Assembly: GCA_002841885.1 (NCBI GenBank)
Contig: PHBE01000020.1
Location: 1-64,000 of the forward strand
Origin: Deltaproteobacteria bacterium HGW-Deltaproteobacteria-18
Lineage (GTDB): Bacteria; Desulfobacterota; Desulfovibrionia; Desulfovibrionales; Desulfomicrobiaceae
Direction of reading: 5' to 3'
DNA: 64,000 nt
A program made the translations under genes and the position numbers. The notes beneath the pieces were generated by a model. That model did not search any database. It was given only the letters and a program-made list of their open reading frames with translations, and had not been told where the DNA came from. How positions within the stretch are numbered: the stretch's first letter is position 1; each line of letters begins with the position of its first letter. This document shows positions 1 through 64,000 of this stretch, piece by piece.

Positions 1-2
1 CT

Positions 3-74
3 GTACCGGGCTTTGAAGAAATCAGGGTTGAAAAAATTGAATTTTTTGAGCGGATTTGGGAGATGTGGCATTGA
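3..74 (+). CDS. C-terminal end of an unidentified protein (partial)
   Basis: An open frame runs from the window edge to a TGA at 72-74 and encodes about 23 residues rich in Glu, Phe, Ile and Trp (ending EMWH). The other forward frames give less protein-like sequence. A strong rho-independent terminator lies about 110 bases downstream on the same strand, as expected for the end of a transcription unit. Too little is visible to assign a family, so this is only a probable gene end. Confidence 0.3.
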   Translation, partial: VPGFEEIRVEKIEFFERIWEMWH

Positions 75-183
75 AATAAAGATGTTTAATTTCAGATATT
101 TGTTGTTTTAATAGATAAAAATTGAAGCGAAAATTGTTTTGGCCCGCCCTTTGCTAATTAGAAAATAACTTCCTCTTTTTGCC

Positions 184-226
184 AAAATCGGCCCCCGCAC
201 CTAACGGTCCGGGGGCCGATTTTGTT
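184..226 (+). terminator. Rho-independent terminator
   Basis: A 14-bp perfect inverted repeat (184-197 with 210-223) with a 12-base loop. The GC-rich core is flanked by an A-run on the left and a T-run on the right, so it could terminate in both directions. It separates the upstream gene end from the Nudix-glgA operon. Confidence 0.85.
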
Positions 227-524
227 TGATCTCCGGAAAATGGCCCCCAGCCTCGATGAGCGGGCGGGTTCACGCAAATTTCCCCCCATAATTTTTTGTA
301 CCGACCGTTCATGGCCAACGCGTTGGAGGCTTGAATCCTTCGCGAAAAAGGGGACTTGCGCTTTTGCGCGCTGCCCTGGTCACAAATCCGGGCAGAGGAT
401 TTTCAAGGCGTCTTGATTTCTTTTGTAACGATTCTGCGTAGCCTAGTTTCCCCGCTTCAAGTCCCGGACAAATGGTGCTAGGCAAATTTGAAGAGAATTG
501 GCATAAGAAAGGAACGAGGATGCC

Positions 525-989
525 ATGCACAAACCCCGGTCATTCACACGCGTCTGCACACATTGCGGTTCAACGGTTGCGCAGAGGAATCCTTTCCCCA
601 CGGTGGACATTGTTCTCCACCGCGACCCACAAGGGATCCTGCTCATCGAGCGGGGCAACCCTCCATATGGATGGGCCTTGCCCGGCGGGTTCATCGATTG
701 CGGGGAAAGCGCCGAGCAGGCTGCCGTTCGCGAGGCGCAGGAGGAAACCGGACTTGCCGTGCGCCTGACCGGATTACTTGGTGTCTATTCCGATCCTGAT
801 CGCGACCCGCGTTTTCATACCCTGAGCGCGGCCTACACGGCGGAGTGCGACGATGACGCAATTCCTTGCGCCGGAGACGACGCCAAGAATGCCCGTTTTT
901 TCCCCCTGGATGCATTGCCGGACGATATTGCCTTTGATCACCGCAGAATCATTACTGATTTTGCCAAGAAAATAAGCAGGAGCGCATGA
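525..989 (+). CDS. Nudix hydrolase (ADP-ribose pyrophosphatase-like)
   Basis: A 154-residue Nudix protein, expected to hydrolyse a nucleoside diphosphate linked to another moiety, in the cytoplasm. The Nudix box is complete at residues 55-77 (G-x5-E, then REAQEETGL with the REx2EE metal-binding Glu residues). A CxxC pair near residue 11 is a possible half zinc site. A GAGG ribosome-binding site lies just before the ATG at 525. The stop overlaps the start of glgA (ATGA), so the two are translationally coupled. Given that coupling, ADP-glucose or ADP-ribose are reasonable substrates, but the sequence does not settle specificity. Confidence 0.88.
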
Positions 990-2467
990 TCACACCGCCC
1001 CACGACATTGTTTTCCTGACTTCCGAAATTTATCCGTTCTCCAAGTCCGGAGGATTGGCCGACGTCATGGGCATTTTGCCCCTGACCCTGTCCCGCATGG
1101 GAGTGAACGTGGCCGTGATCACGCCCTTCTACGGCCGGCTGTCCACGGGTCAATACCCCGTGCACCTGGTGCAGGAGAACTGCCCGGTGGGCTATCCATG
1201 GGCCGACACCACGGCAGACATCTATCTGGCCGACTATCACGGCCTGCCCGTATATTTCATCGAGCGCGGCGAATATTTCGACCGCCGTCAGTATTACTGC
1301 ACGCACAAGGGCGATTATTTCGACAACTGTGAGCGGTTCATCTTTTTCTGCCGCGCAGCCCTTTCCGCCATCAGGCATCTCGACATGGGTGCTCGCATCG
1401 TCCACGCCCAGGATTGGCACGCGGGCCTCGCCATGGCCTACCTGGCCTTCTGGCGGCGCACCGATCCCTTCTGGACGGGCGTGCGCACCGTCATGTCCAT
1501 CCACAATCTGGCCTATCAGGGCCGTTTTTCCTACCGACTGTTCGAGCAGTCAGGCCTGCCTCTGGAAGCCTGGAACATGGAGGGCGTGGAGTTCTACAAC
1601 AGTTTCAACCTGCTCAAGGCCGGGATCGCATACGCCGACAAGATCACCACGGTCAGCCCCAGCTATGCCGCCGAGATCATGACCCCGGAATTCGGGTGCG
1701 GCCTGGAGGGCATCCTGACCCGTCGCGCTGCCGATCTGGTCGGGATTTTGAACGGTGCGGATTATTCAATCTGGAGTCCCGAGAACGATCAGGTCCTGGA
1801 GTGCACCTATTCGGCTGACAAGCCTGAGGGCAAGGAAGACTGCAAAAAGCATCTCATGGGCATGCTGGGCCTGTCTCCCGAGTTGGCCGATAGGCCTTTG
1901 CTGGGTTTCATCGGACGCCTGCGCGGCCAGAAGGGCATCGACATCGTGCTCGACATCATTCCCAAACTCATGAAGCTAAATGTGGGGCTGGTGGTTTTGG
2001 GCGAGGGAAAGGCCGAGTTCGAGGCCAAACTCATGAGCATCATGGAGGACTACCCTGGCAGAATCGTGGGTGTCATCGGGTATACGGAGGAGATGTCGCA
2101 TCTCATTCAGGCCGGGGCTGACATCTTTCTCATGCCGTCACGCTACGAGCCTTGCGGACTGACGCAGATGTACAGCCTGAGCTACGGCACTCCGCCCGTG
2201 GCCACCGCGGTGGGCGGCCTCAGGGACACCATAACCCCGTACCCCAGTTCCGGGGCCAACGGGTTCATTTTCGCCGATCCCACCCCGGAAGCGCTTTTGA
2301 CCACTGTGCGCAAGGCGGTGCGGGTCTGGGAAGATCGGAGCGCCTGGAAAGAGGTTCAGGTCAGCGCCATGCAGACACGCTTTTCCTGGGAGAATTCCGC
2401 ACGTAAGTATATGGATGTTTATGCATCTCTGCACGGAGATCTTTTAGAAACATGGAGGAAGACATGA
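986..2467 (+). CDS. glgA: Glycogen (starch) synthase
   Basis: Glycogen synthase of family GT5, 493 residues, the usual length. It transfers glucose from ADP-glucose (or UDP-glucose) to the non-reducing end of an alpha-1,4-glucan. Visible family motifs are KSGGLADV near residue 20 (nucleotide-sugar binding loop), HAQDWHAGL and IHNLAYQG in the N-terminal Rossmann domain, and [17 protein letters not shown] in the C-terminal domain, holding the catalytic-site Glu and the donor-binding loop. It overlaps the Nudix gene by 4 bases and the small CBM48 gene by 4 bases, forming a glycogen operon without glgB or glgC in view. Confidence 0.96.
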
Positions 2468-2772
2468 GTATTGATAAAAAATACCTGAAAACAAAGGATA
2501 TTTGCAAGGTCACATTTCATCTGCCAGCTGATGGCACGGGTGGGACCGCGACGGCTTTTCTGGTTGGGGAGTTCAATGACTGGGCCATGCACTCGCTGCC
2601 CATGAAAAAGCTCAAGGACGGCTCCTTCAAGCTGACCGTCGATCTGCCAATCGGAAACTCGTACCAGTTTCGCTACCTGCTCGACGACGACCGCTGGGAG
2701 AATGACTGGAGCGCGGATTCCTATTGCTACAGCGAATACGGCAATTGCGAAAACTCTGTTGTTGAAGTGTAG
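2464..2772 (+). CDS. Stand-alone CBM48 / glycogen-binding domain protein
   Basis: A 102-residue protein that is almost only an isoamylase N-terminal (CBM48, early-set beta-sandwich) domain. The fold is shown by the family signature [10 protein letters not shown], followed by the strand [14 protein letters not shown], then [19 protein letters not shown]. No catalytic domain is attached. The start is taken at ATG 2464, which overlaps the glgA stop and has GGAGGAA at 2454-2460 as ribosome-binding site; an ATG at 2452 would sit inside that site. Coupled translation with glgA suggests it binds alpha-glucan or helps glycogen synthase. That role is inferred; no residue identifies an enzyme activity. 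Confidence 0.85.
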
Positions 2773-2779
2773 CTGATAA

Positions 2780-2844
2780 GCAGAAATCCTTACTCGATTA
2801 TCGCTTGCGCATTGCTTTTTGAGCGCAAAGTCCGTAATTTCTGC
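2780..2844. promoter_or_regulatory. Nested inverted repeat upstream of the HTH-cupin gene
   Basis: Outer arms GCAGAAAT (2780-2787) and ATTTCTGC (2837-2844) enclose an inner pair TTGCGC / GCGCAA (2805-2810, 2823-2828). There is no clean T-run directly after it, so it is not a textbook terminator. It could be the end of the glycogen operon transcript or a regulator binding site for the gene that starts at 2883. Confidence 0.3.
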
Positions 2845-2882
2845 CCCTGTTTTCATACATTTTTCAGTACAAGGAGCAGACT

Positions 2883-3443
2883 ATGGATGCGCAACAACCC
2901 GCCTATAAGGATATTGCGCCCCGTTTGCGGGGGCTGCGGGACGCCATGGATTTGAGCGAGGAGGATATGGCCGCGCAAGTGGGCGTGACGTCCGCTGATG
3001 TCCTCGGGTACGAGTCCGGAGAGCAGGAAATTCCGGTCAGTTATCTTTTCAACGTGGCCCAGGCCTTTCAGGTCGACCTGACCGTGCTCATGTCCGGCAA
3101 GGAAGCCCATCTGCACACCGCGTCCCTGGTCAAGAAGGGCAAGGGCATGAGCGTGGAGCGGCGCAAGGACTATGACTACAAGAGCCTGGCCTACCGCTTC
3201 GTCGGCCGCAAGATGGAGCCCTTCGTCGTCACCGTCCCTGCCAAGGACAAACACGCCCTGACCTTCAACGAGCATCCCGGACAGGAATTCATCTATGTCC
3301 TCTCCGGCAAGCTCGAAATCACCCTCGGTTCCACGGTTCATGTCATGGAGCCCGGCGACAGCCTGTATTTCACCTCGCGTACTCCTCACGCCCTGCGTGG
3401 TATGGACGGCCAACCGGCCGAGTTTCTGGATGTGATTATCTAG
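2883..3443 (+). CDS. XRE-family HTH regulator with C-terminal cupin domain
   Basis: A 186-residue probable transcription regulator. Residues about 10-70 form a helix-turn-helix of XRE type (LRGLRDAMDLSEEDMAAQVG, then VTSADVLGYESGEQEIPVSYL). Residues about 110-186 form a small cupin barrel (FNEHPGQEFIYVLSGKLEIT, then EPGDSLYFTSRTPHALRG). This architecture is common for regulators sensing a small ligand. AAGGAG precedes the ATG. It lies 73 bases before the acyl-CoA synthetase start on the same strand, so it may control that gene in response to a carboxylic acid or CoA ester. The ligand is inferred only from the neighbour. Confidence 0.9.
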   Translation: MDAQQPAYKDIAPRLRGLRDAMDLSEEDMAAQVGVTSADVLGYESGEQEIPVSYLFNVAQAFQVDLTVLMSGKEAHLHTASLVKKGKGMSVERRKDYDYKSLAYRFVGRKMEPFVVTVPAKDKHALTFNEHPGQEFIYVLSGKLEITLGSTVHVMEPGDSLYFTSRTPHALRGMDGQPAEFLDVII

Positions 3444-3516
3444 GGTGCGGACCCCCACTGTTCGCACCCCGCAAGCCGTCATCCCGGAAAATCAATCCAA
3501 CACCATCGGAGTACCC

Positions 3517-5157
3517 ATGCATACAAAACTGCGTCCTTCGTCTTATGAAGAGTTTCAGGCATCCTTTTCCCTGACCATCCCGGACAAGTACAATTTCGCC
3601 TTCGACATGGTCGACGCCGCCGCAGCAGCAGACCCGGCGCGTCTGGCCATGGTCCATGTGGACGACGCCGATGTGCGCTGCGAATACACTTTCGGTTATT
3701 TTTCCGAGCAGTCGAGCCGCCTGGCTGGAGCGTTAAAAAGCCTCGGCATCGGTCGCGGCGACAAGGTCATGATCATCCTGCACCGCCGTGTCGAGTTCTG
3801 GACCGTCATGCTCGCCCTGCACAAGCTCGGGGCCCTTGGAGTGCCGTCACCGGCGCTGCTGACCGCCAAAGATATCACCTACCGGGTCAATTTCGCTTCC
3901 ATCAAGGGCGCCATCGTCGACACCTCCGTGCGCGCCACCGTGGAGGCGGCCAAGCCCGATTGCCCGAGCCTGACCGTGCAGGTGCTGGCGGGCATTGCGC
4001 AGGCTGAAGGCGACTGGCACAGCTTTTCGCAAATCGTCGCCGACGCGGCGCCCACATTTCCCCGCCCGGCCGACGCGGCCTGCGGCGAGGACCCGGCGAC
4101 CATCTTCTTTTCTTCCGGCACCACAGGGCACCCCAAGATGGTGCTGCACAATTTCAACTACCCCTTCGGGCACATCATGACCGGTTCCTACTGGCACGAC
4201 ATAGAGCCCGGCAACCTGCACCTGACCCTGGCCGACACGGGCTGGGCCAAGTCCACTTGGGGCAAGTTCTACGGGCAATGGCTGGCCGGGGGCGTGGTCT
4301 TTGTCTGGGATTTTAGGGGCAAGTTCGAACCGGCGAGGCTCCTTAAGGTCATCGCCGACCACAAGGTCACCAATTTCTGCGCGCCGCCCACGGTCTACCG
4401 GTTCCTTATCCGTGAGGATCTGGAAGCTTACGATCTTTCCGCGCTGCGCCATTGCACCACGGCGGGCGAGCTCTTGAACGACAGCGTGTTCGAGACCTGG
4501 GTGGAGAAAATGGGCATGCCCATCTACGAAGGCTACGGGCAGACCGAAACCACCCTGCAGATCGCCACCTTCCCGTTCATGAAACCCAAGGCCGGCTCCA
4601 TCGGCAAGCCCTGCCCCGGCTGGGACATCCGCCTCCTGGACGAGAACGACGAACCCTGCCCCCCCGGCGTGGAAGGGGAGATCTGCATCCGCATCGACCC
4701 CGAGCGGCCCGTGGGCCTCTTCTCCTGTTACCTGCAGGACGAAGCCAAGACCGCAAGCGTCATGAACGGCGGCTTCTACCGCACCGGCGACAAGGCCTGG
4801 ATGGACGAGGACGGCTACTTCTGGTTCCTGGGCCGCATCGATGACCTCATCAAAAGCTCCGGCTACCGCATCGGCCCCTTCGAGGTCGAAAGCGCCCTCA
4901 TCACCCATCCCGCCGTGGTCGAAGCGGCCGTGACCGGCGTGCCCGACCCAGACCGCGGCCAGGCCGTCAAGGCCTCCATCACCCTGGCTGCAGGCTACGA
5001 GCCCTCGCCGGAACTGACCAAAGAGCTGCAGAACCACGTCAAGAAAGTGACTGCTCCCTACAAATACCCGCGTATCATCGACTACGTGAAGGAACTGCCC
5101 AAAACCATCAGCGGCAAGATCAAACGCGCTGAAATCCGGGCCAAGGACGAGAAGTAG
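3517..5157 (+). CDS. AMP-dependent acyl-CoA synthetase (medium-chain type)
   Basis: A 546-residue adenylate-forming ligase that activates a carboxylic acid to an acyl-CoA through an acyl-AMP. The ATP-binding P-loop is SSGTTGHPKMV. Other motifs are EGYGQTET (A5), YRTGDKAWMDEDGYFWFLGR (A7/A8) and the C-terminal PKTISGKIKRAEIR with the adenylation-half Lys. The stretch GWAKSTWGKFYGQWLAG resembles medium-chain/benzoate-type synthetases (MACS) rather than acetyl-CoA synthetase. The start at ATG 3517 has GGAG five bases upstream; the frame is open 24 codons further up without a better site. A terminator follows at 5232. The exact acid used cannot be read from sequence. Confidence 0.92.
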   Translation: MHTKLRPSSYEEFQASFSLTIPDKYNFAFDMVDAAAAADPARLAMVHVDDADVRCEYTFGYFSEQSSRLAGALKSLGIGRGDKVMIILHRRVEFWTVMLALHKLGALGVPSPALLTAKDITYRVNFASIKGAIVDTSVRATVEAAKPDCPSLTVQVLAGIAQAEGDWHSFSQIVADAAPTFPRPADAACGEDPATIFFSSGTTGHPKMVLHNFNYPFGHIMTGSYWHDIEPGNLHLTLADTGWAKSTWGKFYGQWLAGGVVFVWDFRGKFEPARLLKVIADHKVTNFCAPPTVYRFLIREDLEAYDLSALRHCTTAGELLNDSVFETWVEKMGMPIYEGYGQTETTLQIATFPFMKPKAGSIGKPCPGWDIRLLDENDEPCPPGVEGEICIRIDPERPVGLFSCYLQDEAKTASVMNGGFYRTGDKAWMDEDGYFWFLGRIDDLIKSSGYRIGPFEVESALITHPAVVEAAVTGVPDPDRGQAVKASITLAAGYEPSPELTKELQNHVKKVTAPYKYPRIIDYVKELPKTISGKIKRAEIRAKDEK

Positions 5158-5165
5158 AAGGGAGA

Positions 5166-5206
5166 GCGGGGCGCCGCCCCGCATCCCGCAAGGGGCTCGT
5201 CCCTTA
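5166..5206. repeat. GC-rich palindromic intergenic motif (REP-like)
   Basis: A 7-bp perfect inverted repeat GCGGGGC / GCCCCGC (5166-5172, 5176-5182) is followed by a second GC-rich short fold with AAGGGGC and GTCCCTT. Similar strings following genes are common as repeated extragenic palindromes in Desulfovibrio-type genomes; only one copy was noticed here, so its repeat status is inferred. Confidence 0.4.
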
Positions 5207-5231
5207 CACCGGGTAGGGGGATTTATTTTGA

Positions 5232-5258
5232 GGCCATGCGTGATGCGTGGCCTTTTTT
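5232..5258 (+). terminator. Rho-independent terminator after the acyl-CoA synthetase
   Basis: Stem GGCCATGC (5232-5239) pairs with GCGTGGCC (5245-5252) with one G-U pair and a 5-base loop, followed directly by six T residues. It fits termination of the forward transcript ending with the acyl-CoA synthetase. Confidence 0.8.
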
Positions 5259-5345
5259 AAGAGTATTAATGTCGAGTAAGCTCCGATTTATTTAGATATG
5301 TGTCTTTTTTTCAGGGCTGGCGAATTCCCTGCTGTTCGCAAATTT

Positions 5346-6584
5346 TCAGCGCCCTGCGGCAGTCCCGTGCTGTGAAAGCCAGTCCAGGTAGAGTTTTTCC
5401 CAAAACGGTTCGCCGGAAGATTTTGCCCATTGCACGCGACGAATGGCCTTGCGGTGCAGATCCTTGGATTCCGTTGCGATCTTTTCCAGCTTTTCCAGCG
5501 CATGCTGCGCCAGTTCAGGCTTGCCTGCTTTCTGGGCCGCCTTGAGCAGCTGTATGTAGCGCACCTGGCTCGGGTGATAATGCGCCGCCAGGGTTCGGAT
5601 GTGCAGGGCTTCCTGAAAAGAGCGCTGCGCATCGAGCCATCCTGCCAGAAGATCGTAACCTTTCTCCCACAGGGGTTCGCGGTCGAGCATGTCCAGCCAC
5701 AGGCGTGGATTGTCGCCATTGGCCTTGGCGTCAAGCGCTGTCGCACGCTCGGGAGACAGGCAGACGGAGGCGAGCAGCCATTCGTTGAGACGGATATCGT
5801 AGCCGTCGCCAAGCGCATGATGGTGGATGTCGGGGGTCAGATTCTGCCCGTGTCTCGACAGCAGCAGCGCGGAATTGGGCTGGTCGTTGTCGAAACGTCC
5901 CACGGTCTGACTGGTATGGTGGTAGACGGTGCTTTCCGGGACGCAGCGAAACCGGTAGCCCTTGGCGCCAAGGGTCAGACAAAGGTCAATATCTTCGCAG
6001 CCGTTTTTGTAGCCTTCGAAGAAACCGCCTGCGTCCATGAAGATTTTTTTGGGCATGCACAGCGCCGCCGCGGTGATGGCTTTGGGGTGTCTTGAGGCAA
6101 AGATCAGTGGGTGTACGGCGGGAAAATATTCGTAAAGGTGCTCCACCTGCGCTCCGGGCAGAAAGGCAATGCCCAGATGCTGGACCAGATTGCTGCCCGG
6201 ATAAAGGAGCAACGGGCCGACACCGCCCAGGCTTGCATCCTCGTCCAGAGCTTCAAGCAACGGCGGAAGCCAGTTGGGAGTCAACTCCGTGTCGTTGTTC
6301 AGGAATAAGAGCGTTTGGGATGCGGCCGCATTCGCGCCGAGGTTGCAGGCATGGGCAAAGCCATGATTGAGGTCGCAATGGATTGCTCGGAAAGAATCGC
6401 CCCAAAGTGATGCCCCCAATGCGTCTAGCTCTTCTCGGGTTTGATCCGTCGACGCGTTGTCGACGACGATGATTTCGATATTCTCCGCTGTGTGCCTGCG
6501 TAACGAATGCAGGCACGTCGAAGTGAATTCCCATTGATTGAACACAGGGATTATGATGGATGCTCTGCTGGGTTGTGTTGGCAT
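5346..6584 (-). CDS. Family 2 glycosyltransferase
   Basis: A 412-residue GT2 enzyme of the rhamnosyltransferase-like class. The GT-A domain (residues about 8-250) has SIIIPVFNQWEFT, the nucleotide-binding VVDNASTDQT, the DxD-like LFLNNDTELTPNW and the acceptor-site GYKNGCEDIDLCLTLGAKG (ED acidic pair). The last 130 residues are helical and probably repeat-like. A TTG exists two codons upstream, but ATG 6584 is preferred. It closely resembles the middle domain of the 925-residue protein at 19083-21860. It stands at the left edge of the glycan locus on the opposite strand to its right neighbour, so 6585-6957 should hold divergent promoters. Confidence 0.88.
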   Translation of the reverse strand: MPTQPSRASIIIPVFNQWEFTSTCLHSLRRHTAENIEIIVVDNASTDQTREELDALGASLWGDSFRAIHCDLNHGFAHACNLGANAAASQTLLFLNNDTELTPNWLPPLLEALDEDASLGGVGPLLLYPGSNLVQHLGIAFLPGAQVEHLYEYFPAVHPLIFASRHPKAITAAALCMPKKIFMDAGGFFEGYKNGCEDIDLCLTLGAKGYRFRCVPESTVYHHTSQTVGRFDNDQPNSALLLSRHGQNLTPDIHHHALGDGYDIRLNEWLLASVCLSPERATALDAKANGDNPRLWLDMLDREPLWEKGYDLLAGWLDAQRSFQEALHIRTLAAHYHPSQVRYIQLLKAAQKAGKPELAQHALEKLEKIATESKDLHRKAIRRVQWAKSSGEPFWEKLYLDWLSQHGTAAGR

Positions 6585-6677
6585 TATCAAAGGTGTCCGG
6601 AATTTGTGTAAGCGGTTCTGTTAAAGACTTTTCACCCTGTCTTTAAACGGGGCACTGAATCTGATCAACGCGGTCTT

Positions 6678-6794
6678 TCAATCTTGAATCAGCAAGGTCC
6701 ACTTTCGACTGATGTTTTGTAAGGCCAGATAGAAGCGCTTGGCAAGAGCGTCATCGCTAGGGATCGATCTCCAATTTTTAGTGATCTTAAATTT
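6678..6794 (-). pseudogene. IS256-family transposase remnant (C-terminal fragment)
   Basis: About 38 codons ending in a stop read like the C-terminus of an IS256-family (mutator-type) transposase: FYLALQNISRKWTLLIQD matches the family pattern LYLALRNISKKWTMPIxDW, and the preceding IPSDDALAKR matches the usual FPTDDAAxK stretch. The rest of the transposase and its inverted repeats were not found, so it is a relic. It sits between the divergent genes at the left edge of the glycan locus. The remainder of 6585-6957 shows nothing clear besides the GGGAGG ribosome-binding site of the next gene. Confidence 0.6.
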
Positions 6795-6957
6795 CTCGGT
6801 GGGATCAGGAGCAGAGGGACGAGGTGAGAGTCTGGTTGATTCGGAGTGATTTGATGGATCCAAAGAAATGTCGTTTTGAGCCGTGGCCTTTATTTTGCTA
6901 ACCGGACAGCATGACTTCAGTTTCAGTCAAATTTCAGTCCGGGAGGCAGGGGGGGGC

Positions 6958-7926
6958 ATGAAAGTGTGGATTTTCTATCCGCCCCTGGGGGTCATGTCCG
7001 GCGGGTGCATGGTGCTCTTACAGATCGCCCGGCAGTTGCAGAACCTGGGCCGGCTCGGGGGTATTCTGTATTGGGAAAATCCTCCTGTCGGGATTGAATG
7101 CCAGGGCCTGCCGTGGGTCAGGGCGGGCGAGGCAGGCATGAAGGAAGGGGAATCCTACGTGGTCCCCGAGGGCTGGCCCAACGCCCTGGTGCTGGGTCTG
7201 AAGCGCGGATGCAGGACCCTGGTCTACTGCCAGAATTGGTCCTATCTCTTTCATGGCCTGGAGCCGGGAGTGCACTGGCGGGATTTGCCTGTGGAGTTTA
7301 TAGCAGTGTCAGGCCCCGTGGCCTGGCACATGGAACAGGTGCTGGGCGAGCGCCCGCCGATCATTCGCCCGGCCTTGGACTCCGGGCTCTTCCACCCCCC
7401 TGAATCCAAGCCCGGCGGAACGCTCCGCATCGGCTTCATGCCGCGCAAGAACAAGGCTCTGGCCGAACAGATCCGGCGTATCTTCGAGGAGCGCAACCCC
7501 AAGGCCCAGGTGCAGTGGGTGCCCATCCACGGTCTGGACCGTCCCGGCGTGGCCGAGACGCTGCGTTCCTGCCATGTTTTTCTGGTTACGGGCTTCCCCG
7601 AAGGCTGCCCGCTCCCACCCTTGGAGGCCATGGCCTGCGGCTGCCTGTGCGTGGGTTTCACCGGCTTTGGCGGCTGGGATTACATGCGTCAGATCGAGAT
7701 GCACGGCTATGCGCCGCATGGGTATGCGCTGCGTGATGTGCTCTGGACTGGCAACGGCTGGTGGTCGGCGGACGGGGACGTATTGGGCGCTGCGCTTGGA
7801 TTGGAGCGGGCCATGGCCGTGAAGAGGACTGGAGGATTGGTGCTATCGGCAATTGGACAGAATGCTCAGCGTACAGTCGCGGCCTATGGGCAGGCAGATC
7901 AGTTGGGGGAGTTGGTCAAGCTATGA
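6958..7926 (+). CDS. Putative GT4-like glycosyltransferase
   Basis: A 322-residue GT-B-type protein. The N-terminal half shows a Rossmann-like start MKVWIFYPPLGVMSGGCMVL, and the C-terminal half has the donor-site stretch CHVFLVTGFPEGCPLPPLEA followed by MACGCLCVGFTGFGGWDYM, which resembles the GT4 ExxxxxE region. It is shorter than usual GT4 enzymes. The start is taken at ATG 6958, with a strong GGGAGGCAGGG just upstream; an upstream start at 6883 has no ribosome-binding site. It overlaps the next gene by 4 bases and begins a forward operon of four genes. Sugar and acceptor are unknown. Confidence 0.75.
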   Translation: MKVWIFYPPLGVMSGGCMVLLQIARQLQNLGRLGGILYWENPPVGIECQGLPWVRAGEAGMKEGESYVVPEGWPNALVLGLKRGCRTLVYCQNWSYLFHGLEPGVHWRDLPVEFIAVSGPVAWHMEQVLGERPPIIRPALDSGLFHPPESKPGGTLRIGFMPRKNKALAEQIRRIFEERNPKAQVQWVPIHGLDRPGVAETLRSCHVFLVTGFPEGCPLPPLEAMACGCLCVGFTGFGGWDYMRQIEMHGYAPHGYALRDVLWTGNGWWSADGDVLGAALGLERAMAVKRTGGLVLSAIGQNAQRTVAAYGQADQLGELVKL

Positions 7927-8651
7927 CCGTCGAGAACGCAAGACTGTTGACGGTCATTCTGCACTATGGAGCGGTGCGGACTACGGCTCGTCTGCATGCG
8001 CAGCTTCAGACGCAGTTGGGCGGGAGAGATGTCCGCGTGCTTGATAACGCCGCCCCGGAACCCTATCCGCAGGCGTGGAAGCGGGTGGCCGGGAACACAT
8101 ACTGGGCCGGAGCGCTGGCGCATATGCTGGAGCAGGCCGCCTCCGAAGGTTTTTCGCATTTATGGTTTTTGAACAACGATATCGTGTTTTTGCGGAGCGG
8201 TCCCGTCGTGGGTTATGCTTGGCATCGATTGCAGCAGATTGAAAAGCGCATCGGCAGGGTGGCCGTGTATTCTCCTGCAGTAAACGTCAATCCGTATCAC
8301 AGGCATATGGAGTGTCTGGCCGGAGGGGATTTTCGAACCGTGGCGTATATGGACGGCATCGCGCCGCTCATTTCCCTTGCATACTGGCGCGAGGCCGGAC
8401 TCGACTGGTCGGACAACCCTCTGGGCTACGGAGTGGATGTGATGTTTTCTCTGCCTGCCCCGGGTCTGGGCTGGGGCCTGGCCGTGGACCATACCCTGGT
8501 CATGCGTCATCATTATCACGAAACCGCTCGTACCATACCCGGTTTTATGGACGAGGCCGCCCGGCAGGAGCATGCTTTCTTGTCCGCCCGGCTAGGGCCG
8601 GATCATCGGCAGATTTTTAACCGACTGAGCCTTGAATATTCGGAGTACTGA
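7923..8651 (+). CDS. Family 2-like glycosyltransferase (short)
   Basis: A 242-residue GT-A-type protein. LTVILHYGAVRTT opens the fold, FSHLWFLNNDIVF carries the metal-binding acidic motif (NND), and a late HHYHE may be the conserved His region. It lacks the long C-terminal extension of neighbouring GT2 proteins. The chosen ATG overlaps the stop of the preceding gene (ATGA), which rules out the longer upstream reading. It is the second gene of the operon 6958-11633 and probably adds one sugar to the same glycan. Donor unknown. Confidence 0.8.
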   Translation: MTVENARLLTVILHYGAVRTTARLHAQLQTQLGGRDVRVLDNAAPEPYPQAWKRVAGNTYWAGALAHMLEQAASEGFSHLWFLNNDIVFLRSGPVVGYAWHRLQQIEKRIGRVAVYSPAVNVNPYHRHMECLAGGDFRTVAYMDGIAPLISLAYWREAGLDWSDNPLGYGVDVMFSLPAPGLGWGLAVDHTLVMRHHYHETARTIPGFMDEAARQEHAFLSARLGPDHRQIFNRLSLEYSEY

Positions 8652-8652
8652 A

Positions 8653-10302
8653 ATGGATGCATTCGCTGTCACGTGGAATCTTCTGCCCGAGTCCGTAAAA
8701 CGGGGGCTGCTCGTCGGCAGCGAGGGCAAGTTGCATCTGATGCATCTGGCTCAGGAACTGCTTGTCGGGGCTCAGGCCCAGTCAGGCGGCACGCAAGGAA
8801 TATTTCTGGACCTGGGACTTGATCTTTTGCAGGCCGCCTGGAGCAAGGATCCGCTTGACGGGCAGATTGCGGCCCAGCTTTTGAGCCTCGATGAGAAGTG
8901 GCCCCGCGTGAACGCCAGGAACAAGGCTTTGCTGCGACACGTGGCGGAGAGATGGCGCAAGCCCGATGACTTGCGTTACTATAGCCGTCTGGCTGAGAGT
9001 CGAGATACCGAGAAGATCAGGCGATTTCTGCTGACCCAGTTCGGCAAGGACCAGGGCAATCTGTACTGGTGGCAGCAGGCTCTTACGTTGGGAATGTTTG
9101 AGCAGGATCAGGAACTCCTTGGGTTCGTGCTGCGTCAGGACTGGTCCGGACTTGAACCCTGTCGCAAGCTCCTGGCCGGAGACGTAACCTGGATTTCCGG
9201 GCAACAGGACGCCGCCTGCGGATCCTATGGCAAGGCCTTGGGCTGGGACGCGTTCTGGCGGCGGGCGGAGCGGATGTGGGCCGGGGGGCGACAGGACGAG
9301 GCGCGCGCCCTGTGGCGCGACGCCCTGTCTCAAGCGCCCTGGATGGTTGGGGAAACGCTGCGCCTTTTCGATGTCAGGGAGAATTCAGGCAGCCGCCGGG
9401 AAAGATTGGATGGCAAGGTAGCCATCGCCCTCTACTCTTTCAACAAGGCCGCGGAGTTGGATGTGACATTGGAGAGCCTGTTCGCCTCGGACATTGGCGA
9501 TAATCCCGTCTGGGTACTGGACAACGGAAGCACGGATGGCACCGCCGCTGTACTTGCCGCGTGGCAGGACAAGGCGGGGGCGCGGTTGCACCGCATTTCG
9601 CTGCACGTCAACATAGGGGCCCCGGCGGCCCGGAACTGGCTCATGAGCGTGCCTGAAATCCGCGAGTGCCGGTGGATGGTCTATCTGGATGACGACGTTG
9701 AGTTGCCCGGCGATTGGCTGGGCAGGCTTGGCGTGGCAGTGCAGGCCTATCCAGAGGCCGGGGTGTGGGGCTGCAAGGTGGTCGATCATGCCCAGCCCGG
9801 CGTGCTGCAGAGCGTGGATCTGCATCTGTTGCCGCCCCTTTTCGAAGAGGCGGAGCAAGGGAATCGGCGCTTCAAAGTTTCGGATTTGCAGCATCAGACC
9901 CTGGATTTCGGGCAGTTCGATTACATGCGGCCCTGCGCCTCGGTCACGGGCTGTTGCCATCTCTTCCGCATGGACCGGTTGCAGGAGAGCGGCGGGTTCG
10001 ATCTGCGCTTTTCGCCTTCCCAATTTGATGACCTGGAACATGACATCCGCCTCAACATGAACGGCAGTTATGCCGTCTATCAGGGTTTCCTGAGTATCCG
10101 GCACAAGAAGCGGACAGGCAAAAGCTCGTACACGAGTACCCCGGAGTTCGGCAATGCGTTGGGTAACATGCACAAACTGCAGATGAAATACTCCGCAGAG
10201 GAATACGGCCGGATTATGGCCTGGGAGTCCGAGGTGTTGCTTCGGGATTTCATGAAGAAGCGCGACAGGGTCATGCGCTGGCTGACCGAGGGGGACGGAT
10301 GA
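8653..10302 (+). CDS. GT2 glycosyltransferase with helical N-terminal region (paralogue A)
   Basis: A 549-residue protein. Residues 1-250 are helical, TPR-like in feel, with no clear catalytic motif. Residues about 258-520 are a GT2 domain: VWVLDNGSTDGT, NIGAPAARNW, MVYLDDDVELPGDW (DDD metal site), CASVTGCCHLFR and the distinctive FSPSQFDDLEHDI. The same order and motifs recur in the genes at 11766 and 13346, so the three are paralogues. The start at ATG 8653 is favoured by GGAG at 8640-8643. The gene ends inside an ATGA overlap with the FAD enzyme that follows. Confidence 0.87.
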   Translation: MDAFAVTWNLLPESVKRGLLVGSEGKLHLMHLAQELLVGAQAQSGGTQGIFLDLGLDLLQAAWSKDPLDGQIAAQLLSLDEKWPRVNARNKALLRHVAERWRKPDDLRYYSRLAESRDTEKIRRFLLTQFGKDQGNLYWWQQALTLGMFEQDQELLGFVLRQDWSGLEPCRKLLAGDVTWISGQQDAACGSYGKALGWDAFWRRAERMWAGGRQDEARALWRDALSQAPWMVGETLRLFDVRENSGSRRERLDGKVAIALYSFNKAAELDVTLESLFASDIGDNPVWVLDNGSTDGTAAVLAAWQDKAGARLHRISLHVNIGAPAARNWLMSVPEIRECRWMVYLDDDVELPGDWLGRLGVAVQAYPEAGVWGCKVVDHAQPGVLQSVDLHLLPPLFEEAEQGNRRFKVSDLQHQTLDFGQFDYMRPCASVTGCCHLFRMDRLQESGGFDLRFSPSQFDDLEHDIRLNMNGSYAVYQGFLSIRHKKRTGKSSYTSTPEFGNALGNMHKLQMKYSAEEYGRIMAWESEVLLRDFMKKRDRVMRWLTEGDG

Positions 10303-11633
10303 AATACGTGATCATCGGCGCTGGTCCTACGGGGCTCGGTGCGGCGCACAGGTTGCTTGAACTCGGCGAGAGGGATTTCGTGATCCTGGAAAGGGACGGC
10401 CATGCCGGCGGGTTGGCCGCGAGCTTCAGGGACTCCGCCGGCTTCACCTGGGACATCGGCGGGCATGTGGTGTTTTCGCGCTACGAGTACTTCAACAGCC
10501 TGCTCGACGACCTGCTCGGGGGCGAACGGCTCGAACATCAGCGCATCGCCCGGGTACGCATGGCCGACACGTGGGTGCCGTACCCGTTCCAGAACAACAT
10601 TCGCCATCTTCCAAGGGAGCTGGTTTGGGAGTGTGTGCAGGGACTGCTCCGGGAGCGTTCTCCGCAACTCGCTAACTTTAGCGACTGGATCGACTACGTT
10701 TTCGGGGCAGGCATCGCGCGTCTTTTCATGCGGCCTTACAATTTCAAGGTCTGGGCTACTCCGCCGGAACTCATGCAGTATTCCTGGATCGGCGAGCGGG
10801 TGTCCGTGGTCGATCTGGAAGGGGTGCTCAAGAACCTCATTCTTGGTCTCGATGACGCGGGCTGGGGGCCGAACAACACGTTCCGCTTTCCTCTACACGG
10901 CGGCACGGGTGACATCTTCAACCGTCTGGCAGCCAGCGCGGGGGGGCATCTACGGCTGAACGCCCACGTTGTGCGGGTGGACCTTGAAGGGAAGACCGTG
11001 GAACTCGCCGGCGGGGAGCGGGTGGAATGGGAATATCTTCTGAACACCGGCCCTCTGGACAGGCTCGTTCAGGACTGGATCCGGCCCGAATCCGACGAGT
11101 TGCACCGCGCCGCAGCCGACCTGGAGCATAACAGCGTTTTCGTTTCCGGTGTGGGCGTGGACGGGTTGCGCCAAGATCCGACGTGCTGGATGTATTTTCC
11201 CGAGTCGAACTGTCCGTTTTACAGGGTGACGAATTTCCACAACTATTCGCCCAATAACGTCGCCATGCCGGGCAGCCAGATGGGCTTCATGAGCGAGGTT
11301 TCTTCGTCCAGGCGCAAACCCGAGAATCTGGGAGGGATGCAGGACAAGGTCATCGACGGCCTCAAGGAGACGACCCTTGTGCGGGCGGATGACGCCATCG
11401 TCTCCACGTGGGAGATGAACGTTGATTACGGCTATCCGGTGCCGACACTGGGCCGGGACCGGGCTCTTGGCGTGTTGCAGCCTTGGCTGGAAGAACGTCG
11501 GGTCTTTTCGCGCGGACGCTTCGGCGGCTGGAAGTACGAAGTGGCCAACATGGACCACTCCGTCATGCAGGGCGTGGAGTGGGTTGAACGGATGGTGCAG
11601 GGACGGGAGGAACGGACGTACCGGATTGGGTGA
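10299..11633 (+). CDS. FAD-dependent amine-oxidase/UDP-galactopyranose-mutase-like protein
   Basis: A 444-residue flavoprotein. The N-terminal dinucleotide-binding motif is VIIGAGPTGLGAAHRLLELG with the acidic end VILERD, followed by GGLAASF. DIGGHVVFSRY and FMRPYNFKVWATPPELM resemble the FAD/NAD(P) oxidoreductase family that includes protoporphyrinogen oxidase-like and UDP-galactopyranose-mutase-like enzymes. Its place as the last gene of a glycosyltransferase operon favours a nucleotide-sugar or sugar-modifying role over haem synthesis; that is inference. It overlaps the upstream gene by 4 bases and converges on the gene at 11766. Confidence 0.78.
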   Translation: MKYVIIGAGPTGLGAAHRLLELGERDFVILERDGHAGGLAASFRDSAGFTWDIGGHVVFSRYEYFNSLLDDLLGGERLEHQRIARVRMADTWVPYPFQNNIRHLPRELVWECVQGLLRERSPQLANFSDWIDYVFGAGIARLFMRPYNFKVWATPPELMQYSWIGERVSVVDLEGVLKNLILGLDDAGWGPNNTFRFPLHGGTGDIFNRLAASAGGHLRLNAHVVRVDLEGKTVELAGGERVEWEYLLNTGPLDRLVQDWIRPESDELHRAAADLEHNSVFVSGVGVDGLRQDPTCWMYFPESNCPFYRVTNFHNYSPNNVAMPGSQMGFMSEVSSSRRKPENLGGMQDKVIDGLKETTLVRADDAIVSTWEMNVDYGYPVPTLGRDRALGVLQPWLEERRVFSRGRFGGWKYEVANMDHSVMQGVEWVERMVQGREERTYRIG

Positions 11634-11765
11634 AGCCCGCCGCTGCTTTCTGCAGATGCCGATAGTTTTCGATGCTTGGAAAGAATTGACTGCGCTGGAA
11701 CAATCCTTCCAGGGCCAGGGCGGCGTTTGCGAGCAGCCCTTACCCGTCTTCCGAAACGCGAAGGT

Positions 11766-13349
11766 TCATAGATTCTCCAAGTCCCGTGTCTTGGCCAAGA
11801 GGTCGTCCCAGAGCAGTTTGCGGTTAATGCACAGCAGTTCGGCTTTTTGTTCCGGGGTGTATTTGGAATTGAGCTTGAGCAGATTGCCCTGGATGTGACC
11901 CTGCTTGGCGTCGCTGTCGGCCTGGCTCAGGCTCGACCGCTGGCAGTGCCTGATGGCCGTCCGGCCGGCGTAGAAAGCGTGCCCGCTGCCCAGCGCGTTG
12001 CGCAGGTCCAGTTCGAAGTCGTCGAATTGCGAGGGATTGAAGCGCAGGTCGAATCCGCCCAGTTCCTCCGCACGTTCGCGGTCCAGCAGATGGCAGCACC
12101 CCGTCACGGACAGGCAGGGGCGGGTGTACTCGTGCAGGCCGAGATCCAGTTCGCCGCACCCGGCGTTGGCGATCAGGAATTCCCCGTCCGGATCGGGCGC
12201 GAGCAGGTTGACGTCAGCCACCTGCACGGTACGACGCGGCGACTGGTCCATGATGCGGCATCCGACGATGGTGCCGCGCGGCGAGCGTCGGGCGTGCGCC
12301 GCGAGTTCGCCGAGCCAGTCGGGCGGCAGGAGGACGTCGTCGTCCACGAAGGCGAGTCTGCGGAAACGGCTTGTTTCTGGATGCCGGAGCAGCCAGTTTC
12401 GAGCTCCCGGAGCGCCGATGTTCACCGGCAGGCGAAAACTCTTCAGACGCTCTGCGAACAGTTGTGCGGAGGCCTGCACGACGGTCGGCGTGTGGTCCGC
12501 AGACCCGTTGTCGAGGATCAGGACGGATGCCGCACCAAAGGAGCTCTCCGCCAGGCTTTGCAGGGTTTTTTCCAGCAGGTCGGCATTGTTCCAGGAGTAG
12601 ATCAGAACCGCGGTGTCGGCATTGGGCGGGGCCGGGGCGGTTTTCGGCACAAGCAGGTCGTGGAGCTTGAGGGTCAGGTTGGGGTGCCAGGGAATCTCGC
12701 GCCAGAGCTTCTGCAGCAAAACTGTGCCGGCCCGGTCACCCAGTCTGAGCAGGCACTGCGCTTCCAGAAGGCTCCGTATCCAGCGGAACTCTTCGGGCAG
12801 GTTGCGGATTGTCAGGATTGCGGATTCCGGGAGAGCGTAGCAAAACGCAAGCAACGCCTGCAGGTGGAGACACACAGGGTGATTGTCGGGAAGAGTGGTC
12901 GTTTCGAGCACCATCCTTGCGCGAGCCTCGTCACCCAGTTGCATGAAAAAAAGGCAGGTTTCTCCCAGCCACGTGGAATGCCCCGAGGTTGCGCCGTGCT
13001 TCATCCACAGTTCGGCGACAGCATCTGCCCTCCCCTCCGCGATGGCCAGGATGGCCGGGACGAAGTGCTGATTGACGTGAGATTGTTCCAGAGTCCAGGC
13101 GGGGAGGGGGGACTGGGTGGACAGCTTTGCCAAGGCCGAGGCAGTGTCGATGGTTTGCCGGTCCCATGGAAGAAACTGCCAACGCCAGAATGCCAGATTG
13201 TGTCCCAGTGCAAGGAAATCCGCAGTCTGGGGAAGACCCAGAAGGCTGCCCATGTGACGAAGCATGAGCCTTCGCCCGGCCAGGCCCGTGGGCCATTCAG
13301 GGAGGAGGTCCTTGAGTCGAGTCAGGAGATTTGAGCCTGCTTCCCTCAT
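11766..13349 (-). CDS. GT2 glycosyltransferase with helical N-terminal region (paralogue B)
   Basis: A 527-residue paralogue of the genes at 8653 and 13346. The N-terminal 230 residues are helical and likely TPR-like. The GT2 domain follows: VLIYSWNNADLLEKTLQSL, VLILDNGSADHTP, NIGAPGARNW, LAFVDDDVLLPPDW, CLSVTGCCHLLDRE and FNPSQFDDFELDL. The start overlaps the stop of the upstream paralogue (ATGA), so the pair is coupled. It converges with the FAD protein across a 132-base gap that holds only a weak 6-bp hairpin (11695-11712). Confidence 0.87.
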   Translation of the reverse strand: MREAGSNLLTRLKDLLPEWPTGLAGRRLMLRHMGSLLGLPQTADFLALGHNLAFWRWQFLPWDRQTIDTASALAKLSTQSPLPAWTLEQSHVNQHFVPAILAIAEGRADAVAELWMKHGATSGHSTWLGETCLFFMQLGDEARARMVLETTTLPDNHPVCLHLQALLAFCYALPESAILTIRNLPEEFRWIRSLLEAQCLLRLGDRAGTVLLQKLWREIPWHPNLTLKLHDLLVPKTAPAPPNADTAVLIYSWNNADLLEKTLQSLAESSFGAASVLILDNGSADHTPTVVQASAQLFAERLKSFRLPVNIGAPGARNWLLRHPETSRFRRLAFVDDDVLLPPDWLGELAAHARRSPRGTIVGCRIMDQSPRRTVQVADVNLLAPDPDGEFLIANAGCGELDLGLHEYTRPCLSVTGCCHLLDRERAEELGGFDLRFNPSQFDDFELDLRNALGSGHAFYAGRTAIRHCQRSSLSQADSDAKQGHIQGNLLKLNSKYTPEQKAELLCINRKLLWDDLLAKTRDLENL

Positions 13350-14917
13350 TGCTCGCTTTGCTCCGCCCAGAACTTACGGCAGTTGTCGGGCAGTAGGTCC
13401 CACGCCTTGGCTAAGCAGTCCTGCCAGTGTTTCTCCTCCACGGCCCGGACCTTCTCGTCGATGTCCCGCAGTTCCCTGCCCGTGAACTTGAACTCCATCT
13501 TCATGTGGTTGCCCCAGACATGCCCCCAGGCAGCTTCCGTCTTGGGCGCCGTGCGTCCTGCGTCCTGCATGTGCACCACTTCCACGCGTCCGTCGTAAAG
13601 AACTTGTCCTCCGTGTTTCCAGATCTGGATGTCGCGTTCGAGGTCGTCGACTTGCGAGGGAGTGAAGCGCACGTCGAAATCCGGAACGCCCAAACGGGCG
13701 AGTTTGCGCCTGTCAAACATATGACAGCAGCCCATGACCGACAGGCAAGGGCGACGTCCGTCGTACTGGCCGAGGTCGAGATTCATGGGTGCGTTGTTGG
13801 TGAAGCGGATCTTGCGTTCGCCGGCTTCCTCGAAATAGCGCCAGATGTACTGGATCGTGCGGAAGGGATTGGGGTTCAGACCCTTTGGCCCTACGGCGCA
13901 GACCTCGGGGTGGTCGGCCATGTCCTGCAGGTACATGCGCAACCAGGAGGAAGGAAGCAGGACGTCGTCGTCCAGAAAGGCGACATAGTCGGCCTCCTGC
14001 ACCTGCGGCAGCCGATACAGCCAGTTCCTGGCGGCCGGGGCGCCGATGTTGACCGGCAGGTGGATGAGTTCGACCGCGCGGCCCTGGGCCACACTGGCCA
14101 CGGCGGCAGAAAATTCCTCCGGGTCGAAGGCCGTGGAGCCGTTGTTGAGCAGCGTGATTTTGGCGGGGCCTATGTCTGAGGCCAGAAGGCTGCGCAGGGT
14201 GGCGATGGTGGTTTCGAGCTTGTTGAAGCTGTAGAAGAGGATATGCACCCGGAAATCATTCGGGTCAGGCAGCGGACGGGTCAGAAGGTCCAGCTGGGCT
14301 ATGCGCTCGACGAGATGCGGCAGGCTGGGTTCGAGTTCCAAGGCTCGCTGGAGGTGAAGCAGCGCTCTGTCCCCGTCCTGTCCTGCCAAATGAGCCTTGA
14401 GTGCCTCGCCCAAGAATGACGGAGGGCCGTTTTTGATAATGGCGGCATCGTCTTGTCCCAGAGCATGGAGTCCCCAGGCCAGCAACGGCAGACCTCGGTT
14501 GTCCGGGTCGTGCCCTGCAACAGCATGAACAAGCTCGGAATAACGGTCCGCAGAATTGCATGTGGCCCAGATCGACGCCAGTGCCATGTGGGTGAGGATG
14601 GGAGGAGTGTCCGTCTTTTCAGCCATGGCTATTAAAGCCTCGGGCGGTGATGCGTCGAGGATGGGCTGGATTTGTATCAAGGTCGGGCCTTGGACTGGTG
14701 CTGTTATCCATGGGGCAGCGGCTTGGTGGGATAAAGTCTGAGCCAGTCTGCTCAGGTCTGGATCGAAGGGACAGATTTCGAGCGCCTGGAGTAGAAAAGA
14801 TTGCGCCAATCGGAGGCGCGCCCTGTTAGGCGTGCCGTCTAAGAGTCGTTGGGCTGCCCAGATGGCTGGTGCGGTTTCAAGAAGACTCATGACGCGTTGG
14901 AAGAAGTGGATATCCAT
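13346..14917 (-). CDS. GT2 glycosyltransferase with helical N-terminal region (paralogue C)
   Basis: A 523-residue member of the three-gene paralogue set. The helical first half (about 230 residues) precedes a GT2 domain with VHILFYSFNKLETTIATL, ITLLNNGSTAFD, NIGAPAARNW, VAFLDDDVLLPSSW, CLSVMGCCHMFDRR and FTPSQVDDLERDI. ATG 14917 is the first plausible start; a TTG 16 codons upstream extends into AT-rich DNA. The 211 bases upstream (14918-15128) are extremely AT-rich and probably contain the promoter, but no clear hexamer pair could be singled out. Confidence 0.86.
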   Translation of the reverse strand: MDIHFFQRVMSLLETAPAIWAAQRLLDGTPNRARLRLAQSFLLQALEICPFDPDLSRLAQTLSHQAAAPWITAPVQGPTLIQIQPILDASPPEALIAMAEKTDTPPILTHMALASIWATCNSADRYSELVHAVAGHDPDNRGLPLLAWGLHALGQDDAAIIKNGPPSFLGEALKAHLAGQDGDRALLHLQRALELEPSLPHLVERIAQLDLLTRPLPDPNDFRVHILFYSFNKLETTIATLRSLLASDIGPAKITLLNNGSTAFDPEEFSAAVASVAQGRAVELIHLPVNIGAPAARNWLYRLPQVQEADYVAFLDDDVLLPSSWLRMYLQDMADHPEVCAVGPKGLNPNPFRTIQYIWRYFEEAGERKIRFTNNAPMNLDLGQYDGRRPCLSVMGCCHMFDRRKLARLGVPDFDVRFTPSQVDDLERDIQIWKHGGQVLYDGRVEVVHMQDAGRTAPKTEAAWGHVWGNHMKMEFKFTGRELRDIDEKVRAVEEKHWQDCLAKAWDLLPDNCRKFWAEQSEQ

Positions 14918-15128
14918 GTGGTGCTGTATTTTTAAAGTTGAATGGCGATGATTTTTCAAAATCAATTTGTCTAGTTTTGTATTTTATTTTTTATTTTTTT
15001 TCAAATATATGATTTGATTTATTCGTGAAAGTTTATCTAAAATAATAGATGTAATTAAATTTTAATTTTTTTTATTAAATACGAAGAATAAATGATTATG
15101 TAACAATATACTTTTAGTTAATTAATAA

Positions 15129-17879
15129 TTACTGTTCTATGATTATTGATTCAATAAATTTCTTCCATCGAGATGCATGAAGTTTTCTTTGAAATAACTC
15201 TTTGTATCGTTTTCCAGCATTACTTCCCATGCTGTGTGCTAGTTCGGTGTTATTGGCAAGAGTAATCATGTGGAGTGCCAATTCGTTTTGATTTTCTAAT
15301 GAAAAAAGGAGGCCTGTAACTCCGTGTTGTACAAGCTCTGGAATACCATTAACATTTGATGCTATACAAGGTATGTTTAAGGCCATCGCTTCTAGTATAA
15401 CCAAAGGCAAAGCTTCTTCTCTTGATGGTAAAACCAAGCAGTCGCAAGCTCGAATATATTCAAGGGCGTTACGTCGAACTCCTAAAAAACGCACTTGATT
15501 AAGATCAAAATGTTTACGCGAATATTTTACGATATCTTGCCCACTCCATTCTTCGTGAATTGGTCCTATGCAGAGTAATTGTGCATTTTTAACTTCAGAA
15601 ATTACTGTTTTCATCTGTTCAAGAAGAATGTCGTGGCCTTTGCGTGTTTGAACACTGGCGAGGCATATGTATATCATCGAGTCATTTGAAAGGCCGAGTG
15701 AATTGCGAAGTGTGTTCTTGTCAATTTCTAAAAGTCGATTTGCTTCCTCTTCTGGCGCGCAGTTAGGGATGTGTGTCCATTTTTTTTGACTTAGGGCATC
15801 AATCTTTATCCAATCGTGTATTACGTTTCTCGAAACGCATACGTGATGATCATATTGGCTAAATGCGATTAGTCCTTCATCAAGTAAATTCTTGTATTCA
15901 AAGTCTCCAGTGTATTGTTGAGGTGAAGTGTGGTGAATAAATGCCTTGGGGCATGTCGGTATATTTGGTAAGTCATTTAGGAAGCGATGACCTTCCAAAA
16001 GAACTCCTTCCTCAATGATCAATTGTGGATTTTCTGAATAATGCCATCGAGGATTTTGGCTTGGTTCTTGTCCTTGTTCCAAGGTGATCCACAAGGGCCA
16101 GCGAAATCCATCGTCTCCGCAAACGTGCTCGGAAAACGTGGCAAATTCTGCAAGGGCCTCTGGAAGATCAGAATGCCACTTGGTTATTACAGTCACATGC
16201 GGTCCGTTAATGCCTCGGATAATGGAGGAGAGTGTCATGAATTTAGCTTGTGTTACTCCGTTGACGCCTCCGGCGCCAAATCCAAATATATCAGTTACGT
16301 ACCAGATAGAAGGAGTATCAAAGTCTGTCGTAGTTGGTTTGTTACGAATCATTGCTAGCGCATGTCTTGCAGTTTCCGATTGGCCTTTTTCATTAGCGAG
16401 GGATGCGAATTCAGCCAATAATTCCTTTGTTCCCGGTGAGAGTATGCATGCCGCATCAAGCAGGGCCATGGCTCTGGCCGAGTTCGATGTAATCAGCGCG
16501 GATATTTTTAAAAGAGTTGCGGTGATTGTGCGAAGAGGGCGATCCGTTGGGAATAATGCCTGGTAGTGTTTGGCAAGGGAGTAGGCTTCTTGTATTTTTG
16601 AGCTTCGTGTGAGGATCTGTATAGTTAAGGTGGCCGCGGTGGTATTGGTGGGGAAGAGCGCTAAAAGGGATGCGGCGAATTCAATGGCTTTTTCAGGTTC
16701 GCCGCGTTCTAAAAATTCTTCTGATTTTTTGGATAATCTGGACGACAAGTCGTGGAAAACCGAAGGGTCGCCAGTGCCCGCTTCAGGCTTGGTGAATAAC
16801 GCTTTCATGGACGGCAGCAGTTGTTCGAGTAGATTCAGAAGTATTTTTTCAGCTTGGAATTGTTGAATGTTTTTGATGGAGTTGCTTGAAATTTCTTTAA
16901 TTCTAAAATCATTACGAATTAACGATGCTGGAATCCAATTCTGACGACACATCTCGTCTTTGACCTGGCTGAGCTTGGTGGTGTCGTATACGTCTGGATG
17001 TAATTTTACGATTTGTTCTTTTATGCGTATGTCTTTACTTTTAGCTCGCATTACAACTGAGTCTGTTTTTCTTCTATAAAAAAAAAGCGGCTCGGGTATT
17101 TGCGTTCCTACCCAACCGTTCTTTGTGGCTCTTATCCAAAATTCCCAATCCATATATCCATGGATCATTTTTTCATTATATCCGCCAATGTCTTTCCACA
17201 TCGTTTTTCTGTAAAGTGTAGAATTTGTTTGTTGATTAGTTACGAATTGGTTGATCCAATTGAATGGTTCTGATGGCCATATACTGTTGACAGTGCCGAA
17301 AAAAAGGGCCTTGGTGCTGACATAGCCAAATTCAGGATGTTTAAGCAGTGTTGATACTGTTCTGTTTAAAAAATCAGGAGCAATGATGTCGTCAGCGTCC
17401 AGAGGGAGGATGAACTCGCCTCTGGCTAGCGTTACTCCACGATTTCGTGGTTGAACGATTCCGTGGCATTCTTGCGCGATGTAACGAATTGAGTGGTTTG
17501 GGTATTGCGTAATAAAATTTAAAGCGATTTCATGGGTGTTGTCGGTGCTCCCATCGTTGATAATTATTGCTTCCCAAGAGGTGTATGTTTGCACAAGTAT
17601 GCTGTTTATACATTCTGTTAAATAGTGTCCGTAGTTGTGACATGGGATAATTATGCTTACAGTTGGTTTGCTTTTGTTTGGTTTTTGTATTGTAGCATTT
17701 GCTGTTAGATATTTAATTATCCATTCAGAGAGTATTGCGGACTCTCCTTTGTATGTAAGAAAATCTACCGCATCTTCGAAGATTTTATGTGGGTGCTTCG
17801 TTGACTCGAAGTTACGCGATACCGTGTCTTCTAGGCTTTTTTGGGGTGTTGGAGGTGCTGTTGTCATGCTGATTCTCAT
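15129..17879 (-). CDS. Bifunctional glycosyltransferase, GT2-TPR-GT4
   Basis: A 916-residue protein with two transferase modules. Residues about 72-290 are GT2: VSIIIPCHNYGHYLTECINS, AIIINDGSTDNT, FILPLDADDIIAPDF (DAD metal site) and YMDWEFWIRA. Residues about 380-530 are helical repeats (EKAIEFAASLLALFPTN and similar, TPR-like). Residues about 550-910 are GT4: HIPNCAPEEE, ICLASVQTRKGHDILLEQM, and the donor-site LPSREEALPLVILEAMALN. A single chain probably adds two sugars, or the TPR links it to partners. The AT content is higher than in the flanking genes. ATG 17879 or 17867 could be the start; neither has a good ribosome-binding site. Confidence 0.88.
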   Translation of the reverse strand: MRISMTTAPPTPQKSLEDTVSRNFESTKHPHKIFEDAVDFLTYKGESAILSEWIIKYLTANATIQKPNKSKPTVSIIIPCHNYGHYLTECINSILVQTYTSWEAIIINDGSTDNTHEIALNFITQYPNHSIRYIAQECHGIVQPRNRGVTLARGEFILPLDADDIIAPDFLNRTVSTLLKHPEFGYVSTKALFFGTVNSIWPSEPFNWINQFVTNQQTNSTLYRKTMWKDIGGYNEKMIHGYMDWEFWIRATKNGWVGTQIPEPLFFYRRKTDSVVMRAKSKDIRIKEQIVKLHPDVYDTTKLSQVKDEMCRQNWIPASLIRNDFRIKEISSNSIKNIQQFQAEKILLNLLEQLLPSMKALFTKPEAGTGDPSVFHDLSSRLSKKSEEFLERGEPEKAIEFAASLLALFPTNTTAATLTIQILTRSSKIQEAYSLAKHYQALFPTDRPLRTITATLLKISALITSNSARAMALLDAACILSPGTKELLAEFASLANEKGQSETARHALAMIRNKPTTTDFDTPSIWYVTDIFGFGAGGVNGVTQAKFMTLSSIIRGINGPHVTVITKWHSDLPEALAEFATFSEHVCGDDGFRWPLWITLEQGQEPSQNPRWHYSENPQLIIEEGVLLEGHRFLNDLPNIPTCPKAFIHHTSPQQYTGDFEYKNLLDEGLIAFSQYDHHVCVSRNVIHDWIKIDALSQKKWTHIPNCAPEEEANRLLEIDKNTLRNSLGLSNDSMIYICLASVQTRKGHDILLEQMKTVISEVKNAQLLCIGPIHEEWSGQDIVKYSRKHFDLNQVRFLGVRRNALEYIRACDCLVLPSREEALPLVILEAMALNIPCIASNVNGIPELVQHGVTGLLFSLENQNELALHMITLANNTELAHSMGSNAGKRYKELFQRKLHASRWKKFIESIIIEQ

Positions 17880-19082
17880 TATTTGTATTTGCTATGAATA
17901 AGTGATGCTTTTTTGATATTTAATTATTTCTGTCTGCGGTTATGTCGTACTCTCTGTTCGCGGGATGAACCCGGTGCAGGTGTTTTGACAGCAGGGATGC
18001 GGGTCTGATGTGAAAATATTGCATGATTTGTGCCGTTTCTGGCGATAGTGGGGGTGGCGGTGTCTCCCCTGGGAAATTTTTGGTCTGGTGCCCGTCAGTG
18101 CATGGTGTTGCTTGTTTGGGTGTTTTTACATGTGGTTCGTCGGTTGGTTGGTCGCAACGTTGGAATGCGGATTGTTGCGGTTTTATGGTGGGTTTTGTAA
18201 TTGCCTTTGAATAAGGTAAGTTGAGTGCTACTTTGTAGATTTTTGAATTTTGTATTGTGACTGTTTTGTTGTCTATATAAAATATAATTTTTATTGTGCT
18301 GCGATTATTAAATCCTGAAATAGGTCGATGTTGCTGAGAAAAGTATTTTCGCACTATTCACCAAGTATATTTTTTTCAATTTTTAGTTCATAAGACGTAA
18401 TCATGAAGTTAGAAAATCTTTTTTGTAATCAATTGCGTGGAGTGAATCTTCAATGTTGTAGTATTTTGTGTGTGAATTTAATTCAAATTTCATTGGATAG
18501 CTTAATGTCCCTTTTTTTCTCCGGTGATACTTGTTTTATTTTGCAAAAATGCGGTAAATAGCAATTTTCCCGTGTTTTTTTAATGTTGATTTGGCTTTTT
18601 TTTTATATCTAAACGGATATCTTCTTGGTGTATGTGTTTGAATGCACTGTAAGATGTCACAACGTCGACTTTTTGCATGTCTGAAAAGCCCAGGTCTCTG
18701 GCATGATATTTTCCGGATGGGTTGTATCGTGCGTTGTGAATGCCTATGTGTCTGAAATAAAATGGTCCGTGTGGACTCAGGGATTGTTTGCACCATGAAG
18801 CGTGTTCGGGCAAGATGTCTATTTCATAGTATGTTCCGGTTAAGGCTTTATTGCGTAAAAGTGTATGATCCAGTCTCCCGTGCCTGCATCTTATGTCGAG
18901 AACTGTGTTTATATCTTTTGATGAGAATGTATGTTGTGATATTATTGTGTTTATGTCTATGGTATTAATTTACTAATAGTCCATTTTTATGGATTGAAAG
19001 TTTTATGTAGAGTTAGTGCTTGTTATTTTGTGTTGTCGTGTTTATAATTTTGTTTTTATTTTATAATAAAAATTTTGTCTTG
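17880..19082. other. 1.2-kb gene-poor gap in the glycan locus
   Basis: No intact gene is supported here. Most is AT-rich and low in complexity. A more GC-rich patch at about 17935-18230 contains a reverse frame without recognisable protein features. A decayed methyltransferase occupies 18577-18945. The gap looks like scar tissue from gene loss rather than a regulatory region. Confidence 0.6.
18577..18945 (-). pseudogene. Remnant of a class I SAM-dependent methyltransferase
   Basis: A reverse frame of about 120 codons bounded by an upstream in-frame TAA and ending at 18577 reads like the first half of a methyltransferase. VLDIRCRHGRL corresponds to motif I (normally LDIGCGxGRL) with two Gly residues changed to Arg/His-side residues. 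EIDILPEHASWC matches the acidic motif II region, HNARYNPSGKYHA is a family-typical stretch, and VDVVTSYSAFKHIHQEDI matches motif IV/post-motif. There is no start codon before motif I, and the C-terminal half is missing. It is therefore a truncated, mutated relic. Confidence 0.65.
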
Positions 19083-21860
19083 TTAGATTATATCAATTAT
19101 TTTTTTAACTCTTGCTTCAAATGTTTCGTTTTTGCACATGTTACGGCTATGCGCTGCTATTTCTTTTCTCGAATTTTCATTATTAATATAATATTCAATT
19201 TTATGTCGTAAATCTATTGCATTATTGTATGTTACAACGCCAAGGTTGTCGATGCCTGGAACAGCGTTGCTGATCTGAAACAGTCCTAAGGCGCCAATGT
19301 CATACGTCCTGTTGTTTATGAATCCATCCCGCGCCATAGCGGGATGATGGTCATTCAGGTTGATACGTGCCATGGAGTAAAATCGTGGTAAGATCTCCTG
19401 AGGAACAAATTCTTCGAGCAGAATGGCGGCAGGGAGGTACCCTTTCCAGTCGCGGCCAATAACACGCAAGGACGCGCCTTGCCCTGCGTCCAATACGTCC
19501 TGCACGATTTGGCGTCTTCGATTTTCCTTGTAGGCATAGTTGTTGCCTACGAACAGCAAATCCAGTTGAGTTGCCGATGGTTGCCGTTTTTGCATCACAA
19601 AGCCGTGGTGCGCGGCCTGTGGCAGAAAATAACAAGGAGTTGAGGTGATCAGTTCGATCTGGGGTAGGAAGTAGGACGAAGCGCACAAGACCAGATCGTA
19701 GCTGTCCAGTTCATCTTTGGTAATCAGTTCGGGATGGCTGATGATCCAAAGAATGTTTTTGTCGCCAGATCGGGGATAATGGCGGTAGACACCGCGGAGG
19801 TGGATGGAAATGTCGTGCCCCCCATAGTCCCATTCGTTCTTGAACAACACTTCGGCATTGTGACCGATACGGGCAAAAGCCGCCGCCAACTCCTGACCAA
19901 AACTCGTATCGCCCCAACCTAGACTTTGTCTTGAGGGGGTGCAGATTCGCACCGCAATGCGGTTGGATCTTGACATTCTTTGCTTTGAGGAAAGGTATCT
20001 GGTGCGATATCGGTTCCACCACGCACTCACCTGTTCGCCGTATGTTTCGTCAGGAGCTAGATCGCCTCCGTCTCGAATACGGCGCGCGAGTCCTTCGGCA
20101 GGAATGACAATCCCGTCAATGTCGCAGATGTCCGGAGCAATCAGTCCTTCCCATCGGCTGCGCAACCGAGCGTTATTGGTGGTGATCGCTACAGTGCGTT
20201 CATGTCCGCTTTTGCCTTCATGATGCACGACCACGCTTGAAGGCTCATAGACAACTTTTTTGCCGAGCTGTGCCAGCTTGAAGCACAGGTCTACATCTTC
20301 GCAACCGTTCCAGTACGCATTGTCAAACCCCCCTACATCATCAAAATCTTCAGCTTTCACCAGCATGCAGGCAGCGGTCACCGCCTGCATGCTGGTGGCT
20401 TTTACGGGAGATGCCGCTGCTTGATTTTCTCCAATGAAGGGGTGTCTTGGTAACAATGATACAACTCCTCGGCGCTCAACTATGAGCACGCCGGCATGCT
20501 GTATGCTGTCATCTGGGAAAAGAAGTCGACTGCCTACCGCCCCCACAGTGGGACGTGCCGCCATGGCCAGTAGCGGGGGCAACCAACCGGGCTGTACTTC
20601 GGTGTCATTGTTGAGGAAAAGCAAAAGCGGCGCATGTGCTGCCTCGGCTCCACTGTTGCACGCACTGGCAAACCCTTGGTTCTGGGCATTGCGGATGACC
20701 CGGATTCTTCCTTCATACTGCTTTAGGAGAATGGTGGTGTCGTCGGTGGAGCCGTTATCGACAATGATGATTTCGTACGGTTCGGGGGTGTTGTTGAAGA
20801 GGGCATTCAGGCAGTTTTTCGTAAATTGTGCCTGATTATACACCGGAATGATTATGGAAACAATCGTAGATCGTTCCAGCGGGACTTTCACCGGCTTGGA
20901 TGACGTTAATCTCTCGCCCTGCCGGGTTTGGGTTGTCTGGAGATGCGCGAGCAAAATTTTGGCCAGCTCTTGTGCCCGTATATCGTAAGTATGATCGGAC
21001 AGGATGCTGTTTCTCAGTCCTTCCAGAACGCTCTGGTACAGGGTGGGGTTGTCGAGATAGCTTTTGAGGATATCGCGCAGTGATTCCGGAGAGTCGTACA
21101 CCGGCAAATGCCCCTTGAACACCTCCGCGGATCCTGTGGCGCTGTTTGTGATCACCAGCGTACCTGAAGCAAGGGCGTCGAACACCCTGCTGTTTACCGA
21201 TCCCCATTCTTTGGTGACGTTGTTGGCGTCATCTATCAGTATTCTGGATTGGTTATAGATCCTCGGCATGGCGTGATATGGAGCAAATCCTTTGGCATAC
21301 GATTGAAACTGAGGATGGTGCTCCCAGTTTTTGCCGAACAAAGCAAAACGAAGTCCGATGGCCGCGGGGTCTATGAGTTCGATGTCTCTCGGTGCTCCCC
21401 AGTAACTTCCGGTGAAAACGTAGTCATACAGCTTTTCTTGGGGTCGTGGCTGGAACCGGATGTGATTGGTTGCGATGCGAAGTATGGCGGATGTGTGCCC
21501 GTATTGCTTCTGAATGTGGGCAGCTGCTTTCAGAGAGGAACACAGTCGGATGTCCCACATGCCAAAGTATGGCTTGCCGGCCCAACGGTCAAACCAGTTG
21601 CGCATCCAGCATATTTTGATCAAGTTTGCCGCGTTGGGGCCCAGAGAGCCCAGATCGTAATGATCTGTCATGGCAATCAGGACGTTGGCATCGCCTACAT
21701 TATACCACTCAGCCTTTGGCAGCCATACCACCTCCCAGCGGAGAAGCTTGCGCAATGCGCTGCCTAGCTCCAGGGCGGTGAAGTAATCTCCAGCAGCCAC
21801 CTTTTGGCCGACTTCCGTGACAGCAAAGGCTACCTTGAACGTTTTGGGATCATAACTCAT
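19083..21860 (-). CDS. Three-module glycosyltransferase (CgeB-like / GT2 / CgeB-like)
   Basis: A 925-residue protein. Residues about 10-310 resemble the CgeB/GT-B-like family (LYDYVFTGSYWGAPRDIEL, then SRVFDALASGTLVITNSATG). Residues about 333-600 are GT2 (VSIIIPVYNQAQFTKNCLNA, IIIVDNGSTDDTT, LFLNNDTEVQPGW, YWNGCEDVDLCFKLAQLG). Residues about 650-925 form a second CgeB-like unit (LDLLFVGNNYAYKENRRRQI, then NLNDHHPAMARDGFINNRTY and IGALGLFQISN). The start at ATG 21860 has GGAG eight bases upstream. The GT2 unit is close to the protein at 5346. It probably makes several linkages of one repeat unit; the sugars are unknown. Confidence 0.87.
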   Translation of the reverse strand: MSYDPKTFKVAFAVTEVGQKVAAGDYFTALELGSALRKLLRWEVVWLPKAEWYNVGDANVLIAMTDHYDLGSLGPNAANLIKICWMRNWFDRWAGKPYFGMWDIRLCSSLKAAAHIQKQYGHTSAILRIATNHIRFQPRPQEKLYDYVFTGSYWGAPRDIELIDPAAIGLRFALFGKNWEHHPQFQSYAKGFAPYHAMPRIYNQSRILIDDANNVTKEWGSVNSRVFDALASGTLVITNSATGSAEVFKGHLPVYDSPESLRDILKSYLDNPTLYQSVLEGLRNSILSDHTYDIRAQELAKILLAHLQTTQTRQGERLTSSKPVKVPLERSTIVSIIIPVYNQAQFTKNCLNALFNNTPEPYEIIIVDNGSTDDTTILLKQYEGRIRVIRNAQNQGFASACNSGAEAAHAPLLLFLNNDTEVQPGWLPPLLAMAARPTVGAVGSRLLFPDDSIQHAGVLIVERRGVVSLLPRHPFIGENQAAASPVKATSMQAVTAACMLVKAEDFDDVGGFDNAYWNGCEDVDLCFKLAQLGKKVVYEPSSVVVHHEGKSGHERTVAITTNNARLRSRWEGLIAPDICDIDGIVIPAEGLARRIRDGGDLAPDETYGEQVSAWWNRYRTRYLSSKQRMSRSNRIAVRICTPSRQSLGWGDTSFGQELAAAFARIGHNAEVLFKNEWDYGGHDISIHLRGVYRHYPRSGDKNILWIISHPELITKDELDSYDLVLCASSYFLPQIELITSTPCYFLPQAAHHGFVMQKRQPSATQLDLLFVGNNYAYKENRRRQIVQDVLDAGQGASLRVIGRDWKGYLPAAILLEEFVPQEILPRFYSMARINLNDHHPAMARDGFINNRTYDIGALGLFQISNAVPGIDNLGVVTYNNAIDLRHKIEYYINNENSRKEIAAHSRNMCKNETFEARVKKIIDII

Positions 21861-21890
21861 GCACGGCGCTCCGTAGTTCAGGGTCGAAAA

Positions 21891-22712
21891 TTATATGGTT
21901 GCGAAGGCGCAAGCATACTGTGTCTGTTGCTGAGATGCCAATTCCGCATCATAGACGAGCAGTTCCTCCAGCCTAGCCGCGTTCTCGACATCATCAAAAT
22001 TGGCGATAATGTCCTTGAGGGCCAGATTGTAAACTACTCCGCCCGTCATGCGGATTTGTGCGCCAGGGAAAATCTGTCGTAGAGCTGGAAGGATATTGTC
22101 GCTATCCGCAGCTTCGGATGGATCTGTGGCGCGCATGCTGCCCAAGTCGGGTCGTGTCACGTGCGTCGGACATGTCCTTTGGGGCTGTGCACGGTCGAGC
22201 AACAATCGTTCCGGTAAAGACCGGCGTACACGGCTGGCAGTTTACAATTAGCTGTCCGGCCACTGAAAGCGCGTAGCGTCGACGTAATCGTCCATCACCA
22301 GCCAGCCGCCAGGGCGAAGCTTCTCTCGACTCCAGAGGAACGCCTGTCGCACGTCAAACATGTGGTGCAGTGCGTTGTTCCAGTAAACAAGGTCGTACTG
22401 ATCGGCCTCGTCCCTGGCAAAGGCGTCCTGAACATGGAAGCTTGCGCGTTCCGCCACGCCGCCCTTGACGGCTGCAGCCCTGCCGTGTGCCACTCTTTCA
22501 TGGCTGAGTTCGAACAGGTCAAAGCGCCCGACTATTCCTTTCCGTAGCAATTGCAGTTCTTTGGATGCGTTGCCGCAGCCAATGGATATGCCGCGTGAAA
22601 AGTAGCCTCCTTGAACCAATGCCTGCATCCGCATTTCAAGCCCTGGCCATGGACCATCCACGACATTGCCGCACACCAAGGCGTTGATGTGGCGCATAAC
22701 GGGCGGATGCAT
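21891..22712 (-). pseudogene. Frameshifted SAM-dependent methyltransferase
   Basis: The N-terminal half (22248-22712, from ATG 22712) is a good class I methyltransferase: RGISIGCGNASKELQLL (motif I), RFDLFELSHERV (motif II), YDLVYWNNALHHMFDV (motif IV) and LRPGGWLVMDDYV. It stops after RFQWPDS, where relatives continue. A different frame then encodes the natural C-terminal part (MRATDPSEAADSDNILPAL, then FDDVENAARLEELL) down to 21891. The junction at about 22180-22255 does not read cleanly in any frame, so more than one indel is likely. The gene is probably dead and lies between two giant glycosyltransferase genes. Confidence 0.72.
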
Positions 22713-25700
22713 TCACCAGCGAGTTCGGTTAACGGTTTTGTTCGAGGACCAGTGCCGGGCCGTAGCGCGTAGTTCCTTGGTAGTGCGCCGGAGTGCGGCC
22801 CCCCCCCCGTTTTGCGGGAGGTGTCTGGCCTGTGCGCGTCAGGATTTTTAACGCTGCCCGGCTTGCGGCAGAGAAAAATATGAACGCGGCCAAGATGCAT
22901 TGTTGCAATGTCTTTTGCAGTGAACACGTTGGAGGTATCAATGGATTGCACCTCGAAGCCCACATCCTCAAGCCTGCCGACGATGTCCATACCGTAATAT
23001 CTTACGTGATCTGCCTGGCCGTAGCGGCGGGTGCGTTCTTCAGGATCGGTGATGGTCAAGTCTTCCTCGGTGGTAGCGCCCCTGAGCGGAACCATGATGA
23101 TGGCAAGGCCATTTTTGTCCAGCACCCGAAACAGTTCCTGCATTGCGGCATGGTCATCGGGCACATGCTCGAGTACGTGGGAGCAATATATGGCGTCAAA
23201 ACTGGCATCAGGAAATTGCAGATTGGTGATGTCAGCCCGAACGTCGACCTTTGGATCCAGAAGGTCTGCCGTTACATAACGTTTGCCCATCACTTGTCTA
23301 AAACGACGCTCCAGGCATATTTCCGGTGCAAAGTGCAGCATCCTCAGATGTGAGGTGGAAAAGAATTCTGTGTGACGCTCTAAAAAAAGCCATAATGAGC
23401 GATGTCGTTCAAGGGAGGTGCAACCGGGGCACAGCGCATTAGGTCGTGGCGACTTGCCAAAGGCCCTAAATTGCGCAAAGTTGTTGCGGCAAATGGGGCA
23501 ATAGGCTGCGTTTGGGTGGGGCTTCTTATCGGATGTACTGGTAGTGGAATCGTCTTTCTGCGCGTCTGTCCGTTCACGGCCAGAGGTGCGACGTAGAAGG
23601 TGTTCGACCAAATTGTCATTGAGCTTTGCCAAATCAAATTCCTTTAACACCCTCTGTCGAGCATTGAGAGAAAAGTCCTTTCGAATTGAAGGATTTTTGA
23701 TCAGCACTCGCAAATATCCCGCAATTTCATCGATATTGCGTTCTTCAGCCAGAAATCCGCTTTCTTTGTGAGCAACCAGTTCCGGTATGCCCGCGTGCCA
23801 GGAACTTACAACGGGCAGACCTATGGCCTGGGCTTCGATAAGACTTACCGGCACGCCTTCCTGGTCGCCATTGGCCGCGGTCACGCTGGTCAAGACAAAG
23901 ACGTCTGCAGCGGCCATTTCCTGACGTACGGATTCGTTGCTGAGTTGCCCGAGAAATACGACTTTGTCTGCCACGCCCAGAGATTTTGCCAGTGACTTGA
24001 GTTGAGGTTCCAGTTCGCCATAACCTACGAGGCGGTATTGCGCGTTCAGGCCGGTCTGAGCCTTGGCAAAGGCGGCGATGGAGTATTCAAGACCTTTCTT
24101 TTCGACGAACCTGGCCACGGTGAGCAGTTTTATCGGTTCGCTGCTCTCCTGACGGGGCGCCGGGGCGAATGAGGCAGTGTCCTTGCCGTAATGATGTACG
24201 GTGACCTTGTCGGGAGAACAGCCGAATTGAACCAGGGTGCTTTTCATGTACTCGCTGGGCGTGGTGATTTTGTTGGCTCGTGCAAACAGGCCCTTGTACA
24301 CATCCGCCCCTTTGATCTTGAACGTGGCGGACCCGTCGTAACCATGGAACGATATCAATACGAACAGTTCAGGGTAGGCCGCGAACAAGGGTGCAAGTTT
24401 GTTGAAATTAGGTCCGAAATGAATCTGTACTGCCTCGACGTCGTCCAAGACGGCCAAGCCGTTTGATTTCAAGAACTGCGTCGTCCACCGTTTCGGATCG
24501 GTTCGCAGGGAGTCCGGGGGGAGGTTGATATACCGGGTTGAGTCCAATAGTCCATATTTTGACACGTTTTCATGAATCACGGGTTCAGTCATGCGCTGCA
24601 GAGACCAGTGCTCCACAGTGATGCCACGGTCGATGAGGCCCGTCATTTGATCCAGAATGAACGTCTGGGAGAGAATAGGAAACTGGTCGGTTACTATGAC
24701 TACCCTTGGGCCATTTGAATTTTGTGCGATAGTCTGGCGACGGGCAGGAGCTTTCGCCGTGCCTGATAAGCCTGTGATCATGGGATTTTTATTGAAATCC
24801 GTTGGTTTCACATCCGTCTTGATCAACTGCTCGTAAAACGGGAACAAATCCGTTGTGGCCTGCTTGCGCGCAGCCTCGGACATGGGCGCACGCTTGAGCC
24901 AGAGGCCGATCATTTGAGCTAAGGAAGCGTTCCATCCTCCCATAGCCTCGGTGTGGATGTCTTCAAAGCCAGCGTCAGATAGAAACTTTTGCAGTGCGAA
25001 TGGCGTGTATCTGTAGTGGTCGTGCGGGGCGTCATGAATTGGCCAGAGAAAGGGGACGGTAAAGAAGAAAGTCCCTGAAGGCCTGAGGACCCGGCGTATC
25101 TCTTTGAGAACAGTTAGTGGATCATGACAATGTTCAAGGACTTCCGTGGCCATGGCGCAGTCGATACTACCGTCGGCTAAGGGAATGGATGAACCGTTCC
25201 AAGTTATATCTGGCTGCCTGCGATCGGCATATTTTCCTTGGGCGAAGTCCAACCCTATGAATTGTTTAATAAGTGGTTGTGAGGCTAGTATGTGTTCCCG
25301 ATAGGGCATTTGGCCGCATCCGATATCGAGCAGGGTGCCGTGGAAACTGGCAAGATGCTTGTCGAGGCTGTTTTTTATGGCGCTTCTGACTATGAATAGG
25401 TCAGCAAAATCAGGAGCCAGACGAGGATTCAAAAAATTATCGTTCTGTTCGGGTTGGAGCGTGTTCGTTGTCTGAACTCGAGGCATTCGCTTATCCTCTC
25501 GGCACATACCATTATCTGACTTTTTGACAGGAGGGAGGTGAATTTCGTGAAGTTCCGGGATTTTGATTTGTTGTTTTTCTCCGGCCTTGTTTATCAGCGT
25601 AAGCAAAAAGTCTGCCCATTTGTCGGCGCAGATATCAATTGAGTATTCATTTTTGATCGTGTTGCGAGCACCTTGCGACAGTCTCTCCCAGAGCCCTTTC

Positions 25701-27859
25701 TCGGTTTTCAGGCGACGCACTGCGTTAAGGAAGTCCTCGTCACGATTGTCAACCAGTAGGCCATTTACGTTGTGGCGGATGATTTCGGTCGCGCCGCTTT
25801 TTGTGCGCGTACAAATTGGTACCAATCCACACGCCATGGCCTCCATTAAGGAGATAGACATGCCTTCGTAGTCGGAAAGCAGCATGAATACGTGGTGTTT
25901 TACTAATTCAGGGAAAATTTCAGCGTATTTCAGTATTCCGCCATATGATATGTTATTATTCGGGCTGAGCTTATTAATTTCCCCAACTGCTCTTCCGCCT
26001 TCCCTATCTTCTCCAAAAAAAGAAATTTCTATGCCACCAATATGATTGAGTAACATTTTGCTAGAAGCAATGACATCGAAAATTCTTTTTTGCCGCTGAA
26101 TTAAACGCCCTGTATAAATTATTTTTAGATTATCATTAGGCGGTGTGCTCGTTAATTCAGGGATTTCAACTCCATAAGGCCTGTGCAAGATGGTCGTGTT
26201 AAGGGAATCTTTATCACGGGCAAGGCTTTCGATGTGCCGTGAAACGCAGACAATTGCCGAGAGGCTGAATTGAGTTTTGGAGTCACCAAAAGTATCTATG
26301 ATTTCGTGATGAAATGTATCGTCAGAGTGAATTATTCCTACGGTTGGGATGCCAGACTGTTTCGCCCACTTGGCAGCATAATATGCAGGGACGCTCAAAT
26401 TTGGTATAAAGATATCAGTTTTTTCTGTTTCTAAAATTTTTAATATATCAACAATAATATGCTCAGTATATTTGCTCTTTAATATCTTTGTACACTTAAT
26501 GCCCTGTGATTCAATGTTTTTAACTATGTTGCATGAATCGTTTGAATTCATCAAAAAAATAACATGAGGACTGAATCCTCTTTTTAGAAGCTTTGGGAGG
26601 ATTCTTTGTAGCCATATATTTGGTCCATTAATCTGGTTTGGCCCATAAGCGACAAATGAAATTTTTGGAAATTGATGGCCTTTAGGGTTCATTACTGACT
26701 GAAAAGTATATGCATTTTGCATAAAAGTTGATTTTAGGGATTTAGTGGCAAAATCGGCAAGTTTTGGGATTTTAATGGACCAGTCTAGATGCGATTCGGC
26801 ATATGTACGTATCTCAGAGCGCAATTCGGGTCTTTTGTTCATTGCTCTAGCAAATTCTAGGATAGAATCAATGCAAATTGGGGATTCATCAGAAGAAACT
26901 TTGTGTACCCATGGAAGATCGGTAGGTATGTCTGCGTCAAAATCGGAGTATACTATTGGAAGACCTTGTGAGAAATATAGTCTATGTTTTAACGAAGATC
27001 CTTCCGCCATGCCTATTCTGTGTCTGCCCAGTGTTCCAATCGCTATGCTGCATTGATTTGCAATTTTATGTATTTCGTGTTGTGGGATAAAGCCGTGGAA
27101 TCGTATCCATTTTTCAACTCCGTACGTATACGCTTGCTTTTTGTAATCATCCAAGAATGGACCGTCTCCAATGAAATGGAAGATATAGGGTGCTCTTGTT
27201 TTAGATTTTTTAATACCTTCAATTATTCGTTCATATGCGTGCCAATTCTGAAATTTTGCAGCTACAAGAATTTCGAGGGGGGCACTTTTTGAAGGGTTGT
27301 CAAGTATTTTTATTTCATTAACACGAATTCCATTACCTAGAACAAGGCCACTTTTTTGGTAGCTGCTTTGCTGAATTTCATAATCAAGTATTTCTTTTGT
27401 TACAGCAGTCAGACCCAGAGCTCGTTGCCGCATTATGGGTCCAAATTGTAATTCGTTACGTAAAAGTGATATGGCATTTTGAGGTTTAATTTCTTCTAAT
27501 TCTTTTGTGTGGTGTTCAAGTATTATATTTTTATTATTTTTTAAGAAGTCGATCCAATGAATATCTGTATGGTAAGAATATCTGAGTATTACAATATCAG
27601 GTTTTTTTTTGTTTATTGCTATTTGGAATATATCTGTAACTATTTTGCTATGCTCTGACTTTTCTGATGTTTTGTATAGTTTTTGTGAATCAAAAAGGCT
27701 TACGGCGCGTGGATTGCAAGCAATTTTGCTCCACCCTTCTCCAACTACAAGGCCGTCAGATTCCGGATAAAGTTCTCTGATTGAGAGAACTTGGTTGTCA
27801 ACTTTATCAAAAAGCTGTCTGTTACTGCTTTTTATGTAAGCTAAAAAAAGTATTTTCAT
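22532..27859 (-). CDS. Giant modular protein GT4-GT4-methyltransferase-GT4-methyltransferase
   Basis: A 1775-codon frame with five modules. (1) GT4-like, residues about 1-390 (FHFIGDGPFLDDYKKQA, RHRIGMAEGSSLKHRLYFSQ). (2) GT4, about 396-775 (IIYTGRLIQRQKRIFDVI, LLSDYEGMSISLMEAMACG). (3) Methyltransferase, about 808-1040 (GTLLDIGCGQMPYREH, AMATEVLEHCHDPL). (4) GT4, about 1049-1440 (LLTVARFVEKKGLEYSIAAF, GVPVSLIEAQAIGLP). (5) Methyltransferase with an N-terminal zinc-ribbon-like CPIC...CPGC pair, about 1450-1660 (SFDAIYCSHVLEHVPDDHAA). After a run of ten G (22799-22808) the last 90 codons look out of frame; with one G fewer the protein would end at 22729 in a more natural tail. It could build and methylate several residues of one glycan. 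Base composition is markedly AT-rich in modules 1-2 and GC-richer in 3-5, suggesting a fusion of different origins. Confidence 0.85.
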   Translation of the reverse strand: MKILFLAYIKSSNRQLFDKVDNQVLSIRELYPESDGLVVGEGWSKIACNPRAVSLFDSQKLYKTSEKSEHSKIVTDIFQIAINKKKPDIVILRYSYHTDIHWIDFLKNNKNIILEHHTKELEEIKPQNAISLLRNELQFGPIMRQRALGLTAVTKEILDYEIQQSSYQKSGLVLGNGIRVNEIKILDNPSKSAPLEILVAAKFQNWHAYERIIEGIKKSKTRAPYIFHFIGDGPFLDDYKKQAYTYGVEKWIRFHGFIPQHEIHKIANQCSIAIGTLGRHRIGMAEGSSLKHRLYFSQGLPIVYSDFDADIPTDLPWVHKVSSDESPICIDSILEFARAMNKRPELRSEIRTYAESHLDWSIKIPKLADFATKSLKSTFMQNAYTFQSVMNPKGHQFPKISFVAYGPNQINGPNIWLQRILPKLLKRGFSPHVIFLMNSNDSCNIVKNIESQGIKCTKILKSKYTEHIIVDILKILETEKTDIFIPNLSVPAYYAAKWAKQSGIPTVGIIHSDDTFHHEIIDTFGDSKTQFSLSAIVCVSRHIESLARDKDSLNTTILHRPYGVEIPELTSTPPNDNLKIIYTGRLIQRQKRIFDVIASSKMLLNHIGGIEISFFGEDREGGRAVGEINKLSPNNNISYGGILKYAEIFPELVKHHVFMLLSDYEGMSISLMEAMACGLVPICTRTKSGATEIIRHNVNGLLVDNRDEDFLNAVRRLKTEKGLWERLSQGARNTIKNEYSIDICADKWADFLLTLINKAGEKQQIKIPELHEIHLPPVKKSDNGMCREDKRMPRVQTTNTLQPEQNDNFLNPRLAPDFADLFIVRSAIKNSLDKHLASFHGTLLDIGCGQMPYREHILASQPLIKQFIGLDFAQGKYADRRQPDITWNGSSIPLADGSIDCAMATEVLEHCHDPLTVLKEIRRVLRPSGTFFFTVPFLWPIHDAPHDHYRYTPFALQKFLSDAGFEDIHTEAMGGWNASLAQMIGLWLKRAPMSEAARKQATTDLFPFYEQLIKTDVKPTDFNKNPMITGLSGTAKAPARRQTIAQNSNGPRVVIVTDQFPILSQTFILDQMTGLIDRGITVEHWSLQRMTEPVIHENVSKYGLLDSTRYINLPPDSLRTDPKRWTTQFLKSNGLAVLDDVEAVQIHFGPNFNKLAPLFAAYPELFVLISFHGYDGSATFKIKGADVYKGLFARANKITTPSEYMKSTLVQFGCSPDKVTVHHYGKDTASFAPAPRQESSEPIKLLTVARFVEKKGLEYSIAAFAKAQTGLNAQYRLVGYGELEPQLKSLAKSLGVADKVVFLGQLSNESVRQEMAAADVFVLTSVTAANGDQEGVPVSLIEAQAIGLPVVSSWHAGIPELVAHKESGFLAEERNIDEIAGYLRVLIKNPSIRKDFSLNARQRVLKEFDLAKLNDNLVEHLLRRTSGRERTDAQKDDSTTSTSDKKPHPNAAYCPICRNNFAQFRAFGKSPRPNALCPGCTSLERHRSLWLFLERHTEFFSTSHLRMLHFAPEICLERRFRQVMGKRYVTADLLDPKVDVRADITNLQFPDASFDAIYCSHVLEHVPDDHAAMQELFRVLDKNGLAIIMVPLRGATTEEDLTITDPEERTRRYGQADHVRYYGMDIVGRLEDVGFEVQSIDTSNVFTAKDIATMHLGRVHIFLCRKPGSVKNPDAHRPDTSRKTGGGPHSGALPRNYALRPGTGPRTKPLTELAGECIRPLCATSTPWCAAMSWMVHGQGLKCGCRHWFKEATFHAAYPLAAATHPKNCNCYGKE
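22799..22808 (-). repeat. Poly-G tract (10 G on the coding strand)
   Basis: Ten consecutive C on the + strand, read as G in the 1775-codon glycosyltransferase-methyltransferase gene near codon 1685. Changing its length by one base moves translation to a stop at 22729 (one G fewer) or to a TGA directly before the methyltransferase ATG at 22712 (one G more). Tracts of this kind are classic sites of slipped-strand phase variation. Confidence 0.8.
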
Positions 27860-27885
27860 GCTGTCTTCATTTTATGTTATTGTTA

Positions 27886-28974
27886 TCAGGTATGCTGTCT
27901 ATTAATTATTATTTTTACAATGTTATATGCAGTTTTTCCCGTGATAAAAAATTTCTTTTCGAGTTTGGATGATTGGTGCTCTATCCATGCATTAATGATC
28001 GCTTCGCGGTTAGCCCCTGTGAGTACATTCCGCCTCATCTCTACCGTCTCCACCCACTCCGTCTCGTCCCGTAGTGTAATACAAGGCACACGGTGAAGAA
28101 ACGCTTCTTTCTGTACGCCGCCGGAATCGGTCAGGATGACCCTCGCCGACATCTCAAGGCGCAGCATTTCCAGATAGGAGAGGGGTTCGAGCACGGTCAG
28201 GCCGCGTAAGGCTTCGGGTTGGCCCATGGCCTCTATGATCTTGCGGGTTCTGGGGTGCAGCGGCAGGAGTACAGGGACTTCTTCTGCGATTTCGCGCAAT
28301 GCGGTCAGGATTCCCTGGAGACGCATCGCGTCATCCGTATTCTCCGCTCGATGCACTGTGCAGAGCGCGTAGCCCTTTTCGGTCACCCCCCATTTATCAA
28401 GGCAATTGCGCTTGGCGGCTAGTTCACGGTAGTGCAGGGTCACATCATTCATCACGTCGCCAACCAGATGCACACCGCTCCTTATGCCCTCGTTCCCCAG
28501 GTTGTTCACTGCCGTTTGAGTGGGGCAGAAAAGCAGGTTCGAGACATGATCGGTCAGGATGCGATTCACCTCTTCGGGCATGCGCTTGTTGAAGGAACGC
28601 AAACCCGCCTCTACGTGCGCCACGGGCAAATGTAGTTTGGCAGCAGCCAGCGCCCCGGCCAGAGTTGAATTGGTGTCGCCGTAAACCAGCATTATATCAG
28701 GTTTTTCCTCGAACAGCACGGACTCGATGGCCTCAAGCATGCGTCCGGTCATGGCCCCATGCCCAAGGCTTGCAATACCTAGATGATAATCAGGTTCAGG
28801 GATGGACAACTCCTCGAAAAATACCTTCGACATGTTGGCGTCGAAATGCTGGCCGGTGTGCACGATTACTTCGTGAAGGTTCGCGCCCTGGGCCTTCTCT
28901 GACAGGATCGCCCGTGATACGGCCGAAGCTTTGATGAATTGGGGGCGGGCGCCGACAACAGTGAGGATCTTCAT
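27886..28974 (-). CDS. wbpI: Non-hydrolysing UDP-sugar 2-epimerase (WbpI/WecB family)
   Basis: A 362-residue epimerase of the UDP-GlcNAc 2-epimerase superfamily. Family motifs are [72 protein letters not shown] and [12 protein letters not shown]. The FDANMS and [10 protein letters not shown] forms, and the neighbours wbpE, wbpD and wbpB, favour the WbpI role: inverting C2 of UDP-2,3-diacetamido-2,3-dideoxy-glucuronic acid to the mannuronic form, rather than plain UDP-GlcNAc (WecB). It overlaps the aminotransferase upstream by 4 bases. Confident in the family; moderate on the precise substrate. Confidence 0.9.
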
Positions 28975-30098
28975 TCTTGGTTGTTGGATTTAGATTGATT
29001 GTTGATGGTGGATACCACATATTCAATTTCGGCTTCGGAAAGTAACGGGTCGATGGGCAGGGCCAGGGACTTTGATGCGGCCTGTTCGGCATGAGGAAAA
29101 TCTCCTGCTTGATGGCCAAGATAGGCAAAGCACTCCTGTAAATGCAATGGCAAGGGGTAATAGATTTCAGTGTCCACGCCGTGGCCTGCCAAGTGCTGTT
29201 TCAGACCATCACGATCCTGGTAGCGGATGACGAACTGGTTGTAGATGTGCCGGTCCATGATCTCTACCGGCAGCGCCAGCCCTCTTTCCAGCAGTCCGGA
29301 CGTCTCGAACAGTCGTCGGTACATCTGTGCATGCTCCTGTCTGGCCGCTGTCCAGGCGTCGAGATGACGGAGCTTGGCCAGCACAACTGCGGCCTGGATC
29401 GTGTCCAATCGGAAATTACCGCCGATGAACTCGTGGAAATATTTGGGTTTGGAGCCGTGGTTGCGCAGAATCTTCAACCGCTCCGCCCGATTTGCATCCT
29501 GGCAGATTACTAGGCCGCCGTCCCCGGCTCCGCTGAGGTTCTTCGACGGGAAGAAGGAGAACGTCCCGTAATGGCCCAGGGAGCCCGCCTTGCATCCTTT
29601 GTACTCGGCACCGATTGCCTGTGCGGCATCTTCGATTACAATGAGTTCATGTCGATCGGCGATCTCCATGATCGGATCCATATCGGCCATCTGTCCGAAA
29701 AGATGTACGGGCATGATTGCCTTGGTGCGGGCGGTCACTGCCTGCTCGATCAAGTTTGGATCGATGTTGAAAGTCGAGTCCTCAATATCCACGAATACCG
29801 GCCTGGCACCGACCCTGGCGATGGCTCCGGCGGTGGCGAAAAAGGTGTACGGCGTCGTGATGACCTCATCCCCAGGACCGATCTCCTCAGCCATGAGGGC
29901 GATGAGCAGAGCGTCGCTGCCTGAGGACACTCCCACGCCATGAGCGCATCCGGAGTATTCGGCGACAGCCTTTTCGAGTTCGCCCACTTGCGGTCCGTTG
30001 ATGAACTGTTGAGAAGCGAAAACTGCAGCCACCGCGGTATCGATTTCTTCCTTGATGAGCTCGTACTGAGCTTTGAGGTCAAGAAGAGGAATACGCAT
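28971..30098 (-). CDS. wbpE: DegT/DnrJ/EryC1-family sugar aminotransferase (WbpE-like)
   Basis: A 375-residue PLP enzyme of the nucleotide-sugar aminotransferase family. Visible are the PLP-phosphate loop [14 protein letters not shown], the Asp-containing [16 protein letters not shown], the Schiff-base Lys in [16 protein letters not shown], and [12 protein letters not shown]. In WbpE-type pathways it aminates C3 of UDP-2-acetamido-3-keto-glucuronic acid using glutamate. ATG 30098 is chosen because AGAAGG lies just upstream and the acetyltransferase stop is at 30100-30102; an ATG at 30119 would overlap further. Flanked by wbpI and wbpD partners. Confidence 0.9.
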
Positions 30099-30099
30099 A

Positions 30100-30750
30100 T
30101 CAGGCCTTCTTGTACTCATCGTATGTTTTTGCCCCGATCGAAAGAGGTGCAGTCATGGGCTGTTCCTCATCCAGAGTCAGGCACACGAGCGCGCCCTTTA
30201 CAACCCGATAACGGAGCCCCGATTCCGGGCATACCATCACACCGTCACCATCCGGCTTGTCGAGCCTGTGTCCATGCTGGCTCATCCATCCCGTCTGCCG
30301 CCCAGGCACGCCCATGATCAGCGCGTAGTCTGGGGCATCCTTCGTGACGACACATCCCGCTGCGATAAAGGCATAGCGTCCGATGGTGACGCCGCAGACT
30401 ACCGTTGCGTTGGCCCCGACGGTTGCGCCGCGGCGGATCAGCGTTGTCTCGTACAAGGCCTGTCTGTTCACTTGGGGCCGGGGGTTGGTCACATTTGTCA
30501 GCACGCAGGACGGCCCGAGGAAGACATCGTCCTCGACCGTCGTCCCCTGATAGACGGAAACGTTGTTCTGGATTTTTACGTTGCTTCCGATGCTGACTCC
30601 AGAGGCGATCATTACGTTCTGCCCCAGATTGCAGTTGGTTCCTATGCAGGCCCGTGGCATGACATGCGAAAAATGCCAGATGCGGGTCCCTTGACCGATT
30701 TGAGCGCCATCATCAACGTAACTCGATGGATGAACAAAAAAATCTGCCAT
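30100..30750 (-). CDS. wbpD: Left-handed beta-helix N-acetyltransferase (WbpD/WlbB-like)
   Basis: A 216-residue acyltransferase of the hexapeptide family. Many I-G-x4 type rungs are visible ([67 protein letters not shown]), the start [18 protein letters not shown] is typical of WbpD/WlbB, and the end carries a small extra domain. It is expected to acetylate the 3-amino group of UDP-2-acetamido-3-amino-glucuronic acid with acetyl-CoA. It abuts the frameshifted wbpB-like dehydrogenase upstream and the aminotransferase downstream, matching the pathway order. Confidence 0.92.
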
Positions 30751-31803
30751 CAGTACTCCAGTGGTAATGAGACAGTCTTGCCGTCCCGGGCGGAAAGGTA
30801 TGCGGCGATGATGACTTCTAGACTTTTTAATCCCTCTCTGCCGTCGGATTCAGGCTCCGCATCGCCTCGTAGGGTATCTATGACATTCTTATAATAGAGC
30901 GGGTGCCCAAATCCGTAAACGGAGGTCGTCTCGTAGTTGGCCTTTTTGATCTGGTCGTCATAGTCACTTTGGTCTTTGAAATCCCAGTGCTGGATTTCAT
31001 TTACTGCAACGCCCCCCAACCGGACGGTGCCCTTTTCTCCGAAAATGGTGAGCGAGCCTTCGTAATTTTTTGGATGGGTGAGCATGGTTACAGCCATGGA
31101 GCCTAATGCCCCGTTGCGCCAGCGTACGTTCATCACGCCGGTATCCTCAACCTCTATGTCGCGCGCAAGCGTTCCTGTCATGGCTTGTACGTCGGCGATG
31201 GGCCCTATCAGCCATTCGAATAGGTCGACATAATGGCTGGCCTGATTCATGAACGCACCTCCGTCAAGCTCCCAGGTGCCGCGCCATTTGGCTTGGTCGT
31301 AATAGGCCTGTGGCCTGGTCCAAAATACGTTCACGTGCGCCATATAGATTCTGCCAAAACGCTTTTCATCAATGGCCCGTTTGACCAGTTGCAAGGTTGT
31401 GTTGCGCCGATTTTGCTTGACGACAAAAAAAACGAACCCGAGCTTTATCGCAAGCTTTGACCATTGCAATTCCGTCAGCCCATCGTGTGGCCATGGGTTT
31501 TTCAGTCATGACGTGTTTTCCAGCTTTAGCGCAACGGATGACTTCGGAAGGGTGCAAGCCGCTGGGGGTGCAAATGCAGACAAGATCAGCATCTGACTGG
31601 GCCAAGAGCGTGTCTAGACGGTCAAAGGCTTGAATTCCGAGAGATCTCTCAGTCCGGGCCAAGACTTCTCGATCGCGATCGCATACAGCAACTAGCTGCA
31701 AATTCTGTTTGTGCTGATCAATGGCGTCAAAATGTTTGCCTGAAATTCGGCCACAGCCCACGACGGCAATTTTTATCCTGCGATCATGGATTGTTGGAAA
31801 CAT
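30750..31803 (-). pseudogene. wbpB: WbpB-like nucleotide-sugar dehydrogenase, frameshifted in a T-run
   Basis: Two overlapping frames together make one Gfo/Idh/MocA oxidoreductase of about 345 residues. The first (31803 to about 31425) has the NAD-binding IKIAVVGCGRISGKHFDA and VICTPSGLH/ KHVMTEKPMAT. The second (about 31432 to 30750) continues with FVVKQNRRNTTLQLVKRA, FGRIYMAHVNVFWTRP and the family C-terminus. The break is in eight A on the + strand (31425-31432); reading seven would restore VRFFVVKQNRRN. The enzyme would oxidise C3 of UDP-GlcNAcA, the step before WbpE. The rest is well conserved, so a recent indel, slippage decoding or a sequence error are all possible. Confidence 0.82.
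31425..31432. repeat. A8/T8 homopolymer at the wbpB frame break
   Basis: Eight A on the + strand, T8 in the coding strand of the WbpB-like gene. The two halves of the protein are in different frames on either side, and a one-base change of this run joins them. Runs of this length can be realigned by RNA polymerase or slip during replication. Confidence 0.8.
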
Positions 31804-31858
31804 TGATTTGCCTTATGTTTAAGTGTTTCTGTCTGATTCAGTATGATAACTAACATTT

Positions 31859-32998
31859 TCATGAACTGAAAATAGTCAGCGCAATTTTTAAATTATTATA
31901 AACATAAAAAATATCTTCATCGCTCATATTGTGAAATAGAGGAACTGTTATCGTAGTATTTTCACATTCATTTGCTATTGGATAGTCGTTTTCATTGATA
32001 TTGTACTTAGAAGAGTAGAAATTAAGACGATGTACAGCCATTGTTCCAGGTCTTGTTTGAATGCCATTGTCATGTAAATATTCTATGATATTATTTCGAC
32101 GCGACACCCCGCCATCAATCAGTCGTACGACATATGATTGCCATGTATGTCGCGCATGCTCAGGCTCTATGGGTAATGCCAAGTCGGGGAGTTGTGCGAA
32201 TAGTTCTGTGTAGCGACAGGCGATTCGTTTACGCTCTTTGAGAATATCGTCCATTTTGTTCAGTTGAGCAAGGCCTATCGAAGCCTGGATGTCAGAGAGC
32301 CTAAAGTTATGTCCGCAATTATCTATGTGTGGCATTTGCCAAGGGTTTTGCGCTGGGCTAGGGGTTATGCCGTGATTGCGAAGAATGCTGATGTGCTGGG
32401 CGATGCTGTCATCGTTTGTGGTGATCATGCCGCCTTCGCCGGTGGTGATGACCTTTCGGGGGTGGAAGGAGAAGCATCCCACGTCGCCAAATCCTCCGGC
32501 GTGCATCCCGCGATAACGCGACCCTGTAGCGCACGCAGCATCTTCGAGTACTGCAATTCCGTGCTTGCGTGCGATGGGTAGGATGCTATCCATGTCAGAC
32601 ATGAGTCCGAAGAGGTGCACTACAATGATGGCCTTTGTGCGGGGTGTGATGAGGGCCTCAATCCTTGCAGAGGCGATGTTGAAGTCGTCAAAGCTGATAT
32701 CGGCAAAAATTGGGCAGGCACCCACATGCTCTACAACGTTAGCTGTAGAAACCCATGTGAACGCGGGGATAATGACTTCGTCCCCGAAAGTGACTCCAAG
32801 AGCTAAAAGGGCTGTATGCATAGCCGTAGTGCACGATGTGACAGCAAATGCATGGCGTGTGTTGTGAATAGAAGCAAATCGTTTCTCAAATTCAGCGACA
32901 AACGGTCCCTGCGTGACATGGCCAGATTCAAGGCAGCGACGAAGATATTCAAGCTCTGAATCATCAAATACTGGGCGTATGATGGGTATTTTAATCAT
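31859..32998 (-). CDS. DegT/DnrJ/EryC1-family sugar aminotransferase (second copy)
   Basis: A 379-residue PLP-dependent nucleotide-sugar aminotransferase different from the wbpE-like gene. Motifs: VTSCTTAMHTALLALG (PLP phosphate loop), AVLEDAACATGSRYRG (Asp), CFSFHPRKVITTGEGGMI (Schiff-base Lys; the HPRK form is shared with perosamine/4-amino sugar synthases), and NFRLSDIQASIGLAQL. It most likely aminates a 4-keto sugar of the glycan. Only 2 bases separate it from the epimerase upstream (33001), so they are co-transcribed and may act in sequence, although no 4,6-dehydratase is obvious in the window. Confidence 0.88.
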   Translation of the reverse strand: MIKIPIIRPVFDDSELEYLRRCLESGHVTQGPFVAEFEKRFASIHNTRHAFAVTSCTTAMHTALLALGVTFGDEVIIPAFTWVSTANVVEHVGACPIFADISFDDFNIASARIEALITPRTKAIIVVHLFGLMSDMDSILPIARKHGIAVLEDAACATGSRYRGMHAGGFGDVGCFSFHPRKVITTGEGGMITTNDDSIAQHISILRNHGITPSPAQNPWQMPHIDNCGHNFRLSDIQASIGLAQLNKMDDILKERKRIACRYTELFAQLPDLALPIEPEHARHTWQSYVVRLIDGGVSRRNNIIEYLHDNGIQTRPGTMAVHRLNFYSSKYNINENDYPIANECENTTITVPLFHNMSDEDIFYVYNNLKIALTIFSS

Positions 32999-33000
32999 GG

Positions 33001-33951
33001 TTACATAATGTTTCGGTAGTACGCAGCCGTTCTGAGAATTCCTTCCTCAAGATCGACCATGGATTCAAATCCAAGGACATTCTTGGCCTTTTCAACACAA
33101 GGAATCCGCAATTCGATGTCGACGCTGTTTGCCGGGGCAAACTCTATCTTAGATTTTGAATTGAGCACCCGGATAACAGTGTTTGCAAGCCCATAGATGG
33201 TCTGAATGCTGCGGGCATTTCCGATATTGAACGATTCGCCAATGGCTGCATCATTTTCGAGGCAATGAAGGGTTCCATCCACCATGTCGTCAACATAACA
33301 CCATGCCCGAATCTGAGTGCCAAGACCGAAGATTGTAATAGGTTCATTTGCGAGAGCTTGTTGGATGAATACTTTAAGCGCGCCCTCGCCAACTTGTCCT
33401 GGGCCATAAATGTTGAATGGCCTGACTATGCACGTGGGAATGCCTTGCTCGCGGTGGTAGGCGAAAGCAAGATGTTCTTCAGCAAGTTTGCTAACTGCGT
33501 ATGTCCACCGGGCCTGACCAGCTGCTCCAATCACAGTTTGATCGCTCTCCTTGGATGTTAGTGCGCACGATCCGAATACTTCGCTAGTAGAAAAGCAGAC
33601 GAGTCGTTCACACATTATGTCAGCTGCAGCTTTTAAAATATTTACTGAGCCAATTATGTTAACTTCTAATGTTTCAGTTGGTCTTTTGCAAACAGTGCTT
33701 ATGCCTGCTATTCCAGCGCAATGAACTATATGAGTTGCTCCTTCGCAAGAACGACGGATCTCATTATAATTCAAGACATCTCCCTTAATTGTTGTTAAGT
33801 TTTTATGATTTACAAAATTTTGTGATGCAAGAGAATTTCTTGAAAAGTTATCAAAAATAATAACTTTATTGTTTTGAAGTAGCTTTCCAGCAAGAGTAGA
33901 GCCGATAAATCCAGCACCGCCGGTGATAAAAATTTTTTTTCCTTCCAGCAT
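33001..33951 (-). CDS. NAD-dependent nucleotide-sugar epimerase/dehydratase (SDR)
   Basis: A 316-residue extended short-chain dehydrogenase. The N-terminus has [20 protein letters not shown] (GxxGxxG), an acidic end [10 protein letters not shown], the catalytic Ser-x-Tyr-x3-Lys as STSEVFG and [11 protein letters not shown], then [14 protein letters not shown]. It belongs with UDP-glucose 4-epimerase-like enzymes but differs from the galE and UXS genes further right. ATG 33951 is the chosen start: AGAGG lies upstream, and the preceding gene ends at 33977. It may epimerise, dehydrate or reduce a sugar unique to this glycan. Confidence 0.87.
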
Positions 33952-33976
33952 AATAATCCTCTTTTTGTGTGAGTTG

Positions 33977-35341
33977 CTATTGAAACCCATGTCCAGCAGT
34001 TGGTCCAATAGTTACCCATGGTCCAATAGATTTAAGTTGTTTTCTGTCCCAGAATAAATCAGGCTTATATGTCGGGCTTGAAGCGATATGTCCAGCTTGT
34101 AAGAGGTTGACGAACGTTTCTTGGTTGTAAACTCCAAATTTTTCAATAATATTAAGTGTTATATTTTTTATGTATTCAGGTATGTCATGTTCTGTTAATG
34201 AAGATACATTTTCTGAAAATAAGGTTGGGTAAATATCATATTCATTAGAATTTGACCTTTTAATAGCATTAATGAGATAGTTAGCGATATTTTCAGGGCT
34301 TCCAAAGCCTTTATTAATAAAGTCACGACCTTTCTCTGCCATTTCTATTCGAAATGAAAGATCATTAACAGCGTTAGTAATTCGCTCTTTAATATTATTT
34401 TTTGTAATTGTGTAAATGGGCCTATTGAATGGGAGTGGAGATTCTGCTCCTGTGTGGCCACCTAAAACGATACATCCACTTGCCATACCTTCATACGCGA
34501 GTACTCCAGCGCCACAAGACAATTCGTCTATTAGTATGTCTGCGTTTGCAAGACGCTGTAATACTATTTCATGCGGAACATTTGTAATAAAATCAACATC
34601 AAATTTGAGCCCATTGTCGCTAAGTTCATGTAGTGAATTTAAAATTATGTCTGTTTGTTTGTAAAGCGTGCTAGATGGCGCGTGAAGTATGACTGGTTTT
34701 TTCCTTTTAGGGATATTGAATATGCATTGACTGGGATTGAATATCGGGCCAGACTGCATATATGGGCGGATTCCGAGAGTTTGGCTTGGTGGTCCGCTAG
34801 TGATTACATCGGCGTAGAGTTCGCTAATTCTTGTATTATGAAGTTTGTTTGCTAATGATGGATTGTACGGGCTAAGTTCTAAGACATCGAGTTCTGATTT
34901 TATAATTTCTTTTTTAGAGCTTTTGTCTCTATTATAAAAAGGGTACGTGCGACCGTGCTTTGCCCAGAATAAATTTGCTAGATCGTAGTCACGAACTTCA
35001 GTGCCGCATTGTCTACATATTATTGTTTTTCCCATAGCTTTGATGATGGGCACGTCTATCATTCTCGGTAGTAATGATGTTCCAGCGACAAATATGAATA
35101 CATCATATCTATCTATAAATTTTAAAAATTGAGAAGATGGAGTTACTTTGACTCTGCCGTCAACTGTTGCTGAAATTGAACAGGAATTAAAAAAATTTAT
35201 GTCTGTGTAAGTGTATGTGTTAGAGTATAATTTATTTGGAGTAGTGCAAAAACTATCTGCGTGAAATCCTAAACGACGAAATCCATTTGTAAGATTAGTA
35301 ATCGTGTTTGCTATATCTGAAGAGGATATTAGTATTTTCAT
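33977..35341 (-). CDS. Putative GT4-like glycosyltransferase
   Basis: A 454-residue protein with GT-B character: [20 protein letters not shown] at the N-terminus and a C-terminal half with [38 protein letters not shown] and [20 protein letters not shown], which resembles the GT4 donor site region. The last 60 residues are unusual and have no counterpart that I recognise. It is strongly AT-rich. The tight 25-base spacing to the epimerase and 13-base spacing to the methyltransferase gene show one operon. Donor and acceptor are unknown. Confidence 0.72.
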
Positions 35342-35354
35342 ATTTATTTAAAAT

Positions 35355-36155
35355 TTATTTTTGTAAAATAATTTCATGGCAACAGGGTAGTTCCATATAT
35401 TTTCCTTTAAAAAAAGGAGTCGGTGTATTTTTTCCGTGTGTTAAATTTATAGTCCCCTCTTCTCCTTGAGCGACTACTTTAAATCCGATTCTTTCTGAAT
35501 ATTCGGCGAGTTCTTTGGGTGCTATTATGATTTGTCCAACATTTATTTTGAGACCTGTTTTTTCGTATTCTAATGTATTTGCGAAAGCTTTTGAAACAAA
35601 CTCTCTGGGATCAAAATATTGCTTTTCATTAGGTCTTTCGCACCATAAGTATGCTTGGTAACCGATCGCATTCGCAGTGAGATAGACTTTGCCTTCATGT
35701 TTTGTAACCCGGTATATCTCTTTTAAGCTCTCTTTCCATGGAGTGCAAAAAATAGAACCATAGCAAAAAACGAAGTCAAATGAATTATTTTTGTATGGCA
35801 TGTTGTCAAGATGCGCAATTTCAGTATTAATATTGTAAATATTTAACTTGTTAGCGATATATTTTAGAGTGCTAATGCGTTCTGGAAGAACGTCAAACGA
35901 CGTAATTTTAAAGTTCAAAAGTGCAAGAGCGATGCTCCACTGGCCAAATCCAGCACATGCATCGAGAACATGTCCTTTAGTAAAATTAATTGATTTTATT
36001 CTTGAAATGTATTGTGAAATTGGAGTTGAATACACTCTTAATGCAAAATCTTTATCTTTTGAATTTAATATATTATTAGAGTTTAAAAACTCTGTGGCAC
36101 ATTTGTTAATTATTTTATCAGTATTGATTTTGTTGTTGTTTCTCATAATATTCAT
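35355..36155 (-). CDS. SAM-dependent methyltransferase
   Basis: A 266-residue class I methyltransferase. GHVLDACAGFGQWSIALAL is motif I, KITSFDVLPERISTL motif II, IAHLDNMPYKNNSFDFVFCYGSIFC motifs III/IV, and EGKVYLTAN the strand after. It starts at ATG 36155 with AAGGA seven bases before, overlapping the deacetylase gene by 38 bases. The DACAG form of motif I (in place of DxGxG) is less common. A probable role is methylation of a sugar or linked group in this glycan. Confidence 0.83.
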   Translation of the reverse strand: MNIMRNNNKINTDKIINKCATEFLNSNNILNSKDKDFALRVYSTPISQYISRIKSINFTKGHVLDACAGFGQWSIALALLNFKITSFDVLPERISTLKYIANKLNIYNINTEIAHLDNMPYKNNSFDFVFCYGSIFCTPWKESLKEIYRVTKHEGKVYLTANAIGYQAYLWCERPNEKQYFDPREFVSKAFANTLEYEKTGLKINVGQIIIAPKELAEYSERIGFKVVAQGEEGTINLTHGKNTPTPFFKGKYMELPCCHEIILQK

Positions 36156-36855
36156 GGCTATTTCCTTGAGAATAAATTGTATATATATCTGCAATTGTTC
36201 TAATTTTTTTATGAGATAGTATATCTAAAATTGCTTTGAATATATTTCGTATGCCAGCGCTATTACTTCTGTATGATCTAGCTTGTTCTTCATCGATCTC
36301 ATTATTATATATTTTTTGCGCAATTTTTTTATAATCAAAATTATTGTTAGAGTTGAGAAAAATATTTATTGGGTGAAATATGAGTATTTTAACGCCATTG
36401 TGGTGATTTATTTTTTTTTTGACAACTTCTTCATCATGCCTGCTTTTTATATGGAATCCATCTGACCACCATACCGGAATTCTAAATAGCCCGAAATAGT
36501 TAAATGGTAATATTTCTTGAAATGGAAGCATTATGCTTGAATCATATAATATCTTGTTGTTAATCAATGTGTCTGTTAGGCCTGCGTGCCAATATAGTCT
36601 ATGTGATCTGGTTCCTATGGCGTTTGGAAATATTTTTTTTAATCCAATTATGCACTCATTGTCATTATGTCCATGTGTTGAGCCTGGCATATAATTCGGA
36701 TGAAGTGCTATTTCTATATCTTTAAAATTGCTTGTGTCGTAAAAGTTTGTGCAAAATAGTGTGCATTTAATTTTATGCTCGTTAATAATTTTTAATGTGT
36801 CATTAATCACGTATTGTGGAGCCCAATCTGTGTCAAATGCTATAGAGTAGTGCAT
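36118..36855 (-). CDS. NodB-like polysaccharide deacetylase family protein (WbmS-like)
   Basis: A 245-residue protein resembling the WbmS-type branch of NodB-homology (CE4) proteins found in O-antigen loci. The start SIAFDTDWAPQYVINDTLKI, LFCTNFYD, IALHPNY and IGTRSHRLYWHAGL follow the NodB order (acidic motif, strand, HP, R-x-HR). The usual metal triad Asp-His-His is only partly recognisable, so activity is uncertain. The gene contains an in-frame run of ten A (36411-36420 on the + strand as T) encoding Lys residues. Very AT-rich and tightly packed with the methyltransferase that follows. Likely removes or transfers an N-acyl group. Confidence 0.68.
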   Translation of the reverse strand: MHYSIAFDTDWAPQYVINDTLKIINEHKIKCTLFCTNFYDTSNFKDIEIALHPNYMPGSTHGHNDNECIIGLKKIFPNAIGTRSHRLYWHAGLTDTLINNKILYDSSIMLPFQEILPFNYFGLFRIPVWWSDGFHIKSRHDEEVVKKKINHHNGVKILIFHPINIFLNSNNNFDYKKIAQKIYNNEIDEEQARSYRSNSAGIRNIFKAILDILSHKKIRTIADIYTIYSQGNSHEYYEKQQQNQY

Positions 36856-36888
36856 ATTTTCTATAAGTTAGATTTTTATTAATGAAGA

Positions 36889-38055
36889 CTAAATGCTTGG
36901 TGTATGAATTGTAGCGCTAAAAATAGACATTTTTTTATGCACTATATCCCAGTAAAGTGGGCTGATTGCAAGAGCTATATCTGTTACACCAAAATCTGCC
37001 ATTTTATTTGGTCCTACTATTGGGATATCGTCCACTTCATGTCCCCATACGTAGGGATTTTCATCCACAAAACAAGCAATATCATCCTTACAGGAAAGCA
37101 TAAGGTGCGCCATAGAGCCGATTGGGGATGTCCCGAATACAGCAGCTTTGCCGCCTTTGATTTGAGCTTGTCGTACAGCTGTTTCGACGCTGGCTATAGT
37201 GCGTTGAGCGATGTGTTCGCATTGACGGGCAATAGGCATGTTTTCTTCAAAGCAACTCTTTAGCGATGGAGGCGTTGTTGCGGTGTTGCGAAATGTAGCG
37301 TAGTACATAAGAGTTGAGGAGTCTTCTGCGTCAAGGACAAATCCAGCATGTCGGCATAAGGCGAGCATAGAGGGGATGGTCAGCTTGTTGATATGGTCCG
37401 CACAGAAGAGATCGCCAGGAAGAAACTCGAAGTTCGGGTGCTGCGTCAAAAGTTTGCCTCCCGGCTTCAGTCGGGCATGTATCCAGCGAAGGGCACTGAG
37501 AGGGTCGGGTGTGTGCTCTAGGACGGAGGTAACTATTACCGCGTCAAACAACTCATTCACGGGGGCGTTGTAGTAAGGAAGGTTATGAGCAGCTTCAAGG
37601 CGGATTTTTTCGGTGAGTGCGGAAAACCCTCCTCCCGGTTCAATGGCGGTAATCCGCCAGTCTGGATATGCTATTTGAAAACATTCGAGAAAAGCTCCCG
37701 TGCCTGCGCCAAAGTCGAGCACGTGTCCCTGGGTTGGAAGTTTCACAAGGCGGTTGAAAATGCTGAACGCCCGTTGATGACTTGTCATCTTTGAACTGGC
37801 CGCGGTAAATGACATGATTTGCGGTTTTGGTTTCCAGACTTCGCTATTGTAAACGCTTTCCTCGATGCCGCGTACACCGCGGGCATTAAAGATGAATCCG
37901 CACCCCGCGCAGCATCTGTTGTCGAGGGTGATGTTATTGCAGAAAAACAACTGTGACGTGATGCAGCGCCCAGAATATGCAGGATAGAGTTTTTTGTGCT
38001 CAGTAGTTCCGCAAATAGGACAAGATGTTGAATATTTTTCAATGCATGCTTGCAT
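36889..38055 (-). CDS. Sugar C-methyltransferase-like protein with zinc-binding N-terminus
   Basis: A 388-residue three-part methyltransferase. The N-terminus has CPICG and a CCAGCGF pair that probably bind zinc. The middle has a SAM domain (HVLDFGAGTGAFLECFQ, ITAIEPGGG, FDAVIVTSVLEHTPDPL, LKPGGKLLTQHPN). The C-terminus (KGGKAAVFGTSPIGSMAHL, then CFVDENPYVWGHEVDDIPIV) has the Rossmann-like form seen in C-methyltransferases such as TylCIII/NovU relatives. ATG 38055 is preferred over a TTG at 38106 because the upstream gene ends at 38069. It may attach a C-methyl branch to a keto-sugar. Confidence 0.82.
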   Translation of the reverse strand: MQACIEKYSTSCPICGTTEHKKLYPAYSGRCITSQLFFCNNITLDNRCCAGCGFIFNARGVRGIEESVYNSEVWKPKPQIMSFTAASSKMTSHQRAFSIFNRLVKLPTQGHVLDFGAGTGAFLECFQIAYPDWRITAIEPGGGFSALTEKIRLEAAHNLPYYNAPVNELFDAVIVTSVLEHTPDPLSALRWIHARLKPGGKLLTQHPNFEFLPGDLFCADHINKLTIPSMLALCRHAGFVLDAEDSSTLMYYATFRNTATTPPSLKSCFEENMPIARQCEHIAQRTIASVETAVRQAQIKGGKAAVFGTSPIGSMAHLMLSCKDDIACFVDENPYVWGHEVDDIPIVGPNKMADFGVTDIALAISPLYWDIVHKKMSIFSATIHTPSI

Positions 38056-38068
38056 AGTTGCGTGGCTC

Positions 38069-39394
38069 TTATGACTCTTCAATTTTTGTGGAGTTGCTAT
38101 AATCAATCCAGCTGTCTTGCATGTCTTCTATATTGCTGTATATAGACCAACAACGCATGCATCCGTAGTAAGCGCCATACTCACGAAGTTTTGCGCGCTG
38201 TTCGCGCATTTCTTCTCCATTCCAAATATCCAGCAAAGATTGTTTGTGGACGTTCCCAGTTGGCGCTAAAATGCACTGAGGGAGCGGTTTGATAAAACCT
38301 TCCGGATTGATGAAGAGTGTATGCCAGTGTGTTTCGCAGTGGCTTTTTGGATATACTCCAGAAGCGTCTGAAAGGCAAAATTCAAGATTTTCTGGTGTAA
38401 AATTTGGACGAAAGTTTATTCTAGCGCCTTTAGAAATGTATTTGTCTTCAATATATTTTTTTTGCTCGAGGATGACTGATGGGTTTATTTTTGACAAATT
38501 TACGTACTGCGCACTAGTTTCTTCAACAGTTACTCCAGATGACAATGCGTGCTCTGCATTGTGCTTTTTTACCATGTCTTTAGATATGTAGTTAAACATA
38601 TAGAAGCCAATAAAAATTTCGTTTAAGAGCCCATTATCGTGCATGTCGTCAATAAAAGCGCTCATCGAATCAAAATTTTTGTCGTTTACAGTAAAATAGC
38701 ATCCTAGTTGGATATCGAGGCCGCGTTTATTCCTCTGCTCGACCATCATGCGCAGGCCTTTGATGATTTGAGCATGGGCCCCGTTGACGCCGCAAAGCGA
38801 ATTGTGAACTTCGGCGGGGCCATCTAGGGATACTCTCAGCGCATTCACTTCAAGGGCAGCTAATCGGTCAGCAAATTTGGGAAGCAGCAATCCATTTGTC
38901 AGCATGGAAAAAGGAAGACCTTTTGTCTTGGTGTACTCAATGAAGGGAATAAGCTGAGAATAGAGAAGTGATTCCATCCACGGTATGCGGATGGTGGGAT
39001 GATACCATGCCGATTCGTCGATGATGCGTTTGCAGAGGTCCAGTGGGAGTTCAAATTTGGTGTGAGGGTCGATGACATTATGCAGCACCTTGGTGTTCTT
39101 GCTGCCTTCTTCTTCAGCTCTGCCGTGGCTAAGGTCGCAATATGAGCAGCGAAGGTTGCACCTATTGTTGACGCAAAAATTGATAGTATGCGGAGGCAGG
39201 CTGTATCCCTCTGCATTAGTTTTATATTGCAGTGATTGTAAAAGATGCAAAGCTCGGCTTACTCTGTAAAGAGGTATTGGTAAAGAATTTATATATTTTG
39301 TAAACTTTGCATAAGAATTGCGTGCTGTTAGCCCGTCTTTGGTTAGCCCTGAGTCGGTTAGCCAGTCTTGCGGTGAAGCGGTGTGGTTGATCAT
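38069..39394 (-). CDS. Radical SAM protein with SPASM-type C-terminus
   Basis: A 441-residue radical SAM enzyme. The 4Fe-4S cluster motif is CNLRCSYC near residue 80, preceded by INFCVNNR, with TNGLLLPKFADRLAAL and ALRVSLDGP as later barrel motifs. The C-terminus has a Cys-rich SPASM/twitch region (SHCETHW, PLPQCILAP, GCMRCWS), suggesting auxiliary Fe-S clusters. It overlaps the ATP-grasp gene by 4 bases. In glycan loci such enzymes are rare; peptide or amino-sugar modification are both possible. The fold is confident, the reaction is not. Confidence 0.88.
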   Translation of the reverse strand: MINHTASPQDWLTDSGLTKDGLTARNSYAKFTKYINSLPIPLYRVSRALHLLQSLQYKTNAEGYSLPPHTINFCVNNRCNLRCSYCDLSHGRAEEEGSKNTKVLHNVIDPHTKFELPLDLCKRIIDESAWYHPTIRIPWMESLLYSQLIPFIEYTKTKGLPFSMLTNGLLLPKFADRLAALEVNALRVSLDGPAEVHNSLCGVNGAHAQIIKGLRMMVEQRNKRGLDIQLGCYFTVNDKNFDSMSAFIDDMHDNGLLNEIFIGFYMFNYISKDMVKKHNAEHALSSGVTVEETSAQYVNLSKINPSVILEQKKYIEDKYISKGARINFRPNFTPENLEFCLSDASGVYPKSHCETHWHTLFINPEGFIKPLPQCILAPTGNVHKQSLLDIWNGEEMREQRAKLREYGAYYGCMRCWSIYSNIEDMQDSWIDYSNSTKIEES

Positions 39395-40494
39395 AATATT
39401 CTCCTAGACGAGGCATGTGCGCCCGGGCAGGGGGCCTCGTCGCCCGTGTCCGTAAAATGTTCCTGAAGTCCTCTGGTGACAACGCCGGTGCGGTAAGCAA
39501 AGCGTGGTTCGACAGACTGTTTCAATATATGCCGTCTAATGAGAACGTCTGGTTCGTTGAATCCTGCCATCGCCCGAAGTGATGTGGTGCCTGAAAATCG
39601 GGGGTTGATTTCAAATACGCAAATTTTTCCGTTAACGAATCGACACTGGATGTTGATTGCGCCGTGTGGTTGCAGTATTTTTGCCAGTTCTTCGCTTGGT
39701 TTCGTTATCTCAGGAAAGGAACCGATTGTTCCCTGTGAGATGCCGCTGCTGATAACAAGAAATGGTCCCAATTCGTGGCGGTCGGTCTTGTTGGGTACTC
39801 GAATCCTGCGGCTAAGGGCTGAATCGAGCGAACGGTGGACTGCGATTGAGTTGATGAACCTGCCATTGAGGTCGTTGAGGATGCCAACCGTGTACTCGTC
39901 TTCCGGAGTCCCAACATATTCCTGGGCGATGAATTCTGGATATGATTCAAGCAAAAAGCGTGCAAATAGTTGCGCTTCCGCTTCGTTTTGAACAATGACG
40001 GTGTCTGCTGACCCTCCAGATCCTTTGGAGGGTTTGAAAACAATTGGAAAAATTGGAAAACTTGAGGCATCTTCCAAGGACCCTATGCGTCGAAACCAAG
40101 GTGCTTGAAATCCATATTTATGGAGCATGTCGAACGTGGCGAGTTTGTCCATACATACGTCGATTAGGCTGGCCGGATTGATGGGTAGCAATATTCCGTT
40201 GGCGGAAATGGTTTCTCTGTGTTCGCTCATGACTTTGAGTTCTATCTCCGAACCAGGGAAGAGCGTCTGTATACTGTGCTCATGGCATAGTGCAAGCAGC
40301 CCTTGTAAATACTCTGGTGCTGTCGCGCGAGGTAATATTGCTGTTGTGTCTACTAGGGCAAACCCTGAGCTGTATGGGTTAGTATCTGTTCCAACTATGT
40401 GGTATGGTGTAGATGCGAGGCGTAATGCCTTGACAATCTGTTCACCAAGCGCTCCTCCGCCAACTCCAGTAACGCAAACCCGTATGTCATTCAT
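39391..40494 (-). CDS. ATP-grasp ligase
   Basis: A 367-residue ATP-grasp protein, of the carbamoyl-phosphate-synthase-like branch. The N-terminal Rossmann part is VCVTGVGGGALGEQIVKAL, and the ATP-grasp core is FPIVFKPSKGSGGSADTVIV, followed by EFIAQEYVGTPEDEYTVGIL and the metal-binding CVFEINPRFSGTTSL. Such enzymes ligate a carboxylate to an amine or thiol, often an amino acid. It is coupled with the radical SAM gene (ATGA) and overlaps the phosphoesterase gene by 4 bases. A role in attaching an amino acid or carboxylate to a glycan sugar is inferred. ATG 40494 is chosen; ATG 40503 is three codons upstream. Confidence 0.88.
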   Translation of the reverse strand: MNDIRVCVTGVGGGALGEQIVKALRLASTPYHIVGTDTNPYSSGFALVDTTAILPRATAPEYLQGLLALCHEHSIQTLFPGSEIELKVMSEHRETISANGILLPINPASLIDVCMDKLATFDMLHKYGFQAPWFRRIGSLEDASSFPIFPIVFKPSKGSGGSADTVIVQNEAEAQLFARFLLESYPEFIAQEYVGTPEDEYTVGILNDLNGRFINSIAVHRSLDSALSRRIRVPNKTDRHELGPFLVISSGISQGTIGSFPEITKPSEELAKILQPHGAINIQCRFVNGKICVFEINPRFSGTTSLRAMAGFNEPDVLIRRHILKQSVEPRFAYRTGVVTRGLQEHFTDTGDEAPCPGAHASSRRIL

Positions 40495-41198
40495 GAGCAA
40501 CATTCCTTTGCTGCCGCAATTATATGAGATTCATTTCGATCAAAGCACTTCCGTACGAGTGGATGCACTGCTTGCAAGAGTTTAGGCGATGGCGTAAACG
40601 GTAGTCTGATAATTTTTGCTTTCATTTCTGGGAATTCTAAAATAGCAAATGAAAGTAATCTGCCGCTGTCACGAGGCATACCGCATGACCCTGGGTTAAG
40701 TAGCAACGTTCCGTCCCGGATTGTCAAATGCGGACGATGCGTGTGCGCCGTCAAAACGCAGTCGATTCCATCAGGCACGTGTATTGCGTCTGGATTGTGG
40801 CCATACCCGGAGAGAGGGTCCTGTGGCGTGCCGTGGCAGAGTAGAAGACGACGGCCTCCAACGTCTAGATGAAGCATGGGGCCGTTTGCTTCAACTGACC
40901 GCAACCAAGCTGAGGGGAGGGCGGTTCGTAATCTCTTTAGGCCGTATACAGCGTCTTTTTCAGGAGAAATCGGTTGCAGATTGAAAAGCATTGCTTCATG
41001 GTTGCCCATTATAGAAATTGCGTTGTTTTGCAAAAGCATATTGCATACTTCATTCCCGTGAGGCATGTATCCAACTGCATCGCCAAGATGGATTAATGTA
41101 TGCACCCCGTGATTCAGTAGATATTTGATGCATATATTCAGTCCAGCTGCGTTGCCGTGTGTGTCTCCCAGGATTCCGATGCGAAAATGCACAATCAT
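40491..41198 (-). CDS. Metallophosphoesterase (calcineurin-like)
   Basis: A 235-residue phosphoesterase with all five family motifs: GDTHGN, LGDAVGYMPHGN, MGNHEAM, LCHGTP and TAHTHRPH. It resembles the YfcE/MJ0936-type phosphodiesterases and ends with a helical extension. The start could be ATG 41198 or the GTG two codons later at 41192; GGAG lies only two bases before the ATG and eight before the GTG, so the GTG is the better fit. As the first gene of the coupled phosphoesterase-ATP-grasp-radical SAM set it may act on a phosphorylated or nucleotide-linked intermediate. Confidence 0.88.
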   Translation of the reverse strand: MIVHFRIGILGDTHGNAAGLNICIKYLLNHGVHTLIHLGDAVGYMPHGNEVCNMLLQNNAISIMGNHEAMLFNLQPISPEKDAVYGLKRLRTALPSAWLRSVEANGPMLHLDVGGRRLLLCHGTPQDPLSGYGHNPDAIHVPDGIDCVLTAHTHRPHLTIRDGTLLLNPGSCGMPRDSGRLLSFAILEFPEMKAKIIRLPFTPSPKLLQAVHPLVRKCFDRNESHIIAAAKECCS

Positions 41199-41302
41199 TC
41201 TCCTGATTTATTTGTGAATATGTATGATTTTTGATCTGTTATCTTTGTTTTTTTGGCGAAGCATATTGTTGAATATTGCTGCTTTATATAACGAACTATC
41301 CG

Positions 41303-42268
41303 CTATCGAGAGTGCCAAACCCAAGAGGAATGCAAAATATGTTCAAGAGATGAATTGAGTGCCTGCCATTTCAGAGTTTTCTCTGCGCTCATTGGATCTG
41401 CAACTAAACATGCGGGATCCCCTTCTCTCCGTGGAGAGATGATGAGCGGGATCGTTTTATTTGTGATTTGTGCCGCTGATGTGGTGATTTCACGAATTGA
41501 GAAGCCATGCCCTGTTCCCAGATTCACTGCTTGGTTTTCTCCTCCGCGTTGGATAGCCATGATCGCCCGCACATGCGCATCCGCCAAATCCGTCACATGA
41601 ACATAATCCCGAATACACGTCCCATCCGGCGTCGGGTAATCATCTCCAAAAATTTCCAGGGCCGGTATCAGTCCCATTGCCGCCATCAGCGCCCTTGGTA
41701 TCAAATGGGTCTCAGGCTCATGCCATTCCCCTGTTTCCCCATCCGGGTCGCACCCGGCAGCGTTAAAATATCTTAGCGACATCCACTTTATGCCATGCGC
41801 CTTTTCATAATCGGCCAGCATGCGCTCCATGAACAGTTTGCTGGCCCCGTAGGGGTTGATGGGGTTGGTGGGAGTGTTTTCGGTGATGGGCATTTGTTCT
41901 GGCGATCCGTAGACCGCGCAGGTGCCCGAGACCACTATGTACGGCACGCCTTCGTCACGCATGGCGTCGAGGATGCTGAGCGTGCCGCATACGTTGTTGC
42001 GAAAATATTTGCCCGGATCAATAACCGATTCTCCGACATAGGCGCTGGCTGCGAAGTGGATGATGCCTTCGATCCGGTGCTGTCTGATGCAGGCCCGCAG
42101 ACGTTGCGTGTCCAGAATGTCACCGTAAACAAAGTCGCCCCAGCGGACCAGTTCCCTGTGTCCCGTGGACAGGTTGTCATAGACGATAACCGTGTGCCCC
42201 TGGTGCGCCAGGGCTTTGCAGGTGTGGCTTCCGATGTAGCCGGCTCCGCCTGTGACGAGGATTCGCAT
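41303..42268 (-). CDS. galE: UDP-glucose 4-epimerase
   Basis: GalE, 321 residues, interconverts UDP-glucose and UDP-galactose with tightly bound NAD. Motifs: ILVTGGAGYIGSHTCKALA, VYDNLSTGHRE, the catalytic YGASKLFMERML (Tyr-x3-Lys), SLRYFNAAGCDPDGETGEWH and DGTCIRDYVHVTDLADAH, all diagnostic for GalE. It lies 4 bases from the UDP-glucuronate decarboxylase gene in an operon supplying sugar donors to the glycan locus. The C-terminus is a little short compared with the usual 330 residues. Confidence 0.95.
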   Translation of the reverse strand: MRILVTGGAGYIGSHTCKALAHQGHTVIVYDNLSTGHRELVRWGDFVYGDILDTQRLRACIRQHRIEGIIHFAASAYVGESVIDPGKYFRNNVCGTLSILDAMRDEGVPYIVVSGTCAVYGSPEQMPITENTPTNPINPYGASKLFMERMLADYEKAHGIKWMSLRYFNAAGCDPDGETGEWHEPETHLIPRALMAAMGLIPALEIFGDDYPTPDGTCIRDYVHVTDLADAHVRAIMAIQRGGENQAVNLGTGHGFSIREITTSAAQITNKTIPLIISPRREGDPACLVADPMSAEKTLKWQALNSSLEHILHSSWVWHSR

Positions 42269-42272
42269 TTTT

Positions 42273-43238
42273 CTATCCTTCCCTTAACTCGCCGTTCGTC
42301 AGAAGTTCTTCAAAATAAGCAATCGTCTGCACAAGTCCCTCGCGCAAGCGGATCTGCGGCTCCCAGCCATAACGATCCTTGGCCAGCGTTATGTCGGGCT
42401 TTCTTTGCTTCGGATCGTCAGTGGGCAGCGGTTCAAGGGAAATCTCTGATGAACTTCCCGTCATTTCAACAATCTGCTGTGCCAGTTCCAGAATCGTGAA
42501 TTCCCCAGGATTCCCCATGTTCAACGGGCCGCAGAACTCATGATCATTGCGCATGAACCGCAGCATCAGTTCCACCAGATCGTCCACGTAGCAGAACGAT
42601 CGCGTCTGCGAGCCATCACCGTAAATGGTGATGGGTTTGCCTTGCAGGGCCTGCATGATGAAATTTGAGACGACTCGTCCGTCGTTGGGATGCATTCGCG
42701 GGCCGTATGTGTTGAACAGTCTTCCCACCTTGATGGGCAGTCCGTGCTGGCGGTGGTATGCGAAGAAGAGAGATTCCGCGCAGCGTTTTCCTTCATCATA
42801 GCACGACCGGTATCCGATCGGATTCACGTGGCCCCAGTACGACTCTGGCTGAGGGTGTATTTCCGGGTCTCCGTAAACCTCCGAAGTGGACGCCTGGAAG
42901 ATCGGGATGCGCAGGCGTTTGGCCAGGCCCAGCATGTTGATGGCCCCATGCACGCAGGTCTTGATGGTCTGCACCGGGTCGTGCTGGTAGTGGATGGGCG
43001 AGGCCGGACAGGCCAGGTTGTAGATCTCGTCGACTTCCAGGTAGAGCGGAAAGGTCACGTCGTGGCGGATGAGCTCGAATCTGGGATTGGGCAGCAGGTG
43101 CTCGATGTTCTGACGCGAGCTGGTGAAGAAGTTGTCCACGCAGATGACTTCGCAGCCTTCCAGCAGCAGACGTTCGCAGAGGTGTGATCCCAGAAAGCCG
43201 GAACCGCCCGTGACAAGGACTCGTTTTCGTAAGTGCAT
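42273..43238 (-). CDS. UDP-glucuronate decarboxylase (UDP-xylose synthase)
   Basis: A 321-residue SDR of the UXS type, converting UDP-glucuronate to UDP-xylose. It shows [81 protein letters not shown] (catalytic Tyr/Lys) and [20 protein letters not shown], which together define the family. It is the first gene of the short operon with galE. No UDP-glucose dehydrogenase was found in the window, so the UDP-glucuronate must come from elsewhere. Confidence 0.94.
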
Positions 43239-43325
43239 ATGTTTCCCGCCATCCTGGCAAGAGGTGTCAAAATCCTTTCAGCCCTGGCAGGCCGCCCCAA
43301 AAAGGCAATCTGCTGCGTCAGCGAT

Positions 43326-43377
43326 AAAATCCAGACCGCTTATGTATACCTAATACACCGCGCGTCCTGGATTTTTT
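43326..43377. repeat. Intergenic inverted repeat, possible terminator of the toxin-antitoxin operon
   Basis: Arms AAAATCCAG (43326-43334) and CTGGATTTT (43367-43375) enclose a 32-base AT/GC-mixed loop with short inner CG-rich pairing. T-rich ends occur on both strands. It lies in the 299-base gap between the nucleotide-sugar genes and the toxin-antitoxin module, both on the reverse strand. The rest of the gap contains a CTTGGC-GT-GCCAAG palindrome at 43461-43474 and no gene. I believe similar strings recur in deltaproteobacterial genomes, but only one copy was seen here. Confidence 0.5.
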
Positions 43378-43537
43378 CGCTTCCTTGCATCTCACCATTT
43401 TTGAACGACCTGTGAATTTTTCAATAGTCACCTAGTGGGCTGCCTAAAAAACAATTTGCACTTGGCGTGCCAAGGCGCGGTTGAATGTGTCCGGGGTGGC
43501 CGCTCGGGTGGCTTGCGGCTGATTTGGGAAGAAGTTT

Positions 43538-44155
43538 TTATACGGCCAGGGCCTTCAGGGTCAGCCACTCTCTGATTGTTTCATCCGGGACGGCTTCATT
43601 CATGAAATCAACCTGTTCAGTCATATCCACATCGTCGAAATAGCAAAGTTGCTCCAGGAAAAGCTTGGCGTTGAAGGCCCCCCGGAAAAGCGTCTTGGTG
43701 CGGTGGATGAGGTCCGGCAGGGTGACGTGGTCACGGAGCAGGAAATAGAGGTCCACGTAATCCTTCCACTTGCTTCTTCTGCCCAGCGCATAGGCTTTCA
43801 TGGATCCGATGACCGGTATTTCCGGCAGTCGGATTCCTGCGCGCGGCCACGACACGGTGGGGCGGATGGGGAATGGAAAGGAGAAGAAGGTCAGTTTGAC
43901 GCCTTGGACGATGATGGTCAGTTCATCGGCTGTGGCGGTCAGCGTATGCTCCGGGAAGTGCCCTTTGGCTTGGAGAGTGCGAAGGATCGATTCCGGCCGG
44001 ATTTCTTCGGGCGTGGCCAGGTCGAAATCGATGGATTTCCGGTGCCCGATCTGTAGGGCTAGGGCGGTTCCACCGCAGAGATAGAATTTCGGGAAACTGG
44101 GTAAAATCGTTTCGGCCAGGGTCAGTTGGGCTTGGCTCAGAATCTCTTCATGCAT
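43538..44155 (-). CDS. AbiEii-like nucleotidyltransferase (putative toxin)
   Basis: A 205-residue protein of the AbiEii/nucleotidyltransferase family. FYLCGGTALALQIGHRKSID followed by FDLATPEE is the nucleotidyl-transfer site (GG...D-x-D), and SKWKDYVDLYFLL is the later conserved Lys-Asp motif. The frame is open to 44290, but ATG 44155 is the likely start, overlapping the end of the small gene before it. AbiEii proteins act as toxins in type IV-like abortive-infection pairs. Here the partner is the 91-residue protein upstream rather than a classic AbiEi. It is the last gene of a four-gene module. Confidence 0.82.
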   Translation of the reverse strand: MHEEILSQAQLTLAETILPSFPKFYLCGGTALALQIGHRKSIDFDLATPEEIRPESILRTLQAKGHFPEHTLTATADELTIIVQGVKLTFFSFPFPIRPTVSWPRAGIRLPEIPVIGSMKAYALGRRSKWKDYVDLYFLLRDHVTLPDLIHRTKTLFRGAFNAKLFLEQLCYFDDVDMTEQVDFMNEAVPDETIREWLTLKALAV

Positions 44156-44423
44156 GATGGGCAAAATAGAGTGAAAAGTAGTTGATGGTCGGCGGGCGGT
44201 AATTGCAGCGTTCTTTTCGGATCTGTTGTTCAAAGATTTCGCGGACCTTTGGGGTGCCAATTTCCTCAAGCAATTGCCTGACGTCATCAAGATCGCCCTT
44301 GGTCAGGATGCCCTCGACCACGCTTTCAAGGGACAGCATGCGTTTGTCCGCGACATCCCACCACAGATATTCGCGGGGGACCACGAGGGTGTTGAACTGG
44401 TCTTCAGTTAGCATGGCGTGCAT
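44148..44423 (-). CDS. Small putative antitoxin paired with AbiEii-like protein (DUF6922-like)
   Basis: A 91-residue protein with YLWWDV, SVVEGILTKGDLDDVRQLLE and IGTPKVREIFEQQIRKER, a pattern I associate with the DUF6922 family found next to nucleotidyltransferase toxins. ATG 44423 sits 5 bases after the previous stop, with AAAGAG upstream; the frame is open to 44600 but would overlap the HepT-like gene. The gene overlaps the AbiEii-like gene by 8 bases. The antitoxin role is inferred from the pairing, and the family name is recalled, not searched. Confidence 0.7.
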   Translation of the reverse strand: MHAMLTEDQFNTLVVPREYLWWDVADKRMLSLESVVEGILTKGDLDDVRQLLEEIGTPKVREIFEQQIRKERCNYRPPTINYFSLYFAHHA

Positions 44424-44427
44424 GATT

Positions 44428-44853
44428 TTACTCTTTCCCAAGCCACTTCTCACGCATGATTGAAGCAAAATGTTTTGCAAGCTTTTCGTATTCAGGAAGT
44501 CTGCTCCAGATGGATTCTGCCATCTCCTGAAGGTAGATATGGCTGAGCTGATTTCTGTCATTGATAGCCTGGATGAAAAGTTCGTACATCGGATAATCAC
44601 AGTAGCCAGCTTCCACGAATTCTTTTGCGACAGATTTGGGAGTCACGACATCAACGCCGTCCACCTCGTACAGAAATGCCTGGATTGTTTTCCACAGTAG
44701 CTCTATTGTAAACTCAAATTTTTGTATTTGGCCTGACTTGATATTGTCTGCAACAAGTTCTTGAAATAATGTTGGCTCGAGGGTCAGTGCATCGCTGAAA
44801 TTTGAGAGCGCGTCATCCAGGTTGTTCAATTTGCGCGCGAGCTTTGTTTCCAT
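44428..44853 (-). CDS. HepT/HI0074-like nucleotidyltransferase substrate-binding protein
   Basis: A 141-residue all-helical protein of the HI0074 (NTase substrate-binding) group, related to HEPN toxins. FEFTIELLWKTIQAFL is the family core, and NDRNQLSHIY gives the HEPN motif R-x4-H-x-Y, the form in which HepT toxins are AMP-modified on the Tyr by their MntA partner. It overlaps the MNT-type gene upstream by 28 bases and precedes the small antitoxin-like gene by 4 bases. It could be a RNase-like toxin or a substrate-binding subunit; the intact R-x4-H-x-Y favours the former but does not prove it. Confidence 0.84.
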   Translation of the reverse strand: METKLARKLNNLDDALSNFSDALTLEPTLFQELVADNIKSGQIQKFEFTIELLWKTIQAFLYEVDGVDVVTPKSVAKEFVEAGYCDYPMYELFIQAINDRNQLSHIYLQEMAESIWSRLPEYEKLAKHFASIMREKWLGKE

Positions 44854-45164
44854 ACGACAACCTCTTGCATGGCGATGTTCTTGAATTCTGGGGGTGCGGT
44901 GTCCATGTTCACGAGATCCACCCGGTGGGGAATGATGCTTTCTTCCAGCTCGGTCAGAAGGCGGTCACGGGTTTTGAGAAAGGTTTTCTCATCCAGTCCG
45001 CTGAAACCAATGTCGATGTCGGAACTGCGCCGCTCAGTCTTCCGTGCCCGCGAGCCAAACAGGAAAATGGTGCAATCGAGACCCTTGGTGACCTTGAGCG
45101 CCAGCATTCGCATTTGGTTCAGGTATTTATCCTGATATGAATGGGACGGAAGCGTGGTCTTCAT
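44826..45164 (-). CDS. Minimal nucleotidyltransferase (MntA-like antitoxin)
   Basis: A 112-residue MNT-domain protein. IFLFGSRARKTERRSSDIDI contains the catalytic G-S-x10-D-x-D motif, and later RVDLVNMD supplies the third acidic residue. In MntA-HepT systems this protein adds AMP to the toxin. It overlaps the HepT-like gene, starts at ATG 45164 with GAGGGG just upstream, and is the first gene of the four-gene module 43538-45164. It is only 9 bases from the TPR gene, so shared transcription with upstream housekeeping genes is possible. Confidence 0.86.
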   Translation of the reverse strand: MKTTLPSHSYQDKYLNQMRMLALKVTKGLDCTIFLFGSRARKTERRSSDIDIGFSGLDEKTFLKTRDRLLTELEESIIPHRVDLVNMDTAPPEFKNIAMQEVVVWKQSSRAN

Positions 45165-45173
45165 TCCTTCCCC

Positions 45174-45977
45174 TCATCCCTCCATCTGCCTGGCCGCGAA
45201 CATTTTCATCTTCTTGGCTTCGACAAACTCGGCATTGACGGCCAGGGCGCGGTCGGCGGCGGCGATGGCGTTTTTCCAGCGTTTCATGTCCAGGTAGACC
45301 CGGCCGAGGTTGAAGTAGATGACCTCGTCATGAGACTGGCGCTCAAGGGCCTGGATGTAGAATTTCTCGGCTTCTTCGAGTCGGCCGGATTTGCGCAGGG
45401 CCATGCCCAGCTTGTTGAAGATGTGGGCCGAGTCCGGGTTGTCCGCGTAGGCGGCCTTCAGGTATTCCAGAGCTTCGTCGTACTTGCCGAACTCCAGAAA
45501 AATGTCGGCCACGGTGATTTTGAGTTCCGTGTCGGTTTTGGCCGCTTCGATGAGGCGTCCGCAGACCTGCTGGGCCTTGGCGGTTTCGTCGGTCTGCAGC
45601 AGCTTTTTTGCCAGTTCCAGTTGCTTGCGCCGGTATTCTTCCAGTGCGGCCAGGTGCGAGTTGGCTTCGTCGGCAAGATTTTCCTGCAGAAAGGTCAAGA
45701 GCGCGTAGAGGCTGGAAAGAAGTTCCCGTTCTTCGCCGGGCTTGTAGCTGATCTGGAGAGGGTAGATTTTCTTGAGTTCGCGGTCGTTGGCGAGGTGGTA
45801 GGCGGCCTTGTCCAGGGACTCGGTGAAGGACTGCATCTCGTGCTTCATGAGTTCGGCCTTGAGGATGAATCCGACCGCTTCGTGCAGATTGGCCACGGCG
45901 GCAAGGAGCTTGCCCTGTTTGAGCAGCATGTTGACTTCTCCAAGCTGTTTCTTTGCCTTGAGAATCTCTGCTGACAT
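45174..45977 (-). CDS. Tetratricopeptide-repeat protein
   Basis: A 267-residue cytoplasmic protein. The N-terminal 130 residues are a long helical region of unknown family. The C-terminal part has several TPR units (ELKITVADIFLEFGKYDEAL, AHIFNKLGMALRKSGRLEEA, VIYFNLGRVYLDMKRWKNAI). No signal peptide or membrane span. It lies 35 bases downstream of carA on the same strand and is likely co-transcribed. Function unknown; TPR suggests a scaffold. Confidence 0.85.
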   Translation of the reverse strand: MSAEILKAKKQLGEVNMLLKQGKLLAAVANLHEAVGFILKAELMKHEMQSFTESLDKAAYHLANDRELKKIYPLQISYKPGEERELLSSLYALLTFLQENLADEANSHLAALEEYRRKQLELAKKLLQTDETAKAQQVCGRLIEAAKTDTELKITVADIFLEFGKYDEALEYLKAAYADNPDSAHIFNKLGMALRKSGRLEEAEKFYIQALERQSHDEVIYFNLGRVYLDMKRWKNAIAAADRALAVNAEFVEAKKMKMFAARQMEG

Positions 45978-46012
45978 GGGCGCTCCTTGCGCGGCGTGCG
46001 CGAATTAGATGT

Positions 46013-47149
46013 TTATTGAACCTGACCGGTTTCGACCATGCGCCTGAAGCGAGCGAAAAAGTACTGGCTGTCGTGCGGTCCGGGGCCGGCTTCAGGGTGA
46101 TGCTGCACGCTGAAGATGGGCCTGGTCTTGTGCCTGAAACCTTCCAGGGTCTGATCGTTCAGATTGAGGTGGGTCTGCTCCAGGAAGTCCAAGTTGGAAA
46201 TGTCTACGCAAAAACCGTGGTTTTGTGAAGAAATTTCGATCTTTCGGGTAATATCGTCACGCACCGGATGATTGATCCCGTGATGGCCGAATTTGAGCTT
46301 GAAGCTGGTTCCGCCAAGGGCGATTCCGAGGAGCTGGTGCCCAAGGCAGATGCCGCCCACGGGATAGAGTTCGCAGAGCTCTTTTATGATGGCGATGGCC
46401 TCGGTCAGCGTGGCCGGATCGCCGGGGCCGTTGGAAAGGAAGACGCCGTTCGGTGCCAATTTCTTGACGAGTTCTGTTGGAAAGGTCGGCGGCACGGCCA
46501 GGATGGTCAGGTTCTGCCCTGCCAGCAGGCGTAGGATGTTCCACTTGATGCCGTAATCATAAACGATCACCCGCAGGCTGCCTTCGGAATTCTCGGGCCA
46601 CAGGGGCAGGTCCCCGTCCATTTTTGCGGGCACAGGTCCTGTCCCATCCCAATAATAGGGTTCTTTTGGAGCCACGAAATCGACCAGATTGGCACCTTCC
46701 ATGGAGGGCAGGGCCGCCGCCTTGGCGGCAAGTTCCTCCGGTGTCAGATCTTCAGTGGAGATGATGCCGCGCATGGCGCCATGGATGCGCAGATGGCGGG
46801 TCAGCGCGCGGGTGTCGATCCCTTCGAGGCCCATGATGCCGTGGCGTTTCAGATAGTCCGGAAGGCTCTCCTTGGAACGCCAGTTCGAAGGCTCCTTGCA
46901 GCACTCCTTGACGATGAGCGCCGGACAATGGATGCGCGAGGATTCCACGTCTTCGAGGTTGACGCCGTAGTTGCCTATGAGCGGGTAGGTCATGCAGACC
47001 ATCTGCCCGTAATAGGACGGATCGGTCAGGATTTCCTGATAGCCGGACATGCCGGTGTTGAAGATGACTTCGCCGCCGGCTTCGCCGGGGCCGGTGAAGG
47101 ACTGACCCGCAAACCAGGTGCCGTCCTCAAGGGCCAGAATTGCTTTCAT
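46013..47149 (-). CDS. carA: Carbamoyl-phosphate synthase small subunit
   Basis: CarA, 378 residues, the glutaminase subunit that supplies ammonia to CarB for carbamoyl phosphate in arginine and pyrimidine synthesis. The N-terminus [20 protein letters not shown] and [17 protein letters not shown] are typical. The class I amidotransferase has [16 protein letters not shown] with the nucleophilic Cys and [15 protein letters not shown] with His and Glu. The start overlaps the kdsB stop (ATGA). carB is not in the window. Confidence 0.97.
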
Positions 47150-47883
47150 GTATGATTTTCTCCTCGCATGAGTTCTGTGACTGTTGGCAGATCTTCTGGG
47201 CGGTCCACGCCGTGGCTCTTGTGCCGCGTCAGGGACACGTGGATGGGGATGCCGGCTTCGAGCAGGCGCAGCTGTTCCAGTTTCTCCAGTTTCTCCAAAT
47301 GACTCTCGCCCAAAGCGCTGAATTTTTCAAGGATGTGCATGCGCAGTCCGTAAATGCCGATATGTCCTATATATTCCGGCTGGTTGTCGCGTCCAAAGGG
47401 GACCTGTGCGCGGGAGAAATAGAGTGCCCGGCCGTCTGCCGCGCGCACTATCTTGACCCGGTCGGCGGATGCGGCCTCCTTGGCGCTTATGATGTGCCCA
47501 AGGGTGGTGACCAGCACGAGCGGGTCATCGAAGGGTTTGATCAGTTCGGTCAGCATTTCGGGGTTAAGTGCAGGTTCGTCGCCCTGGACATTGACGATGA
47601 CGCTGTTCGGGGCCGCGTCCAGGAGGCGCGCTGCCTCAAGTACCCGGTCCGTGCCGCTGGCGTGGTCCGGGCTGGTCATGAGCGCGGTCATCCCCAGTTT
47701 TCGGGCGGCGGTAAGAATGCGCTCGTCGTCCGTGGCCAGCGCCACGGTGTCTATCTGCGGGCACTGGCTCGCGCGCTGCATGACGTGCCAGAACATGGGT
47801 TTGCCGTGGATGATGGCCAGGGGCTTGCCCGGAAATCGGGAGCTTTCGTACCTGGCCGGGATGATTGCGATAACCTCAGGCAT
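47146..47883 (-). CDS. kdsB: 3-deoxy-manno-octulosonate cytidylyltransferase
   Basis: CMP-KDO synthetase, 245 residues, activates KDO with CTP for lipid A-core synthesis. [20 protein letters not shown] is the nucleotide-binding start, followed by [33 protein letters not shown] and [14 protein letters not shown]. It ends in an ATGA overlap with carA and starts inside the end of the KDO transferase gene (8-base overlap), linking KDO activation and transfer. Confidence 0.97.
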
Positions 47884-49129
47884 GGGGACTCCGGTGGAGA
47901 TAGGGGCGGATGAGTTCGATCGACGCGGCCGTGGCGCCCTGTCTGGTACGCACGTAGGTCTGGGCCGCCTCCCGCACCTCGCTGCGCGGCGGCGCGGGAG
48001 AGAGAAGGAAGCGGACGATTTCGGGGATGGACGCGCATTTGAAAACTAGGCTGTCGAATATTTCTTCGCCCACCCAGTCGAAATTGCGGGTGTGCAGACC
48101 GACGCACGGCAACACGCCCTGGGCCAGGGGTTCGAGAAAGTTCTGCCCCCCAAGCCGCGCCAGGCTGCCGCCAACGAAGGCGCGCCGCGCCAGGGCATAG
48201 GCCGGGTTCATTTCGCCGAACTTGTCCCAGAGCACGACGCTGCCGGGCGTTGCCGGGCCGTCCAGTGCGCTGCGGAGCACGAAGGGAATGCCCTGGCGGG
48301 CCAGCAGACCCTGCCAGGCCGGTATGCGGTGCATGTGTCGCGGAAAAAGGCCGATGACGCACCGCAGATCGCCATCGCGCAGCTGACGGATCAGCTCCAG
48401 TACCAGCGCTTCTTCCTGTTCGCGCACGGAGCCGAGCATGACGAAATTGTGTTCCCGGGGGATGAGCCCGGCCAGGGGATTGTCTTTGCGCTCCAGGAGC
48501 GGTGTGCTCATGGAGCGGTCGAACTTGATGTTGCCGGTGACCGTGGTCCTTTGTGCTCCAAAAATCAGCCCGAAGCGCTGTGCGTCGGTCGGGGCCATGG
48601 CCCCGATGCGCTGTGGCGCCCAGCGGCGCAGCAGGGGGGCAAGGAACAGGTAGCCGGCCAGGGATTTTGCCGTCATGCGCGCGTTGACCACCACCACGGG
48701 TACGGCCTTGGCCGCGCAGGCCATGAGCAGACCCGGCCAGATTTCCGTTTCCAGCAGCACCACCACCCTCGGCCTTGCCCTGTCCAGCATTCGGCCCATG
48801 AGCAGCGGCAGGTCGAGGGGCAGCATGCGGGTTTGCAGGTTCGGCGAGCCCATCTTGTCCAGGACTTCAAGCCCCTGGCTGGTGCAGGTCGTGGCCAGGA
48901 CCGGGACGTCCTGCAGGTGTTCAAGCAGGCCGGCCACCAGGGCGCATTCCCCGGCCGAGGCCCCCTGAATCCAGATTTCGCAGGGAGCGGGTTTGCCCAT
49001 CCCGAGCCGCTGCCTCCACCCCTGACGCATTCTGGGCGACAAAAAGCTGAGCGGCCCGGCCAGGCACCAGAGCAGGCTGTAGAGCGTCCCAAAGAGCAGG
49101 CAGACCCCCGTGGCAATGCGTGGCATCAC
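47876..49129 (-). CDS. waaA: 3-deoxy-D-manno-octulosonic acid transferase (GT30)
   Basis: KDO transferase, 417 residues, attaches KDO from CMP-KDO to lipid A precursor at the inner face of the inner membrane. A hydrophobic N-terminal anchor (LLFGTLYSLLWCLAGPLSFL) is followed by IWIQGASAGECALV (catalytic Glu), VLLETEIWPGLL and the C-terminal donor site FVGGSLARLGGQNFLEPLAQ. Two ATG codons in tandem start the gene at 49129/49126. It overlaps the ddl stop and kdsB start. Confidence 0.95.
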   Translation of the reverse strand: MMPRIATGVCLLFGTLYSLLWCLAGPLSFLSPRMRQGWRQRLGMGKPAPCEIWIQGASAGECALVAGLLEHLQDVPVLATTCTSQGLEVLDKMGSPNLQTRMLPLDLPLLMGRMLDRARPRVVVLLETEIWPGLLMACAAKAVPVVVVNARMTAKSLAGYLFLAPLLRRWAPQRIGAMAPTDAQRFGLIFGAQRTTVTGNIKFDRSMSTPLLERKDNPLAGLIPREHNFVMLGSVREQEEALVLELIRQLRDGDLRCVIGLFPRHMHRIPAWQGLLARQGIPFVLRSALDGPATPGSVVLWDKFGEMNPAYALARRAFVGGSLARLGGQNFLEPLAQGVLPCVGLHTRNFDWVGEEIFDSLVFKCASIPEIVRFLLSPAPPRSEVREAAQTYVRTRQGATAASIELIRPYLHRSPHA

Positions 49130-50034
49130 GGTTTTTTGCGCAGCCCAAGCTCAATGAGCCGGGTCAGAAGTTTCTCGAACGACAGGCCCACAGCCATGGC
49201 TTCCTGGGGCAGGAGGCTGGTGGCGGTCATGCCGGGCAGAGTGTTGACTTCCAGCAGGTACGGCGTGCCGTCCGCCCCGACCATGAAATCCGAGCGGCTG
49301 TAATCGGCAAGCCCGAGGGCGTCGTGGGCGGCGCGGGCCATGGACTGCAACCTGTCGGTCAATTCCACGGGGATCGGAGCTGGGCAGACCTCTTCCGTGG
49401 CGCCGGCCACGTACTTGCTCTCGTAGTCGAAGAATTCTCCGCTCCTGGGGCGGATGAGGATGGGCGGCAGAGCGTAGCCTTCAAGCACCCCGCAGGTCAG
49501 TTCCTGGCCGCGGATCAGCGCCTCGGCCAAAAGGTCCTGCCCGGCGATTTCAGGCTGGGCCAGATAGGCTTCGAGCTCTTCCTCGGACTCGACGATTCCG
49601 ACGCCAAGGCTTGAGCCGCCGGTGTTCGGCTTGACCACCAGCGGAAAAGGCAAAAGGGGGCGCCACTCGATCACATGGCTCGCGGGTACGAACTCCCAGG
49701 CAGGGGTGGACAGTCCGGCGGCCTCGAAGAGCTGCTTGGACACGGCCTTGTTCAGGGCCAGGAGCGAGGCGCGGGAGTCCGACCCCTGGTAGGGCATGCC
49801 GATGCGCTCCAGCAGGCACTGGACCAGGCCGTCTTCGCCGGGAGAGCCGTGCAGGTTGATGAATGCGAATTCCTGGCCTTCCGTCGCCGCGTAAAGGGCG
49901 CGCAGGTCGCGGGCGGGATCGAAAAGGGTGACGTTGTGTCCCAGCGCCAGCAGGCCTTTTTCGATCTGCCTGGCACCGCTCAATGCGACTTCGCGTTCAC
50001 CGGACCAGCCTCCGGCTATCAAAAGGATATTCAT
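49126..50034 (-). CDS. ddl: D-alanine-D-alanine ligase
   Basis: Ddl, 302 residues, joins two D-Ala with ATP for peptidoglycan precursor synthesis. The N-terminal ILLIAGGWSGEREVALSGA and NLHGSPGEDGLVQCLLE, ATP-grasp FPLVVKPNTGGSSLGVGIVE, and C-terminal YSRSDFMVGADGTPYLLEVN and TLPGMTATSLLPQEA are all diagnostic. The true start is ATG 50034, with GGGAG nine bases before; the frame is open further upstream but in the HD-protein gene region. It overlaps the HD gene by 38 bases. Confidence 0.95.
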   Translation of the reverse strand: MNILLIAGGWSGEREVALSGARQIEKGLLALGHNVTLFDPARDLRALYAATEGQEFAFINLHGSPGEDGLVQCLLERIGMPYQGSDSRASLLALNKAVSKQLFEAAGLSTPAWEFVPASHVIEWRPLLPFPLVVKPNTGGSSLGVGIVESEEELEAYLAQPEIAGQDLLAEALIRGQELTCGVLEGYALPPILIRPRSGEFFDYESKYVAGATEEVCPAPIPVELTDRLQSMARAAHDALGLADYSRSDFMVGADGTPYLLEVNTLPGMTATSLLPQEAMAVGLSFEKLLTRLIELGLRKKP

Positions 50035-50626
50035 GTATATTTTCTCCCAGAAAGGTGCTGAATAATTGTTCGAGCTCGCGCCCCTGACTGAAGGCGCGGG
50101 TGATCCATTCCCGGCTGCGATCGGTGTGCCCGTAGCGGTCGAAGAGGTCTGCGAAGCGTTCATCCATGCCGACGATGGTGTCATGTTTGACCCGCTTGTC
50201 CGCGTAAATGATGGCCAGGGGCAGAAAATGTCTTTCAAGGTCGAGAGTGCCCGGCCAGTAGACATGGTGCATGACTCCCTGGGCGATGCGCGGGTTGCGG
50301 ATCAGGTCCATGACCCAGGACGCGCCGATCTGGCTGTGATTGCCGCTGTGTTCAATGGTGTAGGTCTTGCCCAGATCGTGCAGGAGACCCGCCGCGCGCA
50401 CCGATTGCACGAAGTCGTCTTGGCCGAGTCCTTCCGGATTGCCAAGTCCCTTTCTTGCCGCGAGCTGGGCCAGGGTCGTGGCCACGTCCGCCACCAGACT
50501 GCTGTGGACTTTTATGTGCTCCAGCATGGCGTAAGTATTCCACCATTCCCGGCAGTCTTCGTCACTCGGGATGCGTCCCTGCGATGCGGTCGGGATGAGG
50601 GTCAAGGGGATATCAAGTTGGTTCAT
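49997..50626 (-). CDS. HD-domain phosphohydrolase
   Basis: A 209-residue HD-superfamily protein. The metal-binding His-Asp pair is in GLLHDLGKTYTIEHSGNHSQ, with an upstream LEHIKVHSSLVADVA His and later MHHVYWPGT and IIYADKRVKHD residues of the HD fold, similar to the HDIG-type hydrolases acting on nucleotides or phosphoesters. It is first in the reverse operon HD-ddl-waaA-kdsB-carA and divergent from hypC. Substrate unknown. Confidence 0.88.
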   Translation of the reverse strand: MNQLDIPLTLIPTASQGRIPSDEDCREWWNTYAMLEHIKVHSSLVADVATTLAQLAARKGLGNPEGLGQDDFVQSVRAAGLLHDLGKTYTIEHSGNHSQIGASWVMDLIRNPRIAQGVMHHVYWPGTLDLERHFLPLAIIYADKRVKHDTIVGMDERFADLFDRYGHTDRSREWITRAFSQGRELEQLFSTFLGENIHEYPFDSRRLVR

Positions 50627-50665
50627 TTTAAGGCCTTTGGGACGTGTCGGCGCGGGAAGAGTTCA

Positions 50666-50694
50666 TTGACACAAAACATCCAGGGATTTAGCAA
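50666..50694 (+). promoter_or_regulatory. Possible sigma-70-type promoter of hypCDE
   Basis: TTGACA at 50666-50671 is a perfect -35 element; with 17 bases spacing the -10 would be TAGCAA, a weak match. A second TTGACA follows at about 50700 but is too close to the hypC start. No sigma-54 -24/-12 pair was recognised. Confidence 0.35.
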
Positions 50695-50730
50695 CAGCGT
50701 TGACAAAAAGCAAAGCGGGAGATGTGTGCC

Positions 50731-50958
50731 ATGTGCCTAGCGATTCCAATGGAAGTGCTCAAGATCGAGGGACAAAATGCCGAAGTGCAGGTTGGCGGGA
50801 CGCGGCATAATGTTCGTCTGGATGTAATTTCCGAATTTCCGGAAGTGGGCGACTACGTCATCGTCCATGCCGGCTTCGCCCTGACCCGTCTGGACCGGGA
50901 GGAAGCCATCGCCACCCTGAAACTTTTCGAGGAAGGGCTGAACATTGAACTTGTTTGA
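50731..50958 (+). CDS. hypC: Hydrogenase maturation chaperone HypC
   Basis: HypC, 75 residues, small chaperone that carries the Fe(CN)2CO unit from HypD to the hydrogenase large subunit. The start is chosen at ATG 50731 because HypC must begin Met-Cys: MCLAIPMEVLK, with the essential Cys2. GGGAG lies nine bases upstream; an in-frame ATG at 50722 would bury this Cys. The middle VGGTRHNVRLDVI and GDYVIVHAGFALTRLD are typical. It overlaps hypD by 14 bases. Confidence 0.97.
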   Translation: MCLAIPMEVLKIEGQNAEVQVGGTRHNVRLDVISEFPEVGDYVIVHAGFALTRLDREEAIATLKLFEEGLNIELV

Positions 50959-52027
50959 CAATTTCAAGGATCCCCAGCTGTGCAAGACCCTGCTGGCTCG
51001 AATCCACGCCGAACTGGACGGGGAACTCAGGTTCATGGAGGTGTGCGGAACGCATACGGTTTCCATTTTTCGCAGCGGGGTGCGTTCCCTGCTCTCCGAC
51101 AAGGTCGTGCACCTCTCCGGTCCCGGCTGTCCGGTCTGCGTGACCCATGACAGCGAAGTGGCGGCCTTTCTCGAACTGGCAGGCAAGAACGCCATCATCG
51201 CCACTTTTGGCGATCTGATGCGCGTGCCCGGGCCGGAAAAGAAAACTTTGAAGAGCGCCCAGGCCGAAGGGGCCCGCGTCAAGATCGTCTATTCCCCCTT
51301 CGACGCCCTGAAGATCGCCCAGGACAACCCGCATGACAAGGTCGTTTTCCTGGGCGTTGGTTTCGAGACCACGGCTCCGGCCATCGCCGCCACGGTCAAG
51401 GTGGCCCGCGAGCAGGGTATCTCCAATTTTTCCGTACTCTGTTTTCACAAGCTCGTTCCCCCGGCCCTGGACGCCCTGGTCGGGGACCCGGAGCTTCAGG
51501 TGCAGGCTTTTTTGCTGCCGGGGCACGTCTCGGCCATCATCGGCGTCGAGCCCTATCGCTTCCTGGCCGCAAAGCACGGCCTTCCCGCAGTGGTGGCCGG
51601 GTTCGAGCCCGTCGACATCCTGCAGGCCCTGTACATGTTCGTGACCATGCGCAACGAAGGCAAGATTGACGTCGTCAACGCCTACACGCGGGTGGTCTCC
51701 GACGAGGGCAACCCCAAGGCCATGTCCGTCATGAACGAGATTTTTTCGTCCTGCGACGCCCTGTGGCGAGGCATCGGCCTCATTCCCGGCAGCGGCCTCG
51801 AGATTCGTGACGAATTCGCGGATTACGACGCCATGCGTGTTTTCGACATGCAGCTGCACGACGTGCCCGAGATCAAGGGCTGCCGTTGCGGTGACGTACT
51901 CAAGGGCAAGATGTCGCCGGACAAGTGTCCTCTTTTCGGCACGGCCTGCACTCCCGCCTCGCCGGTGGGGCCATGCATGGTTTCCACCGAAGGGTCGTGT
52001 GCGGCATATTTCAAATACAGAATTTGA
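50945..52027 (+). CDS. hypD: Hydrogenase maturation protein HypD
   Basis: HypD, 360 residues, iron-sulfur scaffold for building the Fe(CN)2CO cofactor of [NiFe]-hydrogenases. It has MEVCGTHTVSIFRSG (catalytic Cys), LSGPGCPVCVTHD (thiol pair), FETTAPAIAATV and the C-terminal Cys set (GCRCGDVLKG, DKCPLFGTACTPASPVGPC, STEGSCAAYF) for the 4Fe-4S cluster. It starts at TTG 50945 within hypC, with GAGGAAGGG just before. The stop at 52027 is directly followed by a large palindromic repeat. Confidence 0.97.
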   Translation: MNLFDNFKDPQLCKTLLARIHAELDGELRFMEVCGTHTVSIFRSGVRSLLSDKVVHLSGPGCPVCVTHDSEVAAFLELAGKNAIIATFGDLMRVPGPEKKTLKSAQAEGARVKIVYSPFDALKIAQDNPHDKVVFLGVGFETTAPAIAATVKVAREQGISNFSVLCFHKLVPPALDALVGDPELQVQAFLLPGHVSAIIGVEPYRFLAAKHGLPAVVAGFEPVDILQALYMFVTMRNEGKIDVVNAYTRVVSDEGNPKAMSVMNEIFSSCDALWRGIGLIPGSGLEIRDEFADYDAMRVFDMQLHDVPEIKGCRCGDVLKGKMSPDKCPLFGTACTPASPVGPCMVSTEGSCAAYFKYRI

Positions 52028-52271
52028 GAGAGCGCCGAAAATTGATTCTGGACTGCGTTGCTCACCGATTTTGAAGGGCTCATGTAGTCGGCTACACATC
52101 GCCCTTCAAAATCGGCTCGTGCCTTGCCAGAATCAATTTTCGACGCTCTCCGGGGATTAAATTGATTCTGGACTGCGCTGTTCGTCGGGTTTGAAGGGCT
52201 CATGTAGTCGGCTACACAATCGCCCTTCAAAATCGGCTCGTGCCTTGCCAGAATCAATTTTCGACGCTCTC
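52028..52271. repeat. Two tandem 120-bp palindromic repeat units after hypD
   Basis: The first unit (52028-52150) is a long nested palindrome. Outer arms of 24 bases (52028-52051 with 52127-52150, one mismatch) enclose a perfect 15-bp inner arm pair (52065-52079 with 52101-52115), and the central loop has a TGTAG-CTACA mini-hairpin. The second unit repeats it at a spacing of 120 bases (52161-52271) with a few base differences but lacks the outermost left arm. It begins at the first base after the hypD stop. No gene is inside. It may be a REP/MITE-type element, and could also fold as RNA within the hyp transcript. Confidence 0.85.
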
Positions 52272-52390
52272 TGGGGATTTAAAGGCATTTATCCCCTTTT
52301 TCGAGGGGATGGCTTGGCGAGAAGCGTAAAAAATCATCCGCCGGTACCTCAAGGTCTTTTTTGGCATGGTCCTCGGCCTCGTCGGCTGTT

Positions 52391-52499
52391 TGACTGAGCC
52401 GGGCATCGTTTGTTGAATCGTTGCCCGGCGGGCTGTCCTGATTTGTCGCCTGGCACGCAACGATTCAACACTACGAGGCCAGCGAAGGAGTTCCGGCGG
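52391..52499. repeat. Dispersed palindromic element, copy 1
   Basis: A roughly 110-base element shared with 54741-54853, which is inverted. Conserved ends are TGACTGAG...GGCATCGTTTGTTGAATC on one side and GATTCAAC.CTACGAG.CC.GCGAAGGAGTT.CGGCG on the other. The stem here is GTTGAATCGTTGC pairing with GCAACGATTCAAC. Flanking CATGG-CCTCG strings (about 52366 and 52506) hint at further outer arms. The rest of the 52272-52691 gap holds a small hairpin at 52291-52310 and no gene. Confidence 0.8.
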
Positions 52500-52691
52500 G
52501 GTCGCGAGGGCCATGTCGACAAAGGGCCGTGTGCCGCACATGTCGAAACTCCAGAGGACGATGAGTGCCCCGCCATCGCGGGAATGACTCGGTCTTTTGC
52601 TTCGGGGCCGCGTGCCCCATATTTTGGGTTCGTTAGTTGTTTTCGTATTCGGATCAGCTGGTTACAAAGATGTCACGCAAGGGGGAAGCGA

Positions 52692-53693
52692 GTGGAAAGG
52701 GTTCTTCTTGATTACGGCAGCGGCGGCAAGGCTTCACACCGGCTCATCGGTGAGCTTTTTCTCAAATATCTGGGAAACGAGATTCTTGACCGCCTCGATG
52801 ATGCGGCCTTTCTGCATGTCAGCAGCCCCATCTCCATGAGCACCGACACCTTTACCGTGGACCCCATCTTTTTTCCCGGTGGCGACATCGGGTCCCTGGC
52901 CGTGCACGGAACTGTCAATGACGTGGCCATGCTCGGCGCGCGGCCGAAATACATGACCTGCGGATTCATCATCGAAGAGGGGCTGCCCATGGCCGATCTG
53001 GAGCGCATCGTCGAGTCCATGGGGAATGCAGCCCGCGAGGCTGGAATTCTCGTGGTCTCGGGCGACACCAAGGTCGTGCCCAAGGGCACGGTGGACAAGA
53101 TTTTCATCAACACCACGGGCATCGGCGAGATCTTCGTGACCGAGGCCCCGAGCGGGCACAGAGCCGCGCCCGGGGATGCGATCCTGATCAGCGGCTTCAT
53201 GGGTGATCATGGCCTGGCCATCCTGTCCAAACGCGAGGGTTTGACCTTCGAGGCTCCCGTGCTTTCGGACTGCGCCTCGCTCAATCACATCATCGTGCGT
53301 CTGCTTGAGGCCATCCCCGAAGTGCATGTACTGCGCGATCCGACCCGGGGCGGTCTGGCCACGACCCTCAACGAAATCGCCGGGCAGTCGGGAGTCGAGT
53401 GCCGGATTTTCGAGTCGAAGATTCCGGTCCGTCCCGAAGTCAGCGGCGGGTGTTCCTTTTTGGGCCTTGATCCTCTGTATCTGGCCAATGAGGGCAAGTT
53501 CATCTGCATCCTGCCCCAGGAGCACGCCGAGGCGGCCCTGGCCATCATGCGCTCCGACCCGCTTGGCGTGGACGCGGTGCAGATCGGCAATGTCCGTGAT
53601 GAACACCCCGGCAAGGTCGTGCTGGAAACGCCCCTCGGCGGAACCCGGCTCATGGATATGCTCGAAGGCGAACAGTTGCCGCGCATCTGCTGA
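52692..53693 (+). CDS. hypE: Hydrogenase maturation protein HypE
   Basis: HypE, 333 residues, dehydrates the carbamoyl group received from HypF on its C-terminal Cys to a thiocyanate, giving the CN ligands of the hydrogenase iron. It opens MERVLLDYGSGGKASHRLIG and has DAAFLHVSSPISMSTDTFTV, GSLAVHGTVNDVAMLGARP, RDPTRGGLATTLNEIA and the required C-terminal PRIC with the final Cys. The start is GTG 52692, with GGGGGA upstream; the frame is open further up through the repeat region, but nothing there resembles HypE. A 664-base repeat-filled gap separates it from hypD. Confidence 0.96.
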   Translation: MERVLLDYGSGGKASHRLIGELFLKYLGNEILDRLDDAAFLHVSSPISMSTDTFTVDPIFFPGGDIGSLAVHGTVNDVAMLGARPKYMTCGFIIEEGLPMADLERIVESMGNAAREAGILVVSGDTKVVPKGTVDKIFINTTGIGEIFVTEAPSGHRAAPGDAILISGFMGDHGLAILSKREGLTFEAPVLSDCASLNHIIVRLLEAIPEVHVLRDPTRGGLATTLNEIAGQSGVECRIFESKIPVRPEVSGGCSFLGLDPLYLANEGKFICILPQEHAEAALAIMRSDPLGVDAVQIGNVRDEHPGKVVLETPLGGTRLMDMLEGEQLPRIC

Positions 53694-53694
53694 G

Positions 53695-54228
53695 ATGACC
53701 TCTTCTCCCGCCTACGTGGCCATCGACTTCGAAACCGCGGACTCGCACCGCGACAGCGCCTGCGCCGTGGGCCTGACCAAGGTTCGCGACGGCGAGATCG
53801 TGGACAGGCTCTATGGCCTGATCCGCCCGCCGCGTTCGCGCTTCTCGCCTTTTTGCGTGAACGTGCACGGCATCCACTGGTCCGACGTCAAGGACGCTCC
53901 GCCCTTCCGGGAATTCTGGATCGAACATGCCCAGTTTCTGGAGGATGCGGATTTTCTGGCCGCGCACAACGCCAAGTTCGACCGCTCGGTGCTTGGCGCG
54001 TGTTGCACCATGGCTGGCCTGCCTGCTCCGTCCATGCCTTTCGTTTGCACTGTGGATCTGGCCCGCAACCAGTGGAACCTGCGTCCGACCAAGTTGCCGG
54101 ACGTGTGCCGCTATCTTGGCCTTGATCTCAATCACCACCATGCCGGGTCCGACGCCGAAGCCTGCGCCCGCATCGTCATGGCCGCCGTGGCGCAGAACCC
54201 CCGCTGTCTGGCTCCTTTCGGATTATAG
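53695..54228 (+). CDS. DnaQ-like 3'-5' exonuclease (DEDDh)
   Basis: A 177-residue exonuclease of the DNA polymerase III epsilon fold. The ExoI motif is VAIDFETADSHRDSACAVGL (D-x-E), ExoII FLAAHNAKFDRSVL (Asp), and ExoIII HHHAGSDAEACARIV (His-x4-Asp). It lacks the helicase or polymerase extension seen in larger members. ATG 53695 follows the hypE stop by one base, so it is co-transcribed with hypE, although no functional link to hydrogenase maturation is known to me. May act in DNA repair or RNA trimming. Confidence 0.9.
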   Translation: MTSSPAYVAIDFETADSHRDSACAVGLTKVRDGEIVDRLYGLIRPPRSRFSPFCVNVHGIHWSDVKDAPPFREFWIEHAQFLEDADFLAAHNAKFDRSVLGACCTMAGLPAPSMPFVCTVDLARNQWNLRPTKLPDVCRYLGLDLNHHHAGSDAEACARIVMAAVAQNPRCLAPFGL

Positions 54229-54236
54229 GAGAACAC

Positions 54237-54704
54237 ATGTCTTTGTCCCAGGCCCAGATGCGGGCCCATATCTTCCTGGTCATCCTCGATAAATTCTCCG
54301 GCAGCGCCGAACGCCGTCAGGAGGCCCTGGCCGAGTATTTCATGGTGACCATGCCCAATGTCCCGGAAGACGCCGCCCGCCGTCTGGCCGAACTCATCCC
54401 TGACCTCATGCCCGAACTGTACTCCAAATGGATCGGCGAGTTTGCAGAGCGCCTTTTTGAGACGGTCCCTGACGAGCAATTGCAACACTTGTGCGAAGGC
54501 AGCGTGGAAAACAACGCCGCCCTGGGGCTGGTCTTTCTGATGTTCATGGAGTCCGAACGCATGGAGAAGCAGACCGAGGAAGACCTGCGCCGATACGCGC
54601 GGGAACATTCGGGAAGCGATGACATGGGCGATCTGGTGGCGGCGTATCTGCGCGGCAAGGTTGATGCCCTGCGGGCGGATGTGGGTGGGGAGAAGGTGCA
54701 ATAG
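54237..54704 (+). CDS. Conserved-looking protein of unknown function
   Basis: A 155-residue, mostly helical, acidic protein, with no signal peptide or membrane span. It starts at ATG 54237 with AGGAG upstream, 8 bases after the exonuclease stop, so it shares that transcript. I do not recognise a family: visible features are only amphipathic helices and an acidic centre (MFMESERMEKQTEEDLRRYA). Base and codon use match the neighbours, which supports a real gene. Confidence 0.75.
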   Translation: MSLSQAQMRAHIFLVILDKFSGSAERRQEALAEYFMVTMPNVPEDAARRLAELIPDLMPELYSKWIGEFAERLFETVPDEQLQHLCEGSVENNAALGLVFLMFMESERMEKQTEEDLRRYAREHSGSDDMGDLVAAYLRGKVDALRADVGGEKVQ

Positions 54705-54712
54705 CGCGTGGA

Positions 54713-54896
54713 CGGTGTGTGGCGGTTGGCCCGGACAGGGGGCGCCGAAACTCCTTCGCAGGTCTCGTAGAGTTGAATCATCGCCCCTGTCGAACATGCC
54801 CCGGAATTTCAGGCGGCAGGCGATGATTCAACAAACGATGCCACGCTCAGTCAGACAGTCGACGGCACCTGTCCGGGCCAACCGCTACACACCGCA
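54713..54896. repeat. Dispersed palindromic element, copy 2 (MITE-like)
   Basis: Terminal inverted repeats of 27 bases (54713-54739 and 54870-54896, about one mismatch) enclose the ~110-base core shared in inverted orientation with 52391-52499. The core stem GTTGAATCATCGCC / GGCGATGATTCAAC differs from copy 1 but keeps pairing. It lies between the unknown protein and the ppaC terminator. No transposase gene is present, so it looks like a MITE or large REP element. Confidence 0.8.
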
Positions 54897-54978
54897 GTGA
54901 CTTTCACAGTATTTTAGGGTGAGAATATTTCTGGTGAAGCAGGTGCCCCTGGTCAAAGGAAGGAACCTGATGGAAATC

Positions 54979-55015
54979 AAAAAGCCCGCCCAGGCGAACC
55001 TGGGCGGGCTTTTTT
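54979..55015. terminator. Bidirectional rho-independent terminator
   Basis: A perfect 12-bp stem AGCCCGCCCAGG / CCTGGGCGGGCT (54983-54994 and 54999-55010) with a 4-base loop, flanked by an A-run left and a T-run right. It ends ppaC transcription (reverse) and could end the hypE operon (forward). Confidence 0.92.
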
Positions 55016-55034
55016 GCATTCAACGAGCCAAGAC

Positions 55035-55955
55035 TTAGGCGAAAGCCTTTTCGAACTTGGGCACAACGTCCTTTTTGCGGGACATGACCTTGGGCAGCCA
55101 TGCCTTTCCGTCCACGGGCTTGACGCCGAAAGCCTTCTCGACAACGCCGGCGTCGTCGGAGGCGATGAGGATCTCGGAGCCTTCCTTCATGATGTCGGTC
55201 AGCAGCAGGAACACGGAGTGGTTGCCCTTCTCGGCCTTCAGCGCGGCGATGTCGGCGGCCAGGTCGCCCTTGACGGCGTCGAGGATGGACAGGTCGACAA
55301 CTTCCAGCTGGCCGATGCCAACCTTGGTGCCGTTCATGTTGAAGTCCTTGTAGTCGCGCAGAACCAGCTCGCGGGCCGGGGTGCCTTCAACAGCGGACTT
55401 GACCTTGAACATTTCCATGCCCAGGGCGGCCAGGTCGGCGATGCCGGCGATCTTGCCCAGTTCGGCAGCGGCTTCCTTGTCGGCCGGGGTGCAGGTCGGG
55501 GACTTGAAGATGACGGTGTCGCTCAGAATGGCGCAGAGCATGATGCCAGCGATGTTCTTGGGAACTTCAATGCCGTGGAACTTGTACATGGCGGTCAGGA
55601 CGGTGGCGGTACAGCCAACGGGCCAGATCCAGCATTCCAGGGGGGTGGAAGTGGTCAGATCGCCCAGCTTGTGGTGATCGACGATGCCCAGAACTTCAGC
55701 CTGCTTGATGTCGTCGGGCAGCTGAGCCAGGTCGGAGGTATCGACCAGAAAAACTTTTTCACCGGCATATTCGGTCTTCACGGCAGGAGCGGCTACGCCG
55801 AACTTGTCGAGGATGAACTTGGTCTCGGGGGCCAGTTCGCCCTGAGCGGTCGGGGTGCAGGCTACACCGAGCTTGCTCTTCAGGTCGGCCAGCGCGATGG
55901 CGCTGCAAACGGTATCGGAATCGGGATTCTTGTGACCAAAAACATAAACGGACAT
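55035..55955 (-). CDS. ppaC: Manganese-dependent inorganic pyrophosphatase
   Basis: A family II (DHH) pyrophosphatase, 306 residues, hydrolysing pyrophosphate to drive sulfate activation and polymer synthesis. The metal-binding motifs are FGHKNPDSDTVCSAIALADL, DTSDLAQLPDDI and GIVDHHKLGDL (the DHH), plus the C-terminal substrate-binding SRKKDVVPKFEKAF (RKK). A strong TAGGAGGA ribosome-binding site and a possible promoter lie upstream, and a terminator directly follows. In sulfate reducers this enzyme removes the pyrophosphate made by ATP sulfurylase. Confidence 0.96.
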   Translation of the reverse strand: MSVYVFGHKNPDSDTVCSAIALADLKSKLGVACTPTAQGELAPETKFILDKFGVAAPAVKTEYAGEKVFLVDTSDLAQLPDDIKQAEVLGIVDHHKLGDLTTSTPLECWIWPVGCTATVLTAMYKFHGIEVPKNIAGIMLCAILSDTVIFKSPTCTPADKEAAAELGKIAGIADLAALGMEMFKVKSAVEGTPARELVLRDYKDFNMNGTKVGIGQLEVVDLSILDAVKGDLAADIAALKAEKGNHSVFLLLTDIMKEGSEILIASDDAGVVEKAFGVKPVDGKAWLPKVMSRKKDVVPKFEKAFA

Positions 55956-56000
55956 GGTATTCCTCCTACAAGGGTTTATTGGCGAACAAAGACATTGTGC

Positions 56001-56029
56001 TAAATATCACAATTATTCGCGACTGCCAA
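56001..56029 (-). promoter_or_regulatory. Possible ppaC promoter
   Basis: On the reverse strand TTGGCA (56024-56029) and TATTTA (56001-56006) stand 17 bases apart, about 45-70 bases before the ppaC ATG. The -35 is a good match and the -10 a fair one. The gap between the PTS genes and ppaC is only 90 bases, so co-transcription is also possible. Confidence 0.4.
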
Positions 56030-56045
56030 GAGAGAACATTGGAGG

Positions 56046-56725
56046 TCACAGGCCGAGGATGACGCCGAGGACCACGCTGACGGCGGCCAGAGCGTAGGCC
56101 TTGCGTACGCGCAGAGCGAGAACGGCTCCTGCGCAGGCTGCGATCCAGAGCATGGTCCAGGTCGGTTGCGGGCCTCCTGAAATCCAGGGTTGAATCGCTT
56201 TCAGGCCGACCAGCAGCGGTGCCAGGCAGAGCGCGAAAACAGAAAAATTGAGCAGAAAGATCTCGATCAGGGCCCTGGCGGTGAGGCGGTGTGGCGCGAA
56301 GACGTTTATGTTGCCCTTGCGGTTCCAGGTCAGAAGTTGGTTGTAACTGGAATTTTGCCGTTTGCGGTAAAGCTGGTCGATCCATGCGCCAAGGTAGGCC
56401 AGGGGCAGGGTCGCGATGACGACAAGCACGGTGGAGCGCATGTCGGCATCCGGCAGGCAGGCCAGAATGGTCAGGGTGGCGATCAGGGAAAGCAGCGCCT
56501 GAGGCGGAATGTAGGTTCCGGCCGGGAACAGGTCGAGCCAGAGCAGTTCGAAAAAAATGCCCGCACTCAAGGCCGGCTCAAGTCTGAAGGTCAGTCCTGC
56601 CCAGAGCAGGGCGGCGAAAAGCGGACGATGAACGAAGCCGATGTCAATGGCGACCCGGGTCAGGGCCAGGAGGGCAAAAAAAAACTTCCTCCGGCCAGCA
56701 GGATGAGGTCGTGAGTGCTTATCAT
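56046..56725 (-). pseudogene. Mannose-family PTS IIC component, frameshifted in a T-run
   Basis: The sequence reads as a IIC membrane subunit of the mannose/sorbose PTS family split by a frameshift. From ATG 56725 the frame gives MISTHDLILLAGG and then hits nine T (56676-56684), after which it soon stops. The neighbouring frame continues ALLALTRVAIDIGFVHRPL, then ALSAGIFFELLWLDLFPAGT and several hydrophobic spans (MLWIAACAGAVLALRVR) down to 56046. One more T, or two fewer, would join them. The IIC gene follows IIB with 25 bases between. No IID gene follows; ppaC is next. Confidence 0.72.
56676..56684. repeat. A9/T9 homopolymer at the PTS IIC frame break
   Basis: Nine A on the + strand (T9 in the coding strand) near codon 14-17 of the IIC gene. 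The two parts of the protein lie in different frames on either side; a one-base addition or two-base loss would restore a continuous IIC reading frame. Confidence 0.8.
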
Positions 56726-56750
56726 GCCGATTTGAGTTGAGAAGTTTTCA

Positions 56751-57215
56751 TCACAGGGTAATTTTGGTCTTTGCTGAAGGTACGCAGCGGAAGTCGATCT
56801 CCACGCCGTGTTCCTTGAAATATTTCAAACAGGTGCGATCTTCCGCTCCAAGGGCAATGTGCTCGCAGACCTGCTCTTTTCCTGGCCCGTAATGCAGATT
56901 GCCGATGTTGACCAGAGAAAAGGTCAACCCGGTCATGTGCGCGGCCTTGGCGTCGGCGCAATCGGAGAAGAGGATCAGGACATGCTGGTCCGGATCGCTC
57001 TTGCGCACGTTGCGCAGCGTCGGGGCGACTTCCGCCACCGGACAGCACATGAAGGAGATGCCGCTGGGCACGGCCAGACTCATGATTTCCTGTCGCAGTT
57101 CGTCGGACGCGAGGTCGTCGTTGGCGACCAGGAGGGTCTTGGCCCTGATGTGCGGAAGCCAGGCCTCGATGATCTGGCCGTGGACAAGACGGTTGTCGAT
57201 GCGGAACCAGAGCAC
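56751..57215 (-). CDS. PTS system mannose-family IIB component
   Basis: A 154-residue IIB domain that receives phosphate from IIA and passes it to sugar or a regulatory target. FRIDNRLVHGQIIEAWLPHI contains the phosphorylated His of this family, followed by LLVANDDLASDELRQEIM. It starts with GTG 57215, two bases after the IIA stop. With IIA and the broken IIC it forms a mannose-type PTS set. In these bacteria such sets are often thought to be regulatory rather than for sugar uptake. Confidence 0.92.
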   Translation of the reverse strand: MLWFRIDNRLVHGQIIEAWLPHIRAKTLLVANDDLASDELRQEIMSLAVPSGISFMCCPVAEVAPTLRNVRKSDPDQHVLILFSDCADAKAAHMTGLTFSLVNIGNLHYGPGKEQVCEHIALGAEDRTCLKYFKEHGVEIDFRCVPSAKTKITL

Positions 57216-57217
57216 GG

Positions 57218-57628
57218 TCAGACCTCGGTGATTTTGCGGGTCAAGACTTCACCGGCGACAACGATGCCCTGAATGGCCGCGTTTTTGGCCTCCGTGGCCA
57301 GTTGGGACAGGTCCTGGGTGCGCATGCCCAGAATCCGGAGCAGCATGGGCAGGTTCGCTCCGGTCAGGACATCGACCTTGCCCGGCTGCAAGAGGGACAG
57401 GCTGATGTTGGACGGGGTGCCGCCGAACATGTCGGTCAGGATGATTACGCCGTCACCCGTTTCCATCTGCTTGACGGTGTATTTGAGGTCCGTGAGCAGG
57501 GCGCTCATTTCAACGGTTCCTTCCACGGCTATGTGGGCGCACTGTTCCTGCGGTCCCAGAATCGTCTGGGCCGCCTCAAGCAGATATTTGCCAAACTGGC
57601 CATGGGTCACCACGATCACTCCAACCAT
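57218..57628 (-). CDS. PTS system mannose-family IIA component
   Basis: A 136-residue IIA domain, the first phosphate acceptor from HPr. VGVIVVTHGQFGKYLLEAAQ carries the active-site His (residue 9), and IILTDMFGGTPSN is the other family signature. GGAGG precedes the ATG. It sits directly downstream of rapZ in the order ptsN-rapZ-IIA-IIB-IIC. HPr and EI are not in the window. Confidence 0.94.
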   Translation of the reverse strand: MVGVIVVTHGQFGKYLLEAAQTILGPQEQCAHIAVEGTVEMSALLTDLKYTVKQMETGDGVIILTDMFGGTPSNISLSLLQPGKVDVLTGANLPMLLRILGMRTQDLSQLATEAKNAAIQGIVVAGEVLTRKITEV

Positions 57629-57640
57629 TACTCCTCCAGA

Positions 57641-58528
57641 TTATCCAAGACTGAAATGCCGATGTTCAACAGACACGTTGAAGCCCTTTTCGCGCAGATG
57701 CGCCAGAACGGCCTCGGTCACGGCCACGGACCTGTGGCGGCCGCCAGTGCATCCGAAGGCCATGGTCAGGCGGTAACGTCCTTCCGTTGCATAAAGCGGC
57801 AGGGTGAAATCAAGAAATTCCAAAAGCCGGGTCAGATATTCGCGCCCGGGACTGCTGCCCAGAACATAGCTGGCGATGGCTTCGTCTTTTCCGGACATGG
57901 GGCGCAGGGCCTCGTCGAAATAGGGGTTGGGCAGGAAGCGCAGGTCCGTGACCATGTCCGCCTCGGCCGGGGCCCCGTACTTGAAGCCGAAAGAGATGAG
58001 ATGCACGCGCATGCCCTGGCTGCGTGAAGACAGGCTCTCCCACTTGTCCTGAATGACTCGACGCAGATCGTGCACCGAATAATGCGACGTGTCGATGACC
58101 AGATCCGCCTGGGTGCGGATGGGTTCAAGCATTTCCCGCTCCCGCTCCAGCGCCCCCTCCAGACCCAGGTTGCCCGAGGCCAGGGGATGCGGGCGGCGGG
58201 TGGTGGCGTATCTGCGCAGCAGGATCTGGTTGGAGGAATCCGTGAAGAGGATGGTCGGGCGCACGGAAAACTTCTGGATATCAAAAAGCACTTCCTTCCA
58301 TTGCCCCACGAAGTCGGGTTGGCGCAGGTCCATGCCCATGGCCAGCCCGGGGTAGTCCTTGGCGGAGGAGTTGAAGAACAGCTCGATGAGCGCCGGAGCC
58401 ATGCGCGCCGGGAGTCCGTCCACACAGAAAAAACCCATGTCCTCGAAGACCTTGAGCGCCGTGCTCTTGCCTGAACCGGACATGCCGGAGACAATGACCA
58501 CGTTTTTCTGTTCGGATTGAGGATGCAT
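57641..58528 (-). CDS. rapZ: RNase adapter protein RapZ (YvcJ family)
   Basis: RapZ, 295 residues, a P-loop protein. In enterobacteria it targets the small RNA GlmZ for RNase E cleavage in response to amino-sugar levels. The Walker A motif VSGMSGSGKSTAL is at residues about 13-25, with the Walker-B-like TILFTDSSN and the C-terminal FGCTGGRHRSVAVTE RNA-binding region. GGAG lies seven bases before the ATG. Its clustering with ptsN, hpf and rpoN is widespread in proteobacteria. Whether it acts on a small RNA here is unknown. Confidence 0.95.
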   Translation of the reverse strand: MHPQSEQKNVVIVSGMSGSGKSTALKVFEDMGFFCVDGLPARMAPALIELFFNSSAKDYPGLAMGMDLRQPDFVGQWKEVLFDIQKFSVRPTILFTDSSNQILLRRYATTRRPHPLASGNLGLEGALEREREMLEPIRTQADLVIDTSHYSVHDLRRVIQDKWESLSSRSQGMRVHLISFGFKYGAPAEADMVTDLRFLPNPYFDEALRPMSGKDEAIASYVLGSSPGREYLTRLLEFLDFTLPLYATEGRYRLTMAFGCTGGRHRSVAVTEAVLAHLREKGFNVSVEHRHFSLG

Positions 58529-58552
58529 GGGAATTCTCCGGGTGCGCTCGGG

Positions 58553-59002
58553 CTAGACGGTCTGCAGCAGCTGCCACAGCCCTTCCTGACCGGGGGAATT
58601 GGCAAAGGCCTGGCGGAACGATCCGTCTTTGAGCAGGCGGGAAACCGTCGCCAGGAGTTTCAAATGCAGCCCGACCACGCTTGACGGGGCCAGCACCGTG
58701 AAAAAGATGCTGGCCGGCTTGTGGTCCAGACTGGCAAAATCCACGCCTTCGTGGCTGCGGCCGACGATGACCAGGACCTGATCGATACTGTCCAGCTTGC
58801 CATGCGGGATGGCGATGCCGTCTCCGATGCCGGTGGTCCCGAGCATCTCACGGTCCATCAGGACCTGGGCCACCCGCTTGGGGTCAAGATCCGGGTATTT
58901 GGCCGACAGCGGCGAAACGAGTTCGGCCAGGACCTCGGTTTTGGTCCTGGCCGAGAGGTCGGAGATGATCAAATCCTTGTCCAGGTATTCAGCAAGCTTC
59001 AT
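58553..59002 (-). CDS. ptsN: PTS IIA-Ntr regulatory protein
   Basis: PtsN, 149 residues, a phosphoacceptor of the nitrogen PTS that regulates potassium and nitrogen responses and other processes. The active His lies in GIGDGIAIPHGKLDSIDQVL, and HKPASIFFTVLAPSSVVGLH matches the family. It lies between hpf and rapZ, within a few bases of each. The source of its phosphate (EI-Ntr/HPr) is not in the window. Confidence 0.94.
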   Translation of the reverse strand: MKLAEYLDKDLIISDLSARTKTEVLAELVSPLSAKYPDLDPKRVAQVLMDREMLGTTGIGDGIAIPHGKLDSIDQVLVIVGRSHEGVDFASLDHKPASIFFTVLAPSSVVGLHLKLLATVSRLLKDGSFRQAFANSPGQEGLWQLLQTV

Positions 59003-59005
59003 TCC

Positions 59006-59548
59006 CTATACCCCGGGGTCGATCAAACCGAAGTCGCCGGTTTTGCGTCGGTAAATGACATTGATCCTTTCGCTTTCGGCGTTGAGGAACACGAGGAATT
59101 CGTTGTCCGTGTTTTCGAGCTGCAGCGCAGCTTCTTCAACGATCATGGGTTTGGGCGAAAAATCATCGGTCTTTTGGATGACGGGTTTGCGCCCTGCGTC
59201 CGTGTCGTCTTCGAAATTCCCGGCGTCCATACGGGAACCTTCGTTGCCCCCTTTGCGACGGCTCTTGTCCTTGTCGCGGATTTTCCGCATCTGGGCTTCA
59301 AGCTTGTCCCAGACCAGATCGACGGTTGAGTACATGTCCTCGCTGTCTTCGCGGGCGGAGATATGCACGTTCTTTCCCGTCAGCACTATATCGGCGATAT
59401 GTCGGAATTTCTCCACTTCGAGATTGACCTGCAGTTCAGCGTCAGGGGTGCTGGCCATGAACTTGGCGAGCTTGCCAAAACGGTCCTTGGCGTATTTGCG
59501 CAGATGGTCGGAAGGATCGAAGTTTTTGAAATTGAAGGTAATCCTCAT
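59006..59548 (-). CDS. hpf: Ribosome hibernation-promoting factor (long form)
   Basis: A 180-residue long HPF. The N-terminal domain binds the 30S decoding site (KFRHIADIVLTGKNVHISAR, then SEDMYSTVDLVWDKLEAQMR). The C-terminal domain (MIVEEAALQLENTDNEFLVF, then ESERINVIYRRKTGDFGLIDP) mediates dimerisation into 100S ribosomes. The long form acts alone, unlike the short enterobacterial HPF. GAGGAGG precedes the ATG. It follows rpoN by 69 bases, a common order. Confidence 0.95.
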   Translation of the reverse strand: MRITFNFKNFDPSDHLRKYAKDRFGKLAKFMASTPDAELQVNLEVEKFRHIADIVLTGKNVHISAREDSEDMYSTVDLVWDKLEAQMRKIRDKDKSRRKGGNEGSRMDAGNFEDDTDAGRKPVIQKTDDFSPKPMIVEEAALQLENTDNEFLVFLNAESERINVIYRRKTGDFGLIDPGV

Positions 59549-59617
59549 GGAAGCCTCCTCGATTGTTGAGGGTCAGCCCTTAAGGCCGTCCGGAAGGGGC
59601 GGGCCAAGGGCGGGGTG

Positions 59618-61045
59618 TCAAAAAACCTGTTTTCGCTTGGAAGAGGAATCTATCCCCAGTACCGCGCGATACTTGGCCACGGTTCGCCTGGCGATGTTCA
59701 CATCCAGCGTTTCCTTCAGCACCGCAGCGATCTTTTCATCGCTGAAGGGGTGCTTTGGGTCCTCCTCGCTGACCATTTTCTTGATGATGGCCTTGACCGA
59801 CTCGGAGCCGACCTGGGTGCCGTCATCCATTTCCAGCGCGGAGTTGAAGAAAAATTTCAGTTCCATGATGCCGTGCGGGGTGGCCACGTATTTGTTCGTG
59901 GTGATCCGGCTGACCGTGGATTCGTGCATTTCAATGTCGTCTGCCACATCTTTGAGGATGAGCGGTTTGAGCTTGGTCACGCCGTGCTCGAAAAAGGCCC
60001 TCTGGAACCTCACAATGCTTTCAACCACTTTATATAATGTTCTTTGCCTTTGGTGCAAGCTCTTCATGAGCCACATGGCAGAACGCATCTTGTCGTGCAG
60101 GTATTCACGGTCCGGACCTTTGACGGCCAGGTGCATGTCATCCATGTAGTAGGGGCTCAGCTGCAGCTTGGGCAGGCCGTCGTCGTTCATGACGATGACA
60201 AAATCCCCCTCGTATTCGTACACGAAGACATCCGGGCTGACATAGATGGTGCTCTCGCTGCCGTAGCTGGCGCCCGGCATGGGGTCCAGGGACTGGATGA
60301 TGTCGAGGTAAGCCTTCAGATCCTCCATCTGGATCTTGAACTTGCGCAGGAGCGGCTTGTAACGGCGCTTTTCGATATCCTCAAGATGCTCGCTCACCAG
60401 AGAGATCAGGATGGGATCGTCCTGGCCGAGCATTTCCAGCTGGATGAGCAGGCATTCCCGGGGCGAGCGTGCGGCCACGCCCACCGGATCGAAGCGCTGC
60501 AGACGATGCAGCATGGACTCGACCAGAAGCAGGGGAGAAAGCGTCTCGGAGGCGATGTCCTCGGCAGTGCTCATCAGGTAGCCCTGGGAGTCGAGGTTTC
60601 CGATGATGGCCTCGCCGATCATCTGTTCTTCCTCGGTGATGTTGGACAGGCAGAGCTGCCACAAGAGATGACCGTCCAGGGATGGCTTGCCCGAGAGCCT
60701 GGCCTCGTAGGACATCATCTCTTCCAGGGCCTCGGTCTCCTTGAACTGCACCTGCTTGGCGGTGCTCGAAAAATCGCCGAGGTAGTTTTCCCAGTCTGCG
60801 TTGCGCATCAGCTCCGCGTCTTCGTGGGAGACCTCCGGGCGTGATTCTGCCGGAGCCTGGATTTCGTGCTCTTCGGAAATTTCCTTGACCCCCTCCTCAA
60901 GCATGGGGTTCTCGAGCAGCTCCTGCTGAACGGCTTCTAGAAGCTCGAATCTGGAGAGCTGGAGCAGCTTGATGGCCTGCTGCAGCTGCGGGGTCATGAC
61001 CAGCTGCTGCGTCAGCTTGAGGTTTTGTCGAAGTTCAAGGCCCAT
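59618..61045 (-). CDS. rpoN: RNA polymerase sigma-54 factor
   Basis: Sigma-54, 475 residues, recognises -24/-12 promoters and needs an AAA+ activator. The Gln/Leu-rich region I (LELRQNLKLTQQLVMTPQLQ) is at the N-terminus, followed by the acidic spacer, core-binding and HTH domains, and the C-terminal RpoN box ARRTVAKYRAVLGI. ATG 61045 is taken as the start; an in-frame TTG at 61084 is 13 codons upstream. It is flanked by lptB and hpf. Confidence 0.97.
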   Translation of the reverse strand: MGLELRQNLKLTQQLVMTPQLQQAIKLLQLSRFELLEAVQQELLENPMLEEGVKEISEEHEIQAPAESRPEVSHEDAELMRNADWENYLGDFSSTAKQVQFKETEALEEMMSYEARLSGKPSLDGHLLWQLCLSNITEEEQMIGEAIIGNLDSQGYLMSTAEDIASETLSPLLLVESMLHRLQRFDPVGVAARSPRECLLIQLEMLGQDDPILISLVSEHLEDIEKRRYKPLLRKFKIQMEDLKAYLDIIQSLDPMPGASYGSESTIYVSPDVFVYEYEGDFVIVMNDDGLPKLQLSPYYMDDMHLAVKGPDREYLHDKMRSAMWLMKSLHQRQRTLYKVVESIVRFQRAFFEHGVTKLKPLILKDVADDIEMHESTVSRITTNKYVATPHGIMELKFFFNSALEMDDGTQVGSESVKAIIKKMVSEEDPKHPFSDEKIAAVLKETLDVNIARRTVAKYRAVLGIDSSSKRKQVF

Positions 61046-61151
61046 AATTGATTTGGTTTCACCGTGTCTGAGGATTGCAGGCAAAAAAACTACCCAGTAA
61101 CGAATTTGCCATAAAGCTTAGGCCCTGGCAATCCTTGGAAAATCGTGTCCG

Positions 61152-61874
61152 CTAGAGACAGAATCCCTCGCCGAGATAAACCTTGCGCGCACCCGGATCG
61201 GCGACGATCTCTTCCGGGCTGCCGTTCAGGATGATGCGTCCGTCATGGACCAGGTATGCACGGTCGCAGATCTGGAGCGTCTCGCGAACATTGTGGTCGG
61301 AGATGAGCACGCCGATGTCCTTGTCGCGCAGGTCCCGGATGATGGCCTGGATGTCGTCCACGGCCAGGGGATCGATGCCGGCAAAGGGTTCGTCCAGAAG
61401 AATGAACTTCGGGTTCTGGATCAGGGCGCGGGCAATCTCGAGCCTGCGGCGCTCTCCGCCGGACAGAAAGGCCGCCAGTTGCCCTTCGAGCCTGGTGATA
61501 CCGAGTTCATCGAGCAGCCTGTCCGCCGTGCGCTTCTGTTCATCCCGCGATAATCCCGAGTATTCGAGGATCAACTGCAGGTTCTGACGCACGGTGAGTT
61601 TGCGAAAGATCGAGCTCTCCTGTGGCAGGTAGCTCATGCCAGCCCGCGCTCTTTTGTGCAGGGGCCAGCGGGTGATGTCCAGGCCATCCAGAAGGACCTG
61701 GCCCCGTGTCGGAGACACGATCCCCGCCAGCATGTAAAAGGTGGTCGTCTTGCCCGCCCCGTTGGGCCCTAGCACGCCTACCACCTCGCCCTGGCGCACA
61801 TCAAGGTCGATGTCGCGCACGACATTCCTGGTACCATAACGCTTGGCCAGATTCTGACCGGTCAGGATGGTCAC
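61152..61874 (-). CDS. lptB: LPS export ABC transporter ATP-binding protein
   Basis: LptB, 240 residues, powers LPS extraction from the inner membrane with LptF/G. Walker A is LGPNGAGKTTTFYML, the signature LSGGERRRLEIARAL, Walker B FILLDEPFAGIDP, and the H-loop is ISDHNVRETL. It starts with GTG 61874 inside the lptA stop (GTGA). The order lptC-lptA-lptB-rpoN is the standard proteobacterial one. Confidence 0.97.
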   Translation of the reverse strand: MTILTGQNLAKRYGTRNVVRDIDLDVRQGEVVGVLGPNGAGKTTTFYMLAGIVSPTRGQVLLDGLDITRWPLHKRARAGMSYLPQESSIFRKLTVRQNLQLILEYSGLSRDEQKRTADRLLDELGITRLEGQLAAFLSGGERRRLEIARALIQNPKFILLDEPFAGIDPLAVDDIQAIIRDLRDKDIGVLISDHNVRETLQICDRAYLVHDGRIILNGSPEEIVADPGARKVYLGEGFCL

Positions 61875-62383
61875 TGCCCAAGCCCCTGCTTGCCGGCGGG
61901 AGTGTTGAAGATGGCTTCGACCCGGCCTTTGCCGCCCATGACCTCGCTGCGGTTTTCCTTGATGTAGAGCTTTATGACTTCGCCCTGAATCTTGTTGGCG
62001 CCTTCCATGAGCACAGGGTTGTCTTCCATGGTCAAAAGGTCCTTGGCGGCTTCGTAGGTGGCCATGCCGCAGGTGCCGGTGCGACCCTTGTCCGCTTTTA
62101 TGCGCACGTTGCCCTTGGCGATGATTTTCCGGATGGACCCCTGCTCGTCAGGAACGCCCTGGGTGGCGTCCTTGGCTCCTTCCTTTTTCTCCAGCAGCAC
62201 GGTCAGCGTGTCGGACCACAGCTGGATGTCCTGGCGGATGACGTACACGGAGCCGGTGAAGACTACCTGGTCCCCTTTCTGGGTGTAGGTCATGGTATCG
62301 GAAGTGATCTTGACCGGCACGGTCTCGGCCGCCCAGAGTGGCGCCGCGCAGGATAGGAAGAGAAAAAGTATGAGTGAACGCAT
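61871..62383 (-). CDS. lptA: LPS transport periplasmic protein LptA
   Basis: LptA, 170 residues, forms the periplasmic bridge that carries LPS to the outer membrane. The signal peptide MRSLILFLFLSCAAPLWAAE precedes an OstA-type beta-jellyroll with repeated strands (VVFTGSVYVIRQDIQLWSDT, then KIIAKGNVRIKADKGRTGT). It is followed by lptB with overlap and preceded by lptC at 15 bases. Confidence 0.93.
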   Translation of the reverse strand: MRSLILFLFLSCAAPLWAAETVPVKITSDTMTYTQKGDQVVFTGSVYVIRQDIQLWSDTLTVLLEKKEGAKDATQGVPDEQGSIRKIIAKGNVRIKADKGRTGTCGMATYEAAKDLLTMEDNPVLMEGANKIQGEVIKLYIKENRSEVMGGKGRVEAIFNTPAGKQGLGQ

Positions 62384-62398
62384 TTGGTAACCCGCTTG

Positions 62399-62931
62399 TC
62401 AATTCATGATGACCTGGACGTTGCCTTGGGCCAGGAAGTCCCCTGTGTCCAGAAAATATGTCAGGGTGTCTGAGCGGCCCTGCATGGATTCGCCAGTCAG
62501 TTCAACCGTGCCGCCGAGCACGAGCGTGCGGTTTTGGTCTGTGTAGTCAAGGGTTTCGGAACGCATCACGTACTGGCCCTGGGTAGCGTTGACTCCGTCC
62601 CACATCCTGGCCCGGTCCTCTTTTTGCCAGACCTGGCCTCTGGGCGCCCGGACCTCGATGGGCTCGCCGCCTTCCTCCCCCCAGTATACGATGACCGGGG
62701 AGGTGAGCGTCAGTTCGTCGCCGTTTTCGTCGTAGTCGGCACCCGTGGCGTTCAGGTTCCAGAGTTTCTTGCCGTCCTTGCCCTGACTCAGGTTGACGCC
62801 TTTTAGGCTCAAATCCACGTCCAGATTCCGGATCGAGGGGTCGTCCAGCCGTTCGGGCCAGAGCAGCCGCTTTCCGAGCATCGCGATTCCGGCCAGAACG
62901 ACAAGGGCCAAAATCCCGATCAAAAGGCGCT

Positions 62932-62935
<4 letters not shown>
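62399..62935 (-). CDS. lptC: LPS export protein LptC
   Basis: LptC, 178 residues, an inner-membrane anchored jellyroll protein passing LPS from LptBFG to LptA. One N-terminal transmembrane helix (LLIGILALVVLAGIAML) is followed by OstA-like strands (WNLNATGADYDENGDELTLT, then GTVELTGESMQGRSDTLTYF). The start is ATG 62935, overlapping the kdsC stop (ATGA); an upstream in-frame ATG at 62956 would lie inside kdsC. Confidence 0.9.

Positions 62936-64000
<1,065 letters not shown>

Follow-up and report, generated by a model that had tools for sequence, protein, structure and literature searches.

In the PylB–PylC pairing an acid made by radical chemistry is subsequently ligated by an ATP-grasp enzyme, and combinations of ATP-grasp, radical SAM, methyltransferase and phosphatase enzymes are also used by peptidyl-nucleoside pathways. 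PylC and GAR synthetase (PurD) share the ATP-grasp carboxylate-amine ligase fold, whilst the solved structure 2pn1 belongs to the 'carbamoyl phosphate synthase-like' ATP-grasp family PRK12767/NF009402. Sugar C-methyltransferases carry PF08421 and, as their C-terminal domain, PF08484. In the cytosylglucuronate decarboxylase BlsE the GGEP motif has been shown to be essential (PMC3715490), amide-linked amino and other acids are known in bacterial surface glycans (PMC3210612), and SPASM and ATP-grasp enzymes are found in RiPP pathways (PMC8939145, PMC8326336). Our search of the literature for this enzyme combination or its glycan setting found no description of the cassette reported here.

The cassette lies in a window of 64,000 nucleotides, the whole stretch of DNA that was analysed, and resembles the PylB–PylC pairing only in how it would work: its radical SAM protein is a SPASM enzyme, its setting is LPS, and a phosphoesterase is added. 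Its ligase differs from other PRK12767/NF009402 proteins in forming a fixed block with a metallophosphoesterase (MPE), a radical SAM enzyme and a C-methyltransferase-like protein (MT1).

A conserved block of four genes

The genes of the cassette and its neighbours are as follows.

40491..41198, minus strand: MPE, calcineurin-like metallophosphoesterase of the YfcE/MJ0936-like superfamily
39391..40503, minus strand: ATP-grasp ligase, PRK12767.1-1 (NF009402) family, with a PylC-like N-terminal domain
38069..39394, minus strand: radical SAM/SPASM enzyme (PF04055 + PF13186)
36889..38106, minus strand: MT1, with a Zn-ribbon-like N-terminus, Methyltransf_23 and a C-terminal domain, C-methyltransferase-like
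36118..36855, minus strand: accessory WbmS-like polysaccharide deacetylase (PF22537, 4e-39)
35355..36194, minus strand: MT2, accessory class I methyltransferase, seen in 3/8 loci
33977..35341, minus strand: glycosyltransferase-like protein, read from sequence without a Pfam match
33001..34008, minus strand: SDR, 4,6-dehydratase/epimerase-like (Pfam/NCBIfam, and homologues in other loci)
31859..32998, minus strand: DegT/DnrJ sugar aminotransferase, PseC/LegC/ArnB-like (PF01041, 2e-116)

The six open reading frames from MPE to MT2 are all present and intact at the positions given by the original prediction, with Pfam matches above the gathering cut-offs for Metallophos_2, ATP-grasp_3/PylC-like_N, Radical_SAM, SPASM, Methyltransf_23 and WbmS-like. 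The cassette had been placed at 36118-41198, which does hold these genes except that MT2 extends past 36118. Coupling by ATGA overlaps had also been proposed, and is literally seen at the ATP-grasp/radical SAM junction (a 4-nt overlap) but at that junction only. The MPE and ATP-grasp genes overlap by 13 nt, the radical SAM and MT1 genes overlap only if MT1 starts at a TTG at 38106 or 38082, and an in-frame ATG at 38055, a possible start, would leave a 13-nt gap after the radical SAM gene. A gap of 33 nt separates MT1 from the deacetylase gene, inside which MT2 starts.

The conserved unit is the quartet MPE–ATP-grasp–radical SAM/SPASM–MT1 (36889-41198), usually together with the glycosyltransferase-like gene. 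Thus four members of the predicted six-gene set form a block, whilst the AT-rich deacetylase and MT2 genes (GC 30% and 32%, respectively) are optional accessory neighbours differing in base composition; a deacetylase comes after MT1 in 3/8 loci.

Strong radical SAM and MT1 matches and the strongest ATP-grasp matches fell in the same 8 genomes of the ~345 in the order, and among these ~345 no radical SAM or MT1 match of comparable strength was found outside that set. Co-occurrence of the ATP-grasp, radical SAM and phosphoesterase genes in other genomes, the check suggested with the original prediction, was found throughout: the quartet is contiguous and in one gene order in 8/8 genomes that carry a close orthologue of the radical SAM gene (7 besides that of the window), and pairwise distances among its genes correlate (r 0.66-0.85, permutation p 0.0002-0.018). 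Its distribution is patchy, with absence from all listed genus mates, and from this patchiness we infer that the quartet moves horizontally from one surface-sugar cluster to another in related anaerobes. In the stretches read, distant radical SAM homologues (~140-280 bits, from the order and the phylum) were without the three partner genes. Neither the radical SAM protein nor MT1 had a match in the plasmid collection, and an ATP-grasp search of 49 genomes reached via other loci and 247 phylum genomes returned only the window's own genome. Against the genome contigs of the whole collection, the matches listed for the radical SAM alignment were generic radical SAM proteins, covering part of the query with best segments mostly 22-33% identical.

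Enzymes of the block

The radical SAM/SPASM protein is a member of PF04055 (51.8 bits, 1.4e-13, cut-off 29.5) and PF13186 (34.6 bits, 2.3e-8, cut-off 21.5), with invariant cysteines in the orthologue alignment at C79xxxC83xxC86 and at C340, C353, C374, C412 and C415. The canonical GGEP is absent, W139-M/V-E-P/S/A standing there in 8/8 orthologues, which marks a conserved radical SAM clade with W-M/V-E in its place. Structure models were built from thin alignments, the window protein and related loci being the sole input; that of the radical SAM protein has a well predicted core (mean pLDDT 70.3, with the termini and several loops below 50). In the PDB its best match was BlsE (7vob, Z 26.1), with a lead of 2.6 Z units over DesII (Z 23.5), itself tied with the peptide maturases SuiB (23.4) and SkfB (22.8); ChlB was also among the matches. 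BlsE was the best profile match too, but BlsE and DesII are 15-16% identical to the cassette protein, and TIGR04466, the BlsE equivalog (cut-off 400), was absent from the best 25 of 52 models. Since GGEP is missing, BlsE-like chemistry is not simply transferable to this enzyme.

The ligase falls well within NF009402 (363 bits, curated cut-off 218), and its C-terminal EINPRFSGTT motif is invariant in 6 orthologues. Its model (pLDDT 77.5) matched 2pn1 first (Z 29.3), followed by GAR synthetase and PylC, tied at Z 26.4 and 26.3 and ~1 above biotin carboxylase (Z 25.3). PurK and biotin carboxylase, which use bicarbonate, are nearly as close (Z 24.6-25.3), and as modelled the fold gives no separation of amide ligases from them. 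Identity with PylC itself was rejected, the TIGR03909 equivalog scoring 15.5 bits against a cut-off of 248.3.

The MPE belongs to its superfamily by PF12850 (7e-19), has orthologues 39-49% identical and a PDB profile match to 3rqz (E 7e-24), and carries putative metal-ligand residues (D12, H14, D40, N66, H67, H122, H152 and H154) that are invariant in 6 orthologues. At 48.4 bits it stayed below the cut-off (56.25) of the YfcE phosphodiesterase model TIGR00040.

In MT1, C29/C32/C66/C69 and DxGxG are invariant. The C-methyltransferase-like architecture predicted for it was recovered by hhalign, which aligned its N-terminal cysteine region, Methyltransf_23 and C-terminal domain with a PF08484-bearing protein over nearly the whole length (97.7%, 321 columns), an architecture that we take to be that of the sugar C-methyltransferase class. 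MT1 itself differs from that class in having no direct Pfam match to PF08421 or PF08484 up to E 2, and a PDB profile search with it found the generic methyltransferase core only.

The glycan setting

That radical SAM, ATP-grasp and phosphoesterase genes are coupled inside an LPS/O-antigen locus, as originally read, agrees with the glycan genes of the window, which include KdsB, a Kdo transferase-like gene, GalE and the aminotransferase. The glycosyltransferase-like family at 33977-35341 gave no Pfam/NCBIfam match; it adjoins the quartet in 7/8 loci and is for this reason probably its dedicated transferase. An aminotransferase and an SDR are nearby in most quartet loci, and in L016, L017 and L020 the SDR close to the quartet is a near homologue (67-70%) of that in the window. 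The PseC/LegC/ArnB-like scores of the DegT/DnrJ protein are below the equivalog cut-offs, whilst the deacetylase is clearly a member of PF22537 (134.9 bits, cut-off 27).

Proposed function and alternatives

We read the quartet as a tailoring cassette that moves horizontally and sits in an LPS/O-antigen locus, and put this reading, with the mechanism that follows, at slightly less than even odds (about 45%). Most likely it would furnish an LPS amino sugar with a substituent that is amide-linked, C-methylated or radical-edited; an amide-linked amino acid or a radical-derived branch had been suggested in the original prediction as a possible modification. The amine would be provided by a nucleotide-linked amino sugar that the SDR and DegT aminotransferase make, or be freed by the optional deacetylase; the ATP-grasp enzyme would activate a carboxylate as an acyl phosphate and couple it to this amine, in the manner of GAR synthetase and PylC with their substrates; the radical SAM/SPASM enzyme would carry out radical chemistry, and MT1 methylation, with either the acyl group or the sugar as target; the phosphoesterase would take a phosphate or phosphodiester off an intermediate; and the glycosyltransferase-like protein would transfer the finished residue. 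We infer each of these reactions, and their order.

Were the radical SAM enzyme to act on the sugar ring, the acyl idea would be wrong for that step, and a rather doubtful alternative is that no acyl group is added at all: SDR, aminotransferase, MT1 and a BlsE/DesII-like radical SAM enzyme would yield a nucleotide sugar that is branched or deoxygenated/deaminated, and MPE and the ATP-grasp enzyme would act on precursors. The sugar-acting BlsE as best fold and profile match, DesII as second by Z, the presumed class of MT1 and the genes near most loci all suit such ring remodelling, but it leaves no obvious role for the ATP-grasp enzyme, which of the partners is conserved more widely, and the Z of DesII is shared by peptide enzymes. 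Less probable again is that the quartet yields a small soluble compound, such as an unusual amino acid or a peptidyl nucleoside, which would be attached to the glycan only secondarily or have its use elsewhere. The same enzyme combinations serve peptidyl-nucleoside pathways and the MPE–ATP-grasp pair recurs with varied partners; however, in the loci read the quartet is surrounded by glycan genes, generally beside its glycosyltransferase-like partner, and no adenylation domain, carrier or transporter was noticed as a constant partner.

The original prediction regarded radical SAM/ATP-grasp coupling as typical of peptide modification, and SuiB, SkfB and ChlB among the structural matches, like the enzyme types shared with the RiPP pathways cited above, are in keeping with a RiPP-type operon residing within the glycan locus. 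We reject this as highly improbable: across the 8 loci no related small ORF (20-120 aa, outside larger genes) was found in or around the cassettes beyond one chance-like 10-bit match, which argues against a peptide pathway, and BlsE is the best structural fit. Mobile genes make glycan loci mosaic, and a chance neighbourhood may still account for the deacetylase and MT2; for the four-gene block, with its contiguity, conserved order, correlated divergence and lack of comparable matches elsewhere in the order, the co-occurrence counts refute it to near certainty.

The MPE–ATP-grasp pair with other partners

The pair also lies near non-orthologous radical SAM enzymes in four other loci, being followed directly by the radical SAM gene in G154 and G221, whilst G158 and the Smac51 plasmid carry one close by, against a background of ~28-46 radical SAM genes per genome. 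Given the unrelated radical SAM families near it, the pair resembles a chassis for radical tailoring enzymes that can be swapped. It is a tentative and rather unlikely extension that these loci represent an undescribed glycan-tailoring class, in which a fixed MPE–ATP-grasp chassis would work with interchangeable radical SAM (SPASM or B12-type) and C-methylating enzymes, placing radical-made substituents on surface sugars. If true, surface polysaccharides of anaerobic bacteria would owe part of their diversification to radical chemistry that recurs and can be exchanged, the cassettes would offer candidates for the enzymes behind unusual acylated or branched sugars, and the pair would be a genetic marker for finding more such systems. 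Were the radical SAM enzyme an add-on, arrangements lacking it would be expected, and in G104 the order is aminotransferase–MPE–ATP-grasp–MT1, without a radical SAM gene.

Co-occurrence and gene order of the cassette

The genes considered here are:

40491-41198, minus strand, calcineurin-like metallophosphoesterase (MPE)
39391-40503, minus strand, ATP-grasp enzyme
38069-39394, minus strand, radical SAM/SPASM protein
36889-38106, minus strand, C-methyltransferase-like protein (MT1)
36118-36855, minus strand, WbmS-like deacetylase
35355-36194, minus strand, second methyltransferase (MT2)
33977-35341, minus strand, glycosyltransferase-like gene without a Pfam match

On comparative sequence evidence the first four genes (the quartet) are a unit that moves together, since they share the same genomes, contiguity, a fixed order and correlated distances. 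Orthologues of the radical SAM protein were present at 50-75% identity in five other genomes of a class sample, and in a search of 348 genomes of the order it scored >650 bits in eight, the window's own included, with no match in any listed genus mate. The same eight genomes carried MT1 at 570 bits or more (one further genome, G104, reached 304 bits) and the ATP-grasp gene at 529 bits or more, genomes G154 (521 bits) and G221 (470 bits) following close behind and weaker matches occurring elsewhere. The quartet adjoined in unchanged order in all eight, bearing out, with MT1 added, the co-occurrence of ATP-grasp, radical SAM and phosphoesterase genes that the original prediction had proposed checking, and pairwise distances of the four genes were correlated (r 0.66-0.85, permutation p 0.0002-0.018). 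The recognisable catalytic or ligand residues of each quartet protein were invariant in alignments of six orthologues. The glycosyltransferase-like gene was found in seven of the eight loci, MT2 in three, and a deacetylase after MT1 in three (the window, L018 and L128). Sampling in depth covered the home phylum. We found no description of the quartet cassette in the open-access papers searched, and it may be described elsewhere.

The six genes of the proposed glycan cassette exist where they had been placed, given small coordinate corrections, and a true ATGA overlap occurs at the ATP-grasp/radical SAM junction only: MPE and the ATP-grasp gene overlap by 13 nt, and overlap of the radical SAM gene with MT1 is conditional on a TTG start for the latter.

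The MPE-ATP-grasp pair with other radical SAM enzymes

Loci were also read from genomes having the ATP-grasp gene without the window-type radical SAM gene. In G154 the next gene after the pair encodes a different SPASM enzyme, with a B12-type-like (BchE/HpnJ-like) radical SAM protein following it; in G221 the pair is followed by another radical SAM protein resembling this type. In genome G158 a contig breaks off at the pair, and the remainder of the ATP-grasp gene is on a contig shared with a third SPASM enzyme and the glycosyltransferase-like gene. On the Smac51 plasmid (CP026658.1, of a cockroach-gut deltaproteobacterium) the pair (52% identical) has several radical SAM or radical SAM-like genes within 25 kb, one of them for a SPASM enzyme; an aminotransferase gene and a gene distantly related to the glycosyltransferase-like one are nearby too. 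On a viral contig (IMGVR_UViG_3300009788_000098, 4919-8981) two B12-binding radical SAM genes overlap an ATP-grasp relative. G104 has the run aminotransferase-MPE-ATP-grasp-MT1, with no radical SAM gene found in 20 kb. These arrangements suggest that the pair may act as a chassis and the radical SAM enzymes as exchangeable parts. Repeated adjacency to unrelated radical SAM families by chance is unlikely at the genome-wide rate, because the about 28-46 radical SAM genes per genome in twelve genomes checked are, by rough estimate, only ~1% of genes.

A different locus, in genome G112 (2631-12670), combines an L-amino-acid-ligase-type ATP-grasp gene with three radical SAM genes, an HMGL-like aldolase and a methyltransferase.

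Predicted structures and proposed function

The predicted ATP-grasp model (mean pLDDT 77.5) matched 2pn1 best (Z 29.3). GAR synthetase (26.4) and PylC (26.3) came next, with biotin carboxylase (25.3) and PurK (24.6) a little lower. For the radical SAM protein the model scored high in its core and low at its ends (mean pLDDT 70.3). BlsE was its best match (Z 26.1), and also the protein's best profile match among PDB sequences, followed by DesII (23.5), tied with SuiB (23.4) and SkfB (22.8). BlsE requires a GGEP motif (PMC3715490), whereas all eight window-type orthologues have W-M/V-E-P/S/A in its place. MT1 itself has no Pfam match to PF08484, yet its alignment to a protein bearing that C-methyltransferase domain spans 321 columns, with the N-terminal cysteine region at one end and the C-terminal domain at the other.

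No small ORF common to the quartet loci compared was found, which disfavours a RiPP reading. Bacterial surface glycans are known to carry amino acids and other acids in amide linkage (PMC3210612). From these precedents, the fold matches, the MT1 alignment and the absent small ORF, we infer that the cassette may combine an amide-forming step with radical and methyl tailoring: the ATP-grasp enzyme would form the amide on putative substrates, and the radical SAM enzyme and MT1 would tailor alongside it, in a hypothetical sequence of steps.

Genomic setting and base composition

The window is from contig 20 of a 4.0 Mb genome, which, judging by the relatives found, probably belongs with the Desulfovibrionales. 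We read the region around the quartet as a probable LPS/O-antigen region because it holds KdsB, Kdo transferase-like, GalE and UDP-GlcNAc 2-epimerase family genes, as well as several genes for sugar aminotransferases and methyltransferases. GC falls from ~55% at the edges to 43-49% in the quartet and 30-36% across 33977-36855 (glycosyltransferase-like gene, MT2 and deacetylase), against 53% for the whole window. This low GC is a sign that those three genes were acquired separately and recently, and with such differences in composition the six genes originally grouped do not have a single recent history in common.

A Gfo/Idh (WbpB-like) gene at 30750-31803 is in two frames, split near a run of eight T; since its halves match one intact relative at unequal identity (81% and 53%), a recombination edge, slippage or a sequencing error could each account for the site. 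The stretch 43538-45164 separates the glycan genes from the kdsB side and holds an AbiEii-type nucleotidyltransferase gene together with an MNT/HEPN-like nucleotidyltransferase/substrate-binding pair, and 22532-27859 encodes a 1775-aa protein with three glycosyltransferase-group-1 and two methyltransferase stretches.

Follow-up and report, generated by a model that had tools for sequence, protein, structure and literature searches.

Two palindromic segments lie in opposite orientations within the 64,000-nt stretch of contig PHBE01000020.1 that we analysed (hereafter the window), from the Deltaproteobacteria bacterium HGW-Deltaproteobacteria-18, and raise the question of what kind of element they are and in what form, as RNA or as DNA, their pairing is kept. 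A sequence-only reading had placed them at 52391-52499 and 54741-54853, as inverted copies with a compensated stem difference. Its positions and orientations were right, but its extents were too short, the real copies running from about 52349 to 52529 and from about 54712 to 54895. Both are members of one hairpin-repeat family that previously had no name.

A family of double-hairpin repeats

The repeat unit is a double hairpin of ∼180 nt. In the aligned copies an outer arm leads into block A (CTGTCTGACTGAGCCAGGCATCG), the inner stem follows with arms of 13-14 nt around a variable loop, and block B (TACGAGGCCnGCGAAGGAGTT) and the second outer arm complete the unit. Nearly every copy has the outer stem, which pairs over ∼33 bp in most copies and differs in sequence among most of them. 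In 76 independent copies conservation extends ∼38 nt outward from block A and ∼37 nt outward from block B, and these limits set the boundaries given below. CM denotes our covariance model, built from a 31-copy MAFFT alignment and run on 61 genomes; the gene names hypD, hypE and pyrophosphatase-like come from our reading of the translations.

About 52349-52529, + strand: copy 1, whole element (outer stem, GA core and inner hairpin), between hypD and hypE; CM match 52366-52515, 138 bits
52353-52385, + strand: copy 1 outer stem 5' arm, variable, pairing with 52493-52528 (fold; pairing rule i+j constant)
52386-52408, + strand: copy 1 block A, CTGTTTGACTGAGCCGGGCATCG (alignment, invariant columns)
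52412-52424, + strand: copy 1 inner stem 5' arm, GTTGAATCGTTGC
52457-52469, + strand: copy 1 inner stem 3' arm, GCAACGATTCAAC
52472-52492, + strand: copy 1 block B, TACGAGGCCAGCGAAGGAGTT (alignment)
52493-52528, + strand: copy 1 outer stem 3' arm (fold)
About 54712-54895, - strand: copy 2, whole element; CM match 54728-54878
54859-54895, - strand: copy 2 outer stem 5' arm, containing one 27-base "TIR" of the earlier reading (inverted repeat; fold)
54836-54858, - strand: copy 2 block A, CTGTCTGACTGAGCGTGGCATCG (alignment)
54820-54832, - strand: copy 2 inner stem 5' arm, GTTGAATCATCGC
54772-54784, - strand: copy 2 inner stem 3' arm, GCGATGATTCAAC
54749-54769, - strand: copy 2 block B, TACGAGACCTGCGAAGGAGTT (alignment)
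54712-54748, - strand: copy 2 outer stem 3' arm, containing the other "TIR" (inverted repeat)

The inner stems of the two copies differ at 2 of 13 pairs, each changed on both sides (G-C to A-T, T-A to C-G), which bears out the compensated difference noted earlier. The outer stem of copy 1 is present but less perfect than that of copy 2, and carries a 2-nt insert on its 3' side relative to its orthologues; the copy 1 fold scores z -4.3 against shuffled sequences, none of 200 being as good. A hypothetical gene (54237-54704) borders copy 2 on one side and a manganese-type pyrophosphatase-like gene (55035-55955) on the other. Other repeats occur close to copy 1. A different palindromic repeat, AAATTGATTCTGGACTGCG...CCAGAATCAATTT, stands at 52039-52282 between hypD and copy 1 as two tandem copies with a 120-bp period, and has relatives in the same hypD-hypE gap of four other genomes (G002, G013, G015 and G012), with 14 matches in other Desulfomicrobium loci examined; a CGTC-type REP, CGTCATTCCCGCGAAGGCGGGAATCCA, is found at ∼52569-52588 and elsewhere (e.g. 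L024:1128, L021:1691).

A nucleotide search of the element's own genome (3.99 Mb, 37 contigs) gave 53 matches at ∼40 places, the best non-self match with an E-value of 4.5e-41. The stems are kept in these copies; the sequence-only reading had staked its proposal on the existence of such copies. Related complete genomes hold 42-54 copies each, and genomes of genus g7, in another family of the same order, hold up to ∼75; G041 has ∼75 copies. G014 has 28. The CM matched in at least 25 of the 61 genomes, including 10 of 15 other Desulfomicrobium genomes; the remaining five lack the repeat, which is therefore dispensable. Among the matches listed, other families of the order have fewer copies and a few lie elsewhere in the phylum; counts from these wide searches refer to the matches listed, and absence from a genome there is weak evidence.

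In keeping with the earlier reading, which knew of no named family with such a core, no Rfam 15 family reached its gathering score in the window and a permissive-threshold search likewise returned no family match; sub-threshold matches around copy 2 fall mostly on another hairpin, a perfect one, at 54979-55014. The repeat had no match among phages and plasmids, and block A none among viral contigs, and we found no description of it in the open-access literature, whether by sequence or by topic. At two loci of the same genome (G000:C1:220771-221458 and G000:C13:92721-93118) the element is repeated head to tail together with its flanking sequence, at a period of ∼270-280 bp, and some copies therefore multiply via tandem duplication. 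In G026 (L066, L195, L199) full copies are immediately preceded by half-elements that consist of block B and the adjoining outer arm, as if the element had repeatedly been truncated or copied from its middle.

Pairing, core and folding strand

The sequence-only reading had taken the paired stem differences as a sign of constraint and called for statistical support, which the family now provides. In a plain MAFFT alignment of 31 copies the 39-pair structure is formed in 94.8% of pair cells, as compared to 30-45% when one side is slid by 1-3 columns and 73% when shuffled; 28 of the 39 pairs have changed on both sides, and the covariation score is 0.616 versus 0.196 shuffled. For 35 divergent copies from several families of the order, in an alignment that was fitted to the model, 95.9% of pairs form and the score is 0.864 versus 0.206 shuffled.

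Compensation is also seen at fixed chromosomal sites. By flanking sequence we assembled 29 groups of orthologous copies from six Desulfomicrobium genomes; copy 2 is one that six genomes have in common. Copy 1 occupies the hypD-hypE gap of G000, G001, G002, G009 and G013, and is absent from that of G015, G012, G003, G004 and G010. Counted as pairwise genome differences rather than events, the outer stem at orthologous sites shows 294 two-sided paired changes, 225 one-sided changes that keep pairing and 142 one-sided breaks; the inner stem shows 28 two-sided paired changes versus 47 one-sided breaks. Copies that stayed in place have therefore kept their pairing, and of the two causes offered earlier for its upkeep, selection or the manner of spread, spread can no longer be the only one.

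The core between the stems, CTGTYTGA..GAG / GMGA..GAGTT, is asymmetric and GA-rich, and the part of it that is fixed across families is CTGTYTGA-NN-GA facing GA-NN-GAGTT. Its middle two positions covary (CU with AG, CC with GG, GC with GC), and it can be drawn, as a proposed geometry, as a 2-bp helix between tandem G-A steps. Shorter relatives of the form CTGTTTGAGC-(1-30 nt)-GCGAGTTT occur within palindromes in 16 of 198 genomes sampled across the phylum, with 41 copies in one of them, and a reversed control pattern matched nowhere in the 198; these short-core palindromes and the full elements are likely to share common descent. The short-core palindromes CTGTTTGAGCGCAGCGAGTTT, of which G453 has the 41 copies (among them L231, L246, L255) and which also occur at L236-L259, contain the extra-stable mini-hairpin motif GCGNAGC and further GA-rich internal loops.

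Mismatches in the stems indicate which strand folds. Read along the strand that runs from block A to block B (the A-to-B strand), the outer stems of 71 independent copies contain 121 G-T wobbles and 16 A-C, and those of genus g7 contain 39 and 12; the inner stem shows little asymmetry (21 versus 16). Of 139 copies folded with DNA parameters, 123 fold more stably on the A-to-B strand. The excess of G·T over A·C implies that one strand folds. The usual C-to-T excess on the leading strand would act opposite to this asymmetry. A symmetric cruciform would expose both strands and treat G-T and A-C alike, and is disfavoured; the earlier proposal of pairing as RNA or cruciform DNA thus holds as to constraint, but its symmetric cruciform gives way to one strand folding alone.

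Replication, gene context and mobility

The folding strand has a nearly fixed direction relative to replication, as read through the GC-skew convention. With tandem copies collapsed and ambiguous positions left out, one complete genome has an orientation ratio of 31:5 (p 1.3e-5) and a second one of 29:6 (p 1.2e-4), and local GC skew along the A-to-B strand is negative at 27 of 29 loci in this genome and at 17/20, 14/15, 16/18, 16/18 and 18/20 loci in five others. More than 80% of Desulfomicrobium copies thus have the folding strand in the polarity of the nascent lagging strand, that is, of the leading-strand template. In G015 the skew minimum lies at 3.526 Mb, near one perfect DnaA box, and the sign reverts between about 1.62 and 1.70 Mb; a dnaA gene was looked for and not found. 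Copies show a uniform distribution between origin and terminus (KS p 0.46), and a gradient like that of KOPS was rejected. Among orthologous copies no clear case of an orientation flip was found, in a search that clustered inverted copies blurred. Genus g7 shows no polarity by local skew (16 loci), so that polarity is not required for the module to persist. The CGTC-type REP CGTCATTCCCGCGAAGGCGGGAATCCA also follows GC skew in the same genomes (58:17, p 2e-6).

Relations to genes are looser. Of 47 copies 46 are intergenic, and gaps between convergent genes are favoured (21/40). The upstream gene reads in the A-to-B sense in 30 of 40 cases and the downstream gene antisense in 27; flanking genes are not predominantly opposite, and no fixed orientation to transcription was found. 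The flanking coding lengths (71.5 versus 57.4 kb) reject a gene-strand effect as the cause of polarity, and the coding strand tracks skew poorly in a sampled genome. No conserved promoter or upstream element stands outside the stem in 76 copies.

The sequence-only reading had likened copy 2 to a MITE with 27-base terminal inverted repeats (TIRs), and this does not hold for the window: those repeats are its covarying outer stem, and true MITE ends with target duplications occur only in relatives. Desulfomicrobium copies, both window copies included, share no TIR, their outer arms differing among copies and covarying within each, and no direct repeat is enriched at any offset around 76 copies. 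In genus g7, by comparison, the module lies inside two different MITE shells. Shell I has GTAACTACTCAGCAC ends and 8-bp target duplications, perfect in 10 of 23 copies and with none at other widths. The second shell has CAGGGCATTTTTGTTCTCAC ends and duplications of 10 bp, which four independent copies, including one from a different family, show in perfect form; the single copy of G035 is in this CAGGGC shell, with its 10-bp duplication, and a broken reading frame resembling the RAYT N-terminus lies <200 bp from it (L057:1081-1326). In some g7 copies the module is inverted relative to its shell (L062 versus L056). Since the same core and stems recur in shells that are unrelated to each other, it is unlikely that the core serves only as a transposase site; the Desulfomicrobium copies, having neither shell ends nor duplications, are therefore old or arrived another way. 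The module is thus a MITE passenger in g7, and the Desulfomicrobium copies are not themselves MITEs.

What drives shell I was sought in several ways. Its 8-bp duplications and GTAA ends resemble those of IS66, yet IS66 was rejected as the driver, as neither G041 nor G024, the two richest genomes, has a PF03050 match; a candidate relic lies near one TIR in G033. A search for an autonomous shell I element by its 15-base TIR found no paired ends, and the 39 viral matches to this TIR are not above estimated chance. A nearby RAYT-type transposase, which the sequence-only reading had suggested looking for, is not linked to the repeat: in a Y1_Tnp survey of the 61 genomes, the CM run over 20 Y1 loci placed no copy at an intact Y1 gene. 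Of the 11 Desulfomicrobium genomes that carry the element 8 have Y1_Tnp genes, as does 1 of the 5 that lack it, and the copy-rich G041 and G014 have no Y1 match.

Interpretation and comparison with known systems

We tentatively favour a reading in which the selected property of the module is the folding of one strand, and its working form is single-stranded DNA at the replication fork, since the one-strand folding constraint is tied to replication and not to transcription. The A-to-B strand would fold into a long outer stem, the asymmetric GA-rich core, a short fixed helix and a long inner stem, most likely as single-stranded DNA made or exposed at the fork; the GA core may be the recognition site of a putative factor, with the stems as scaffolding, and the module would spread as a passenger, in relatives within two unrelated MITE-type shells. 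Any benefit to host or element is likewise something that we infer. Counting against a role at the fork, the leading-strand template is normally single-stranded only briefly.

Covariation is normally taken as a sign of RNA, and the repeat could instead be a structured noncoding RNA, the A-to-B transcript acting through its GA-rich internal loop and the replication orientation being a side effect. RNA typically shows strong covariation, wobbles of the G-U type found mostly on one strand and an asymmetric internal loop rich in purines, and the favoured convergent 3' ends are prone to read-through; however, there is no Rfam match and no conserved promoter outside the stem, and sense and antisense read-through would be about equal whereas replication direction is nearly fixed, so we consider this rather unlikely. 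We give still less weight to a selfish single-strand mobile palindrome of the REP or IS200/IS605 type, moved by a Y1 (HUH) transposase acting at the lagging-strand template, with only folding copies able to move. The polarity, the extragenic convergent placement and the missing target duplications in Desulfomicrobium would suit it, IS200/IS605-type elements making none, as would the skewed distribution of Y1_Tnp genes, the like polarity of the CGTC-type REP and the broken RAYT fragment adjoining G035's copy. Yet G041 and G014 reach their copy numbers with no Y1 match, the element flanks none of the intact Y1 genes, the lagging template would contain not the folding strand but its complement, TIR-type transposition is how g7 copies moved, and compensation continues in copies that have not moved.

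Least probable, in our estimate, is upkeep of the palindrome without selection, through template switching that copies one arm onto the other, together with an orientation bias from the loss of strong hairpins whose folding strand is the lagging template. Template switching reportedly creates hairpins and maintains them via compensatory changes (PMC8794818), and the more strongly folding A-to-B strand is indeed kept out of the lagging template. Arm copying, nonetheless, would mend G-T and A-C without distinction, but G-T is by far the commoner; the GA-rich internal loop is unpaired yet conserved over families; and the best-scoring wrong-way copies in G015 are undecayed (150-152 bits).

Covariation that comes, as here, with a fixed direction relative to replication and none relative to transcription may mark selection on the folding of chromosomal single-stranded DNA. 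More broadly, and doubtful as a whole, these could be phylum-wide, structure-defined chromosomal elements, with a CTGTYTGA..GAGTT GA core between drifting stems, that act as folded fork DNA (or as an undescribed RNA), are read by a putative protein, and are carried between genomes in unrelated MITE shells. The family provides copies by the hundred, as well as orthologous sites, complete genomes and relatives that naturally lack it, so that the choice between DNA and RNA is directly testable, and the presence of the module in two MITE types with different duplications raises the question of what a hairpin passenger does for its carriers.

Among known systems, the repeat resembles Rfam structured RNAs in that helices covarying on one strand enclose an internal loop that is conserved and rich in purines. 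The letters of the integron attC pattern, GTTRRRY/RYYYAAC, are present but in opposite order, and attC was rejected. Like MITEs, the modules of g7 (and once of G035) are enclosed in non-autonomous elements that have TIRs and duplications of 8 or 10 bp, but the covarying stem of Desulfomicrobium copies is no transposase end. With IS200/IS605 elements (PMC6006769) it would have in common single-stranded secondary structure as the recognition unit, and it shares ties to the replication fork, the orientation being fixed to the fork in Desulfomicrobium only and unbiased in g7; it differs in having no linked Y1 transposase and many copies in Y1-free genomes, and in its relation to the fork strands, which is opposite to the one required if the folded strand were the transposed one.

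The closest comparisons are with extragenic palindromes. The GTAG- and CGTC-tagged REPs (PMC3733652) are palindromes of 20-40 bp with an unpaired tag at one end, found in many phyla, some within longer palindromes, and hypothesised to be mobile; our repeat is likewise an extragenic palindrome, but is ∼180 nt long and, by positional conservation in 76 copies, has no GTAG or CGTC tag at its ends, while a repeat that fits the CGTC type, CGTCATTCCCGC-GAAGG-GCGGGAATCCA, coexists with it in the same genomes, beside copy 1. REPINs (PMC3116915) are inverted REP doublets that form hairpins and are predicted to act as single-stranded DNA or mRNA; they too are extragenic and numerous, with conserved blocks around a hairpin whose stem changes in a compensatory way. 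The blocks of a REPIN are inverted copies of one REP, whereas block A is unrelated in sequence to block B, which lies opposite it in a single internal loop, and the hairpin repeat is longer, has a second covarying stem outside and has no RAYT linkage. We rate the hairpin repeat, high-copy and extragenic, as a kind of repetitive extragenic palindrome that lacks the tag, the inverted REP pair and the RAYT linkage by which REPs and REPINs are defined.
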